Origin: Thermoproteota archaeon
GTDB taxonomy: Archaea > Korarchaeota > Korarchaeia > Korarchaeales > Korarchaeaceae
Assembly (NCBI GenBank): GCA_027491415.1
Contig: JAOZFH010000006.1
Location: 1-43,600 of the forward strand
Reading direction: 5' to 3'
Length of the DNA: 43,600 bases
Part shown: positions 1-43,600 of the stretch, piece after piece
Layout of the letters: each line of letters opens with the position of its first letter
Position numbering within the stretch: position 1 is the stretch's first letter
The notes under the pieces: model-generated
What the model saw: only the letters and a program-made list of their open reading frames with translations
Database searches by the model: none
Told to the model about the DNA's origin: nothing
Program-made: the position numbers and the translations under genes

Positions 1-1
1 T

Positions 2-1405
2 CCCGGGCTCCTGATACCGCTCGTCGATAGGGGAATGAGAGAAGAGAGGTCCGGCGGGTACGGCTTCCTCGGATACCTAAGCGTTGCGGTCCTATTGGCG
101 GCGCTTATCCTCACCCTGACTCTGGCATTGGAGCTGTCCTCCTTAGGCCAGAGGGTCTTCGCCTTCGAGGATACCCTGCTATTCAACAGGTACTCCGCTT
201 ACCTGGGGGTGCTGGTCTCTCTCGGAACCCTCCTGGTCGCCGTGGCCTCCATCCACGAAGTCAAGGGCTGGTCCACTGCCCCGAGCTTCTACTCGCTCAT
301 TCTGCTCACGCTGGCGGGAGTGCTGGCGATGCTGTTCGTCTCTGACATGGCGACCCTGCTGTCCGCCTGGACCCTCGTGGCGGTGGCCTCCTACGTCGTG
401 GTGGGCCTGAAGAAGGACGACCCGAGGTCTCTGGAGGGTGCGGCCAAGTACGGACTGATGGGCGCCGCCTCCTCCTCGCTTATGGTCCTGGGCATCGCGG
501 TCCTCGTTGGCCTCACGGGCACGAGTTTCCTGCCGGAGTCCATCAGGATCTCCGGGTTTCAGATGAGCCTGATACTCGTGACCCTGATAGTGCTCGTCGC
601 CTCCTTCGGCTTCAAGCTGGGGATATTCCCGTTCCACGCGTGGCTGCCCGATGTCTACGGGGGGGTTCACCCGCTGCTCGTCTCTTACATAGCTGGGGTC
701 GTCAAGATGGCCGCAATAGCTGGCATCCTGAGGATGGTGCTACCGCTGGTGGGCTCGACGGGACCCCAGAACTGGCTTCACGTGTTGGGCCTGCTGGCCG
801 TGCTGACTATGACCTACGGGAACATGGTAGCCCTTGTGCAGAAGAACGTGCAGAGGATGATGGCCTACAGCAGCATAGCTCACGCGGGCTACCTGCTCGT
901 GGGCTTCGCGGCCGTGGCAGATCCCCTCAGCAGGGTCACCGGGCTTCAGGGGGTGGCCCTCCACCTCACGACCTACGTCCTCGCGAAGGTCGGAGTCTTC
1001 GTAGGGCTCGCCTACCTGATACGGAGAGGCCTCGGCACGACGCTGGAGGACATGAGGGGCATAGGAAGGAGGATGCCGGCCCTGTCCCTGGGGATCGCTG
1101 TGCTGCTCCTGAGCCTCATGGGGATGCCGCCGCTCCTGGGATTCTGGAGCAAGTTCACCTACCTGTTCCTGTCGGTCGTTGACGCGGCCCCGTGGTTGAC
1201 CTTGATAGCCATCCTCAACAGCGGGATATCCGTCGGCTACTACGCCCAGGTCCTCCGGTACATGTTCTTCAAGGAGGGCGGAGGGGGAGCGCCGGCCGAG
1301 AGGGCTTCCGATCCGGAGGTCGTCGTGGTGGTTCTGACCGCGATCCTCAGCGTGGTGCTCGGCCTTGGCCTTGCTCAGCCCATAGCAGAGGCCTTTGGGC
1401 CCTGA
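2..1405 (+). CDS. nuoN: NADH-quinone oxidoreductase / F420H2 dehydrogenase subunit N-like (partial, 5' end missing)
   Basis: Membrane proton-pumping subunit of the NuoN/FpoN/Mrp-antiporter family, part of a complex I-like or energy-converting complex in the cytoplasmic membrane. The frame is open back to the first bases of the window (Pro-Gly-Leu-Leu-Ile-Pro-Leu-Val-Asp-Arg precedes the first Met), so the true start lies upstream and the ATG at 35 is probably internal. About 13 hydrophobic segments are visible. The family core is present: FKLGIFPFHAWLPDVYGG with the HAWLPD signature, an AYSSIAHAGYLLVG segment and the late LLSLMGMPPLLGFWSKF segment. About 467 residues remain. Because it is the usual last gene of such operons, the rest of the complex should lie just upstream. 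NuoM/MrpD-like paralogues are similar, so the letter assignment is less sure than the family. Confidence 0.85.
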   Translation, partial: PGLLIPLVDRGMREERSGGYGFLGYLSVAVLLAALILTLTLALELSSLGQRVFAFEDTLLFNRYSAYLGVLVSLGTLLVAVASIHEVKGWSTAPSFYSLILLTLAGVLAMLFVSDMATLLSAWTLVAVASYVVVGLKKDDPRSLEGAAKYGLMGAASSSLMVLGIAVLVGLTGTSFLPESIRISGFQMSLILVTLIVLVASFGFKLGIFPFHAWLPDVYGGVHPLLVSYIAGVVKMAAIAGILRMVLPLVGSTGPQNWLHVLGLLAVLTMTYGNMVALVQKNVQRMMAYSSIAHAGYLLVGFAAVADPLSRVTGLQGVALHLTTYVLAKVGVFVGLAYLIRRGLGTTLEDMRGIGRRMPALSLGIAVLLLSLMGMPPLLGFWSKFTYLFLSVVDAAPWLTLIAILNSGISVGYYAQVLRYMFFKEGGGGAPAERASDPEVVVVVLTAILSVVLGLGLAQPIAEAFGP

Positions 1406-1408
1406 ACC

Positions 1409-1425
1409 TCCCCCCCACCTTTTTT
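1409..1425 (+). terminator. C-rich/T-run terminator after nuoN
   Basis: A run of C's is followed by six T's (1420-1425), directly after the nuoN stop and just before the end of the convergent gene at 1433. Archaeal termination depends mainly on U-rich tracts; the same C-run plus T-run arrangement recurs after other genes in this window. Confidence 0.4.
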
Positions 1426-1432
1426 GATCGCT

Positions 1433-2059
1433 TCACACGGGTCGGCGGTCGGTCGATCGGGCGGGTGTCGCCCGCCTGAGGGTCAGGTCCCGAACCTCAA
1501 TCCAGAAGAGCCGAGGCTTCACCCACATTTCGGCCCTGTATCTGAGCAGGATCTCCTCCTCCCCCACCTTGGAGACCCAGAATTCTATCTGCTTGATTGG
1601 ATGAGGCGCAGATATGCTGGAGGCCGGGAAGTACCTGTAGCCCTCCGCCTTTAGCTTGAAGTCTCCGAACTTGAACTTCTTCTTACCTAGCCTTTTCACG
1701 CGACCGACAGACCGGTCGAGCCCCTCCCTCTTCCGGTAGTATTCCTTGGTCGTGACGTCGTGATAGGCAACGAACGGCCCCAGGTAGTTCTCTAGGAGGG
1801 AGGCCGCCCTCTTGGGAGACGACACCTCCTCTCCCTCGACGACCGCCCTCGATACGGAACCGTCCGTGAGGACCCAGAATTTCCCCTCCCCCGCGTAGGA
1901 CGGCCTCAGGGCAAAGATCAGGCAGGCCTCCCCCTCACTCACCCGGCGATCTAGGACCTCGAACTCCCAGAAGCCAGATTCAAACTCCTCCCCGACCTCC
2001 ATCCTCATCAGGTCTATCTCCCGCGCGAGCCTGACCAGCTCTTGGGCGGCAGCACGCAT
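1433..2059 (-). CDS. hypothetical protein
   Basis: I do not recognise this protein. It has about 208 residues, is soluble, and has an acidic first half and a basic, aromatic-rich second half (GKKKFKFGDFKLKAEGYRYFP, then a beta-rich tail with repeated Trp/Phe). No cysteine motif, membrane segment or known catalytic motif is visible. The frame is open further upstream to 2143, but a TATA-like element on the minus strand at 2114-2122 would start transcription near 2093. The ATG at 2059 (MRAAAQELVRLAREID) is therefore the better start. It is convergent with nuoN and divergent from the small membrane protein at 2188. Confidence 0.6.
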   Translation of the reverse strand: MRAAAQELVRLAREIDLMRMEVGEEFESGFWEFEVLDRRVSEGEACLIFALRPSYAGEGKFWVLTDGSVSRAVVEGEEVSSPKRAASLLENYLGPFVAYHDVTTKEYYRKREGLDRSVGRVKRLGKKKFKFGDFKLKAEGYRYFPASSISAPHPIKQIEFWVSKVGEEEILLRYRAEMWVKPRLFWIEVRDLTLRRATPARSTDRRPV

Positions 2060-2113
2060 CGCGGCGGCCGGGGCGCGGTTGTGTATAACGGGCGCGCCCC
2101 CCAAGGCGGGCAG

Positions 2114-2122
2114 GTTATAATG
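2114..2122 (-). promoter_or_regulatory. TATA-like box for the 2059 gene
   Basis: Minus-strand CATTATAAC lies in an otherwise GC-rich region, about 55-60 bases before the ATG at 2059. It is used here to choose the downstream start. Confidence 0.4.
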
Positions 2123-2150
2123 AAATTTTCTGCGGTTGGCCACTCCACAG

Positions 2151-2163
2151 AAAAGGGATAAAT
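2151..2163 (+). promoter_or_regulatory. TATA-like box for the 2188 gene
   Basis: AAAAGGGATAAAT sits about 25-37 bases before the GTG at 2188. This is the archaeal TATA distance for a leaderless or nearly leaderless transcript. Confidence 0.4.
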
Positions 2164-2187
2164 GGAACCGGGGAGTCGCATCGCCAG

Positions 2188-2523
2188 GTGACGCGTGTGA
2201 CGAAGGTCGAGGTTAAGAGGGTTGGGGTGGCCTCCGTCTTCAAGATCTACCTGATCTTGGGCGTGATCTTGGGTATCATCTTAGGGCTTCTCCTAGTTCC
2301 GATTCTCTCGATAGCGCCCACAACGCCGGGAATTCGACCGGGCGGATATCCCACGGGTCTGCTGCCGTTGGGTGGGCTTGTGGGTGGCATACTCCTTGGG
2401 GTCGTCTACGGGATTGTCGCTGGCATCAGCGGGGCCATAGGGGCCGTCCTGTACAACCTTGCGGCCAAGGTGGTTGGGGGAATAGAGCTGGATCTCGAGG
2501 AGAAGACCGGGCTGGAGTACTGA
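2188..2523 (+). CDS. small two-helix membrane protein, DUF3566-like
   Basis: A 111-residue protein with a short charged head (KVEVKRVGVASVFKIY) and two long hydrophobic helices: about 20-45 (LILGVILGIILGLLLVPIL) and 60-95, Gly-rich and ending YNLAAKVVGGIELDLEE. The KRVG...KIY start and the YN.AAK..GGIE.DLE end resemble the DUF3566 membrane domain found in archaea and actinobacteria, whose function is unknown. The GTG at 2188 is preceded by a TATA-like box at the right distance; the GTG three codons later is an alternative. It stands alone, with no operon partner. Confidence 0.6.
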   Translation: MTRVTKVEVKRVGVASVFKIYLILGVILGIILGLLLVPILSIAPTTPGIRPGGYPTGLLPLGGLVGGILLGVVYGIVAGISGAIGAVLYNLAAKVVGGIELDLEEKTGLEY

Positions 2524-2589
2524 CGGACCTCAGGGACGAGAGGACCTCCGCTGACGGACGGCTCAGGGGAGCTTTCAATGCTAGAGATA

Positions 2590-3210
2590 CCGGGCGGAGT
2601 TCATCATAGAGCACGCGTTCAGGGAGAGGGAGGCCGCCCTGAGATCCATGCTTGACGAGGGGCTCGGCCAGTCTGCGCTGATAGGGTTTACCTGGCAAAA
2701 ATCCCGCGATCATCGCGTGCGAACCCGCGAAGGCCATGAGCAGGAGGGGAGGGTCTTTCCCTGATCCGCCCGGGATGGAGAGGGTTCTGAGACGTACGTG
2801 GGCTTTGGAGGTCCCTATAAACGTCGCTGAGAGCCACGAGGTCGCCAGTTTCTTCGTGTTCGGCAGGGCCTTCACAGGACCTACTCCACGCCACCTGTCG
2901 AGAGCGCCGGAGCGCGCCTCGCCTTCAGTTGCATGGTGATATGCAAGAAAGACCTCTGCATCCCGGTCTCGCACTCCGAAAACCCGTCTCCCCTCGACGT
3001 TGGCGTGGATTTCGAGTACCGGATTGGGATCAACTTCTTCGACCTAAACCTGAGCGTGGCGGCGGCAGACTCCGACCTCTGGGACGACGGCCCAATTCAA
3101 CCCTCACGGTTCAGAGTCGTCGCGGGTTCGACGGCGGCTGGCTCAACCCGACGGGGTACGTGGTGGTTCTGGCCGGAGAGGTGGGCCGTCGGCAGGGGTG
3201 TGGGACGAGA
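2590..3210 (+). pseudogene. decayed coding sequence, product unknown
   Basis: This stretch has no intact gene, but protein-like segments sit in different plus-strand frames: around 2597-2670 (FIIEHAFREREAALRSMLDEG), around 2813-2875 (PINVAESHEVASFFVFGRAF), around 2885-3090 (SAGARLAFSCMVICKKDLC, then DVGVDFEYRIGINFFDLNLS) and around 3128-3210 (GWLNPTGYVVVLAGE, then GVWDENGVFS and a stop). The pattern fits one or two genes broken by several frameshifts. I cannot name the ancestor. The remainder to 3393 shows nothing else I can support. Confidence 0.35.
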
Positions 3211-3393
3211 ACGGCGTATTCTCGTAGGGCAGGTCGTTCAGCGAGGGGGGTCAGGTCAGGATTGCCGACTGGCCGAAACCCTCCCCACAAAGCCCAGATG
3301 GCCAGCCCCCCGCGCGGGGAGGCCCGAATCCCCCGGCCATGGCCGAAGAGCTCTCGTACCCTCAAGATCACCGTGGAAGAGCCCTCGGGGGAT

Positions 3394-3708
3394 TCAGGGC
3401 AGGGATCTCTCTGAGGTCTCTCTGATCTCCCTCCACAGTTTTTCCATCCTCCTGACGAACCTCTCCGAGTCCTCTATGAGTTCTTCAACCTCCTTCTCTG
3501 ACAGCGTGAAGGCCGACGCGTAATCTCCCTCCTCTCTTGCCTCTCTTAGGACGTTAAGCACCCTCGCGTACTCCCTCTCGAGCAGACCCCCCTCCACAAA
3601 TCTGAACCAGAGCCTGAAGGCGACCCCCGAGTGCGTGGTTGGCTCCTCTCCGACGAGGAGGAGAACCGCCCGCGCGACGCTGAATGCCGCATAATAGGCC
3701 CTACTCAC
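3394..3708 (-). CDS. HEPN-domain protein (toxin-like), 5' part frameshifted
   Basis: HEPN family, the helical partner of minimal nucleotidyltransferases; many HEPN proteins of such pairs are RNase toxins. The 104-residue intact frame carries the HEPN core: SRAYYAAFSVARAVLL, a THSGVAFRLWF segment with GLL, then a DYASAFTLSEKEVEELIEDSERFV helix. The first helix is missing from this frame. Upstream in the same frame one reads ARSAKLLLEAGELEDAV, and in the neighbouring frame GLREAEALLRKARAKLG from a TTG at 3806 that overlaps the nucleotidyltransferase end. Together these make a normal HEPN N-terminus split by a frameshift near 3750. Either the gene is broken, or the base call is wrong. The GTG at 3708 is then only a formal start. 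HEPN RNases often carry an RX4-6H motif; I do not see a clear one. Confidence 0.7.
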   Translation of the reverse strand: MSRAYYAAFSVARAVLLLVGEEPTTHSGVAFRLWFRFVEGGLLEREYARVLNVLREAREEGDYASAFTLSEKEVEELIEDSERFVRRMEKLWREIRETSERSLP

Positions 3709-3793
3709 GGCGTCCTCCAGCTCCCCGGCCTCAAGCAGCAGCTTGGCCGACCTAGCTTGGCCCTGGCCTTCCTGAGCAGGGCCTCAGCCTCCC

Positions 3794-4111
3794 TCAAGCC
3801 CTCCAAAGCACCTTTCCCTCCCTCCTCACCCTCCTCAGGAGGGCGGTCCTGCCGGACGAGTAGTCACCGACGGACGCGACGATCACCGTAACGGGCACGC
3901 CCGTCTCGGAAAACACGTTTGAGGAGATCCTTCGCGCCATGGGCCTGGCCCGCTCCACATCCCCAACCACTAGTAGGATGTCCACATCGCTGTCAGGCCG
4001 GTAGTCGCCCCTTGCTACGGAGCCGAACACGATCACCGCTCTGGCCCCCGGGATCTTTGATAGTTCGTCTCTGAGCTTCTTCAGAACGCCTCCCAACCTC
4101 AGCGAGAGCAT
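3794..4111 (-). CDS. minimal nucleotidyltransferase (MNT), antitoxin of the HEPN pair
   Basis: Small nucleotidyltransferase of the DNA polymerase beta superfamily, about 105 residues. The signature GSVARGDYRPDSDVDILLVV holds the GS...DxD catalytic motif. In characterised HEPN/MNT pairs the MNT protein neutralises the HEPN toxin by adding AMP to it. The frame opens at 4174, but a TATA-like CATTATTAG on the minus strand at 4137-4145 points to transcription starting near 4116, so the ATG at 4111 (MLSLRLGGVLKKLRDEL) is preferred. Its end overlaps the reconstructed HEPN start, the usual order in these pairs. The fold and pairing are clear; whether the pair works is doubtful because of the HEPN frameshift. 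Confidence 0.8.
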   Translation of the reverse strand: MLSLRLGGVLKKLRDELSKIPGARAVIVFGSVARGDYRPDSDVDILLVVGDVERARPMARRISSNVFSETGVPVTVIVASVGDYSSGRTALLRRVRREGKVLWRA

Positions 4112-4174
4112 CCATGCCCTCCTAACCCCTTCATCCCTAATAATGTTGGTCGGAGGGGATCCCCAACCCCGCAT

Positions 4175-4619
4175 AGGTCATGGCCCAGCAAAATGCGCCC
4201 CCCAAGAGGCGCCTCTAAGAGATCCCACCGGCTGCAGGGGTGTCTTGGGACCGCTATCGTAGGAGCGAGGCCTGAGACCACACGGTATACAACTTACTTA
4301 GCACTGACCATCCATGTTTACCCACATAAGCTTCGAGAATTAATTAATCGCTCGATCTGGCAGATACGATGATATACGTCGTGCGTTAACAGCAGACTTA
4401 TACGAAAATTCCTGTGCTGAGACAGTAAGCTGCGCGGGAGGTGTCGGCTCCTGTTCCTATTGCTGCATTCGGGATGAGGGAGCTATCGGTGCTCTATTGT
4501 TCTCACCGGCGACCCCTTTAGTGGAGAGAGGGGGAAATTGAGGAGAGTAACGTCTCGCGCGTAGCGGTCCCCAGCAGAAGACCTGGTTCGGCGATCCCAC
4601 CGCCTGCTCTCGCATGTTA
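4175..4619. other. intergenic stretch, lower GC
   Basis: Roughly 450 bases without a supported gene, visibly more AT-rich than the surroundings between 4280 and 4420 (GAATTAATTAATCG; CTTATACG near 4390). The TATA-like CTTATACG could serve a short RNA starting near 4415, but I recognise no tRNA, SRP, RNase P or box C/D signature. No direct repeats were noticed. Confidence 0.4.
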
Positions 4620-4626
4620 TACTTAT

Positions 4627-4647
4627 ATCCACACAATTTGTGTGGAT
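4627..4647. promoter_or_regulatory. perfect palindromic operator before vapB
   Basis: Arms ATCCACACAA and TTGTGTGGAT flank a single central T, a perfect 10-base inverted repeat. It overlaps the TATA-like ACTTATAT (4621-4628) and ends five bases before the GTG at 4652. Ribbon-helix-helix antitoxins usually bind such palindromes to repress their own operon, so this is the likely VapB operator. Confidence 0.7.
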
Positions 4648-4651
4648 TCAC

Positions 4652-4927
4652 GTGCCCAACCTCACCGTATCCCTGCCGGAGGACCTGAGGAGGCGCATGA
4701 GGGCGCATCCCGAGATAAGGTGGAGCGAGGTCGTGAGGCGCGCGATAGAGGAGTACCTCGACCGACTCGAGCTCGTGGAAGAGGAACCCATCGTCTCCTT
4801 GGCTGATAGGGTGAGGGAGCTGGAAGGTTACGACCCCGAGGCCGACAAGCCTACCGCCGGCGAGAGGGATGTTGCCGACGACCTGGAGAGAGCGAGGGTG
4901 AATAGGCTTGAAGAACTCGAGCGATGA
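4652..4927 (+). CDS. vapB: VapB-type ribbon-helix-helix antitoxin
   Basis: Antitoxin of about 91 residues. The N-terminus (PNLTVSLPEDLRRRMRAHPEIRWSEVVRRAIEEYL) is a ribbon-helix-helix DNA-binding domain: a beta strand LTVSLP, then two helices with the SEVVRRAI turn. The acidic C-terminal half would wrap the toxin. The GTG at 4652 is chosen over the one at 4640 because the latter lies inside the palindromic operator and because PNLTVSLP is the normal start of the family. It overlaps the vapC start by 20 bases, so translation is probably coupled. Likely self-repressed through 4627-4647. Confidence 0.85.
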   Translation: MPNLTVSLPEDLRRRMRAHPEIRWSEVVRRAIEEYLDRLELVEEEPIVSLADRVRELEGYDPEADKPTAGERDVADDLERARVNRLEELER

Positions 4928-5264
4928 GCTCTATGACACCTCTGCCCTGATCTCAGCCTGCAAGAAGAGAAGTGAGGGACTGAGGGGGTACACCACGATA
5001 CTCAACGTGGTGGAGTACCCCCCAAGCCTCGCGCTAAGGGGCCTGAGGGTCATTTACCCCACCAGGGAGGACTACGAGCTGGCCATCCGGCTGCAGATCA
5101 GGCTCAGGAGAATCGGGAGAGCGGTCGGAGCCATAGATCTCTTGGTAGCGAGCGTCGCCGTCAGGCGGAGCCTGGAGGTGGTCACGAGTGACAGGGACTT
5201 CAAGGCAATAGCTGAAGTGGAGCCCAGGCTCAGGCTCAGGCCGATCGAAGACAAGAGATCCTGA
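4908..5264 (+). CDS. vapC: VapC-type PIN-domain toxin
   Basis: PIN-domain ribonuclease, 118 residues, usually acting on tRNA or rRNA when freed from VapB. The four acidic positions of the Mg2+ site are visible: Asp10 (LYDTSALIS), Glu36 (NVVEYP), Asp77 (AIDLLVAS) and Asp95/Asp97 (TSDRDFKAI). The start is TTG at 4908, inside the end of vapB. All catalytic positions are intact, so unlike the nearby HEPN gene this toxin looks functional. Confidence 0.85.
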   Translation: MKNSSDELYDTSALISACKKRSEGLRGYTTILNVVEYPPSLALRGLRVIYPTREDYELAIRLQIRLRRIGRAVGAIDLLVASVAVRRSLEVVTSDRDFKAIAEVEPRLRLRPIEDKRS

Positions 5265-5360
5265 CCGCCCAGCCTGCCTGTGAGGAGGCTCCGTGTTCCA
5301 AAACCCACTCAGCCCCTGCCCACAAACAGAATAAAGAGGAGGTGTAGAGGAAGGTTAAGC

Positions 5361-7298
5361 CTACTCCCCCAGCCTCCCCAGGCTGGCCAGCTCCTCAGCC
5401 ACGTCGGTCAGACCCAGCTGTTCTAACTTGCTTCGCTTCGGCCACCCGGTCTCCCAGTCGAGCCCCCGATACTCGTAGTACTCCCTGAGCATCACCTCCA
5501 GCTCCACTACCTGTCCCTTGCCCGGGCCCTCGGGCATGGGCTCCTCCGTGAACCTCGGGTTGAGGGTGTCCGCCTCCTTGCCCACCCCCTCCCTAGCGTT
5601 GAAGGCCCTCCTGAGCATGTAGATCCTCTCCCCGGCCAGGGCGAGCCTCCTCTCGCTTCCGAGTTCCTCTATCCCCGTCAGGGCCTTCAGCCATGGGGCG
5701 AAGTCGTCGTAGTAGTAGATCATCGGCCACATGGCGCCGTACTTGCAGGTGATCATCGAGTCCACGATGGAGTAGAAGTTCTCGGTCAGCCAGGTGAGGT
5801 ATCCCTTGCCCGTCGGGTCCAGCCTGTCGTCTATCACCATCCTCTTGGCCTCCTCCTCGCCGAACCTCTCATAGGCGTACTTCACGGCCCAAGGCAGCTC
5901 GTCGTAGGTGCAGAGACCCCTGAGGTGGTCCGCACCCCTCACGTTGACGGCGTGGGCGAGGCCTATGGACTTGTGGCTCCTGCCGTCCTGCGCCGACGCC
6001 TCCAGCCCCTTAACGTGTATCACGTACCTCTCGGTGCCCTTCCCGATCTTCCTGGCCGCCCTGAGCGCGCCCTCGGCGAGGAGGTCTCCTATACCCTCCC
6101 TCCTGGCCATCTTGTGGAGGAGGTCGATGACCAGGTCGACGTCCCCCCACTTGGGCCTCAGGCCGCCTATGTCCTCCTCCGTCACGAGCCCCCTCTCGTA
6201 TACCTCCATGAGCCAAGAGATGATCTTCCCGGCCGTTATCACGTCCATGCCGTACTCGTTGCAGAGGTTGTTCGCGTGTATTATCGCCCCCAGGTCGCTG
6301 ATCATGACGTTGGTCCCCAGAGACACCAGGGCCTCGTACTCGGGCCCGCCGGTGAGCGTGCACGCGAACCTGCCGGAGTCGACGTGGTGGACGTACTTGC
6401 ACTGGAGGAAGCAGGAGAAGCACGACTTGTGGCTTATCCTGACGGCCTTAAGCGCCTCGCCGTTTATCTTCTCCGCCTCCGGGAAGACTCCGGTCCAGTG
6501 GTTCTTTGTGGGGAGCCTGCCGATGCTGTACATGACGTCGATGAGGTAGGGCGTTCCGTATCCCCTGATGGTGTCGTTCGCTATTTCCCTCCACTCTCCG
6601 GTGGTGGCCTTAGCGTATATGCGCTGGATGACCTCGTAGAACTCCTCGAAGTTGGCCACCTTAATGCCCCTGCTCCCCCTCACCGCCACGGCCTTCAGGT
6701 TCTTGGAGCCCATCACGGCCCCCATACCCGTCCTGCCTGCGGCGTCGTAGAAGTCCACCATGACGTTGGCGAACCTCACCAGCCTCTCCCCGGCGGGACC
6801 TATCACCGCCGACTGGACGCTGTCGTCCCCCACGTCCTCCCAGATCAGCTTGAAGGTCTCCCTCGTGGTCTTGCCCCACATGTGGCTGGCGTCCCTGATC
6901 TCCACGTGATCGTCATCTATCCACAGGTACACCGGCCTCTCGGCCCTGCCGGTGATGGCGATGAAGTCGTAGCCGGCGTACTTGATCTCGGGGGCCAGCT
7001 GTCCGCCTACGTGGGACTCGCCCCATATGCCGGTGAGGGGCGCCTTGGACGCTACCACCAGCCGACCGGTCGCGTGCCCGAGCGTGCCGGTCACCGGGCC
7101 GGTGCCGAAGAATATTACGTTCTCCGGACCGAGTGGATCTATCCCGGGAGTGAGGTGATCCCAGAGGTACCTGGCGGCGAACCCCGTGCCCCCGACGTAG
7201 TCCCTCATCCACGCCCTGGGGGTATCCCTCACCCTGTGCTTCCCCGTGGTGAGGTCGACCTCGAGGTACCTGCCCGCGTAGCCTCCGATACCCTCCAT
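5361..7298 (-). CDS. tungsten-dependent aldehyde:ferredoxin oxidoreductase family (AorB-like)
   Basis: Oxidises aldehydes to acids with a bis-pterin tungsten (or molybdenum) cofactor and one [4Fe-4S] cluster; cytoplasmic. The 645 residues match the family. The N-terminal domain reads GYAGRYLEVDLTTGKH; pterin-binding segments include AAGRTGMGAVMGSKNLKAV (about 187-204). Cluster ligands are Cys293, Cys296 and Cys300 (CFSCFLQC), with the fourth at Cys518 (DSMITCKYG). It begins one base after the stop of the four-cluster ferredoxin at 7300, so the two form an operon. With the divergent MoaD and FAD/NAD reductase this resembles the bacterial AorABC enzyme, which can use NAD. The aldehyde substrate is unknown. 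Confidence 0.9.
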   Translation of the reverse strand: MEGIGGYAGRYLEVDLTTGKHRVRDTPRAWMRDYVGGTGFAARYLWDHLTPGIDPLGPENVIFFGTGPVTGTLGHATGRLVVASKAPLTGIWGESHVGGQLAPEIKYAGYDFIAITGRAERPVYLWIDDDHVEIRDASHMWGKTTRETFKLIWEDVGDDSVQSAVIGPAGERLVRFANVMVDFYDAAGRTGMGAVMGSKNLKAVAVRGSRGIKVANFEEFYEVIQRIYAKATTGEWREIANDTIRGYGTPYLIDVMYSIGRLPTKNHWTGVFPEAEKINGEALKAVRISHKSCFSCFLQCKYVHHVDSGRFACTLTGGPEYEALVSLGTNVMISDLGAIIHANNLCNEYGMDVITAGKIISWLMEVYERGLVTEEDIGGLRPKWGDVDLVIDLLHKMARREGIGDLLAEGALRAARKIGKGTERYVIHVKGLEASAQDGRSHKSIGLAHAVNVRGADHLRGLCTYDELPWAVKYAYERFGEEEAKRMVIDDRLDPTGKGYLTWLTENFYSIVDSMITCKYGAMWPMIYYYDDFAPWLKALTGIEELGSERRLALAGERIYMLRRAFNAREGVGKEADTLNPRFTEEPMPEGPGKGQVVELEVMLREYYEYRGLDWETGWPKRSKLEQLGLTDVAEELASLGRLGE

Positions 7299-7299
7299 C

Positions 7300-7785
7300 T
7301 CACACCACCCTGGGGAGGGCGAGCTCCAGCAGCTTCGGGATCCTCTCCAGGCTCTTCTTGCGCCTCATGAGGTTGGCCACCGTGACCGGGACGTAGTGGA
7401 GAATCTCCTCGGGGCAGAACCTGACGCACTGCGGATCTCCTCCGCAGAGGTCGCACTTGATGACCTTGTTCGACACGGGGTCGACCACTATGCCGCCGAA
7501 CGGGCACACGGACACGCAGGTCTTGCACCCGATGCACAGGTCGTAGTTCAGCGTAACAAGGCCGGAGTCCCTGTCCTTCTGCAGGGCCCCCGTTGGACAG
7601 GAGGCGACGCACGGCGCGTCCTCACACTGCACGCAGAACACCGGGACGTTGACTCCCCTCTCCGGGTCCCTGAGGACCGCTATCCTCGACCTCTTAGGGT
7701 TGAACTCCCTCTCGTGCCAGAGGGCGCAGGCCAGCTCACAGGTCCTGCACCCGGTGCACCTCTCGAAGTCGGCAACCAGCATCAT
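7300..7785 (-). CDS. four-[4Fe-4S] ferredoxin subunit (AorA/HycB-like)
   Basis: Electron-transfer subunit of 161 residues with sixteen cysteines in four cluster motifs: C10/13/16/20, C51/54/59/63, C84/87/90/94 and C111/114/120/124. This is the HycB/DmsB-type pattern; with an aldehyde oxidoreductase next to it the best match is AorA, which in Aromatoleum carries electrons from AorB and can polymerise. The frame opens at 7854, but the minus-strand TATA-like TTTTTACG near 7833-7841 would start transcription near 7812, so MMLVADFERC at 7785 is the likely start. It is the first gene of the operon with the oxidoreductase at 5361. Confidence 0.85.
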   Translation of the reverse strand: MMLVADFERCTGCRTCELACALWHEREFNPKRSRIAVLRDPERGVNVPVFCVQCEDAPCVASCPTGALQKDRDSGLVTLNYDLCIGCKTCVSVCPFGGIVVDPVSNKVIKCDLCGGDPQCVRFCPEEILHYVPVTVANLMRRKKSLERIPKLLELALPRVV

Positions 7786-8003
7786 CCTGGGGGCAGCCAA
7801 TTCGGATCGCCCGCCGCCGCCCATAGGCGAACGTAAAAATCGTTGGCTTAGCAACTCTAACCCGGCTGGGGCATTGAGCGGATTGACTTGGGGACCTCCC
7901 CGCCGCCGGGACGGTCACCCAGAACCCGGGGTCGAGAATCGAACCCCCGGGAGCGCGAAACTCTTATTTGGCCCACCTATATCGCGCGTGAAGAGGTGAT
8001 CGG

Positions 8004-8300
8004 GTGGCCGCGGGCGAGGGAACGAGGGTCAGGTTCAGGTTCTACCTGACCGCCAGGGAGGTGATAGGGTCAAGGGAGCTGGACGTTGAGGTCCCCGGAG
8101 ACACCCTGGCGGATGCCATCAGGGAGCTCAGGGGGAGGCTGGGGGCCAAGGCGTCCGTCCTATTCGACGGCGACGGCAACCTGAAGAGTCACTACTCAAT
8201 CCTAATAGGGGGCAACCTGGTCCGGCCCCGCCAGTGGGGGGAGGTCAAGCTCCGGAGGGGCATGGTAATAGACGTGATACCCCCGGTCGGCGGCGGCTGA
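8004..8300 (+). CDS. moaD: MoaD/ThiS-family sulfur carrier
   Basis: Ubiquitin-fold sulfur carrier of 98 residues for molybdopterin/tungstopterin synthesis. The sequence ends in Pro-Pro-Val-Gly-Gly-Gly, giving the C-terminal di-glycine that is thiocarboxylated; the body (VRFRFYLTAREVIGSRELDVEVP, then DVIPPVGGG) matches MoaD. The start is GTG at 8004 with GAGGTGAT just before it. Placement beside an aldehyde oxidoreductase is common in archaea and suggests a carrier dedicated to the tungsten cofactor. It shares a divergent promoter region (7800-8000) with the ferredoxin gene. Confidence 0.85.
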   Translation: MAAGEGTRVRFRFYLTAREVIGSRELDVEVPGDTLADAIRELRGRLGAKASVLFDGDGNLKSHYSILIGGNLVRPRQWGEVKLRRGMVIDVIPPVGGG

Positions 8301-8331
8301 GGGGAACTCGCGGCTCAGGAGGCGCGCGGGA

Positions 8332-9615
8332 TTGAGGCTAGAGTCTGTCGACGTGTTGGTCGTGGGAGGGGGGCCCGCGGGGGTTGCCGCGGCCGTCTCG
8401 GCCAAGGGGAGGTCGCCCGACGCCAGGGTCGCCCTGGTCTCCTCTGAGCCGACCCACTACATGAGGCCCGCGGTCACCGCCCTGATCGAAGACCCGAGTC
8501 TGGGTGAAGATCAGATAACCTCCTTCGACCCCGTGAAGCTCCTCGAATTCGGGGTAGAGCCGTTTACCCGCGCCAAGGTCCTTGAGGTCGACTCTGACGG
8601 GGCGAGGGCGAGGGGGCCCTGGGGGGAGGTCGCCTTCGAGTTCTCCTCGCTTGTCTTGGCGACGGGCGGGAAGCCCTTCGTCCCACCCGTGGAGGGAGCA
8701 GGGCTTGACGGAGTCACGTCGGTTCGCACGATAAGAGAGGCCAGGAGACTGGCGTCAAAGATCTCCCCCGGGATCAGGCTGGTCGTGGTCGGCGCCGGCC
8801 TCGCCGGCGTCAAGCTCGCCCTGGCATCCCACTCTCGGGGGGCGGACGTGACGATCGTCGAGATGAAGAACGTCCTGTGGACCGTCTTGGACCCGCCGCT
8901 CTCCGACTTGGCCGGGCAGATCGTCAGGGGCGCCGGGGTTAAGGTCATCGAGGGTAGGGCCGTGGAGAGGATACTCGGCGAGAACGGCAGGGTCTCGGGA
9001 GTTGAGGCCGGCGGCGCGAGGGTAGAGGCGGATCTAGTCATATTCGCCACGGGAGTGAGGCCAAACTCCCGCCTGGCCGAGGAGATGGGCCTAGAACTGG
9101 GGGTGAGGGGCGCCGTCCGGACGGACGAGCGCATGGCCACGTCGAGGGAGGGGGTCTGGGCGGCCGGGGACTGCGCCGAGACCATCGACTTGGTCACGGG
9201 AAAGAGGACGTACAGGCCCATAGGCAGCCTAGCCTACCTCGGCGGGAGGATAGCTGGAGTAAACTCCGTGGGGGGGAGGGCTAGGTACGCTGGGTTCATC
9301 AGGAGGCAGGCGGAAGACGTGAAGGGGATTCACCTGGCGTCCTTGGGACTGACTGGGGCTGAGGCGTCGGCTCTTGGGGTTCCCCACGAGCCCGTGGAGC
9401 TGAAGCCTTCTAGAGGACCGCCGTCCCTCCCGTGGTGGCTTCACAGGTCGGCTGGAAGGGCCCTGGCCCTGGTCGAGAAGGGAACCGACAGGCTCATCGG
9501 CTTCCAGGCCCTCGGGCTTCCGCTGTCTAGGAGGAAGTCCTACGCCATCGTCAGGCTGATAGCCACGAGGGCTAGCGTCTCAGAGCTTGAACTACTGGGC
9601 TACTCGCCGAGCTGA
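8332..9615 (+). CDS. FAD-dependent pyridine nucleotide oxidoreductase (AorC-like)
   Basis: FAD/NAD(P)-linked reductase, 427 residues. The N-terminal dinucleotide fold VLVVGGGPAGVAAAVSA binds FAD, a second GxGxxG (VVVGAGLAGVKLAL, about 156-169) binds NAD(P), and GVWAAGDCAE near 281 contacts FAD. The redox-active Cys of CoA-disulfide reductases is not evident after the first motif, so it resembles rubredoxin or ferredoxin reductases. The TTG start at 8332 has AGGAGG at 8317-8322. It follows moaD by 31 bases and is divergent from the aldehyde oxidoreductase operon, a layout that suggests the NAD-coupling AorC subunit. That assignment is inferred from context. Confidence 0.75.
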   Translation: MRLESVDVLVVGGGPAGVAAAVSAKGRSPDARVALVSSEPTHYMRPAVTALIEDPSLGEDQITSFDPVKLLEFGVEPFTRAKVLEVDSDGARARGPWGEVAFEFSSLVLATGGKPFVPPVEGAGLDGVTSVRTIREARRLASKISPGIRLVVVGAGLAGVKLALASHSRGADVTIVEMKNVLWTVLDPPLSDLAGQIVRGAGVKVIEGRAVERILGENGRVSGVEAGGARVEADLVIFATGVRPNSRLAEEMGLELGVRGAVRTDERMATSREGVWAAGDCAETIDLVTGKRTYRPIGSLAYLGGRIAGVNSVGGRARYAGFIRRQAEDVKGIHLASLGLTGAEASALGVPHEPVELKPSRGPPSLPWWLHRSAGRALALVEKGTDRLIGFQALGLPLSRRKSYAIVRLIATRASVSELELLGYSPS

Positions 9616-9637
9616 CTCGGCCGACCTGTGCGGGATG

Positions 9638-10222
9638 TCAACCACTCCAGCACGGGTTGTCCCATCTGTTCATCCTGCATAATTCGCTGAGCGGGAGTCT
9701 GGGTTCCTTTGGCTTGTCGTCCGCGGGAATTCCGATCGGGAGAATGACCTCCAGCCTCAGCCCCTCTGGAGCGCCCACCGCCTCGGCCACCTTGGCCGGG
9801 TCAGAGGGGGTGTAGGTGAGCGTGCCGAGGCCCAGCTCCTCAGCGGCCAGGAGGGCGTACCCAACGGCGATCCACGTCGACTGCACCGAGTAGGGCGCCC
9901 TGGCCTGCGAGAACACCAGCACGAGGAAGGGGGCCTCCTCGAGGAAGGGCTTCTCCGGCGAGAACCCCTTGGCCTGGAGCCACTCTCTCAGCTCCCCCGA
10001 GACCCTCTCGTAGAACCTCCTCTCGCCCTCCTCTGCGGCGGCCCTTATCCGGGCCTTCAGTCCCGAATCCGACACCACGAGGAACCTCCAGGGCTGCCAG
10101 TTGGCCCCCGATGGGGCCTGTCTCGCCGCCTCCAATATCCTCAGTACGTCCTTCAGGGTCACCCCACCGGCTCTGAACCTCCTGACTGATCTCCTACGAG
10201 CTGCCAGCTCTAAGACTCCCAT
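9638..10222 (-). CDS. nitroreductase family FMN protein
   Basis: FMN-dependent oxidoreductase of the nitroreductase fold, 194 residues, normal for the family. The FMN-binding opening RRRSVRRFRAGGV and the following EAARQAPSGANWQPWRFLVV segment are clear, as is the late AAEELGLGTLTYTPSDP region. Substrates in the family range from nitroaromatics and quinones to flavin or cobalamin-ligand chemistry and cannot be chosen here. A minus-strand T-rich element at 10247-10252 lies about 25 bases upstream and may be its TATA box, implying a leaderless transcript. Confidence 0.85.
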   Translation of the reverse strand: MGVLELAARRRSVRRFRAGGVTLKDVLRILEAARQAPSGANWQPWRFLVVSDSGLKARIRAAAEEGERRFYERVSGELREWLQAKGFSPEKPFLEEAPFLVLVFSQARAPYSVQSTWIAVGYALLAAEELGLGTLTYTPSDPAKVAEAVGAPEGLRLEVILPIGIPADDKPKEPRLPLSELCRMNRWDNPCWSG

Positions 10223-10263
10223 CGGACCGGTCGCGGCCTCGGAGGGAAAAAATGTTGGGAGGG

Positions 10264-11007
10264 TCAGGGCCCCAGGGCCACTAGGATCATCTCACCCTGT
10301 GGATACACGGCCTTGACCACACCCAGGGGCGGAGCGTCGGGGCTCCACCAGACGGTCGCCCCCTGGTATACGATCTTGTAGCACGAGAAGGTGCCGGCCG
10401 GGACGGTCACGGTCTCCACCCCCACGACGGAACTCGTCTGCGGCGGCACGTACTCGTACTGACTGTACTGCTGAGGCGAGGCGGCCTGACACCCTACTCC
10501 CGGGATGCAGATCTGGACCTCAACCGTCTCGCCCGTCGCCACGTTTATCCAAGCCGTCACGGAGGGAGACGCGGCCTGCTGCCCACCCGCGCCCTCGTAC
10601 TCGTAGGTCACCCTGAGGCACTCGGCGCCTCCCCTCACCTCCCTACCCTAGACCGTCACGGTCATGTACACCTCTCCCTGCGGGAGCGTGATCTCGTACC
10701 TTGCCCAGGTCCCGGGGGACAGGCTGCCCCAGAGGGATGCGTAGTCGATCTGACTGGGCTTGGACGGAGGCGGACTCGTGCTGGGGCCCTTTGTGGTGGG
10801 CGGAGGAGTTGGCCTTGGCCTCCTAGGCGGCTTTGGCTTCTTGGTCGGCGGGGCGGTCGTGCTCGGAGCTTGCGTGGTGGGAGGCGCGGTCGTGGGGGGA
10901 GCGACCTCCCCTCCAGGCCTCATGTAGAAGTAGTAGAATCCGACGGCCCCGAGTACTAGGGCCCCGATCACCACAAGGGCCATCCCCTTGTCACTCACGC
11001 TACCCAC
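10264..11007 (-). pseudogene. anchored extracellular protein interrupted by an in-frame TAG
   Basis: Two open stretches lie in the same frame, separated only by a TAG at 10648-10650. The first (119 residues) starts with GTG, has an N-terminal membrane anchor (GMALVVIGALVLGAVGFYYFYM), a long Pro/Thr-rich linker (about 32-83) and then a folded start (SLWGSLSPGTWARYEITL). Reading through the TAG continues smoothly as GREVRGGAECLRVTYEYEG and on to the end (about 124 more residues) of a beta-rich domain with Cys pairs. A single base change, for example from AAG or CAG, would restore one protein of about 247 residues. It is either a recent nonsense mutation or read through. Function unknown; no partner genes. 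Confidence 0.6.
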
Positions 11008-11105
11008 CTTCCCTTCGGGCTCCCCCTTTGGCGCCTGAGCGGTGGGATATATTTGGACTTAGGAATGCTTGGTTTAGATCTTTGTTCTATTACCATGGAG
11101 GTGAC

Positions 11106-12941
11106 TCAAGACCTCGTTTTGTCGGAATTGGAGGAGGCCCCCGAGGCGCCAGCGTTGATGTCCAAGATGCCGAGAAGCCCGAGATCCCTCAGAATCTGTT
11201 CGGTCGGCCTTCCGGATGGATCCCACCCCCTCAATCGATAGAACTTCAGTAAGGAGGCTCTGAAGTCGTCATAACTTGTAAAGGCCCTTCTACCTTGAGA
11301 GGGGCCGCTTGGAACGGGTTCCCACATCCTCGGCGGCAGAGAGTCTTCGGCCTCCGGGTTCAGGCCCTCTCTCAGGTTGTAGAGCCTCGAGAGGGTCTCG
11401 ATTCGCCACCCGACCTTCAGAACATCCTCGGGGGTGTACCCTATGCCGGTCGCCGCCGCGAGCATCTCTGCGTAGTCCCGCTCGTCCAAGTCGAGGAACG
11501 AGCAGATTACGAGGCTGTCCGCCGCGGCCTTCCTATCCCTGTTCCTGATCATGGACTCAACGGTGTCGAGGGCGCTCCTGTCCGGCTTCTCCCTTGCGTC
11601 GGGCCACCCCCTGAGGTGCGAGGCCCCAACTTCGGCCGTGGCGTAGCTGAGGCCAAGGCCGATCCTCCCCCTCGGGTCCCACGCCGGCATGTCGAGCCCC
11701 TTCACGTGGACAGCCAGCTCGGGAACCCCGAGCTTCCTCGCCGCCCTCGCGGCGCCTTCGGCCAGCAGATCCCCGATCCCCCTCCTGTGGGCTATCGCGT
11801 CGGCCAGCCTCAGGAAGCACTCCACATCTCCGAACCTCAGATCTCGGAACTCCTCGTCCCTAAGTACCCCCCTCTCGGCACACTCTGCTGCGAGGGCCAT
11901 CGCGCTCCCCGCGCTTATCACGTCGAGCCCGAGCCTGTTGCACCTCTCGTAGAGACTCATCATGTCTTCCGGCCTCTCCAGCCCGAGGTTGGACCCAAGC
12001 ATGGCCATGCCCTCGTACTGGATCACCGAGTAGGAGCCGTCGACCCTGTGGTACTTCACGCAGGCCCTGGGGCAGGCGAAGCAGGCCAGATCCCTGACCC
12101 TATACCTCCTCAGCGCGGCGGGATCGTAGTTCTCGGCGTGCTCGAAGCTCGTCGTCTGGAAGTTCCTCGTCGGCAGCATGCCCAGCTCGTTGGCCGCCAC
12201 GAGGGCGCTGGTGGTTCCGTCGTTCTGAGGTCCTCTCCGGCCCTCGGTCCTCCTCCAGATCTCTCGGTAGATCTCGAGCACCCTCTCCCAGTCGGCCGGG
12301 CGCGCCGACCAGGACCCCATCACGGCTATGGCCTTGAGCCTCTTCGATCCCATCACCGCGCCGGTGCCTCCCCTCCCGGCGGCGTGGAGCCTCTCCGCAT
12401 GTACCACAGAGTACCTGACCAGGTTCTCGGCCGCCGGCCCCACCACCGCCACAGAGGGGCCGCCATAGTGGGCCTCGAAGACCGCGTCGTGCGCCCGATA
12501 GACGTCGAGCCCCCAGATCCAGTCCGCGTCCCTAAGCTCCACTTCGCCGCTCTCCACGAGGAGGTAGACGGGTCTCTCTGCCCTGCCCACGACCATTATG
12601 GCGTCGAAGCCTGCGAACTTCAGTTCCGCACCGAGGAAGCCGGAGGCGTGGCTGTCTATGAAGTAACCCGTCAGGGGAGACTTGGTGACCACAACGAACC
12701 TTCCACAGCCGGGGAATATGCCGGAGAGGGGACCCGCCGCTACGATGAGCGGGTTCTCCGGCGCGAAGGGGTCCACGCCCCTCGGCGCCTCCCTGTAGAG
12801 GAGGTAGGCTCCGAGCCCCTTCCCGCCTAGGAGGCTGGTGAGCACCTCTCGGGGTATCGGGACGACCTCGTGCTCGCCTCGCGTCAGGTCGACCCTCAGG
12901 TAGCGGCCGGCCCACCCTCGCGCTGCGTCGTCAGCCGCCAT
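11106..12941 (-). CDS. second aldehyde:ferredoxin oxidoreductase family protein
   Basis: Tungstopterin enzyme of the AOR family, 611 residues. It shares GWAGRYLRVDLTRGEH, the AAGRGGTGAVMGSKRLKAI pterin loop (about 187-205) and all four cluster cysteines: 287, 290, 294 (CFACPRAC) and 480 (DSLVICSF). It is distinct from the 5361 enzyme and has no ferredoxin or reductase beside it, so it probably passes electrons to free ferredoxin. Its start overlaps the end of the thioesterase gene by 11 bases, so the two are translated together. Substrate unknown; an organic acid as product would fit both enzymes. Confidence 0.88.
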   Translation of the reverse strand: MAADDAARGWAGRYLRVDLTRGEHEVVPIPREVLTSLLGGKGLGAYLLYREAPRGVDPFAPENPLIVAAGPLSGIFPGCGRFVVVTKSPLTGYFIDSHASGFLGAELKFAGFDAIMVVGRAERPVYLLVESGEVELRDADWIWGLDVYRAHDAVFEAHYGGPSVAVVGPAAENLVRYSVVHAERLHAAGRGGTGAVMGSKRLKAIAVMGSWSARPADWERVLEIYREIWRRTEGRRGPQNDGTTSALVAANELGMLPTRNFQTTSFEHAENYDPAALRRYRVRDLACFACPRACVKYHRVDGSYSVIQYEGMAMLGSNLGLERPEDMMSLYERCNRLGLDVISAGSAMALAAECAERGVLRDEEFRDLRFGDVECFLRLADAIAHRRGIGDLLAEGAARAARKLGVPELAVHVKGLDMPAWDPRGRIGLGLSYATAEVGASHLRGWPDAREKPDRSALDTVESMIRNRDRKAAADSLVICSFLDLDERDYAEMLAAATGIGYTPEDVLKVGWRIETLSRLYNLREGLNPEAEDSLPPRMWEPVPSGPSQGRRAFTSYDDFRASLLKFYRLRGWDPSGRPTEQILRDLGLLGILDINAGASGASSNSDKTRS

Positions 12942-13914
12942 CGCGACCCACCACCCCAGGGCCTCCCGCCAGCCTCTTCATTTCGGCGAGCACCTTTAAC
13001 CTCCTCTCCTTTCTCCGGGCGGCCTCCTCCCACCTTAATCGAGCACTCTCATCTCTTGGGATCAGGGGCGGGACTGGCGCCGGTTTCCCGCTCTCGTCGA
13101 CGTGAACAAGCGTGAAGTAGGCCGTCGTGCAGTGCCTCGCAGGCGATTCACCGGGCCTCTCCGTTATCACCTTGACCTCCACCTCCATGCTGGTCCTCCC
13201 GGTGTGGTTGAGCCTGGCGGCCATGGTCAGCACGTCCCCCACCCTGATCGGCCAGTAGAACGCCATGTGGTCGAGGGAGGCGGTCACTACCCTCCCCCCG
13301 GCGTGAAGGGCCGCTGCGGCCGCGGCGAAACCGTCCATCTCCAGCAGGAGGGAGCCTGCATACATCATGTCCCCGTACACGGCCGCGTCGGGCCTCACCA
13401 CCCGAACCGATCTCAGCCCGAAGCCCCCGAGGTCCACGTCGAGGGCCCTCTCGGCCCTGTCGCTCACCCTCCCCCGGACGTCCTCTAACCACTCTCGAGC
13501 GGCCTCCCACGCCTCGCCGCCCCTCGGAACTACCTCGGGGTCTGGGACGGGCCTGGGCCGACCGCGGGCGTCCACCGAGACGAAGGCCATGCGGGCGACG
13601 GTAGCCAGGCTCCTCTCCCCCGTCTCGGCGTCCTCTATCCAGCAGTCGACTCTGACGGCCATCGAGGACCTCCCCACGTACTCCACCGTCGCCCGGTAGG
13701 AGAGTATGGAGCCGGGAGGGACGGGTCTGATGAAGAAGAGGTCGTCAAGGTATCCCAGAACGGCCGGGCCACGCGCCACCCTGGTCGCTGCCACCGAGCC
13801 GGCGTCGACCAGCCAGTGCATCATCCAGCCGCCGTAGAGCGTTCCCCTGGCGTTCACGTGCCGGGGGAGGACGGGCCTGATCAGCTCCACGTCGGCCCCT
13901 CTGGTGCTGGGCAT
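12931..13914 (-). CDS. double-hotdog acyl-CoA thioesterase
   Basis: About 327 residues with two hotdog domains. The first has HVNARGTLYGGWMMHWLVDAGSVAA (about 20-44), the second YGDMMYAGSLLLEMDGFAAAA near 175. This is the cytosolic acyl-CoA hydrolase arrangement (acyl-CoA + water to acid + CoA). The frame opens at 14028, but a TATA-like GTTTTATTGG on the minus strand near 13940-13949 lies about 25-30 bases before the ATG at 13914 (MPSTRGADVELIRPVLP), which looks leaderless. It is followed without a gap by the second aldehyde oxidoreductase, suggesting joint processing of acyl groups and aldehydes, for instance from amino-acid or fatty-acid breakdown. Confidence 0.8.
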   Translation of the reverse strand: MPSTRGADVELIRPVLPRHVNARGTLYGGWMMHWLVDAGSVAATRVARGPAVLGYLDDLFFIRPVPPGSILSYRATVEYVGRSSMAVRVDCWIEDAETGERSLATVARMAFVSVDARGRPRPVPDPEVVPRGGEAWEAAREWLEDVRGRVSDRAERALDVDLGGFGLRSVRVVRPDAAVYGDMMYAGSLLLEMDGFAAAAAALHAGGRVVTASLDHMAFYWPIRVGDVLTMAARLNHTGRTSMEVEVKVITERPGESPARHCTTAYFTLVHVDESGKPAPVPPLIPRDESARLRWEEAARRKERRLKVLAEMKRLAGGPGVVGRDGG

Positions 13915-13979
13915 GACGGCGTCCCCCCGCAGCCGGCACCAATAAAACGCTGGGGACGACCCTCTTTGCATCTCCGAGT

Positions 13980-14690
13980 TCAGGTCGGTCCGAAGGCAAT
14001 CACGAGCTCGGGCACCACGACGGTCCACTCCTCCCCCGGAGCGAGGACGACGGCGGCCTCGGTCCCCCCACCCAGCGCCCGGAGCCAGGCCTCAGCCTCC
14101 TCTCCCTCACCAGCGACCGCCAGTCTGACGTGGACGCCGTCTGGCCACGCGCCGGGGTCGAGCCTACACCTCAATAGGAGGACACGTCCGCCGGGGGTTA
14201 CCCACTGGAGGACCTCCATCGCGCCGCCGAGGCCCTCCTCTACCCTCCAGTCGCCCGAGAGGTCCTGAAGGTCGTCCCCCAACGGTAGGATGACCGGTCC
14301 CGGTGAGGCCCCCGTCAAGCAGGTCGGCATGCTCAGGGCCTTCTCGGCCTCGCCAGCGACCTCAACTCTGATGGGACCCTCGCCGACCAGGAGGATTGGG
14401 TGGGTCTCCAGGTAGGGGCCCCTGATCCTCCGTCCCGCCAGCAGCCGGATCTCATGCCCCCTGGACCTGACGACCAGCTCGATGGGAAGGGCCCCCCCAA
14501 CTCCCCTCGCTCCCGGGGGGAGGAGGGTCCAGACCCTCACCAGGGCCGCGCACAGCCCCTCGTCGCACCCGAGGACTATTGCCTCCATTGAAGAACTCCT
14601 CGTCCCGGCTCCGCACCAGGCAGAGGCTTCTGGTACACTCCACTCCGCGCCGATGAGTTCGACGGCCTCAATCAGGGTACCACACCCCAC
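13980..14690 (-). CDS. hypothetical protein
   Basis: Not recognised. It has up to 236 residues, is beta-rich and acidic, with many Val/Gly/Glu alternations (GPIRVEVAGEAEKALSMP, then VHVRLAVAGEGEEAEAW) and no membrane segment. GTG at 14690 follows the methyltransferase stop by 17 bases, suggesting one operon; ATG at 14588 (MEAIVLGCDEGLCAALVRVW) is an alternative start. The C-terminal part resembles a Jelly-roll or sandwich domain in composition only. Confidence 0.5.
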   Translation of the reverse strand: MGCGTLIEAVELIGAEWSVPEASAWCGAGTRSSSMEAIVLGCDEGLCAALVRVWTLLPPGARGVGGALPIELVVRSRGHEIRLLAGRRIRGPYLETHPILLVGEGPIRVEVAGEAEKALSMPTCLTGASPGPVILPLGDDLQDLSGDWRVEEGLGGAMEVLQWVTPGGRVLLLRCRLDPGAWPDGVHVRLAVAGEGEEAEAWLRALGGGTEAAVVLAPGEEWTVVVPELVIAFGPT

Positions 14691-14707
14691 GCCGGTCTGT
14701 CTTACGG

Positions 14708-15454
14708 TTACTTAAGGCGGTAGAGTTCCAGGTACCACCTCGGCTTGTGTGAGGTGCTCTTCTCAAGGGTGAAGCCCCTCCTCGCCGCCACGAACCTGAA
14801 GATCCACGGCGCCCAGAGGTGGAACTCCAGCTCCTCGAACCTGCCCGTGTCGAGGTAGTGGAACAGCCTCTTTACTACCCCATCCGTGCCGCTGTACCCG
14901 GAGTGGTAAGAGACCACCGCCCCCGTTCTGAAGGGCTCGGTCCTGACATCCTTGTATCCCCCCGTAGCCAAGAGCTGGATGAAGTCCGAGGACTCCACCC
15001 GGAGCCTGCCACCCGGGGCGAGCACCCGGGCAATCTCTCCTAGGACGGTCCACACGTCGTCGATCGAGAAGTGAGGGAGGCTGTTACCGAGGAAGACGAC
15101 GTAGTCGAAGCTGTCGTCCGGCAGAGGGATCTGCCTGGCGTCGCCCCTAAGGAACCTCACCTTGGACCCCCTGCTCCTGGCCACCTCCCTCGCCCTGTCG
15201 ACCATCAGGAGGAGGGCGTCCACGCCCACCACCTCGTGTCCGAGCTCCTCGAGAAGGAAGGAGAATACCCCAGATCCACAGGCTAGGTCCAAGGTCCTGC
15301 CGGGAGGAGTCAATAGGTCCCTCAGGAATGGGCGAAGGAACTCCGCCCTCTCCTTGGCCTCCTCGGACTCGGGATCGTAGAACATCGGGTGTCTGGAATA
15401 GAACTCGAGCCAGCGGGAGATCTCAAACCTGCTATCGTTCTCACCCGCGCTCAA
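14708..15454 (-). CDS. class I SAM-dependent methyltransferase
   Basis: Rossmann-fold methyltransferase of 248 residues. Motif I is TLDLACGSGVFSFLL, followed by the acidic VVGVDALLLMV, GDARQIPLPDDSFDYVVFLGNSL, and a REIARVLAPGG-type post-motif (GEIARVLAPGGRLRVES). This is the UbiE/methyltransf_11 type; the substrate cannot be read. TTG at 15454 (SAGENDSRFEISRWLEFY) is preceded at 25-35 bases by a minus-strand TATA-like AATTAATTTG near 15482-15491, so it probably leads the operon with the hypothetical gene downstream. Confidence 0.85.
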   Translation of the reverse strand: MSAGENDSRFEISRWLEFYSRHPMFYDPESEEAKERAEFLRPFLRDLLTPPGRTLDLACGSGVFSFLLEELGHEVVGVDALLLMVDRAREVARSRGSKVRFLRGDARQIPLPDDSFDYVVFLGNSLPHFSIDDVWTVLGEIARVLAPGGRLRVESSDFIQLLATGGYKDVRTEPFRTGAVVSYHSGYSGTDGVVKRLFHYLDTGRFEELEFHLWAPWIFRFVAARRGFTLEKSTSHKPRWYLELYRLK

Positions 15455-15663
15455 GGGCCCCCAGGGGGCGTTCGGATTCTCAAATTAATTAGTTTAACAG
15501 GATGACCGAGGCAAGTTGACTAGGGGACTTGCTTAACCCACTTCCAAGCCATTCTTGAAGATCTCTCCCCCCTTACGTTGAAGGGGAGTACCTGTCATTG
15601 GGGCGTCCCCCCGCAGAGTCGCTTGCCAAAGGAGGGGACTCTCGCGAGTTCCAGTTCCGGGGA

Positions 15664-15672
15664 AAAAGTTGG
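15664..15672 (-). terminator. T-run terminator after the carbamoyltransferase
   Basis: On the minus strand, CCCAACTTTTTCCCC lies about 15-20 bases past the stop. Nearly the same string (CCCAACATTTTTTCCC) follows the interrupted gene at 10247-10252. Confidence 0.35.
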
Positions 15673-15684
15673 GATGGGGCTAGC

Positions 15685-16728
15685 TCAGACGCCCCCCATC
15701 ACGTAGGCCATGATGGCCTTCTGAACGTGGAGCCTGTTCTCCGCCTCGTCGAAGACCACGCTGTGAGGCCCGTCTATCACGTCGTCGGTGACCTCCATGC
15801 CCCTGTCCGCCGGCAGGCAGTGCATGTAGATGACGTCGCTCTTGGCCCTGTCTATCTTCTCCTGATCGCATATCCAGTCCTTGTACTGGTTCATCAGGTT
15901 GATCATGCCCTCCTTGTCCACCTCGGGGACGTTGGGCGGCATGAACTTGAGGGACCCCCAGCTCTTGGGGTAGACGATGTCGGCCCCCTCGAAGGCCTCG
16001 TTCATGTCGTAGCTGATCTCGAAGCTGCCGCCGAACTCGTCGGCGTTCTGCCTAGCCATGTCCACTATCTTGGGGTCGAGCTCGAGCCCCTTGGGGTGGG
16101 CCAGGACGACGTCGGCCCCGAACCGGGTGAACGCCAGTATGGCGCTCTGGGGCACGGCGACGGGCTTCACGCCGGCCGAGTAGGCCCAGCTTACGACGAC
16201 CTTCTTGCCCTCCAGCCTACCCTTGTGCTCTATGGCCGTCATCACGTCGGCCATGGCCTGGCACGGGTGGTAGATGTCGTCCTCCATGTTGATTACGGGG
16301 ATGTCGGCCCAGTGGGCGAACTCCCTCACTATGCGGTCGCCCTTCCCGTACACCCACTGGACGGGCTTGCCGTAGATCCTTATCGCGATGGCGTGGCCGT
16401 ACCTGCTCAGCACCCTCGCCACGTCGGAGATCCTCTCGGTGGTGTAGGCGATCTCCTCACCCTTCAGGGCTGGGGTGTAAACGGCGCCGGGCTGGAGGTA
16501 GATGCCCTGGCCGCCCAGCTCGAATATGCCGGTCTCGAAGCTGTTCCTCGTTCGCAGGCTGGCGTTGTAGAACAGCATGAAGAGGGTCTTCCCCTCCAGG
16601 AGCCTGTGGGGGATCTCCTTCCTCTTCTTGTCTTTGAGCTCCATGGCCAGCTTGAGGACGGCCTCGAGCTCCTCCCTCGTCCACTCCTGCGTCGAGATGA
16701 AGTCCCTACCTCGCAGGTTCACGACCAT
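15685..16728 (-). CDS. ornithine / N-acylornithine carbamoyltransferase family
   Basis: Transcarbamylase of about 347 residues. The carbamoyl-phosphate loop reads FYNASLRTRNSFETG, so the usual Ser-Thr-Arg-Thr-Arg is Ser-Leu-Arg-Thr-Arg, as in N-acetylornithine carbamoyltransferases. The carbamoyl-phosphate segment DIYHPCQAMADVMT and the C-terminal MHCLPADRGMEV are present. The loop change and HCLPADR hint at an acylornithine or YgeW-like substrate rather than plain ornithine; this is an inference. ATG at 16728 is preferred over GTG at 16737. A minus-strand TATA-like GTTTATGAGG near 16767-16776 fits. It is divergent from the M42 peptidase and no other arginine genes are adjacent. Confidence 0.8.
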   Translation of the reverse strand: MVVNLRGRDFISTQEWTREELEAVLKLAMELKDKKRKEIPHRLLEGKTLFMLFYNASLRTRNSFETGIFELGGQGIYLQPGAVYTPALKGEEIAYTTERISDVARVLSRYGHAIAIRIYGKPVQWVYGKGDRIVREFAHWADIPVINMEDDIYHPCQAMADVMTAIEHKGRLEGKKVVVSWAYSAGVKPVAVPQSAILAFTRFGADVVLAHPKGLELDPKIVDMARQNADEFGGSFEISYDMNEAFEGADIVYPKSWGSLKFMPPNVPEVDKEGMINLMNQYKDWICDQEKIDRAKSDVIYMHCLPADRGMEVTDDVIDGPHSVVFDEAENRLHVQKAIMAYVMGGV

Positions 16729-16826
16729 AGGGGTCACACCCCGGCCCCATGGCTCGCAAGGGAATCCTCATAAACCTGTCGAGCGGGAGAGGCCCGTTTA
16801 TTAGCTCGCCGGGCCTAACTCCCGAG

Positions 16827-17888
16827 ATGAGGGAAGAGCTAGTCTCGCTCCTCGAGAGACTCTCCACGGCTCCAGGACCGCCGGGCATGGAGGACCGGGT
16901 GAGGAGGCTAATAGCCCAAGAGCTCCGGGGTCACGTTGACGGCCTCGAGGTGGACGCCCTGGGCAACCTGATAGCTGTCAAGAAGGGCTCAAGGTCGGCC
17001 AGGATCATGCTCGACGCTCACATGGACGAGGTCGCGCTGATGGTACGCTCCCTTAGGGCGGACGGCTTCCTGGAGATCGTTCCCCTTGGAGGGCTGGACC
17101 CGGCCGTCCTGCTCGCCCAGCGCGTGGTGGTCCACGCGAGGAGCAGGGACATCCCTGGAGTTCTGGGAGCGAAGCCAAGACACGTGATGACCGAGGAGGA
17201 GCTGAAGAGGAGGCCCACGTTCGACGAGCTCTACGTCGACGTGGGGGCCAGGTCGAGGGAGGAGCTGGAGGCGCTGGGCGTGAGGCCGGGCGACTTCGTC
17301 ACCTTCGACGTCCCGTTCAGGAGGTTTGGTGACGCGGTGATCGGAAAGGCCTTCGACGACAGGATGGGGTGCCTGGTAGCCGTAGAGGTTCTGAAGGAGC
17401 TGCCGGAGGACTCGCCGACCGTTGTGGCGGCCTTCACCGTCCAAGAGGAGCAGGGCCTCCGCGGCGCCGGGGTCGCGGCCTACAGGATCAACCCGGACGC
17501 GGCCTTCGCCCTCGAGGGCACCATAGCCGATGACACCCCCGGCGTGCCGGAGGGGAAGAGGGTCACGATCTTGGGGGGCGGGCCCGCGATAAGGGTGATG
17601 GACAGGAGCATGCTCACCCAGAGGCTCGTCTTGGAGCACATGATCCGAGTCGCGGAGGAGGCAGGGGTCAGGTACCAGCTCCAGCTATCGCCGAGGAGCG
17701 GGACCGACGCTGGGAGGATACACCTCACGAGGGAGGGCATACCCACGGGAGTGGTCTCGGTGCCGGTGAGGTACATCCACACCCCGTCCAGCCTCGCCCT
17801 GATCCCCGATGTCGAGGAGACTGTCAGATACGTGATCCAACTGCTCGACTCAATAAGGTCGGCGGAACAGCTCCGGCCCTCGATCTAG
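16827..17888 (+). CDS. M42-family metallo-aminopeptidase (TET type)
   Basis: Co2+/Zn2+ aminopeptidase of about 353 residues, a family that assembles into dodecameric TET particles degrading peptides in the cytoplasm. Metal ligands and the catalytic base are visible: His in LDAHMDEVALMV, Asp in GKAFDDRMGC, Glu-Glu in VQEEQGLRGA, Glu in FALEGTIADDTPG (Asp in some relatives) and His in VPVRYIHTPSS. The frame opens at 16749, but TATA-like CGTTTATTAG near 16795-16804 lies about 25-30 bases before the ATG at 16827 (MREELVSLLERL), indicating a leaderless start there. Ends in TAG. Confidence 0.9.
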   Translation: MREELVSLLERLSTAPGPPGMEDRVRRLIAQELRGHVDGLEVDALGNLIAVKKGSRSARIMLDAHMDEVALMVRSLRADGFLEIVPLGGLDPAVLLAQRVVVHARSRDIPGVLGAKPRHVMTEEELKRRPTFDELYVDVGARSREELEALGVRPGDFVTFDVPFRRFGDAVIGKAFDDRMGCLVAVEVLKELPEDSPTVVAAFTVQEEQGLRGAGVAAYRINPDAAFALEGTIADDTPGVPEGKRVTILGGGPAIRVMDRSMLTQRLVLEHMIRVAEEAGVRYQLQLSPRSGTDAGRIHLTREGIPTGVVSVPVRYIHTPSSLALIPDVEETVRYVIQLLDSIRSAEQLRPSI

Positions 17889-17893
17889 GCGGC

Positions 17894-18715
17894 CTACGGG
17901 GCGAGTACTATGGAGAGCTTGAGGATGAGTCCCCGCAGGACCAGCGGGTTCAGCGGAAAGATGACCACGTAAGCCCAGGTCGCAAGCGGACCGACTCGCT
18001 GGCAGATCTTTATCGATCCCATCAGGACCGTCGTGCAGTAGATGAAGACGGCAGCGAGGATGGGCCCTTCCAGCCCAGCGGTCATGAGGGCGGATCCGGC
18101 GACCGCCGGCGCGATGCGGAGGATCGGCCCCCGCCAGGCGAACTCGCCCCCGAACCTCCGAGGGGACAGCGCCGCCCCGAGACACGCCGTGAGCAGCGCG
18201 GCCCCCAGGCCGATCGCGACTGTTAGGAAGAGGGTCGCCTCCATCCACGAGGTCCCATCGAGTTCCAGCGTCCCCGCGAGCCAGAGAAGCAGATATCCGA
18301 CGGTGCCCGCCCACGGGACGATCCGGGGCCTCAGACCCTCAACGCGCCGCGTCTCGGCAGCGGCGAGGCCGACCGCCCAGGTGATGGACAGGAGGAGGAA
18401 GACAGCGCCGATGCCCGCGCCGGCGCCCAAAGTGCGGAGTGATAGAGGGATCCACCCCGCACCGAACCCAACGACCGCGAGCGATCTGAAGAGGTCTGCG
18501 CTCGCTAAGTACCATAGATCCGACGCTTTAAGTCCCTTGAACAGGATCCCAGCCTTCTTCAGCGCCCTGGCCGGAATCAAGACCGCCGCCGCCAAGGCTG
18601 CGCAGGCCGCCGCCAGCGCCGCCCCCTCGGGGAGGCGAGACACGGCAGGTGGTAGGATGATCAGGGCGGCGAGAAGCATGGTGGAGGCCACGTAGGACAG
18701 CTCAAGCTCGTCCAT
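17894..18715 (-). CDS. polytopic membrane protein, unknown
   Basis: 273 residues with about eight hydrophobic helices rich in Ala/Leu/Gly and only short loops; no transporter signature, charged membrane residues or cysteine motif that I recognise. The ATG at 18715 lies about 30 bases after a minus-strand TATA-like CAATTAAATCC (18743-18753). Convergent with the M42 peptidase, whose stop lies 6 bases from this gene's end. Confidence 0.65.
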   Translation of the reverse strand: MDELELSYVASTMLLAALIILPPAVSRLPEGAALAAACAALAAAVLIPARALKKAGILFKGLKASDLWYLASADLFRSLAVVGFGAGWIPLSLRTLGAGAGIGAVFLLLSITWAVGLAAAETRRVEGLRPRIVPWAGTVGYLLLWLAGTLELDGTSWMEATLFLTVAIGLGAALLTACLGAALSPRRFGGEFAWRGPILRIAPAVAGSALMTAGLEGPILAAVFIYCTTVLMGSIKICQRVGPLATWAYVVIFPLNPLVLRGLILKLSIVLAP

Positions 18716-18824
18716 CTTCGCGCCCCGGATTTGGGTGAAATGGATTTAATTGCTTCAGCCTAGGGGAGAACTCAGATCTATTTTTTTATGGAGCGCCGGC
18801 ACCCTGCTCAGGTGCTGAGTCGCT

Positions 18825-20624
18825 TTGAGTAGAGCGTCCCTGGTCATCTTGGTCTTACTCTTGGCTTCGGTCCCCTCCACACCTCTCGTCTCTTCCGAGG
18901 GTCGGCCTGCCCCGTTCTCAGACTATCGAGAGACCCCCCTGAACAGGGTCCTGTTCCCCCGGATTGGGGCGCCGGCTCTGGCGGAGCCTGGGTCCCGCTT
19001 CGAGGCCTTTGTCGCGTGGGTCACGGATGAGGTGCCGGACCCCGAGGCCGCGTCCTGGGGCGCCTCACTGAAGTCTCTCTACTCCGACGCCGACTCGTAC
19101 GCTCTCACGGTTGAGTCCCAGGAGTTCACCGGCGACTCGTGGCGTCTGATCCTCGCCCTGCCGGGTGACGTCCAGCCTGGCCTCTACAACCTCTCGCTCT
19201 CCGCGGGTGGGGTCAGGTACGTTGAGCCGAACTCGGTGTACGTGCTGGAGCCCGGGCAATCCTCGCTGAGGGTCGCGGTGGCCACCGAGAGCCACTTCAG
19301 CCTGAGGAGGGCCCCGGGAGACGTGGCCTTCCGAGAGTCCTTCATCGACGTCCTGAACACGGCTCAGGCCCTGGGCGTGGACGCCTTCATCCACTTGGGG
19401 GATCTGCTGGGCAACGTGTACGACGAGGAGACCTTCGCCGCCTTCTACCGCCTCCTGGTTCAATCGAGGGTGCCGGTCTTCCTGGTGCAGGGGAACGCCG
19501 ACTGGGACACCGTGGAGCACGACAAGTACTACTGGGACAAGTACCTCGGCCCGATCATGCGGTACAGGGCCGAGTACCTCTGGATCACCGTCGAGGCGAT
19601 GAACACTGACACCGGGAGGGTCTCTGACGACCTGCTCGACCGGGTGGAGGCCGACCTCGCGGGGGCCGAGACCCCCGTGAAGGTGCTCATAGTTCAGTAC
19701 CCCTACTGGCAGAACTCTCCGAACGCTCAGGAGCGGCTCCCCGACATACTCAAGAGTACCAACGTTACCCTGGTCCTGTTCGGTCAGGACGGCACCGACG
19801 AGGTGTTGGAGCCGCCGGATAAGGCCGTGCTCCACGTCGCGCCGAAGACCACGCACAGGGCGGTCAGCGGCGGGTTCAGGCTCCTCGAGATCTCCGAGTC
19901 GGGACTGGTCAGGTACTGGGATGAGAGCGTGCCCAACGGGCTCCTCAACGTCTCGTACCTGCAGCCCAATGACGGGTCCTCGGAGTCGATGGCGGTGAGG
20001 GTCGAGTACGGGATCCCAGACGGGGATTACGGCCTGTCCATGTTTGAAGAGGGTGGGAGGCTGGTCCTCAAGCTGCCCGTGCTACTGAGGGACGTGGGCA
20101 GGGGGATCAGCGTCGAGGGGGCGGAAGTGAGTTGGCAGTCCAGGCGCGGCGGGAAGGTGGCCCTGCTCCTGAGGGCCGAGGTGTCGCCCGGCGGAGACCT
20201 CACGGTGAAGGTCCTCCAGGGGGAGGACGCGACCGCGCCCACGATAAGGGTCTACCCTGACGTGGTGGTGAGGAAGGCCACCCTCTACTACGAGTTGAGC
20301 GACGTGGGGCTGGGGGCCGAGTCCGTGGAGTTCTACTTCAGCGAGGACAACTCGAGCTGGGCTCCCTGCCCCGTCAAGGTGGTGGAAGAGCACCCCCTGT
20401 ACTACATTGAAGCCACCAAGCCGGTGATGTACTACAAGGCCGTAGTGCGGGACGCGGCCGGGAACGTTGGAACCTACTACGGCCAGATAGAGTTCCCGGA
20501 CCTCGGACCCACTCAGACGACTCCCCCGCCAGCGGAGAGAGGTCGGCTTAACCTAATCGCGGTCGGGGTTGCGGCGCTGGCGGCGATAGCCGTCGTCGCC
20601 GCGCTCCTGATGAGGAGGAGGTAG
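18825..20624 (+). CDS. exported, membrane-anchored protein with a degenerate metallophosphoesterase domain
   Basis: 599 residues: signal peptide at 1-24 (SLVILVLLLASVPSTPLVSS), an N-terminal beta domain, a calcineurin-like fold around 145-350, C-terminal beta-sandwich domains, and a final anchor (LNLIAVGVAALAAIAVVAALLM) before Arg-Arg-Arg. The phosphoesterase motifs are only partly kept: TESHFS where D-x-H is expected, FIHLGDLLGN kept, VQGNADWD where GNHD is usual, VQYPYW where a His would bind metal, and FGQDGT in place of GHxH. A typical two-metal centre therefore looks lost, and the protein may bind rather than hydrolyse. TTG at 18825 follows a TATA-like TCTATTTTTTTATGG (18777-18791). It stands alone. 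Confidence 0.75.
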   Translation: MSRASLVILVLLLASVPSTPLVSSEGRPAPFSDYRETPLNRVLFPRIGAPALAEPGSRFEAFVAWVTDEVPDPEAASWGASLKSLYSDADSYALTVESQEFTGDSWRLILALPGDVQPGLYNLSLSAGGVRYVEPNSVYVLEPGQSSLRVAVATESHFSLRRAPGDVAFRESFIDVLNTAQALGVDAFIHLGDLLGNVYDEETFAAFYRLLVQSRVPVFLVQGNADWDTVEHDKYYWDKYLGPIMRYRAEYLWITVEAMNTDTGRVSDDLLDRVEADLAGAETPVKVLIVQYPYWQNSPNAQERLPDILKSTNVTLVLFGQDGTDEVLEPPDKAVLHVAPKTTHRAVSGGFRLLEISESGLVRYWDESVPNGLLNVSYLQPNDGSSESMAVRVEYGIPDGDYGLSMFEEGGRLVLKLPVLLRDVGRGISVEGAEVSWQSRRGGKVALLLRAEVSPGGDLTVKVLQGEDATAPTIRVYPDVVVRKATLYYELSDVGLGAESVEFYFSEDNSSWAPCPVKVVEEHPLYYIEATKPVMYYKAVVRDAAGNVGTYYGQIEFPDLGPTQTTPPPAERGRLNLIAVGVAALAAIAVVAALLMRRR

Positions 20625-20633
20625 CCCACCTTA

Positions 20634-20651
20634 CCCCTCCACCCCCCTTTT
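20634..20651 (+). terminator. C-rich/T-run terminator after the phosphoesterase-like gene
   Basis: CCTCCACCCCCCTTTTT begins about ten bases after the stop, matching the arrangement behind nuoN. Confidence 0.4.
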
Positions 20652-20683
20652 TCACCGCGGGAGTTCGAGGGACGCGGGAAAGA

Positions 20684-21571
20684 TCACAGCATCAGCGCCA
20701 CCGGAGACCCGAGCCTCACGCCCAATGACCTGGCCACGGGTCGACACTTGGCCGTGAGGAGCAGGAGCGTTGGTCTCCCCAACCCCTCGGCAGGCTCGGT
20801 CAAGGTCTCGTAGTGGCCCATGCCCTTTGCTATGACCATATCGGACTCCTCTATCGCCTCCAGAGCCTCGCGAGTGGCCTCACCCCCGCGGAACCCCAGT
20901 CGGGGACGGACGGTCGCCGGAATCACGCGCACGCCGCTCGGCACGACTTGGCGAGCCTCATCCACGGTGACGTCGTCGAGTATTGGGCCCGGTTTGGCCA
21001 AAACCGTCACCTCCTTTCCCATGCCGACGAGAAGGTCGATGAGCAGCGCGTCTACCAAGAACTCCCCCAGGTTGTCGCTCATCAGGACCACGGATCTGGC
21101 CCCCTTGATGATGGAATAGGCCTCTCTCGTGCGATCCACCGCGAATCCCCTCGACGCTGCCCTCAAGACCGCCTTGAACGCCTTAGATGGGTCGATAGGG
21201 TGGTCCTGCACCCCCACCTCCACGGCGTTCGCTGCGGCTGAGAGGAGGGCGACCTCCCGAAACCGCTCGTAGCCTTCCGGAATCCCGGACAAGTGCCTCA
21301 AGGCCACCGTCCTGATGCCGTCCCTTACGCTCTCCATGGCCGCCCTCTTCAGCGGGCCCTTGATGTCCTCTATCCCGGAGAGCTCCGACGCCCTCAGGGC
21401 CAGCGCCGTACCGAGGTCGGCGGGAATCGCGTCGTCAGACCACATCGCCCTGAACTCTCTGAGGAGCTGCAGGGCAAGCCTGAAGGCCTCGTCCCTCTCC
21501 AGGTGGGTGAGGGAACTCAGCCTGACAGCACTCGACGAGAGGCATATCGCGCACAGCGGACTTACCTTCAC
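20684..21571 (-). CDS. DUF89 / ARMT1-like phosphatase family
   Basis: 295 residues. The family is known for metal-dependent damage-control phosphatases acting on phosphometabolites. Visible hallmarks are the CxxC start (SPLCAICLSSSAVRL), the Asn-Asp metal region (VVLMSDNLGEFLVDALLI), and MVIAKGMGHYETL with the KGxGxYE motif near the end. Archaeal members often carry the CxxC head. GTG at 21571. Divergent from the V4R gene, with about 170 bases between starts. The actual substrate cannot be inferred. Confidence 0.8.
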   Translation of the reverse strand: MKVSPLCAICLSSSAVRLSSLTHLERDEAFRLALQLLREFRAMWSDDAIPADLGTALALRASELSGIEDIKGPLKRAAMESVRDGIRTVALRHLSGIPEGYERFREVALLSAAANAVEVGVQDHPIDPSKAFKAVLRAASRGFAVDRTREAYSIIKGARSVVLMSDNLGEFLVDALLIDLLVGMGKEVTVLAKPGPILDDVTVDEARQVVPSGVRVIPATVRPRLGFRGGEATREALEAIEESDMVIAKGMGHYETLTEPAEGLGRPTLLLLTAKCRPVARSLGVRLGSPVALML

Positions 21572-21740
21572 AGGTCAGCGGGCGCAGCCCGCCTCATAAC
21601 CCTGTCCCTATCTCCGCATCCAGACATCCGGACAGTCAAGTCCACGACCTGCCCAGCGCGGTCGGTTGCTGGACCTCGCGCCGTTTTTACCGCCGGATAA
21701 ATCGTTATTTTGGTCCCGGAAAAGTTCTCTAGGTGCGGAG

Positions 21741-22292
21741 ATGAGCCTGAGGGCAATCGAGGAGGACCCCCACAGGAGGGGGGTGCTCCGGGCCGAGGTG
21801 GACATCCCCCACTTCGGCAGGGTCGTGCTCAAGGACATGTTCCTGATGTCTACCCGATGGTGGGCGGACTTCATGGCCGGGCTGACCGTCTTCGTGGGTG
21901 AGAAGGGTCTGAGGCCGGTCTTGTACTACTCCGCCTACAGGATGATGAAGGTCCACGACTCCAAGGGCATAGTCTCAACCAAGGAGAAGCTGTCTCTCAG
22001 CGAGATGCTGGACGTGGCCAGGAGGGTTTACAGGTCCCTGGGGTTCGGCGACATCCTGTCGATCACGTTAGGAGAGGAGAAGGTGGTTGTCAGGGTAAAG
22101 GACTCGTTCGAAGCCAGGGGGAGGAGGTCGGATTCGCCCGTGTGTCACTTCACTGCCTGCCTCCTCGCCGCTCTGGTGGAGGACACGACCGGCATTCGAA
22201 TAGGCCCGATGATTGAGAGGGAGTGCCAGGCCGCTGGGGCGGACGCGTGCACATTCGAAGCGGAGGTCCTCGAGGGAGGAACCCGCAGTTGA
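21741..22292 (+). CDS. V4R-domain protein (small-molecule sensor-like)
   Basis: About 183 residues with a V4R (4-vinyl reductase) domain, a ligand-binding fold found in BchJ and in sensor halves of regulators. The end is typical: IGPMIERECQAAGADACTFEAEV, with the ECxAxGxxxCxFE signature; another Cys pair lies at VCHFTACLLA. ATG at 21741 follows a TATA-like CGTTATTTT (21704-21712) by about 30 bases. Its TGA overlaps the TTG start of the next gene, so the pair is translationally coupled. It likely senses a ligand and works with the radical SAM-ModE protein. Confidence 0.75.
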   Translation: MSLRAIEEDPHRRGVLRAEVDIPHFGRVVLKDMFLMSTRWWADFMAGLTVFVGEKGLRPVLYYSAYRMMKVHDSKGIVSTKEKLSLSEMLDVARRVYRSLGFGDILSITLGEEKVVVRVKDSFEARGRRSDSPVCHFTACLLAALVEDTTGIRIGPMIERECQAAGADACTFEAEVLEGGTRS

Positions 22293-23446
22293 GTCCACCT
22301 GGGGGCCGCGCCGAGGCGATAGCAGTCGTGAGGTCCATCGACGGCTGCGACTCCGCGTGCTCCTACTGCCCGCGCGCCGAGGAGAGGGTCCCTCCCCGTG
22401 GCTTCCTTGACCCCCACAGGGTTGAGGTCTTCTTGGACTCGCTGATAGGCTCTGGCCTGAGGCCCGACGTGTACTTCACGTGTCCTAACCCGCTGGCTCA
22501 CCCTAGGGTGGAGGAGCTGATCGCGGCGGCGACCGACAGGGGCTTGGAATCTCATGTGTTCGTCCCCGCGGCGGCCGGCTCCCGCGAGAGATCTCCAGAA
22601 CGCCTCATGAAAGCAGGCGAGATATTCCTGTTCTGCTACTCGACCTCCGAGCTTAAGCGCGCCAAGAGGTTCGTCAGGAGGCTCCTCGTGGCTGGGAAAT
22701 CCATGAGGTTGATGTCCATCTACGTCCCCGGGGTGAACGACGAAGAGATCACAGAGATGGTGAACATCGGCAGGTCGTGGGGTCTCCAGGTGTGGGTCTC
22801 TCCCCCGGTCTTCTGCCCGGTCACCAGGTGCCCAGCGGATGTGGTCAAGGCTATGCAGGGCAGGGGGTACGACGTCTCAGATCCCTTCGGAGAGTTCATG
22901 GGGATCTACGAGATGAGGGTGACGTTCCACCGGGACTTTCCGGTATACCTCCTCTCAGGCCCCAGATGTCGCAGGGAATGCAGGATAATCTACATGGACC
23001 CGTCCGGCTTGGTTGGCAAGTGCCCCATGCTGGGCCAGCTCAACCCAGCCTACGGGCCGGAGGAACTCCGGAGCATACTCGGCTCGGGGTGCGAGCTGAT
23101 AGAGCGCTCCGCGGCCTACTCGTTCATCCCCTCCCTCAGGCTGGTCACGAAGGACGGTCAGATCCTGGATGAAGACGATCTGGACCTGCTCTCTATGCTG
23201 GAGTCGACGGGGAGCCTCAGCGCCGTCGCGAGGAGCCTCGGGCTGTCCCCCCCAGCGGTGTACAGGAGGCTCAAGAGGATGGAGTCCGCGCTGGGGTTCA
23301 AGCTCTTCGAGTCGTGGAAGGGCGGCGCCGGACGGGGAGGCGTGGTCCTCACGCCGGAGGCCCTCGAGCTGGTGCGGTCCTACCGGGGCTACAAGGCTGG
23401 CCTGGGGATCGTCCGTTTTAACCTCATGTTAAACGAAAGGGCTTAG
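22289..23446 (+). CDS. radical SAM protein with C-terminal ModE-type winged helix
   Basis: 385 residues. The N-terminal radical SAM domain has CDSACSYC (Cys20, 24, 27, spacing CX3CX2C), which binds the [4Fe-4S]-SAM cluster. Extra cysteines (FCPVTRCP and GPRCRRECRI ... GKCPMLG) could hold an auxiliary cluster. From about 300 on there is a DNA-binding winged helix of the ModE/LysR type: LLSMLESTGSLSAVARSLGLS, VYRRLKRMES, and the Gly-rich wing GGAGRGGVVLTPEALELV typical of ModE N-terminal domains. TTG at 22289 has GGAGGA about 8 bases before it and overlaps the V4R stop. A radical SAM enzyme fused to ModE-like DNA binding is unusual; directly upstream of the CODH genes it may regulate them. Function inferred only. 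Confidence 0.75.
   Translation: MSPPGGRAEAIAVVRSIDGCDSACSYCPRAEERVPPRGFLDPHRVEVFLDSLIGSGLRPDVYFTCPNPLAHPRVEELIAAATDRGLESHVFVPAAAGSRERSPERLMKAGEIFLFCYSTSELKRAKRFVRRLLVAGKSMRLMSIYVPGVNDEEITEMVNIGRSWGLQVWVSPPVFCPVTRCPADVVKAMQGRGYDVSDPFGEFMGIYEMRVTFHRDFPVYLLSGPRCRRECRIIYMDPSGLVGKCPMLGQLNPAYGPEELRSILGSGCELIERSAAYSFIPSLRLVTKDGQILDEDDLDLLSMLESTGSLSAVARSLGLSPPAVYRRLKRMESALGFKLFESWKGGAGRGGVVLTPEALELVRSYRGYKAGLGIVRFNLMLNERA
23417..23433. promoter_or_regulatory. inverted repeat before the CODH operon
   Basis: Arms TTTAAC and GTTAAA around CTCAT, extended by CG on both sides with one extra T. It lies in the last codons of the radical SAM gene, about 15-20 bases before an AT-rich, TATA-like GTTAAATTTTTTACC (23446-23460), and ahead of cooF. 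A candidate operator; no protein is assigned. Confidence 0.35.
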
Positions 23447-23512
23447 TTAAATTTTTTACCTAAATCGGAGAATTTTTCTTGAGCGGGTTAAAAAAATCCC
23501 TAGGGGGGGTGA

Positions 23513-24136
23513 ATGGCAACCGTCCCTCCGAGCTACCTGGAATACCTCATCTACGTCGACCCTGAGAGGTGCGTGGGATGTAGGAGCTGTGAGATAGCCT
23601 GCGCGGTCGAGCATTCCTCCTCGAAGGAGCTGTTTCAGGCCGTCTTCGAGGACCCTGCGCCCAGGCCGAGGACGAAGGTCGTCCCGGCAGCCGGCGTTTA
23701 CGTCCCCATGAGGTGCATGCACTGTGATCCGGCCCCCTGCGTCGAGGCCTGCCCTACGGGGGCCATGCACAGGACGGACGAGGGCTTCGTCGTATCCGAC
23801 CTCGAGAAGTGCATAGGGTGCAGGACCTGCCTCCTCGCCTGCCCCTTTGGCCACCCGACCTACGACTTTAGGAGGAAGGTGGTGAAGTGCGACCACTGCG
23901 TTGACAGGTTCCGCGTTGGACTACCGCCAGCGTGCGTCGAGGCCTGCCCGACGGGGGCCCTGAGGTACGGCAGGGCGGAGGACATCTTGGACAGGGAGAA
24001 GATCAGGAGGGCCGCGGAGATGGTGCTCGGACTTGCGGAGGCGGCCGTGGTGTACGCCAAGCCCGCCGAGAGGGCTCCCAGGTCCCCCCTGGCATCTCTC
24101 AGGGAGATGTATGAGGCCGTGAGGTGGTCAGAATGA
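23513..24136 (+). CDS. cooF: CooF-like four-[4Fe-4S] ferredoxin
   Basis: Electron acceptor of CO dehydrogenase, 207 residues. Sixteen cysteines form four cluster motifs: C20/23/26/30, C68/71/76/80, C100/103/106/110 and C126/129/141/145. The C-terminal helical tail (about 150-207) is variable in the family. ATG at 23513 is preceded by AGGGGGGGTGA and by AT-rich TATA-like tracts. Its stop overlaps the cooS start by four bases (ATGA). Here it probably links CooS to the Hdr proteins encoded downstream rather than to a hydrogenase, as no hydrogenase gene is nearby. Confidence 0.9.
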   Translation: MATVPPSYLEYLIYVDPERCVGCRSCEIACAVEHSSSKELFQAVFEDPAPRPRTKVVPAAGVYVPMRCMHCDPAPCVEACPTGAMHRTDEGFVVSDLEKCIGCRTCLLACPFGHPTYDFRRKVVKCDHCVDRFRVGLPPACVEACPTGALRYGRAEDILDREKIRRAAEMVLGLAEAAVVYAKPAERAPRSPLASLREMYEAVRWSE

Positions 24137-26091
24137 CTGCCGCGGAGGTTGAGAGGGGTAAGCCCGGGTCAGAGAGGGTCTACGAGAGGCTAATGAGGAC
24201 GGCCAGAAGGGAATTCTACGAGTCCGTCTCCATCGACCCCACCGTCCCCAAGCTCCTGGAGAAGGCCGAGATGGATGGCGCCGAGACGGCATGGCACAGG
24301 TACCTGGCTCAGCAACCTCAGTGCGGATTCGGTCTCCTGGGGGTCTGCTGCAGGAACTGCAACATGGGGCCCTGCAGGATCGATCCGTTCGGATACGGTC
24401 CCCAGAGGGGGGTATGCGGGGCCACCGCCGACACCATAGTGGCAAGGAACCTGATGAGGATGCTCGCCGCGGGGGCCGCCGCCCACAGCGACCACGCCAG
24501 GGACATTGTGGAGGTCTTCAAGGGGATACCCGAGGGGTGGGCCAAGGACTACGAGATAAAAGACCCAGAGAAGCTCAGGGGGATAGCTCGCGCCCTCGGG
24601 CTGGAGGTGGAGGGCAGGGAGCTGAACGACCTGGCGAGGGAAGTCGCCGAGATAATGGAGTGGGAGTTCGGCAAGCCCGGGGAGAAGCCCCTCAGGCTCG
24701 TGGAAGCCTACGCCCCCAAGAAGAGGATGGAGGTATGGAAGAAGGTCGGGATAGTTCCCAGGGCGATCGACAGGGAGGTCACGGAGATAATGCACAGGAC
24801 TCACATGGGAGTCGACGCCGACCCGCTCACCCTCATCGCCCAGGGACTCAGGTGCGCCCTAGCGGACGGGTGGAGCGGCTCAATGATGGCCACGCTCCTC
24901 AGCGATGTCATGTTCGGGACGCCGAAGCCGCTCAGGGCGGTGGCCAACCTCGGGGTGCTGAGGGAGGACGCGGTCAACATACTGGTGCACGGCCACAACC
25001 CAGTCCTGTCCATGAAGATAGCCGAGGTGGCCGGCGACCCCGAGCTGGTCCAGATGGCAAAGGACCTCGGCGCGGCGGGCGGGATCAACGTCGTCGGAAT
25101 GTGCTGCACCGGAAACGAGGTGCTCATGAGGCTTGGCGTCCCCATAGCCGGCAACATGCTCCAGCAGGAGCTGGCAATAGCCACCGGCGCGCTCGAGGCC
25201 GTGATCGTGGACTACCAGTGCATCATGCCGGCTATTGTGGACGTCGCCTCCTGCTACCACACCAAGGTGATAACGACGGAGCCCAAGGCGCACATCCCCG
25301 GCGCGATACACGTGGAGTTCGACAAGGCCAACGCCGTTGAGACCGCGAAGAAGATCGTGAAAATTGCCGTCGAGAACTTCAAGAATAGAAACCCTGACAG
25401 GGTAATGATACCGAAGGAGAAGTCAGAGCTGGTGGCCGGATTCAGCGTTGAGGCCATACTAGAGGTCCTCGGAGGCACGCTCGAGCCCCTCGCCGAGGCC
25501 CTCAGGACGGGGAAGATAAAGGGGATCGTCGGGATCGTGGGCTGCGTCAATCCGAAGGTCAGGCACGACCACAGCCACGTCACCCTGACGAAAGAGCTGA
25601 TCAAGAGGGACGTCCTCATTGTGGGCACCGGCTGCTGGGCCATCGCCATGGGGAAGCACGGCCTGCTCCTCCCAGAGGCCGCAGAGCTCGCCGGACCCGG
25701 ACTGAGGGATGTTTGCAAGGCCCTCGGCATCCCGCCGGCCCTTCACATGGGAAGCTGCGTAGACTGCTCTAGGATGCTGATAGCCCTGGCGGCGCTGGCG
25801 GAGCACCTCGGAGTCGACATACCCGACCTCCCGGCGGCTGGTTCCGCGCCGGAGTGGATGAGCGAGAAGGCCGTCTCCATAGGCTCCTACTTCGTGGCTT
25901 CCGGACTACTTGTGCACCTGGGGACGGTTCCTCCGGTGCTTGGCAGCAAGAAGGTCGTCGAGATACTCACCGACAAGGCGGAAGACCTAGTGGGAGGAAA
26001 GTTCCTGGTAGAGCCCGACCCGGTGAAGGCTGCCGAGCTCATCATGGCCCACATCCTGGAGAAGAGGAGGGCGCTGGGCTGGCCGGAGTGA
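24133..26091 (+). CDS. cooS: anaerobic Ni-Fe carbon monoxide dehydrogenase catalytic subunit
   Basis: Interconverts CO + water and CO2 + 2 H+ + 2 electrons; cytoplasmic homodimer. The 652 residues match the bacterial-type CooS. All cofactor segments are seen: QCGFGLLGVCCRNCNMGPCRI (D and B clusters), LVHGHNPVLS (the His of the Ni-Fe C cluster), VVGMCCTGNE, DYQCIMPAI, VGCVNPK, GTGCWAIAMG and HMGSCVDCSRM (remaining C-cluster cysteines). The ATG at 24133, overlapping the cooF stop, is chosen over GTG at 24124. There is no acetyl-CoA synthase gene next to it, so the linked electron acceptor is the CooF/Hdr set. Confidence 0.95.
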   Translation: MTAAEVERGKPGSERVYERLMRTARREFYESVSIDPTVPKLLEKAEMDGAETAWHRYLAQQPQCGFGLLGVCCRNCNMGPCRIDPFGYGPQRGVCGATADTIVARNLMRMLAAGAAAHSDHARDIVEVFKGIPEGWAKDYEIKDPEKLRGIARALGLEVEGRELNDLAREVAEIMEWEFGKPGEKPLRLVEAYAPKKRMEVWKKVGIVPRAIDREVTEIMHRTHMGVDADPLTLIAQGLRCALADGWSGSMMATLLSDVMFGTPKPLRAVANLGVLREDAVNILVHGHNPVLSMKIAEVAGDPELVQMAKDLGAAGGINVVGMCCTGNEVLMRLGVPIAGNMLQQELAIATGALEAVIVDYQCIMPAIVDVASCYHTKVITTEPKAHIPGAIHVEFDKANAVETAKKIVKIAVENFKNRNPDRVMIPKEKSELVAGFSVEAILEVLGGTLEPLAEALRTGKIKGIVGIVGCVNPKVRHDHSHVTLTKELIKRDVLIVGTGCWAIAMGKHGLLLPEAAELAGPGLRDVCKALGIPPALHMGSCVDCSRMLIALAALAEHLGVDIPDLPAAGSAPEWMSEKAVSIGSYFVASGLLVHLGTVPPVLGSKKVVEILTDKAEDLVGGKFLVEPDPVKAAELIMAHILEKRRALGWPE

Positions 26092-26894
26092 TGGCCTTGC
26101 CCCTCAGGGTTCTCGTGGCCGGGAAGGGAGGGGTGGGCAAGACAACGGTGTCCGCCCTCCTCTCTCACTTTTTGCGCGACAGGGGTATGAGGGTCCTGGC
26201 GGTCGACGCCGACTCCGTTCCAAACCTGGGTATAGCGCTGGGCCTACCACCCGAGGTCGCGGGTTCCATAGTTCCCCTCGTGAGGAACGAGGAACTCGTG
26301 GAGCAGAGGACGGGCGCCCGACCCGGCCAGGCTTGGGGGGTCCTGTTTCGAGTCAACCCCAGGGTCGACGACCTGGCGGAGAGGTACGGGGTGAGCGTGG
26401 GAGGCGGCCTGAGCCTGCTGGTCGTGGGCAGCATAGACGCAGCCAAGCAGGGCTGCCTCTGTCCAGCAATTGCGCTGGCAAAGAGGCTCCTGAAGCACCT
26501 GGTCTCCTCCACCGACGAGTCGTCGGCGGTGATCGTGGACTCGGAGGCCGGAGCGGAGGTATTCGGCCGGGGGCTCGCCGAGAACTTCGATCACATGGTG
26601 TGCGTCTCCGAGCCCACGGTGGCCTCACTGGACATCTCCAAGCGCCTCCTCAGGATGGGCCGGCAGCTCGGGATCCGCGAGTTCTCCCTCATCGTCAACA
26701 AGATGCCTGAGAGAGGCGAGTCGCTCAGGGAAGCCATAGAGAGAAGGTTCTCCGGTGAGGCCAGGGCGTTTTTCGTCCCCAGCGACCCCGAGGTCCTGAG
26801 GGCGAGCATCGAGGGTAGGGGGGTGGGTACCCTCCCAGTCGACTCTCCAGCGGTCTCGGCCCTGAGGCGGACCTTCTCTGAACTGTTCGGGTGA
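26091..26894 (+). CDS. cooC: CooC-type nickel-insertion ATPase
   Basis: P-loop ATPase of the MinD/CooC group, 267 residues, which matures the Ni-Fe C cluster. The deviant Walker A reads VAGKGGVGKTTVSALL (about 9-24). A Cys-x-Cys (QGCLCPAIALAKRLL) matches the metal-binding pair at the dimer interface of CooC, and VIVDSEAGAEVFGRG is the nucleotide/switch segment. The ATG at 26091 overlaps the cooS stop. Confidence 0.9.
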   Translation: MALPLRVLVAGKGGVGKTTVSALLSHFLRDRGMRVLAVDADSVPNLGIALGLPPEVAGSIVPLVRNEELVEQRTGARPGQAWGVLFRVNPRVDDLAERYGVSVGGGLSLLVVGSIDAAKQGCLCPAIALAKRLLKHLVSSTDESSAVIVDSEAGAEVFGRGLAENFDHMVCVSEPTVASLDISKRLLRMGRQLGIREFSLIVNKMPERGESLREAIERRFSGEARAFFVPSDPEVLRASIEGRGVGTLPVDSPAVSALRRTFSELFG

Positions 26895-26898
26895 TCAA

Positions 26899-28878
26899 AT
26901 GGAGTCGTCGGAGCCCAGGGTCGGAGTCTACGTCTGTCACTGCGGCAAGAACATCGCGGGCAAGGTGGATGTGAGGAGGGTGGCCAAGGAGGCTGGAAGG
27001 CACCCGAGAGTAGCCGTCTCTAGGGACTACTTCTTCATGTGCAGCCGGGCGGGGCAAGAGCTCATCAAGAGGGATGTGGAGGCGGGTAAGGTGGACAGGG
27101 TGGTCGTGGCGGCGTGCAGCCCCAAGCTCCACGAGCCCCTCTTCAGGAGGGTCGTGGTCGAAGCGGGCCTCAACCCCGGTTACATGGAGCAGGTGAACAT
27201 AAGAGAGCTGGTCTCCTGGTCAACCGAGGACCCCGAGGAGGCGACTCAGAAGGCCATCAGGTACGTCTTGGGGGGCGTGGAGAAGGTCCTGGCGGCTGAG
27301 CCCATCGAGGTTGGGGAGGCAGAGGTCGTTCGGGAGGCCCTAGTCATCGGAGGCGGGGTCGCTGGCCTCGCCGCGGCCTTGGACCTGGCGGAGAAGGGAA
27401 TCAGGGTTCACCTGGTGGAGCGCTCACCCACGGTGGGTGGGCTCATGGCCCTCTTGGACAGGGTGTTCCCGACCGGCGACTGCTCCCTGTGCATCCTGAC
27501 GCCCATGATGGCCGAGGCCGAGGCCCACCCACTGATCGACATCCACACCACCTCGGAGGTCGTTGAGGTATCCGGCTCGATCGGGGACTTCCGGGTGAGG
27601 GTGAGGAGAAGCCCCAGGTACGTGGATCCAGAGAAGTGCGTGGCGTGCGGGGTATGCGCCTCCAAGTGTCCTGTCGAGGTCCCGAACGAGTGGGACGCCC
27701 TCCTCGGCAAGAGGAAGGCCGCCTACATCCCGTATCCTCAGGCCACGCCGAGGGCCTACGTGATAGACCCGAACGCGTGTCTCTTCATCAGGGAGGGGTC
27801 CTGCGGGGCCTGCGTCGAGGCCTGCCCCACGAAGGCCATAGACCTCCACGAGGTGCCGCGGGAGTTCGAACTCAGGGTGGGGGCCATCGTGGTCGCAACC
27901 GGCGTCAGGGAGTACGACGCATCCAACCTCAAGAACTACGGCTTCGGGAGAATACCGGACGTGATAACCCAGCTCGGATTCGAGAGGCTGATCAACGTGA
28001 CGGGGCCCACCGGGGGGCACCTGAGGAGACCCTCGGACGGCAAGGTGCCGAAGAGAATAGTGTTCATACAGTGCGCCGGAAGCAGGGACGTGAACCACAA
28101 CCCCTACTGCTCGGGAGTGTGCTGCATGGTCTCGCTGAAGCAGGCCGAGATCGTGAGGTCCGAGTATCCGGACTCCAAGGTCTACATCTGCTACATCGAC
28201 ATGAGGACTGCGAAGAAAGGATTTGAGGAGATGTACGAGCGGGTCAGACGAGAGGGGGTAGTCTTCGTCCAGGGGAAGCCAGGGGAGGTCTGGAGGGACG
28301 GCGATGAACTAGTGGTGGAGGTGTTCGACAAGACCCTCGGCAGGAAGCTGGAGCTCAGGGCGGACCTCGTGGTGCTGGCCGCGGGATTGTCCCCGTCGGA
28401 GGGCACCCTGAAGGTTAGGGAGGTGCTCAACGTGGGAGCGGATCTCCACGGGTTCCTCCAGGAGCTCCACCCCAAGCTGAAGCCTGTGGAGACCTCTAGG
28501 CCGGGAATTTTCATCTGCGGTGGAGCCCAAGGCCCCAAGGACATCCCAGATTCGGTCGCTCAGGCGAAGGCGGCCGCCAGCGCTGCGGCTACAGTACTGG
28601 TGAGGGGGAGGGTTGAGGTCACCGGGGAGAGGGCCTACGTGGACCCGGAGCTGTGCGTCGGCTGCATGGCCTGCGCCGACGAGTGTCCGTTCGGGGCCAT
28701 CGTGGAGAGGGAAGGCAGGGCGGAGGTTGTCCCGGCCGCTTGCGCCGGCTGTGGAATCTGCCAGCCCGTCTGCCCGACCGGCGCGATAACCAGGAGGGCC
28801 TACGGGGTCGAGCAGGTGATGAGGCAGGTGGCCGGCCTCTTGGAGGCCGCGCCGACCTCGCGCGCGGGGGAGGTGTAG
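26899..28878 (+). CDS. hdrA: HdrA-like flavin and iron-sulfur electron-bifurcating subunit
   Basis: 659 residues, the usual HdrA size. In methanogens HdrA carries the FAD that splits electron pairs between ferredoxin and HdrB. Visible parts: an N-terminal cysteine domain (YVCHCGKNIAG at 11-21; CSRAGQELIKRD), the FAD Rossmann motif VIGGGVAGLAAALDL at 149-163, CSLC at 195-198, [4Fe-4S] ligands CVACGVCASKCP (247-258) and CGACVEACP (302-310, with C294), QCAGSRD with a nearby CSGVCC, and two C-terminal ferredoxin motifs CVGCMACADECP and CAGCGICQPVCP. It follows cooC by 4 bases. Sulfate reducers and acetogens use HdrA with other partners, so this does not prove heterodisulfide as substrate. Confidence 0.92.
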   Translation: MESSEPRVGVYVCHCGKNIAGKVDVRRVAKEAGRHPRVAVSRDYFFMCSRAGQELIKRDVEAGKVDRVVVAACSPKLHEPLFRRVVVEAGLNPGYMEQVNIRELVSWSTEDPEEATQKAIRYVLGGVEKVLAAEPIEVGEAEVVREALVIGGGVAGLAAALDLAEKGIRVHLVERSPTVGGLMALLDRVFPTGDCSLCILTPMMAEAEAHPLIDIHTTSEVVEVSGSIGDFRVRVRRSPRYVDPEKCVACGVCASKCPVEVPNEWDALLGKRKAAYIPYPQATPRAYVIDPNACLFIREGSCGACVEACPTKAIDLHEVPREFELRVGAIVVATGVREYDASNLKNYGFGRIPDVITQLGFERLINVTGPTGGHLRRPSDGKVPKRIVFIQCAGSRDVNHNPYCSGVCCMVSLKQAEIVRSEYPDSKVYICYIDMRTAKKGFEEMYERVRREGVVFVQGKPGEVWRDGDELVVEVFDKTLGRKLELRADLVVLAAGLSPSEGTLKVREVLNVGADLHGFLQELHPKLKPVETSRPGIFICGGAQGPKDIPDSVAQAKAAASAAATVLVRGRVEVTGERAYVDPELCVGCMACADECPFGAIVEREGRAEVVPAACAGCGICQPVCPTGAITRRAYGVEQVMRQVAGLLEAAPTSRAGEV

Positions 28879-28881
28879 CGG

Positions 28882-29793
28882 ATGACCTCAGGATCAGAGT
28901 CGCCCGAAGGACCGAAGAAGCTCGTCGTCGGCTTCTGCTGCAACGAGTGCGCCTACGCGGCCGCCGACCTCGCGGGGAGCACGCACCGCACCCACCCGCC
29001 CAACGTGCTCGTGGTGAGGGTCCCCTGCTCGGGCGCGGTCGACCCGAGCTGGCTCCTCTACGCGCTGGCCAACGGTGCGGACGCGGCCTTCGTGGCCGGG
29101 TGCAGGAAGGGGGAGTGCCACTACGTGGACGGGAATCTGAAGGCCGAGAGCAGGGTGAGCTTCCTGAAGTCGCTGCTGGATGCCGTCGGGGTGGAGCCGG
29201 AGAGGGTGGAGATGTTCTTCATGGCCGCCTCCGAGCCCCACAGGTTCGTCGAGGCCGCCAGGGAGATGGCCGCCAGGGTGGAGGCGCTACCCCCACTCCA
29301 CCGGAGGGAGAGCGTGCCTGTGGGCCCCAAGAGAGAGGCGCTAATCCGCGCCCTTCAGTCCATCGCCGTGGAGGTTAGGGACGTCCCGCTGCCGGCGATA
29401 CCAGGGTTCGAGGTGCCCGTGTTCGACTTGGACAGGTGCATCGGCTGCGGGGCCTGCATCGAGGCCTGCCCCGAGGGTGCCATTCACTCCGAGGATCGCG
29501 GCGACTTCAGGGTGTTCCTCCTGTCCGCCCTCAAGTGCACCGGCTGCGGGGACTGCGTGGACGCCTGCCGGGAGAACGAGGTCGAGGCGCTCTCGCTCGG
29601 CGGGGTGAGGGTCCCACAGCTCCTGAGCGAATGGAGTGAGGTGGCTAGGCTTGAGCTGACGAGGTGTTCGGTCTGTGGGAGGCCGTTCGCCACGGATCGC
29701 GAACTCGAGAGGGCCGACTCACCTCCGATCTGCCCTGAGTGCAAGGCCAAGGCCTCTGCCAAGGCGATATCCTTTGGGAGGGTGAGATTGTGA
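28882..29793 (+). CDS. MvhD-like [2Fe-2S] protein fused to ferredoxin and zinc-ribbon domains
   Basis: 303 residues in three parts. Residues 14-140 are an MvhD/FrhD-type domain (VVGFCCNECAYAAADL, VRVPCSG, GCRKGECHYVDGN), which passes electrons to HdrA. About 175-240 is a two-cluster ferredoxin (CIGCGACIEACPEGAI and CTGCGDCVDACRENEV). The tail has two CxxC pairs (CSVCGRPF ... CPECKAKA) resembling a zinc ribbon or rubredoxin knuckle. It lies between hdrA and hdrC and overlaps hdrC by four bases (GTGA). With CooF as donor it would be the docking adapter between CO dehydrogenase and HdrABC. Longer than plain MvhD (about 130-150 residues). Confidence 0.85.
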   Translation: MTSGSESPEGPKKLVVGFCCNECAYAAADLAGSTHRTHPPNVLVVRVPCSGAVDPSWLLYALANGADAAFVAGCRKGECHYVDGNLKAESRVSFLKSLLDAVGVEPERVEMFFMAASEPHRFVEAAREMAARVEALPPLHRRESVPVGPKREALIRALQSIAVEVRDVPLPAIPGFEVPVFDLDRCIGCGACIEACPEGAIHSEDRGDFRVFLLSALKCTGCGDCVDACRENEVEALSLGGVRVPQLLSEWSEVARLELTRCSVCGRPFATDRELERADSPPICPECKAKASAKAISFGRVRL

Positions 29794-30272
29794 GCCTAGC
29801 GAAGCGCGTGCTCGAGATCTCCGGCCAGGACGTGACGAAGTGCTTCCAGTGCGCGGAGTGCACGTCCTCGTGCCCCAGCGCCGGGCTTGACGGCTTCTAC
29901 CCCCACAGGCTGATCAGGGCTATCCTCTTGGACCTGAGGGATGAGGTGTTTCGCGGGGATTACAAGCTGTGCATGCACTGCCACCTCTGCTCAGTCCGGT
30001 GCCCCGTGGGGCTGAACTTTCCAGAGGTTGCCATCGCGCTGTCCAACGTAGAAACCAAGGAGAGAGGCCCGGATAATGTGGAGCGGGCTTTCATCTCTGA
30101 ACTGAGCAAGAGAGCTTTTGTTAACCCTGCGAGGGTGGCGCTGTCCGCTCTGGGAGTTCGAGCTCTTGCGCTGGCTGGCCTACGCGGCCTGAAGCTGGCC
30201 GGCATGCTCGCCGAGTCCGGGTCGGTGAGGGAGGAGTACAGGCGGGAGGTGGCGAGGGTTGTCAGGGGATGA
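29790..30272 (+). CDS. hdrC: HdrC-like iron-sulfur subunit
   Basis: 160 residues with two [4Fe-4S] motifs, CFQCAECTSSCP and CMHCHLCSVRCP, followed by a helical tail, the normal HdrC layout that carries electrons between HdrA and HdrB. GTG at 29790 overlaps the stop of the MvhD-like gene and gives the normal start SLAKRVLEISGQDVTKCFQC. Confidence 0.88.
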   Translation: MSLAKRVLEISGQDVTKCFQCAECTSSCPSAGLDGFYPHRLIRAILLDLRDEVFRGDYKLCMHCHLCSVRCPVGLNFPEVAIALSNVETKERGPDNVERAFISELSKRAFVNPARVALSALGVRALALAGLRGLKLAGMLAESGSVREEYRREVARVVRG

Positions 30273-31017
30273 GGTGGCCTACTATCCGGGATGCTCCGCG
30301 CTGACCACGGAGAGGCCCTACCTGAGGACCGCCGAGGTAGTGCTCGAGAGACTGGGCGTGCCCCATCGCCTAATAGACGACGCGCCCTGCTGCGGGACCG
30401 TCGAGCTGGAGATGGTGGACAGGCGGGCCTCTCGGAGGGTAGCGGAGATCGTCGCGGAGGTGGCGGACGGGGCGACCCTCGTCACAGGGTGTTCCGGGTG
30501 CTATGGGACCCTCAGGAGAAGTGGAGTCGGAGTCACGCACCTGATCGAGTTCCTCGGCAGGAGGGTCGGGGCAGAGGAGATTGCAAGGAGGGTGGTCAGG
30601 AGCTGGCCCGTCAAGGTCGCCCCCTACTACGGCTGCCAGGCACTGAGGCCGAGAGAACAAGCCATCGATGACCCCGAGGATCCTCAAATCCTGGAGGAAC
30701 TCATGGCGGCCATCGGCGCCGAGCCCGTGGACTTCAGGATGAGGATCAAGTGCTGCGGCGGACCGATTCTCCTCCGCCGGCCCGAGTATGCCAAGCAAAT
30801 GGCCAGATCCGTTCTGGAGTCGGCCAGGGAGGCAGGGGCGGAGTGCGTTGTCACCATATGCAACCTCTGCCACTTCATGCTGGACTTCTACGGGGGAGGG
30901 GTCCTACCAGTGCTCCACGCGACCCAGCCGATCGCCTACGCTCTCGGGGAGCCCGTCGATGGTCTGGGGCTCGAGGAGCACTTCACTCCCGTACCCGGGG
31001 GGCTGTTCCACCCGTGA
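30259..31017 (+). CDS. hdrB: HdrB-like CCG-domain subunit
   Basis: 252 residues with two CCG domains: C12 ... CC44-45 ... C78-x2-C81, and C126 ... CC165-166 ... C201-x2-C204, the spacing that holds the two noncubane [4Fe-4S] clusters splitting the heterodisulfide CoM-S-S-CoB in methanogens. Both cysteine sets are complete. TTG at 30259 overlaps hdrC by 14 bases; GTG at 30274, giving the family-like start AYYPGCS, is equally possible. The natural disulfide cannot be told without knowing whether this organism makes coenzymes M and B. Confidence 0.9.
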   Translation: MSGDEVAYYPGCSALTTERPYLRTAEVVLERLGVPHRLIDDAPCCGTVELEMVDRRASRRVAEIVAEVADGATLVTGCSGCYGTLRRSGVGVTHLIEFLGRRVGAEEIARRVVRSWPVKVAPYYGCQALRPREQAIDDPEDPQILEELMAAIGAEPVDFRMRIKCCGGPILLRRPEYAKQMARSVLESAREAGAECVVTICNLCHFMLDFYGGGVLPVLHATQPIAYALGEPVDGLGLEEHFTPVPGGLFHP

Positions 31018-31077
31018 CCCAGGCCCTCCTCCACGCCCCCAATTTCTTTGAGTCGCGCGTCGAGGGAGGTGATCGCC

Positions 31078-31269
31078 GTGTGTGAGGGAGTCGCCCTGCT
31101 GATCTCCTCAAGTTCTGAGAAGACCGTCATGGAGGAGGTGGTCTCAGTCAGCATCAGTGGGGGTAGAATCACCCTCGTGAACGAGGATGGAGACGTGTTG
31201 GAACTCCTGGGCGTTAAGGAAGTCTTGGTCGACCTGATAAGGCACCGAGTGATGATAGTCACTGAGTAG
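31078..31269 (+). CDS. cooT: CooT-family nickel-binding protein
   Basis: 63-residue protein of the CooT family, nickel chaperones for CO dehydrogenase that form a small beta dimer with Ni bound at Cys2. Here the start reads Met-Cys-Glu-Gly-Val and the body ...KTVMEEVVSVSISGGRITL... LLGVKEVLVDLIRHRVMIV follows the family pattern. GTG at 31078 is chosen for the strong ribosome site GGAGGTGAT at 31064-31072 and because it puts Cys at position 2; the TTG at 31048 is rejected. Presence at the end of the cluster supports nickel supply to CooS. Confidence 0.75.
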   Translation: MCEGVALLISSSSEKTVMEEVVSVSISGGRITLVNEDGDVLELLGVKEVLVDLIRHRVMIVTE

Positions 31270-31505
31270 CCAGGCCAGACCCTCAAATCATGCTTTCAGG
31301 TTCAGGAAGAGCGCCTATGCCGGACCGATTAGATTGGACGGAGCGGAAGCATGGGGGGACTCCCGGCCGATCCCCCCGCAACCTGTGCGTGGAGTACGGT
31401 CATCAAGTCGCCCGATTTTGCTCTTAAAGACCAAGAATGACCGACAGAGGCTGTTGGGGGAACCACACTAAGAAAATTTTTGGATTTGGCTGAGTTCCCC
31501 TCCGC
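31270..31505. other. intergenic stretch with a hairpin
   Basis: No gene seen. A 7-base stem GGGGGGA/TCCCCCC (31353-31359 with 31371-31377) encloses an 11-base loop. Near 31473-31484 an AAAATTTTTGGA box lies about 25 bases before the GTG at 31506 and is the likely promoter of the transporter. Confidence 0.4.
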
Positions 31506-32345
31506 GTGTTTCATCGGGGTGTCCTATGGTCAGTCGGAGCCGCCGTCCTGTGGGGCATTGAGCCCGTCTTAGTCGACGAAGCGATGGATGAGTTTACGTC
31601 AGTTTCGATAAACGCCTGGAGGAACCTAGGGGCCCTCATGTTCTGCCTGCCGGCGGCGCTCCTCCTTGTCCCGAGCTTTCATCTTGAACTCGCCCCCTTG
31701 GCAATGATAGCCGCCTCCGGGGTCCTCAGCCAGGGGCTGGGGATGTACTTCTACTCCGAGGCGATCCACAGGGCGGGCCCCGGGAAGGCCATTCCGATAG
31801 TCCAGACCTTCATATTCTGGGCACAGCTCCTGGGATTCTTCCTCTTCGGCGAGGTACTTACCCTAGCCACCCTAGCGGGCGTCTTTCTGACTATTCTAGG
31901 GGTCTGGCTGGTCACGTGCGGGGGCGGGAGGGACGACCCGCTCGGCGTCGCCGCAGCCCTTCTTACCTCCGTGCTCTGGGCAGGCGGAGACGCCCTGACG
32001 AGGGCCGCCCTCTTCGACGTCTCGCCCATAGAGACGAGCGCCTGGAGGTCGCTCATGATGTTCGCGATGTTCTATGTCCTGGCCACTAAGACCAGCGGTC
32101 TCAGGGCGAGCAGGCGGTGTACGTGGCTCGCGCTAGTCAGCGGAGTGCTGGGGCTGGGGTTGGCCCTGTTCATGTACTTCCTTGCCATGTCCAGGGTGGG
32201 TCTATCCCTGGCCGCCCTGCCAATCTCCCTCAGCCCCATAATCTCCCAACTGACATCGTGGAAGGCTGGCAGGGAGAAGCTCGGTCCAAAGATGCTGCTG
32301 GGTGGGTCTCTCGTGGCCACGGGAATAGCCCTGGCCTCTCTGTGA
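31506..32345 (+). CDS. EamA/DMT-family transporter
   Basis: Membrane transporter of 279 residues with ten hydrophobic helices in two EamA halves: VLWGIEPVLVDEAMDEFTSV ... and VLWAGGDALTRAALFDVSPI .... The repeated LW.G...... pattern after a short N-terminal helix, and the paired inner segments FFLFGEVLTLATLAGVFL and LGPKMLLGGSLVATGIAL, are typical. Substrates of the family are exported or imported metabolites (amino acids, nucleotides, drugs) and cannot be chosen. GTG at 31506 looks leaderless. Confidence 0.85.
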   Translation: MFHRGVLWSVGAAVLWGIEPVLVDEAMDEFTSVSINAWRNLGALMFCLPAALLLVPSFHLELAPLAMIAASGVLSQGLGMYFYSEAIHRAGPGKAIPIVQTFIFWAQLLGFFLFGEVLTLATLAGVFLTILGVWLVTCGGGRDDPLGVAAALLTSVLWAGGDALTRAALFDVSPIETSAWRSLMMFAMFYVLATKTSGLRASRRCTWLALVSGVLGLGLALFMYFLAMSRVGLSLAALPISLSPIISQLTSWKAGREKLGPKMLLGGSLVATGIALASL

Positions 32346-32363
32346 ACGTCGGCCTCTACGACA

Positions 32364-32387
32364 GTCCCAGCGGGCGTCCCGCTGGAC
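32364..32387 (+). terminator. hairpin after the EamA gene
   Basis: GTCCCAGCGGG pairs with CCCGCTGGAC around a CGT loop, ten base pairs with one bulged C, starting 19 bases past the stop. No T-run follows at once (CTTTTTAGG lies at 32398-32406 and may be the next promoter), so terminator function is uncertain. Confidence 0.35.
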
Positions 32388-32438
32388 AACTCCAGAACTT
32401 TTTAGGAACCGGTTAGCCACGCGGTTGGGGGGAGGCTA

Positions 32439-33431
32439 GTGAACCTTCTGGACCTCGTTCTGTCTAGGGAGAAGAGGATGGCCGCTCCTCTCGTTACCTA
32501 TCCCGCCCTAAAGCTACTCGGGGCTGATGTAGATCAGGCCCTCGGCGATCCCGAGATCCACTCTGAGGCGGCTAAGCTGACTCTGACCGAGTTCGGCTTG
32601 GACATGATGCTACCGCTGATGGACCTCACTGTCGAGGCTGAGGCGATGGGAGTCAAGGTAAGGATGTCGCCAACGGAAGCGCCGACGGTGGTTGAGCACC
32701 TCTCGATGGAGGAAGCCTTGGCCATGGCTATTGCCAACCTCCCCGACCCTGAGAGGGATGCCAGGTTTCCGGACTTCCTCAGGGCGGCCGAGCTGATGAG
32801 GTCGAAGTGCCCAAGGGAGATCCCGCTTGGGTTCTACCTGCTAGGTCCTTTCACCTTGGCGGGGCAGCTGGTCGGCGTCACAACCCTCCTCAAGGCAGTC
32901 AGGAGGGATCCCGAGTCAGTTTCGCAGCTCGTTGAGATGTGCACGGAGGTGCTGGCTAGGTACGCGGATGGCCTGGCTCAGCGAGGGGTTGACTCTCTAG
33001 TTATGGCGGAGCCCACGGCGGGGCTCGTCTCGAGAGAGGACTACGTCAGGTTCTCCGGGAATCCCACTGCTGAGCTCACGTCTCGAGTTCCGTCTCAGTG
33101 GATCCTCCATATCTGCGGCAGGTCGGGGCACCTCGTGGACCTAATGGCTCAGACGGGGGTGGTCGGGGTGAGCTTAGATCACAATGTGGATCTCTTAGAG
33201 GCCGCCGAGAAGGTGTCGGACGAGATACTGCTCGTCGGGAACTACTCGCCGGTGAAGGTCGCAATGGAATCCGCAGACGTGATCAGGCAAGAGGTAAGGG
33301 ATCTGTTAGAGAGGCTCTCGTCCATTCCAAACCTGATATTCAGCACAGGGTGCGACGTGCCAATGAGGGCCCCGCTAGAGAACGTGAAAATTCTAGCGGA
33401 GGTCGCGCACGAGTTTTCCCAGCCTTCCTGA
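32439..33431 (+). CDS. UroD-fold methylcobamide methyltransferase (MtaA/MtbA/CmuC family)
   Basis: 330 residues of the uroporphyrinogen decarboxylase superfamily. In methylotrophic archaea MtaA/MtbA move a methyl group from a corrinoid protein to coenzyme M with a Zn2+ held by His-x-Cys and a later Cys. Both are present: HICGRSGHLVDLM near 224-236 and FSTGCDVPMRAP near 303-314. The decarboxylase Arg/Asp pattern of true HemE is absent, which supports the methyltransferase. GTG at 32439 with GGGGGGAGG before it. Located a few kilobases from the corrinoid protein and MtmB-like enzymes, it is the likely second methyltransferase; whether the acceptor is CoM or a pterin is not decidable here. Confidence 0.8.
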   Translation: MNLLDLVLSREKRMAAPLVTYPALKLLGADVDQALGDPEIHSEAAKLTLTEFGLDMMLPLMDLTVEAEAMGVKVRMSPTEAPTVVEHLSMEEALAMAIANLPDPERDARFPDFLRAAELMRSKCPREIPLGFYLLGPFTLAGQLVGVTTLLKAVRRDPESVSQLVEMCTEVLARYADGLAQRGVDSLVMAEPTAGLVSREDYVRFSGNPTAELTSRVPSQWILHICGRSGHLVDLMAQTGVVGVSLDHNVDLLEAAEKVSDEILLVGNYSPVKVAMESADVIRQEVRDLLERLSSIPNLIFSTGCDVPMRAPLENVKILAEVAHEFSQPS

Positions 33432-33481
33432 CTTTCAAAAGACGTCAAAAGATTTAAAACTCCCTTTCGACATGCGGATTC

Positions 33482-33546
33482 GGCCGGGGGACCCACCCTA
33501 GGCTAACCCCTCAGGCTAGCCTCCCCCCGGTGGGAATCCCCCGGCC
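33482..33546. repeat. long composite hairpin between convergent genes
   Basis: Nested perfect stems: GGCCGGGGGA (33482-33491) with TCCCCCGGCC (33537-33546), CCCACC (33492-33497) with GGTGGG (33529-33534), and AGGCTA (33500-33505) with TAGCCT (33517-33522), 22 base pairs in all with an 11-base loop and small bulges. It lies between the 3' ends of the UroD-fold gene and the permease gene and could end both transcripts, or be a structured RNA or mobile miniature element. Confidence 0.6.
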
Positions 33547-33614
33547 TGGCGTTAATTCCTATCCTAGGATTGTCAAATTTCATCGATTGATGACTCGGCC
33601 TCTCTGGTTGCCGG

Positions 33615-34550
33615 TCACCGGAGCCTCTTGTACGGCTTCCCCAGTGACGCGGGACCCTTCACACCCCTGCCCACGATCACCAGCGCTATCAGGGTCAGCA
33701 GATAGGGGAGCATCAGGGCGAACTGATAGGGGAACCACGCAAGTGTGAGCAGACCGCTCGCTTGGATCCGTAGCTGGAGCGAGTCAGCGAACGCGAACAG
33801 CAGAGTACCTAGAGTCATCTTCAGCGGGTCCCACCTGCCTAGGATTATCATGGCTATCACGATGAATCCCCGGCCAGCGGTCATGTTGTCGAGGAACATG
33901 TTGTACTGGGAGATCGACAGCAGTGCTCCGGCCACACCTCCTAGCGCGCCCTCCGCTAAGAGGGTGAGATATCTGAGCCTCACGACGTCGACTCCTAGGT
34001 AGTCAGCCACCTGTGGATCCTCTCCCGACGCGGTTATCTCGAGGCCTACCCTGGTCCTCGCTAGCACGAAGTAGAGCAGCGGGATGCTGAGCAGCGCGGC
34101 GTAGGTGAAGGCGGTCTGGTTGAAGAGCACCGGGCCTATCACGGGTATAGAGCTAAGGAGGGGAATCGGGGTCTCCCTGATGACAGTCGTCACGTGCGGT
34201 GGAACGGGGCTCGTGTACCAGCCGAATATCGCCCTGTACAGGTAGAACGTCGCTCCAGACGCCATCAGCGTCAGCGCCAAACCCGTCACAACTTGGTCGA
34301 GTGCGAGAGAGACCGTCATGAACCCAAAAATCGCGTTGGCAGCCATCCCCACCAGAATGGCCGCCAGGACTCCAATCCACGGGCTCCCCGTGTAGTACGT
34401 GACGATGAATCCGGAGAACGCGCCGAGGAGCATGATGCCCTCGAGCCCGAGGTTCAAGATGCCGCACCTCTCCACCAGGATTTCCCCAGCCCCCGCCAGG
34501 AGGAGCGGGGTCATCACCCGCACGGCAGCCCTCATAAGGTCGATCGCCAT
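33615..34550 (-). CDS. ABC transporter permease, BMP/nucleoside type (NupQ-like)
   Basis: Membrane permease of about 311 residues with eight or more helices. The family signature GGAGEILVERCGILNLGLEGIML (start AGAGEILVERCG) with N-LGLEGIM is the branched-chain-permease/NupQ pattern. The ATG at 34550 (MAIDLMRAAVRVMTPLLLAG) begins one base after the stop of the first permease gene; GTG at 34562 is an alternative. Last gene of the importer operon. Confidence 0.88.
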   Translation of the reverse strand: MAIDLMRAAVRVMTPLLLAGAGEILVERCGILNLGLEGIMLLGAFSGFIVTYYTGSPWIGVLAAILVGMAANAIFGFMTVSLALDQVVTGLALTLMASGATFYLYRAIFGWYTSPVPPHVTTVIRETPIPLLSSIPVIGPVLFNQTAFTYAALLSIPLLYFVLARTRVGLEITASGEDPQVADYLGVDVVRLRYLTLLAEGALGGVAGALLSISQYNMFLDNMTAGRGFIVIAMIILGRWDPLKMTLGTLLFAFADSLQLRIQASGLLTLAWFPYQFALMLPYLLTLIALVIVGRGVKGPASLGKPYKRLR

Positions 34551-34551
34551 C

Positions 34552-35601
34552 TCAATCGGCACTCTCAACCACCTCCTTACGGAAGATCCTCTCACTGATC
34601 GGTTCGCTGGCGACGGCGAACACTATCACGAGCCCCTGTATCAGGTAGGCCATACCCACGGGGATGTGAGCCATGCGGTGCATCGTGTAGCTCCCGTTAA
34701 TTACCGCGCCCATGAAGATGGAGGCCAGAAGGACGCCAACGGCGTTCAGGTTCCCCAGGAGCGCCACTGCGATTCCCGTGAACCCGTATCCCGGAGAGAG
34801 CTCCATCCTCATCTTGTGTTGTATGGCGGAGACCTCGATTCCACCCGCTAGGCCAGCGAGGAGGCCGCTGATAAGCATGCTCAGGACCACTATACTCCCT
34901 ATGTCCGTCCCCGAGTACCGCGCGGCCTCCGGGTTGGCGCCCACGAGCTTGAGCCTGAATCCGAAGGTCGTCTTCTCCCTCAGGAAGTGGACTATGGGTG
35001 TTATCACTAGGATGGCCACCAGGATCCCAAGGTGGAGCCTCACACCCTGGACGAGGCGGGGCATCCAAAGTGACTGAGGTAGAGTTGGCGACTCCGGGAA
35101 CTGGGACACCGGGTCCCTTAGCGGACCCGTGAGGAAGTAGCTAACGAGGTAGAGGGCGATGTAGTTCATGATCACGGTGGTGAAGATCTCGTTGATCTCG
35201 TACTTGGCTCTGAGAACCGCGGGGATGAGCGCCCACGCGGCTCCGGCTAGGGCCGAGGAGAGGAGCATCACAGTGAGGCCGACGGAGCTGGGCAGCCCCC
35301 CTAGGGAGAGGCCGACCCACGCTGCAACGAGCCCGCCCATGTAGAGCTGACCCTCAGCTCCTATGTTCCAGACCCTGGCCGTGAACGCCACGGCCAATCC
35401 GAGACTCACCAGCAGGATCGGCGTGGCCCTGACCAGCGTCTCTACAGCCGTTACGGAGTTCCCGAACGCCCCCTTTACGAACATGTAGTAGTAGGCCCTC
35501 ACCGGGTTGGCGCCCGCCAGCCCGATGAACAGGCTCGCCGTCAGGAGCGCCAGGCCTATGGCAATCAGGGAACCCAGCACCCTGCTAAGCCTGAGGGCCA
35601 T
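34552..35601 (-). CDS. ABC transporter permease, BMP/nucleoside type (NupP-like)
   Basis: About 349 residues. Signature NIGAEGQLYMGGLVAAWVGL follows the first helices (RVWNIGAEGQLYMG), as in NupP/RbsC-like permeases of BMP systems. The frame opens with GTG at 35643, overlapping the ATPase by 20 bases; ATG at 35601 (MALRLSRVLGSLIAIGL) with GGTGGAGAG before it is preferred. Partner of the permease at 33615; together they form the channel. Confidence 0.88.
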   Translation of the reverse strand: MALRLSRVLGSLIAIGLALLTASLFIGLAGANPVRAYYYMFVKGAFGNSVTAVETLVRATPILLVSLGLAVAFTARVWNIGAEGQLYMGGLVAAWVGLSLGGLPSSVGLTVMLLSSALAGAAWALIPAVLRAKYEINEIFTTVIMNYIALYLVSYFLTGPLRDPVSQFPESPTLPQSLWMPRLVQGVRLHLGILVAILVITPIVHFLREKTTFGFRLKLVGANPEAARYSGTDIGSIVVLSMLISGLLAGLAGGIEVSAIQHKMRMELSPGYGFTGIAVALLGNLNAVGVLLASIFMGAVINGSYTMHRMAHIPVGMAYLIQGLVIVFAVASEPISERIFRKEVVESAD

Positions 35602-35623
35602 CAGGCTCTCTCCACCATCGACG

Positions 35624-37153
35624 CTATCGCCCAACAACCTCACCTCCCAGCATGTAGGTACCTATCTCCTGAGCGGTCATCTGGCCAGCAGGCCGTATCG
35701 CAACCATCCTCCCGTCGTACATCACCCCTATCACGTCGCTGAGCTCGAGGATCTCATCCAGATCGGTCGACACGAGGAGTATGGCCGCACCGCCATCCCT
35801 GAGTCTTATCAGCATTTCCCGGACGAAGTTCGTCGACTTCACGTCCAGCCCGGCGGTCGGGTTCTCGGCGACGACGAGGCGTGCGTTCATGGAGAGTTCC
35901 CGCCCGACGATGAGCCTCTGGATGTTTCCGCCGGAGAGATACCTGACGGGGATGTCGATTCCTGGACACTTCACCTTGAATGTCTCGACGATCTTGGAGC
36001 AGAACTTCCTCAGAACCTCCCCCTTGATAATCCCCCGTTCACTGAAGGGGTTAACCCAGAACCTCTTCAAGGCGGAGTTGTCTACTACCGGGAGATCGGC
36101 CGCCACACCCCTTTCTATCCTCTCCTCCGGGATGTACGCCATCCCCATCTCTATGAGCTCGGAGACACTTCTCCCGGTGATATCCTGCCCGATAAACAGT
36201 ATGCGGCCGGACTTGACCGGCCTGAGTCCTGTTATGGCCTCGACCAACTCCTTCTGACCGTTACCCTCTATCCCGGCTATCCCGAAGATCTCCCCCTCGT
36301 GCACCGTAAAGGAGACTCCCTTCACCGCCAGCCCGCCCCGGTCCCCCTCCACCCGAAGGTTCTCAACCCGCAGGATCTCCTCGGCCGTCTCCTTAGGCTT
36401 CGCCCTCTCTACGCGAGTGGGTGCCACACGCTCTCCGACGACCAGCGCGACGAGTTCTTTGTCGTCCACCTCCTCCGGCTTTACCCGCGCCACGACCCTG
36501 CCCTTTCTCATCACGGTGATCCTATCGCTGATGGAGAGGGCCTCCCACATCTTGTGTGTCACGAACACGACAGACTTGCCCTGCTCTACCATGCTCCTGA
36601 GGGTCTCAAACAGGGCCTCGACCTCAGGCACCGCGAGTATTGAGGTGGGCTCGTCGAAGATGAGGACGTCGGCGTTCCTGTAGAGCAGCCTTAGGATCTC
36701 GACCCTCTGCTTCTCTCCCGCTGAGAGCTGGTCTATCTTGGCTTCTGGATCTACTTTGAGCCCGACGCTCTCTGAGAGCTCTCTGATTCTTTCTTTCGCC
36801 TCCTCTAGGTTGAGGAGGTGCGGGAGGTCGCTCATCCCCAGAATGATGTTCTCTGCCACAGTCAAGTTGGGAATTAGGGTGAAGTGCTGGTGGACCATCC
36901 CTATCCCAAGGTTCATAGCATCTCTGGGGCTCCTGATGTCCACCTTCCTGCCCTTGACGTAGATCTCGCCCTCATCCGGCCTGAGGCATCCTGCGAGAAT
37001 TTTCATTAGAGTGGTCTTGCCAGCGCCGTTCTCCCCCAGCAGGGCGTGTATCTCCCCCCTCCTCAGGTCGAAATCGACCCCCCTGTTGGCCACGACCCCG
37101 CCAGGGTACACCTTCACGATTCCCTTCATCAGAACGACTTCTTCTGTGCCCAT
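35624..37153 (-). CDS. ABC transporter double ATP-binding subunit (NupO/RbsA-like)
   Basis: About 509 residues with two nucleotide-binding domains. First: Walker A GENGAGKTTLMK, signature LSAGEKQRVEIL, Walker B VLIFDEPTS. Second: a degenerate loop GIEGNGQKELVEAI, signature LSGGNIQRLIVGREL and VVAENPTAGLD. The asymmetric second site is normal for RbsA/NupO proteins. ATG at 37153 or GTG at 37159; a minus-strand TATA-like CAGATAAAAC at 37181-37190 lies about 25-30 bases upstream, so the start is nearly leaderless. Confidence 0.93.
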   Translation of the reverse strand: MGTEEVVLMKGIVKVYPGGVVANRGVDFDLRRGEIHALLGENGAGKTTLMKILAGCLRPDEGEIYVKGRKVDIRSPRDAMNLGIGMVHQHFTLIPNLTVAENIILGMSDLPHLLNLEEAKERIRELSESVGLKVDPEAKIDQLSAGEKQRVEILRLLYRNADVLIFDEPTSILAVPEVEALFETLRSMVEQGKSVVFVTHKMWEALSISDRITVMRKGRVVARVKPEEVDDKELVALVVGERVAPTRVERAKPKETAEEILRVENLRVEGDRGGLAVKGVSFTVHEGEIFGIAGIEGNGQKELVEAITGLRPVKSGRILFIGQDITGRSVSELIEMGMAYIPEERIERGVAADLPVVDNSALKRFWVNPFSERGIIKGEVLRKFCSKIVETFKVKCPGIDIPVRYLSGGNIQRLIVGRELSMNARLVVAENPTAGLDVKSTNFVREMLIRLRDGGAAILLVSTDLDEILELSDVIGVMYDGRMVAIRPAGQMTAQEIGTYMLGGEVVGR

Positions 37154-37191
37154 ACCCACTCACCGGAGCGGCTGAGCGGTTTTATCTGGAA

Positions 37192-37201
37192 AAAGGGGGT
37201 G
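37192..37201 (-). terminator. C-rich/T-run terminator after the binding-protein gene
   Basis: Minus-strand ACCACCCCCTTTTTCC follows the stop at 37215. The ATPase gene then has its own TATA-like box, so the binding protein can be transcribed in excess of the membrane parts, a common arrangement. Confidence 0.4.
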
Positions 37202-37214
37202 GTGAGAGGGATTT

Positions 37215-38225
37215 TTACCCTCCACCAGCCCAGCGCTCGGGATCCCAGTCCTCGTAGATGGGGACTTGGATCTCGCCGTTGAGTATCTTCTGCTGGGCTT
37301 CTTCCACAGCTGCAACGACGTCCTGTGGGATCTGCTTCTTGAGGGTCGGATTCCAGACGAGCTTAGCCCACCCCTCTTTCATGCCCCAGTTGATTATCCC
37401 TCCGTGGAATGTGCCAGCCCTCACGGAGTCCACCACGTAGCGAACGAACGGCTTGAGATCCCAAGTAACGCTTGCGATGACCACATCCGGCGCGAGGTCG
37501 GTCTGGTTGACGATGTTACCGATCGCGTAGCCCTCGACGCCTGCCTCCTTGAAGGCCTCGAAGACACCGTACCTCTCTGCGTAGATCACGTCGGCTCCAG
37601 CCTCTATCTCGGCGAGGGCCGCCTCTTTAGCCTTGACCGGATCAAACCAACTCTCGAGGAAGATCACCTTGATCTCCACATCCGGGTTGACCGACTTGGC
37701 CCCTGCGCAGAACGCGTTGACGAGCCTGTTGACGTCGGGCACCGGGTATGCCGTGACCACGCCAATGACGTTGGTCTTCGTGAGCTTACCGGCTAATACT
37801 CCAGCCAGGTAAGCCGCGTCCTGGATCCAGTAGTCGTACAGCATCACGTTGGGCGGCCACTCGACGTCTGTGGGGCCAGAGCCTTGGGCGAAGTACACGT
37901 TCGGAAACTCCTTGGCCAGCTTTCTGGTTACCTCGTTGTACCCCCAGCTGTGGGGAAATATCACCTGATATCCCTCGGCTATGTACTCCCTTATCACCCT
38001 CTCCACGTCCGCCGTGTCCACCTTCTCCGTGTAGACGTACTCGATGTTCAGCTCCTGCTCGGCCCAGGTCATAGCCTCGTGCAGGGCAGTGTTCCAAGGC
38101 TCCTCTATGGGGGTCACGTAGATGACAGCCACCTTGAGCTTCTCCTCCTGGGGCGCTGAACCCTTGGTTGCAAAGTAGGCCCCGGCGGCCACCAAAACTA
38201 TGAGGACGGCCACAATAATGCCCAA
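37215..38225 (-). CDS. BMP-family substrate-binding protein, membrane-anchored
   Basis: Extracellular binding protein of the BMP (basic membrane protein, PnrA-like) family, about 336 residues, whose known members bind purine nucleosides or related ligands. An N-terminal anchor (GIIVAVLIVLVAAGAYFATKG) is followed by two alpha/beta lobes: VAVIYVTPIEEPWNTALHEA, VIFPHSWGYNEVTRKLA, NVIGVVTAYPVPDVNRLVNAF and AGADVIYAERYGVFEAF. There is no lipobox Cys. TTG at 38225 is the first usual start. An in-frame CTG at 38240 directly after GGGGGGAGG would add Ser-Ser-Arg-Tyr, giving a better charged head. A TATA-like GTTTAAAAG (38280-38288, minus strand) lies upstream. Confidence 0.88.
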   Translation of the reverse strand: MGIIVAVLIVLVAAGAYFATKGSAPQEEKLKVAVIYVTPIEEPWNTALHEAMTWAEQELNIEYVYTEKVDTADVERVIREYIAEGYQVIFPHSWGYNEVTRKLAKEFPNVYFAQGSGPTDVEWPPNVMLYDYWIQDAAYLAGVLAGKLTKTNVIGVVTAYPVPDVNRLVNAFCAGAKSVNPDVEIKVIFLESWFDPVKAKEAALAEIEAGADVIYAERYGVFEAFKEAGVEGYAIGNIVNQTDLAPDVVIASVTWDLKPFVRYVVDSVRAGTFHGGIINWGMKEGWAKLVWNPTLKKQIPQDVVAAVEEAQQKILNGEIQVPIYEDWDPERWAGGG

Positions 38226-38394
38226 GTACCTGCTACTCAGGCTGCCTCCCCCCTAAGGCTGAGCCTCTAGGCTCGGATGCTTTTAAACTATGGTAGTCGG
38301 TCAGAACAATACCTCTGACTGTTTAACTTCAGCTGATCTCCTTTCTGATGATCCATCTCTCTGAGGCCGTCTCCTAAGCTTCGGATCTCGTGAG

Positions 38395-40344
38395 TCAGAC
38401 CAACCTCGACTTGAGCTTCTCCAATAGGTTCTTGTGCCTATCGGCGACGACGAGGCCGTCCATCTTCTCCACAACCTCTTGGAAGCGGAACAGGTCAAGG
38501 TGAGGCAGGTACATAGAGGCCATGAACTCCTCTTGGAACCTGGGATGAGCCGCCAGTTCATAATACCTGATCTTCTGCGCGATTTCCCAGCACTCTCTTC
38601 TCTTGTCGATTGATATGAGAGCAACCCTTGCTCCTACACCAGCAGCGTTTCCCACCTGCGTTATCTTCTCCAGTGGAAAGTCTGGCAGCATCCCGATCCT
38701 CTTGGCGCTGGCTGGGTCGATGTAGAGCCCAAACGCCCCTGCCATGAACACCCGCTCCACGTCCTTCACAGAAACCCCCATTTCGCTCATGAGGATCGAG
38801 GCCCCGGTGTGCATGGCCGCCTTCGCCTTCTGGAGCTCTCTGACGTCCCGCTGCGTGATCACTATATCCTTCCCAATTGCCGTCTCGTCTGCAAAGGCCA
38901 GGATGAACTCCATTCCGTCTGGTCCCTTTCTGATCCTCTCATGCTCGCGCTCCAGTATCTTGCCGGTCGTGTCTATCACTCCGGCGCTCAACATCTCTGC
39001 TAGGGCGTCCACGATGCCCGACCCACAGATCCCCTTCGGGCTCACCCCGTCTACCACAGAGTATTTCACGTCGAGGGTGTTGGGGTCGATCCACACCCTC
39101 TCGATGGCCCCTGAGGTGGCCCTCATCCCGAACTTTATGTGAGCTCCCTCGAAGGCCGGCCCGGATGCGCAAGAGACCGCGTGCATCTCATCCGAATTTC
39201 CTATCACGATCTCTGTGTTAGTACCCACGTCTATCATGAAGGAGAGTTCGCTTGACAGGTGAATTCCCGTGCTGAGCACATCAGCCACAGCGTCCGCCCC
39301 AACAAAGCCGGCGACGTTGGGCAGCAGGTGAACGTTTCCAGTTGGGAGCATCTCCACTCCAAGGTCACAGGCCCTAACATCGAGCGGGCTGTCGATCACT
39401 GGGGTGTAAGGCGCCTCAGCCAAGTCACGGGGGGGGAGACCCAAGAAGAGGTGGTGCATGAGCGTGTTGCCAGCCACTACGAGTTCGACGACCAGCCTCG
39501 GGTCGACTCGGGCAGACTCGCAGGCCTCACGAATGAGGCCGTTGATTCCCTGAATGATCACCCTATGAAGCTCTCTGAACCCCTCTTCCGTCCTGCTGTG
39601 AGCTATCCTGGCGATGACGTCTTCTCCAAACGGAATCTGTGGGTTGGGAGCGGAGGAGACGGAGACCAGCTCGCCGCTCCGCAGGTCCACTAGATAGCCC
39701 GCCAGCTTTGTCGTCCCTATGTCTACGGCGAATCCGTAGAGTCTCTCATCTTCTCCCGGTCTCACGTCTAGCAACCCGACATCCGTATGCCACACTATCG
39801 TGACGGTCCAGTTTCCCTTCTTGACGGCACGTGGGAGGTACCTCAGCACACGCAGATCCGCCCGAAGGCTTCCTTTGTGGGGGAGTTTACTGATCAGGCG
39901 TTCGAAGTGAGCCCTCGGGTCGCTGAGACTGGGCTTTGGGAGCTTTAGAACAGCGATGTGGGCGGCAGGGTTGAGCTCGACTTCTACATGCTTGCCCTCA
40001 ACAAGCAACCTCTGCCTCCCGCTTCTACTCTGCTCCGGAACTTCCACGACAACCTTTCCCCTGCCAGAGAACCTGGCCTGGCACGCCAGCCTGAACCCGG
40101 CCCTCAGCTCACCTGGTTCCAGGTACCTCTCTTCGCTAGAGCTTGGAGGGCTCAGCAACTCTCTCCCCTCTCTGATTATCACCTTGCACTTCCCACAGAG
40201 TCCGAGTCCTCCACAAATTGACGTTATATCGACTCCCAGGTCTTTAGCGGCCTCCAAGATGGTTTTGTCAGTAGAATACCACCCTCGGCGGCCTTCAGGT
40301 TGAAAAATGGCTAGGAGACCCCGTTTCTTGGTTGGATAATCCAT
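38395..40344 (-). CDS. reductive activator of corrinoid proteins (RACE/RACo-like ASKHA ATPase)
   Basis: About 649 residues. Reactivates inactive Co(II) corrinoid proteins to Co(I) using ATP and an electron from its own cluster. The N-terminal ferredoxin domain has four cysteines (C44, C50, C53, C88 by this start; CGGLGLCGKC then LACQARF), a [2Fe-2S] pattern. The ASKHA core follows: VDIGTTKLAGYLVDL, MIDVGTNTEIVIGN, SCASGPAFEGAHIKFGM, GICGSGIVDALAEM and FMAGAFGLYIDPASAK. No C-terminal [4Fe-4S] pair as in RamA, so it is RACo-type. The frame opens at 40365, but the TATA-like ATTATAG points to ATG at 40344. Divergent from the corrinoid gene. Confidence 0.88.
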   Translation of the reverse strand: MDYPTKKRGLLAIFQPEGRRGWYSTDKTILEAAKDLGVDITSICGGLGLCGKCKVIIREGRELLSPPSSSEERYLEPGELRAGFRLACQARFSGRGKVVVEVPEQSRSGRQRLLVEGKHVEVELNPAAHIAVLKLPKPSLSDPRAHFERLISKLPHKGSLRADLRVLRYLPRAVKKGNWTVTIVWHTDVGLLDVRPGEDERLYGFAVDIGTTKLAGYLVDLRSGELVSVSSAPNPQIPFGEDVIARIAHSRTEEGFRELHRVIIQGINGLIREACESARVDPRLVVELVVAGNTLMHHLFLGLPPRDLAEAPYTPVIDSPLDVRACDLGVEMLPTGNVHLLPNVAGFVGADAVADVLSTGIHLSSELSFMIDVGTNTEIVIGNSDEMHAVSCASGPAFEGAHIKFGMRATSGAIERVWIDPNTLDVKYSVVDGVSPKGICGSGIVDALAEMLSAGVIDTTGKILEREHERIRKGPDGMEFILAFADETAIGKDIVITQRDVRELQKAKAAMHTGASILMSEMGVSVKDVERVFMAGAFGLYIDPASAKRIGMLPDFPLEKITQVGNAAGVGARVALISIDKRRECWEIAQKIRYYELAAHPRFQEEFMASMYLPHLDLFRFQEVVEKMDGLVVADRHKNLLEKLKSRLV

Positions 40345-40380
40345 CCAACCATCGTTATGGTTCAACTAACTATAATAGTT
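40330..40380. promoter_or_regulatory. divergent promoter with nested inverted repeats
   Basis: Three symmetric elements lie side by side: GGTTGGAT/ATCCAACC (40330-40337 and 40343-40350), AACCAT/ATGGTT (40347-40352 and 40357-40362), and AACTAT-A-ATAGTT (40368-40380), which reads as a TATA-like box on both strands. The last could drive the activator gene leftward (start 40344) and the corrinoid gene rightward (start 40418). The other two lie at the activator start and may be operators. Confidence 0.55.
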
Positions 40381-40417
40381 TGATCCCCTTGCCCCCGGTA
40401 GGCAGGGTGGGTCTGCC

Positions 40418-41074
40418 ATGAGTGAGGGGGAGGCTATCCTGAGGGGTTTAGCCGAGTCTGTGATCGATGGCGACGAGGACCGCGCGCGGGAGTTTGCAAA
40501 GAAAGCGGTCGATGCCGGGATAGACCCGCTGACAGCGATAAAGGAGGGTCTCATGAGTGGCATGAAGGTGGTCGGCGACCGGTTCTCCCGGCTTGAGATC
40601 TTCCTTCCCGAGGTTCTTCTCGCCGCAGACGCCATGAAGGCGGCTCTTGAGATTCTGGAGCCGCTCATAGTGAAGGAAGAGAGGGAAAAGCTCACGCTGG
40701 GTAAGGTGGTCATAGGCACAGTGCAGGGCGACATCCACGACATCGGGAAGAACATCGTGGCCATGCTGCTGAAGGCGAACGGCTTCGAGGTTTACGACCT
40801 CGGCAGAGACGTTCCAATAGACGAGTTCATCAACAAGGCCGAGGAGGTCGGGGCAGACATAATCGCGATTTCGACCCTCCTGTCGACCTCAATGCCGTAC
40901 ATGGAAGATGTGATAAGGCTCCTGAAGGACAGGGGGCTTAGAGAGAAGTATAAGGTTATGGTGGGCGGAGGTCCCGTCACGAGGGAATTCGCGGAGGAGA
41001 TAGGAGCGGACGGGTACGGGGACAACGCCGAGGAGGCCGTCGAGGTGGCCAAGAAGCTCCTTGGGAGGGCGTGA
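40418..41074 (+). CDS. corrinoid protein of a methyltransferase system (MtmC/MttC-like)
   Basis: 218 residues: an N-terminal helical cap domain (about 1-90) and a B12-binding domain with GTVQGDIHDIGKNIVAMLL (His107 as the lower cobalt ligand), STLLSTSMPYMED and the GGGPVT loop. It carries the methyl group from the MtmB-like enzyme to the UroD-fold methyltransferase, and is activated by the ATPase encoded divergently. It is followed by the first MtmB-like gene after three bases. Named by family; the exact methyl donor is unknown. Confidence 0.92.
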   Translation: MSEGEAILRGLAESVIDGDEDRAREFAKKAVDAGIDPLTAIKEGLMSGMKVVGDRFSRLEIFLPEVLLAADAMKAALEILEPLIVKEEREKLTLGKVVIGTVQGDIHDIGKNIVAMLLKANGFEVYDLGRDVPIDEFINKAEEVGADIIAISTLLSTSMPYMEDVIRLLKDRGLREKYKVMVGGGPVTREFAEEIGADGYGDNAEEAVEVAKKLLGRA

Positions 41075-41077
41075 AAA

Positions 41078-42448
41078 ATGGTGCTCTCCATCTGGGAAGT
41101 GCTGGACCTGGCCGAGAGCGGCCCCTACATGAGCGAGAGAGACTTCGACCTCAAGGTCGTCGCGAGGCTCTGCAGGGAGCTGGTCAAGGAGTACGACATA
41201 AGGTACGACCCAGAGCAGATAGTGACGAGCGACGACAGCCTCGCGGACGATGTCTTCGAGGCCGGCTTCAGGCTCGCCGTAGAGACTGGAATTTACTGCA
41301 TCAACACGAAGAGGATCATAAGATTCACGGAGGAGCAGATCAAGGAGGGCATCGAGTCGGCGCCTGAGCAGATAACTGTCGGGTGGGGCAAGGACGCGAG
41401 GGTCCTCTACGCGAGGAAGGTAGAGGACTCCAGGTACCCCATCATAATGGGCGGCCAGGCTGGGGCGCCGATACCGGAGGAGTTCCACCTCCCGATGGCC
41501 ATGTCATACATTAAGGAGCCCCTGATAGACACGATAAACCACGGCGGGCTAGCGGTGGTCGAGGGAAGAAAGGTCAAAACCGGGAGCCCGCTCGAAGTGC
41601 AGGCCACTAGGAGGGAGCTTCGGAACCTCAAGGAGGCGGCCAGGAGGGCCGGTAGACCAGGCATACACTTCTTGGCGGGGGAGAGCAGCAACACCTGCAT
41701 CGGGGACCTGGCGATTGCCTCCGACGAGTACATGCAGACCACGGACGCCCACCTCATTGCTATCCTAAACGAGCTGAAGACGGACTACGACAGGCTGACC
41801 AAGGCAGTGAACTTCACGGAGTACGGGGCCATGAACGTGACCCTGGTGGACCCAATCATTGGTGGCTACGCTGGGGGACCGGCCGGTGTTGCTGTGAACT
41901 TCGTCGCCTCGTTCCTGCTGGGGAGGCTCCTTTACCAGTCGGTGTACCACATATGCCATCCGATCCACTACAAGATCGTGAGCACCAGCGCCCCGGAGGG
42001 CATGTGGGAGCTCAGCGTCGTCGGTCAGGCGATGGCCAGGCACACCCCATTCATAATCATGGGGGACGTATGGACGTCGGCCGGCGCCGGGACCGAGATG
42101 ATATTCTACGAGATCACGGCGAACACGGTCACGAACGTCGTGACCGGCACGCACCCGCTGGGCGTCTCGGCCACCAACGGCACCTACCCGAACGCCAGCG
42201 GCCTGGAGACGAGATTCATGGCCGAGGTGGCTAGGGCCACCGTGAAGGCGGGCCTGAAGAGGTCGGAGGCCAACGAGATCGTGCTAGAGATGCTTAAGAG
42301 GTACAAAGACAAGCAGGAGAAGCCGGACATAGGGAAGCCGTTCCCAGAACTCTACGACGTGGCCACAGTGACCCCCAGGGAGTGGTGGCAGGACCTGTAC
42401 AACAGGATGAAGTCCGAGATCGCCACCCTGACGGGCCTCCCGCTCTGA
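41078..42448 (+). CDS. MtmB-family methyltransferase without pyrrolysine (paralogue 1)
   Basis: 456 residues that follow monomethylamine methyltransferase MtmB along the whole length: GIYCINTKRIIRFTEEQI, IIMGGQAGAPIPEEF, the RAGRPGIHFLAGESSN loop, IIGGYAGGPAGVAV, EARVAR-like LETRFMAEVARATVKAG, and the end FPELYDVATVTPREWW. MtmB has pyrrolysine (TAG) after GRPGMGV; here the aligned residue is Leu199, codon TTG at 41672-41674. No in-frame TAG is present. Relatives without pyrrolysine act on other N-methyl compounds, as MtgB of the MttB family does on glycine betaine. The methyl would go to the corrinoid protein encoded just upstream. Substrate unknown. Start ATG at 41078. Confidence 0.85.
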   Translation: MVLSIWEVLDLAESGPYMSERDFDLKVVARLCRELVKEYDIRYDPEQIVTSDDSLADDVFEAGFRLAVETGIYCINTKRIIRFTEEQIKEGIESAPEQITVGWGKDARVLYARKVEDSRYPIIMGGQAGAPIPEEFHLPMAMSYIKEPLIDTINHGGLAVVEGRKVKTGSPLEVQATRRELRNLKEAARRAGRPGIHFLAGESSNTCIGDLAIASDEYMQTTDAHLIAILNELKTDYDRLTKAVNFTEYGAMNVTLVDPIIGGYAGGPAGVAVNFVASFLLGRLLYQSVYHICHPIHYKIVSTSAPEGMWELSVVGQAMARHTPFIIMGDVWTSAGAGTEMIFYEITANTVTNVVTGTHPLGVSATNGTYPNASGLETRFMAEVARATVKAGLKRSEANEIVLEMLKRYKDKQEKPDIGKPFPELYDVATVTPREWWQDLYNRMKSEIATLTGLPL

Positions 42449-42476
42449 TCCGCCCATCCACGACGTGGTGATCCTC

Positions 42477-43600
42477 GTGAAGAACAGGATGCTAGATATC
42501 GAGGATAAGGCATTCAGGAGCGGCCCCTACTGCGAAGAGAGAGAGTTTGACAGGATGATGATCCGCCGAATAAGGGAGCTGGTCAAGGAGTACGACATAA
42601 GGTACGACCCAGATCAAGTGATTCCCAGCGACGACAGCCTCGCCGACGCTGTCTTCGAGGCCGGCTTCAGGCTCTTCCTCGACCTGGGCGCCTACTGCAT
42701 GGAGACCAAGAGGAGGATACTGTTCACCGAGGAGGAGGTCTGGGAAGCCCTGCGTCAGCTCCCGGAGCACTATGTCATGGGAGAGGGGAAAGACCGCATT
42801 GTGATGAGGGCTCGGAAGCCAGAGGATCCAACCCCTCCGGTCCTGCACGGCGGTCCAACCGGCACGCTCTGCTCTGAGGGCGACGTTTACCTCAAGACCC
42901 TCATCTCATACGCCAAGGAGCCGGTGGTCGACTCCCTAGGCGCGGGATCCCTCAGGACCGTGAACGGCGTCGTCATCAGGACCGCCTCGCCACTCAACTT
43001 TCGGGCCGCCAGGATCGGCGCCGAGATGGCCAGGGAGGCCCTCATCCGGGCCGGAAGACCCGGTCTGCACATAAACGACGTCGCCGTGGTGGTCCCCGAG
43101 GCCAAGCTCGCCGCCCTAGATCCACACAGGGGGATAAGGCCCTCTGACGGTCTTCTAGTCTCCCAAATGGTCGAGCTCAAGGTGAGCCTCCACCACCTGT
43201 CCCTGGTGGAGCACCTGCTGGCCTACGGGTGCTTCATCAGCGACCTGATGACGCCAATTCAAGGAGGATACGCAGGCGGGCCCGAGGGAACCGCCATCGT
43301 GACGGTCGCGGAGCACCTCCTGGGCCTAATGTGCTACCACGCGGAGTATCACTTCCTCAGCCTCACGCACATGCTGACACTCAATAACACGGACAGGGGT
43401 GGCCTCTGGATAGTCAGCATCGTAGGCCAGGCGCTGTCTAGGAACACTAGGATACTGAGCGCCTACGACTGCTACGTTAGCTCGGGACCGGGAACTGACA
43501 TGATACTGAGGGAGGTGGCCGCGGGGGGTATAACGGCCTCCGTGAGCGGAATCCACCTTGAAGGAGTCGGGTCCGCCGGAGGTAAACTAGTTGACCACGC
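42477..43600 (+). CDS. MtmB-family methyltransferase without pyrrolysine (paralogue 2, 3' end cut by the window)
   Basis: Open from 42477 to the end of the window (about 374 codons), so it is missing its C-terminus. It is clearly homologous to paralogue 1: YDIRYDPDQVIPSDDSLADAVFEAGF, GAYCMETKRRILFTEEEV, HGGPTGTLCSEGD, RAGRPGLHINDVAVVV and IQGGYAGGPEGT. The pyrrolysine position is Asn here. GTG at 42477 has GGTGATCC at 42467-42474; GTG at 42468 and ATG at 42489 are alternatives. The loop around the active site differs from paralogue 1, so the pair may form a heteromeric enzyme or act on two substrates. It follows paralogue 1 by 28 bases. Confidence 0.8.
   Translation, partial: MKNRMLDIEDKAFRSGPYCEEREFDRMMIRRIRELVKEYDIRYDPDQVIPSDDSLADAVFEAGFRLFLDLGAYCMETKRRILFTEEEVWEALRQLPEHYVMGEGKDRIVMRARKPEDPTPPVLHGGPTGTLCSEGDVYLKTLISYAKEPVVDSLGAGSLRTVNGVVIRTASPLNFRAARIGAEMAREALIRAGRPGLHINDVAVVVPEAKLAALDPHRGIRPSDGLLVSQMVELKVSLHHLSLVEHLLAYGCFISDLMTPIQGGYAGGPEGTAIVTVAEHLLGLMCYHAEYHFLSLTHMLTLNNTDRGGLWIVSIVGQALSRNTRILSAYDCYVSSGPGTDMILREVAAGGITASVSGIHLEGVGSAGGKLVDH

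Follow-up and report, generated by a model that had tools for sequence, protein, structure and literature searches.

The window analysed here (43,600 nucleotides) is an entire contig, C22, of a korarchaeal genome of 1.78 Mb in 63 contigs, with a completeness of 96%. Its right end carries a corrinoid protein gene followed by two tandem methyltransferase genes, MtmBa (A) and MtmBb (B). To their left lie a divergent reductive activator gene, an ABC importer and a MtaA/MtbA-like gene (Table 1). Two diverged tandem copies and the corrinoid protein at 40418 had been pointed out in a sequence-only reading of this DNA, and all are present. No tRNA genes were found in the window, and B had no match in viral contigs when these were scanned once with a DNA pattern.

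Table 1 Genes of the methyltransferase locus, in the order of their position in the window.
Gene product	Position	Strand	Evidence
MtaA/MtbA-like methylcobamide:thiol methyltransferase	32439..33431	+	TIGR01463 165 bits, below cut-off 235; PF01208 217 bits
ABC importer permease 2	33615..34595	-	BPD_transp_2; orthologue adjoins cassette in Methanomethylicia
ABC importer permease 1	34552..35643	-	BPD_transp_2; orthologue adjoins cassette in Methanomethylicia
ABC importer ATPase	35624..37159	-	NF047930 503 bits, below cut-off; 47-52% identity to Methanomethylicia cassette ATPase
Substrate-binding lipoprotein, BMP-family ABC importer	37215..38225	-	PF02608 178 bits; AtzT 6PI5 E 7e-48; Brucella 3S99
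RACo/AcsV-type reductive activator of corrinoid proteins	38395..40365	-	Fer2 + RACo linker/middle/C-terminal domains; divergent from corrinoid gene
Corrinoid protein (MtxC type), putative cognate	40418..41074	+	B12-binding + B12-binding_2 Pfam; TIGR02370 above cut-off; DIHDIG motif 40730-40747
MtmBa (A), non-pyrrolysine MtmB-family methyltransferase	41078..42448	+	456 aa; PF05369 360 bits, E 2e-107; phmmer to 1L2Q E 7e-71
MtmBb (B), non-pyrrolysine MtmB-family methyltransferase	42465..43600, completed on C41:17-266	+	PF05369 271 bits over visible 378 aa; phmmer to 1TV2 E 3e-56

Both genes belong to the MtmB family, as had been proposed: A and the visible part of B scored far above the PF05369 cut-off of 25 bits. 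Pyl202 of the M. barkeri MtmB (1L2Q/1TV2) aligned with Leu199 in A (codon TTG, 41672-41674) and with Asn204 in B (codon AAC, 43074-43076). In-frame TAG codons were absent from A and B, in agreement with the earlier claim that Leu and Asn stand in the place of pyrrolysine. The AlphaFold model of A (pLDDT 94.6) had the MtmB fold, with a TM score of 0.96 to 1L2Q, and Leu199 lay within strand 197-200. In the literature, Pyl202 of MtmB is placed on a barrel strand. The residues E229, E259 and Q333 were kept in all 16 pyrrolysine sequences. A and B of this genome have L229, L259 and D333, and across the A/B sequences these positions are L or I, L and D. In MtmB, these three residues are taken to contact the pyrroline/ammonium adduct. 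The dN/dS of orthologous pairs from Methanomethylicia was 0.05-0.10 for A and likewise for B, indicating that both are maintained genes.

The truncation of B is an assembly effect, because the window is a whole contig, its end overlaps with that of contig C41 by 16 bases, and the joined frame is continuous. C41 carries the B profile positions 370-450, and the rejoined protein has 461 aa, with an unbroken alignment over the junction and 60% identity to an intact orthologue. A third copy (C, also 461 aa) was found on contig C12 and in one other genome of the same genus (G001). It evolves faster, with a dN/dS of 0.23 for the C pair. In G001, a corrinoid gene remnant of 44 residues (L069:7563-7757) lies directly upstream of the lone C copy. 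This remnant suggests that a former cassette has decayed there. Two genes near the C copy on C12 (L026:4681-7355), a RuBisCO-like one of 443 aa and its neighbour of 376 aa, were named by sequence resemblance alone.

The history of the pyrrolysine position was followed in an unrooted tree of 67 proteins. The 16 pyrrolysine sequences formed one side of a single branch (support 100/99). The A clade (14 rows, 100/98) and the B clade (12 rows, 100/100) had only members without pyrrolysine and were sisters (96/91, 27 rows including L072). They branched away from both non-pyrrolysine groups of the Methanosarcinaceae. The pyrrolysine-equivalent site was Ile or Leu in 14/14 A sequences and Asn in 12/12 B sequences. 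The A orthologues had the codons ATA, ATT and TTA there, the C copies ATC and CTC; because the codons vary in this way, the TTG of A is incidental. PylS was searched for with N- and C-terminal models, and neither had a match in this genome or in G001. A and B thus appear to be old, deep sister clades, anciently duplicated and pyrrolysine-free. The phrase “lost pyrrolysine” of the sequence-only reading finds no support, with all pyrrolysine sequences on the same side of a single branch; since the tree is unrooted, an ancient gain and an ancient loss look alike in it.

The same gene pair was found in a second archaeal lineage. A search across genome contigs yielded 13 loci, each with a title that names Methanomethylicia/Methanomethylicota, also called Verstraetearchaeota, or a lower taxon of this group. 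B directly followed A in all 13, and the corrinoid gene preceded A in 12, the thirteenth contig (L024) starting inside A. In 11 of the loci a convergent BMP-type ABC importer, either whole or truncated where the contig stops, lay behind B on the opposite strand; the contigs of the other two (L015, L018) stop before the importer position. In our window the orthologous importer is on the other side of the cassette, beyond the divergent RACo-type activator. Identities to the proteins of this genome were 69-74% for A and 58-61% for B. One apparent A-B gene fusion, a 942-aa frame in L023, was an artefact, caused by a stretch of N that separates the genes. L017 (4890-7207) and likewise L016 had a ferredoxin and an AOR-like oxidoreductase immediately upstream of the cassette, and a matching ferredoxin was also ahead of the cassette in L018, L019 and L023.

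All 13 Methanomethylicia genomes had A and B as MtmB matches. Methanomethylicus sp. OWC_0001 (G406; L024, L097, L098) had in addition an MtmB that contains TAG, and a match over cut-off to the PylS C-terminal model. In the Methanosuratincola petrocarbonis MAG (G405) and in M. subterraneus (G395), A and B were the only MtmB matches, and neither PylS over cut-off nor MttB was found. The tandem, conserved in 13/13 genomes, makes a paired or heteromeric role more likely. From the earlier suggestion of a heteromer or a substrate pair, the paired role has therefore gained ground, and the heteromer is plausible but unproven.

The 40418 protein combines B12-binding domains with a DxHxxG motif, as MtxC proteins do. 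The activator had 506 bits against the AcsV model NF040756 (cut-off 800) and only 147 of 500 bits against the RamA model TIGR04270, and its domain order was of the RACo/AcsV type. In the MtaA/MtbA-like protein, which gave the single URO-D match of the genome, we recognized HxC (224-226) and C305, as expected for a zinc site. MCR alpha, MtrH, CdhC and MTHFR were not found in this genome or in G001; MCR was present in 4/4 Methanomethylicia genomes tested. Elsewhere in the window (23513-31017) there were genes for a CooF-like protein and a CO dehydrogenase of the CooS type (770 bits for CooS, cut-off 478), then HdrA/MvhD/HdrC/HdrB-like genes. Two AOR-like genes were also seen, one matching the aldehyde ferredoxin oxidoreductase model below cut-off (11106-12941) and one judged by its sequence (5361-7298).

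The importer is a member of the BMP family, as a single run of genes (33615-38225) encodes a Bmp-type binding protein together with an ATPase and both permeases. Compared with the importers of the Methanomethylicia cassettes, its permeases had 47-49% (permease 1) and 45-50% (permease 2) identity, and those of a paralogous importer on C41 were more distant (38% and 33-39%). The best PDB relatives of the binding protein were AtzT, which has guanine and 2-hydroxyatrazine in its solved structures, and Brucella 3S99, modelled with adenine. A fold search with the binding-protein model (pLDDT 89) gave the same two, followed by proteins that bind guanosine, adenosine, inosine and riboflavin. AtzT stacks its ring between Tyr45 and Trp194. 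The pocket residues W45, S97, W98, D165 and W194 (AtzT numbering) were found in 6/6 cassette binding proteins checked; the AtzT residues 218 and 220 were not kept, in a region where the alignment is ambiguous. Such a pocket would suit a flat ring, possibly a cationic one.

Beyond B, C41 (loci L025 and L081) encodes an SsnA protein (553 bits, cut-off 444), the only one of its purine-type genes to pass an equivalog cut-off. Further genes were the second BMP importer, a DHO_dh/PreA-like, a hydantoinase/allantoinase-like and a YgeY-like protein, the last as a fragment. Three AOR-like proteins were recognized, one by profile and two by sequence resemblance. XdhD was not seen in the C41 stretch read. 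SsnA, UacX (DHO_dh), HyuA and YgeY are part of the reductive urate pathway of the C. difficile type, for which SsnA was called a marker (PMC12507026). In G001, too, the C copy is followed by an SsnA-like gene. The SsnA-type cluster was found only in this genome, and not beside the cassette in Methanomethylicia.

Our preferred reading, which is tentative (a probability of roughly 0.42), is that A and B are a corrinoid methyltransferase pair demethylating an imported N-methylated heterocycle. The BMP-type importer would take up a planar N-methylated ring, such as a nucleobase, a nucleoside or a related compound. A, B or an A/B hetero-oligomer would then move its methyl group to the Co(I) of the corrinoid protein, which the two would share and which the RACo-type activator would keep in the Co(I) state. 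The MtaA-like protein would hand the methyl group to a thiol. The final product from it could be methane in Methanomethylicia, and here the demethylated ring could feed the purine-degradation-like genes after B on C41. To our knowledge, no nucleobase demethylation by the MtmB family is known.

Several features favour this reading. The order corrinoid-A-B recurs with an orthologous importer in Methanomethylicia, the window importer is closer to the importers there than its C41 paralogue is, and A keeps the MtmB fold and has L, L and D in the place of E229, E259 and Q333. The same pair beside a nucleobase-type importer in a second lineage suggests demethylation of ring compounds rather than a mere loss of pyrrolysine. 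For an N-methylated nucleobase-like substrate we rely on the relatives and the pocket of the binding protein, and on the SsnA-type genes after B and C. This is the shakiest step. The reading is weakened by the indirectness of deducing a ligand from a binding protein, in which moreover the AtzT residues 218 and 220 are not kept, by the missing SsnA-type cluster beside the Methanomethylicia cassette, and by the destination of the methyl group here, for which no MCR, MtrH, CdhC or MTHFR was found. A more specific version is unlikely: an obligate A/B hetero-oligomer demethylating N-methylated purines or nucleosides from a dedicated ABC transporter, as a methanogenic methyl source in Methanomethylicia and as a feed for a reductive purine pathway in this archaeon.

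Among the alternatives, the one that survives best, though improbable, is a pyrrolysine-independent monomethylamine methyltransferase, formed by A/B alone or as a heteromer, with the importer serving another purpose. Strain LWZ-6 of Methanosuratincola petrocarbonis can reduce monomethylamine but neither dimethylamine nor trimethylamine (PMC12244365), and a MAG of this species has no other MtmB/MttB-type enzyme, which weakens the heterocycle reading. Because of this substrate use and the A/B-only genomes G405 (the MAG) and G395, a methylamine role without pyrrolysine has to be taken seriously. However, the replaced MtmB residues argue against it, as does the presence of a pyrrolysine MtmB and a PylS C-terminal match besides A/B in G406, and a nucleobase-type importer would make no sense for this substrate. 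Free methylamine is, moreover, a poor methyl donor without the pyrrolysine adduct.

Slightly less probable is that the substrate is a quaternary amine or another methylammonium cation. The only non-pyrrolysine MtmB protein of shown function, MtqB, acts on tetramethylammonium and choline (PMC13044021), and W45, W98, W194 and D165 of the cassette binding protein would also suit a cation. On the other hand, A/B stand apart from both Methanosarcinaceae non-pyrrolysine groups (in a tree without an identified MtqB row), and the BMP importer family is not usual for choline or betaine.

Another donor, such as an O- or S-methyl compound or a halomethane-like substrate, or a reaction in the reverse, methylating direction, is doubtful. 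In strain DCMF, growth on dichloromethane strongly raised a non-pyrrolysine protein of the MtmB superfamily (PMC9768040), and no methyl sink was recognised in the present genome. However, the neighbouring genes included none of O-demethylase type or related to halides, and the importer points to a ring compound. Very improbable is a recent loss of pyrrolysine from an MtmB of the ordinary kind in this lineage: a single base separates TTG from TAG, but the TAG-to-TTG change hinted at in the sequence-only reading is ruled out by the varied orthologue codons and by the deep, wholly pyrrolysine-free A and B clades.

The MtmB family takes its name from a single substrate and an unusual amino acid, and much of its diversity has neither pyrrolysine nor a known job. 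The cassette is conserved between methanogens and an archaeon in which no MCR was detected, and its tie to a nucleobase-type importer gives a testable class of substrates. It also bears on the methylamine use of Methanosuratincola, given that no pyrrolysine system was found in the genomes of its relatives. If demethylation of heterocycles were true, this new methyl source would lengthen the list of methanogenic substrates.

MtqB, published in 2026, was the first function found for a non-pyrrolysine MtmB, and such homologues are catalogued by the hundreds (PMC13044021), making them less novel than the sequence-only reading implied. Methanomethylicia MAGs were previously annotated with mtmB (PMC10033731). 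In the literature searched, we found neither the A/B pair nor its importer described. With the M. barkeri MtmB, A/B have in common the PF05369 domain, the TIM-barrel fold and the pairing with a corrinoid protein gene. They differ from it by the absence of pyrrolysine, by the changes at E229, E259 and Q333, by an identity of only ~31% in the structural alignment, and by two paralogues per operon in a genome where no pyrrolysine system was found. MtqB is likewise a pyrrolysine-free enzyme of the family with a corrinoid protein gene nearby, but neither a tandem partner nor a BMP importer is reported for it, and the Methanosarcinaceae non-pyrrolysine groups branch elsewhere. C41 shares SsnA and DHO_dh, hydantoinase and YgeY-like proteins with the reductive urate degradation clusters. 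In contrast to these, which were described in bacteria, it is archaeal and has tungsten AOR-like genes and no XdhD seen. The cassette binding proteins share the BMP fold, W194, S97 and an acid at 165 with the purine- and nucleoside-binding importers AtzT, Lbp and PnrA; they are without the Asn218/Asn220 pair, and are set apart by W at 45 and 98 and D at 165.
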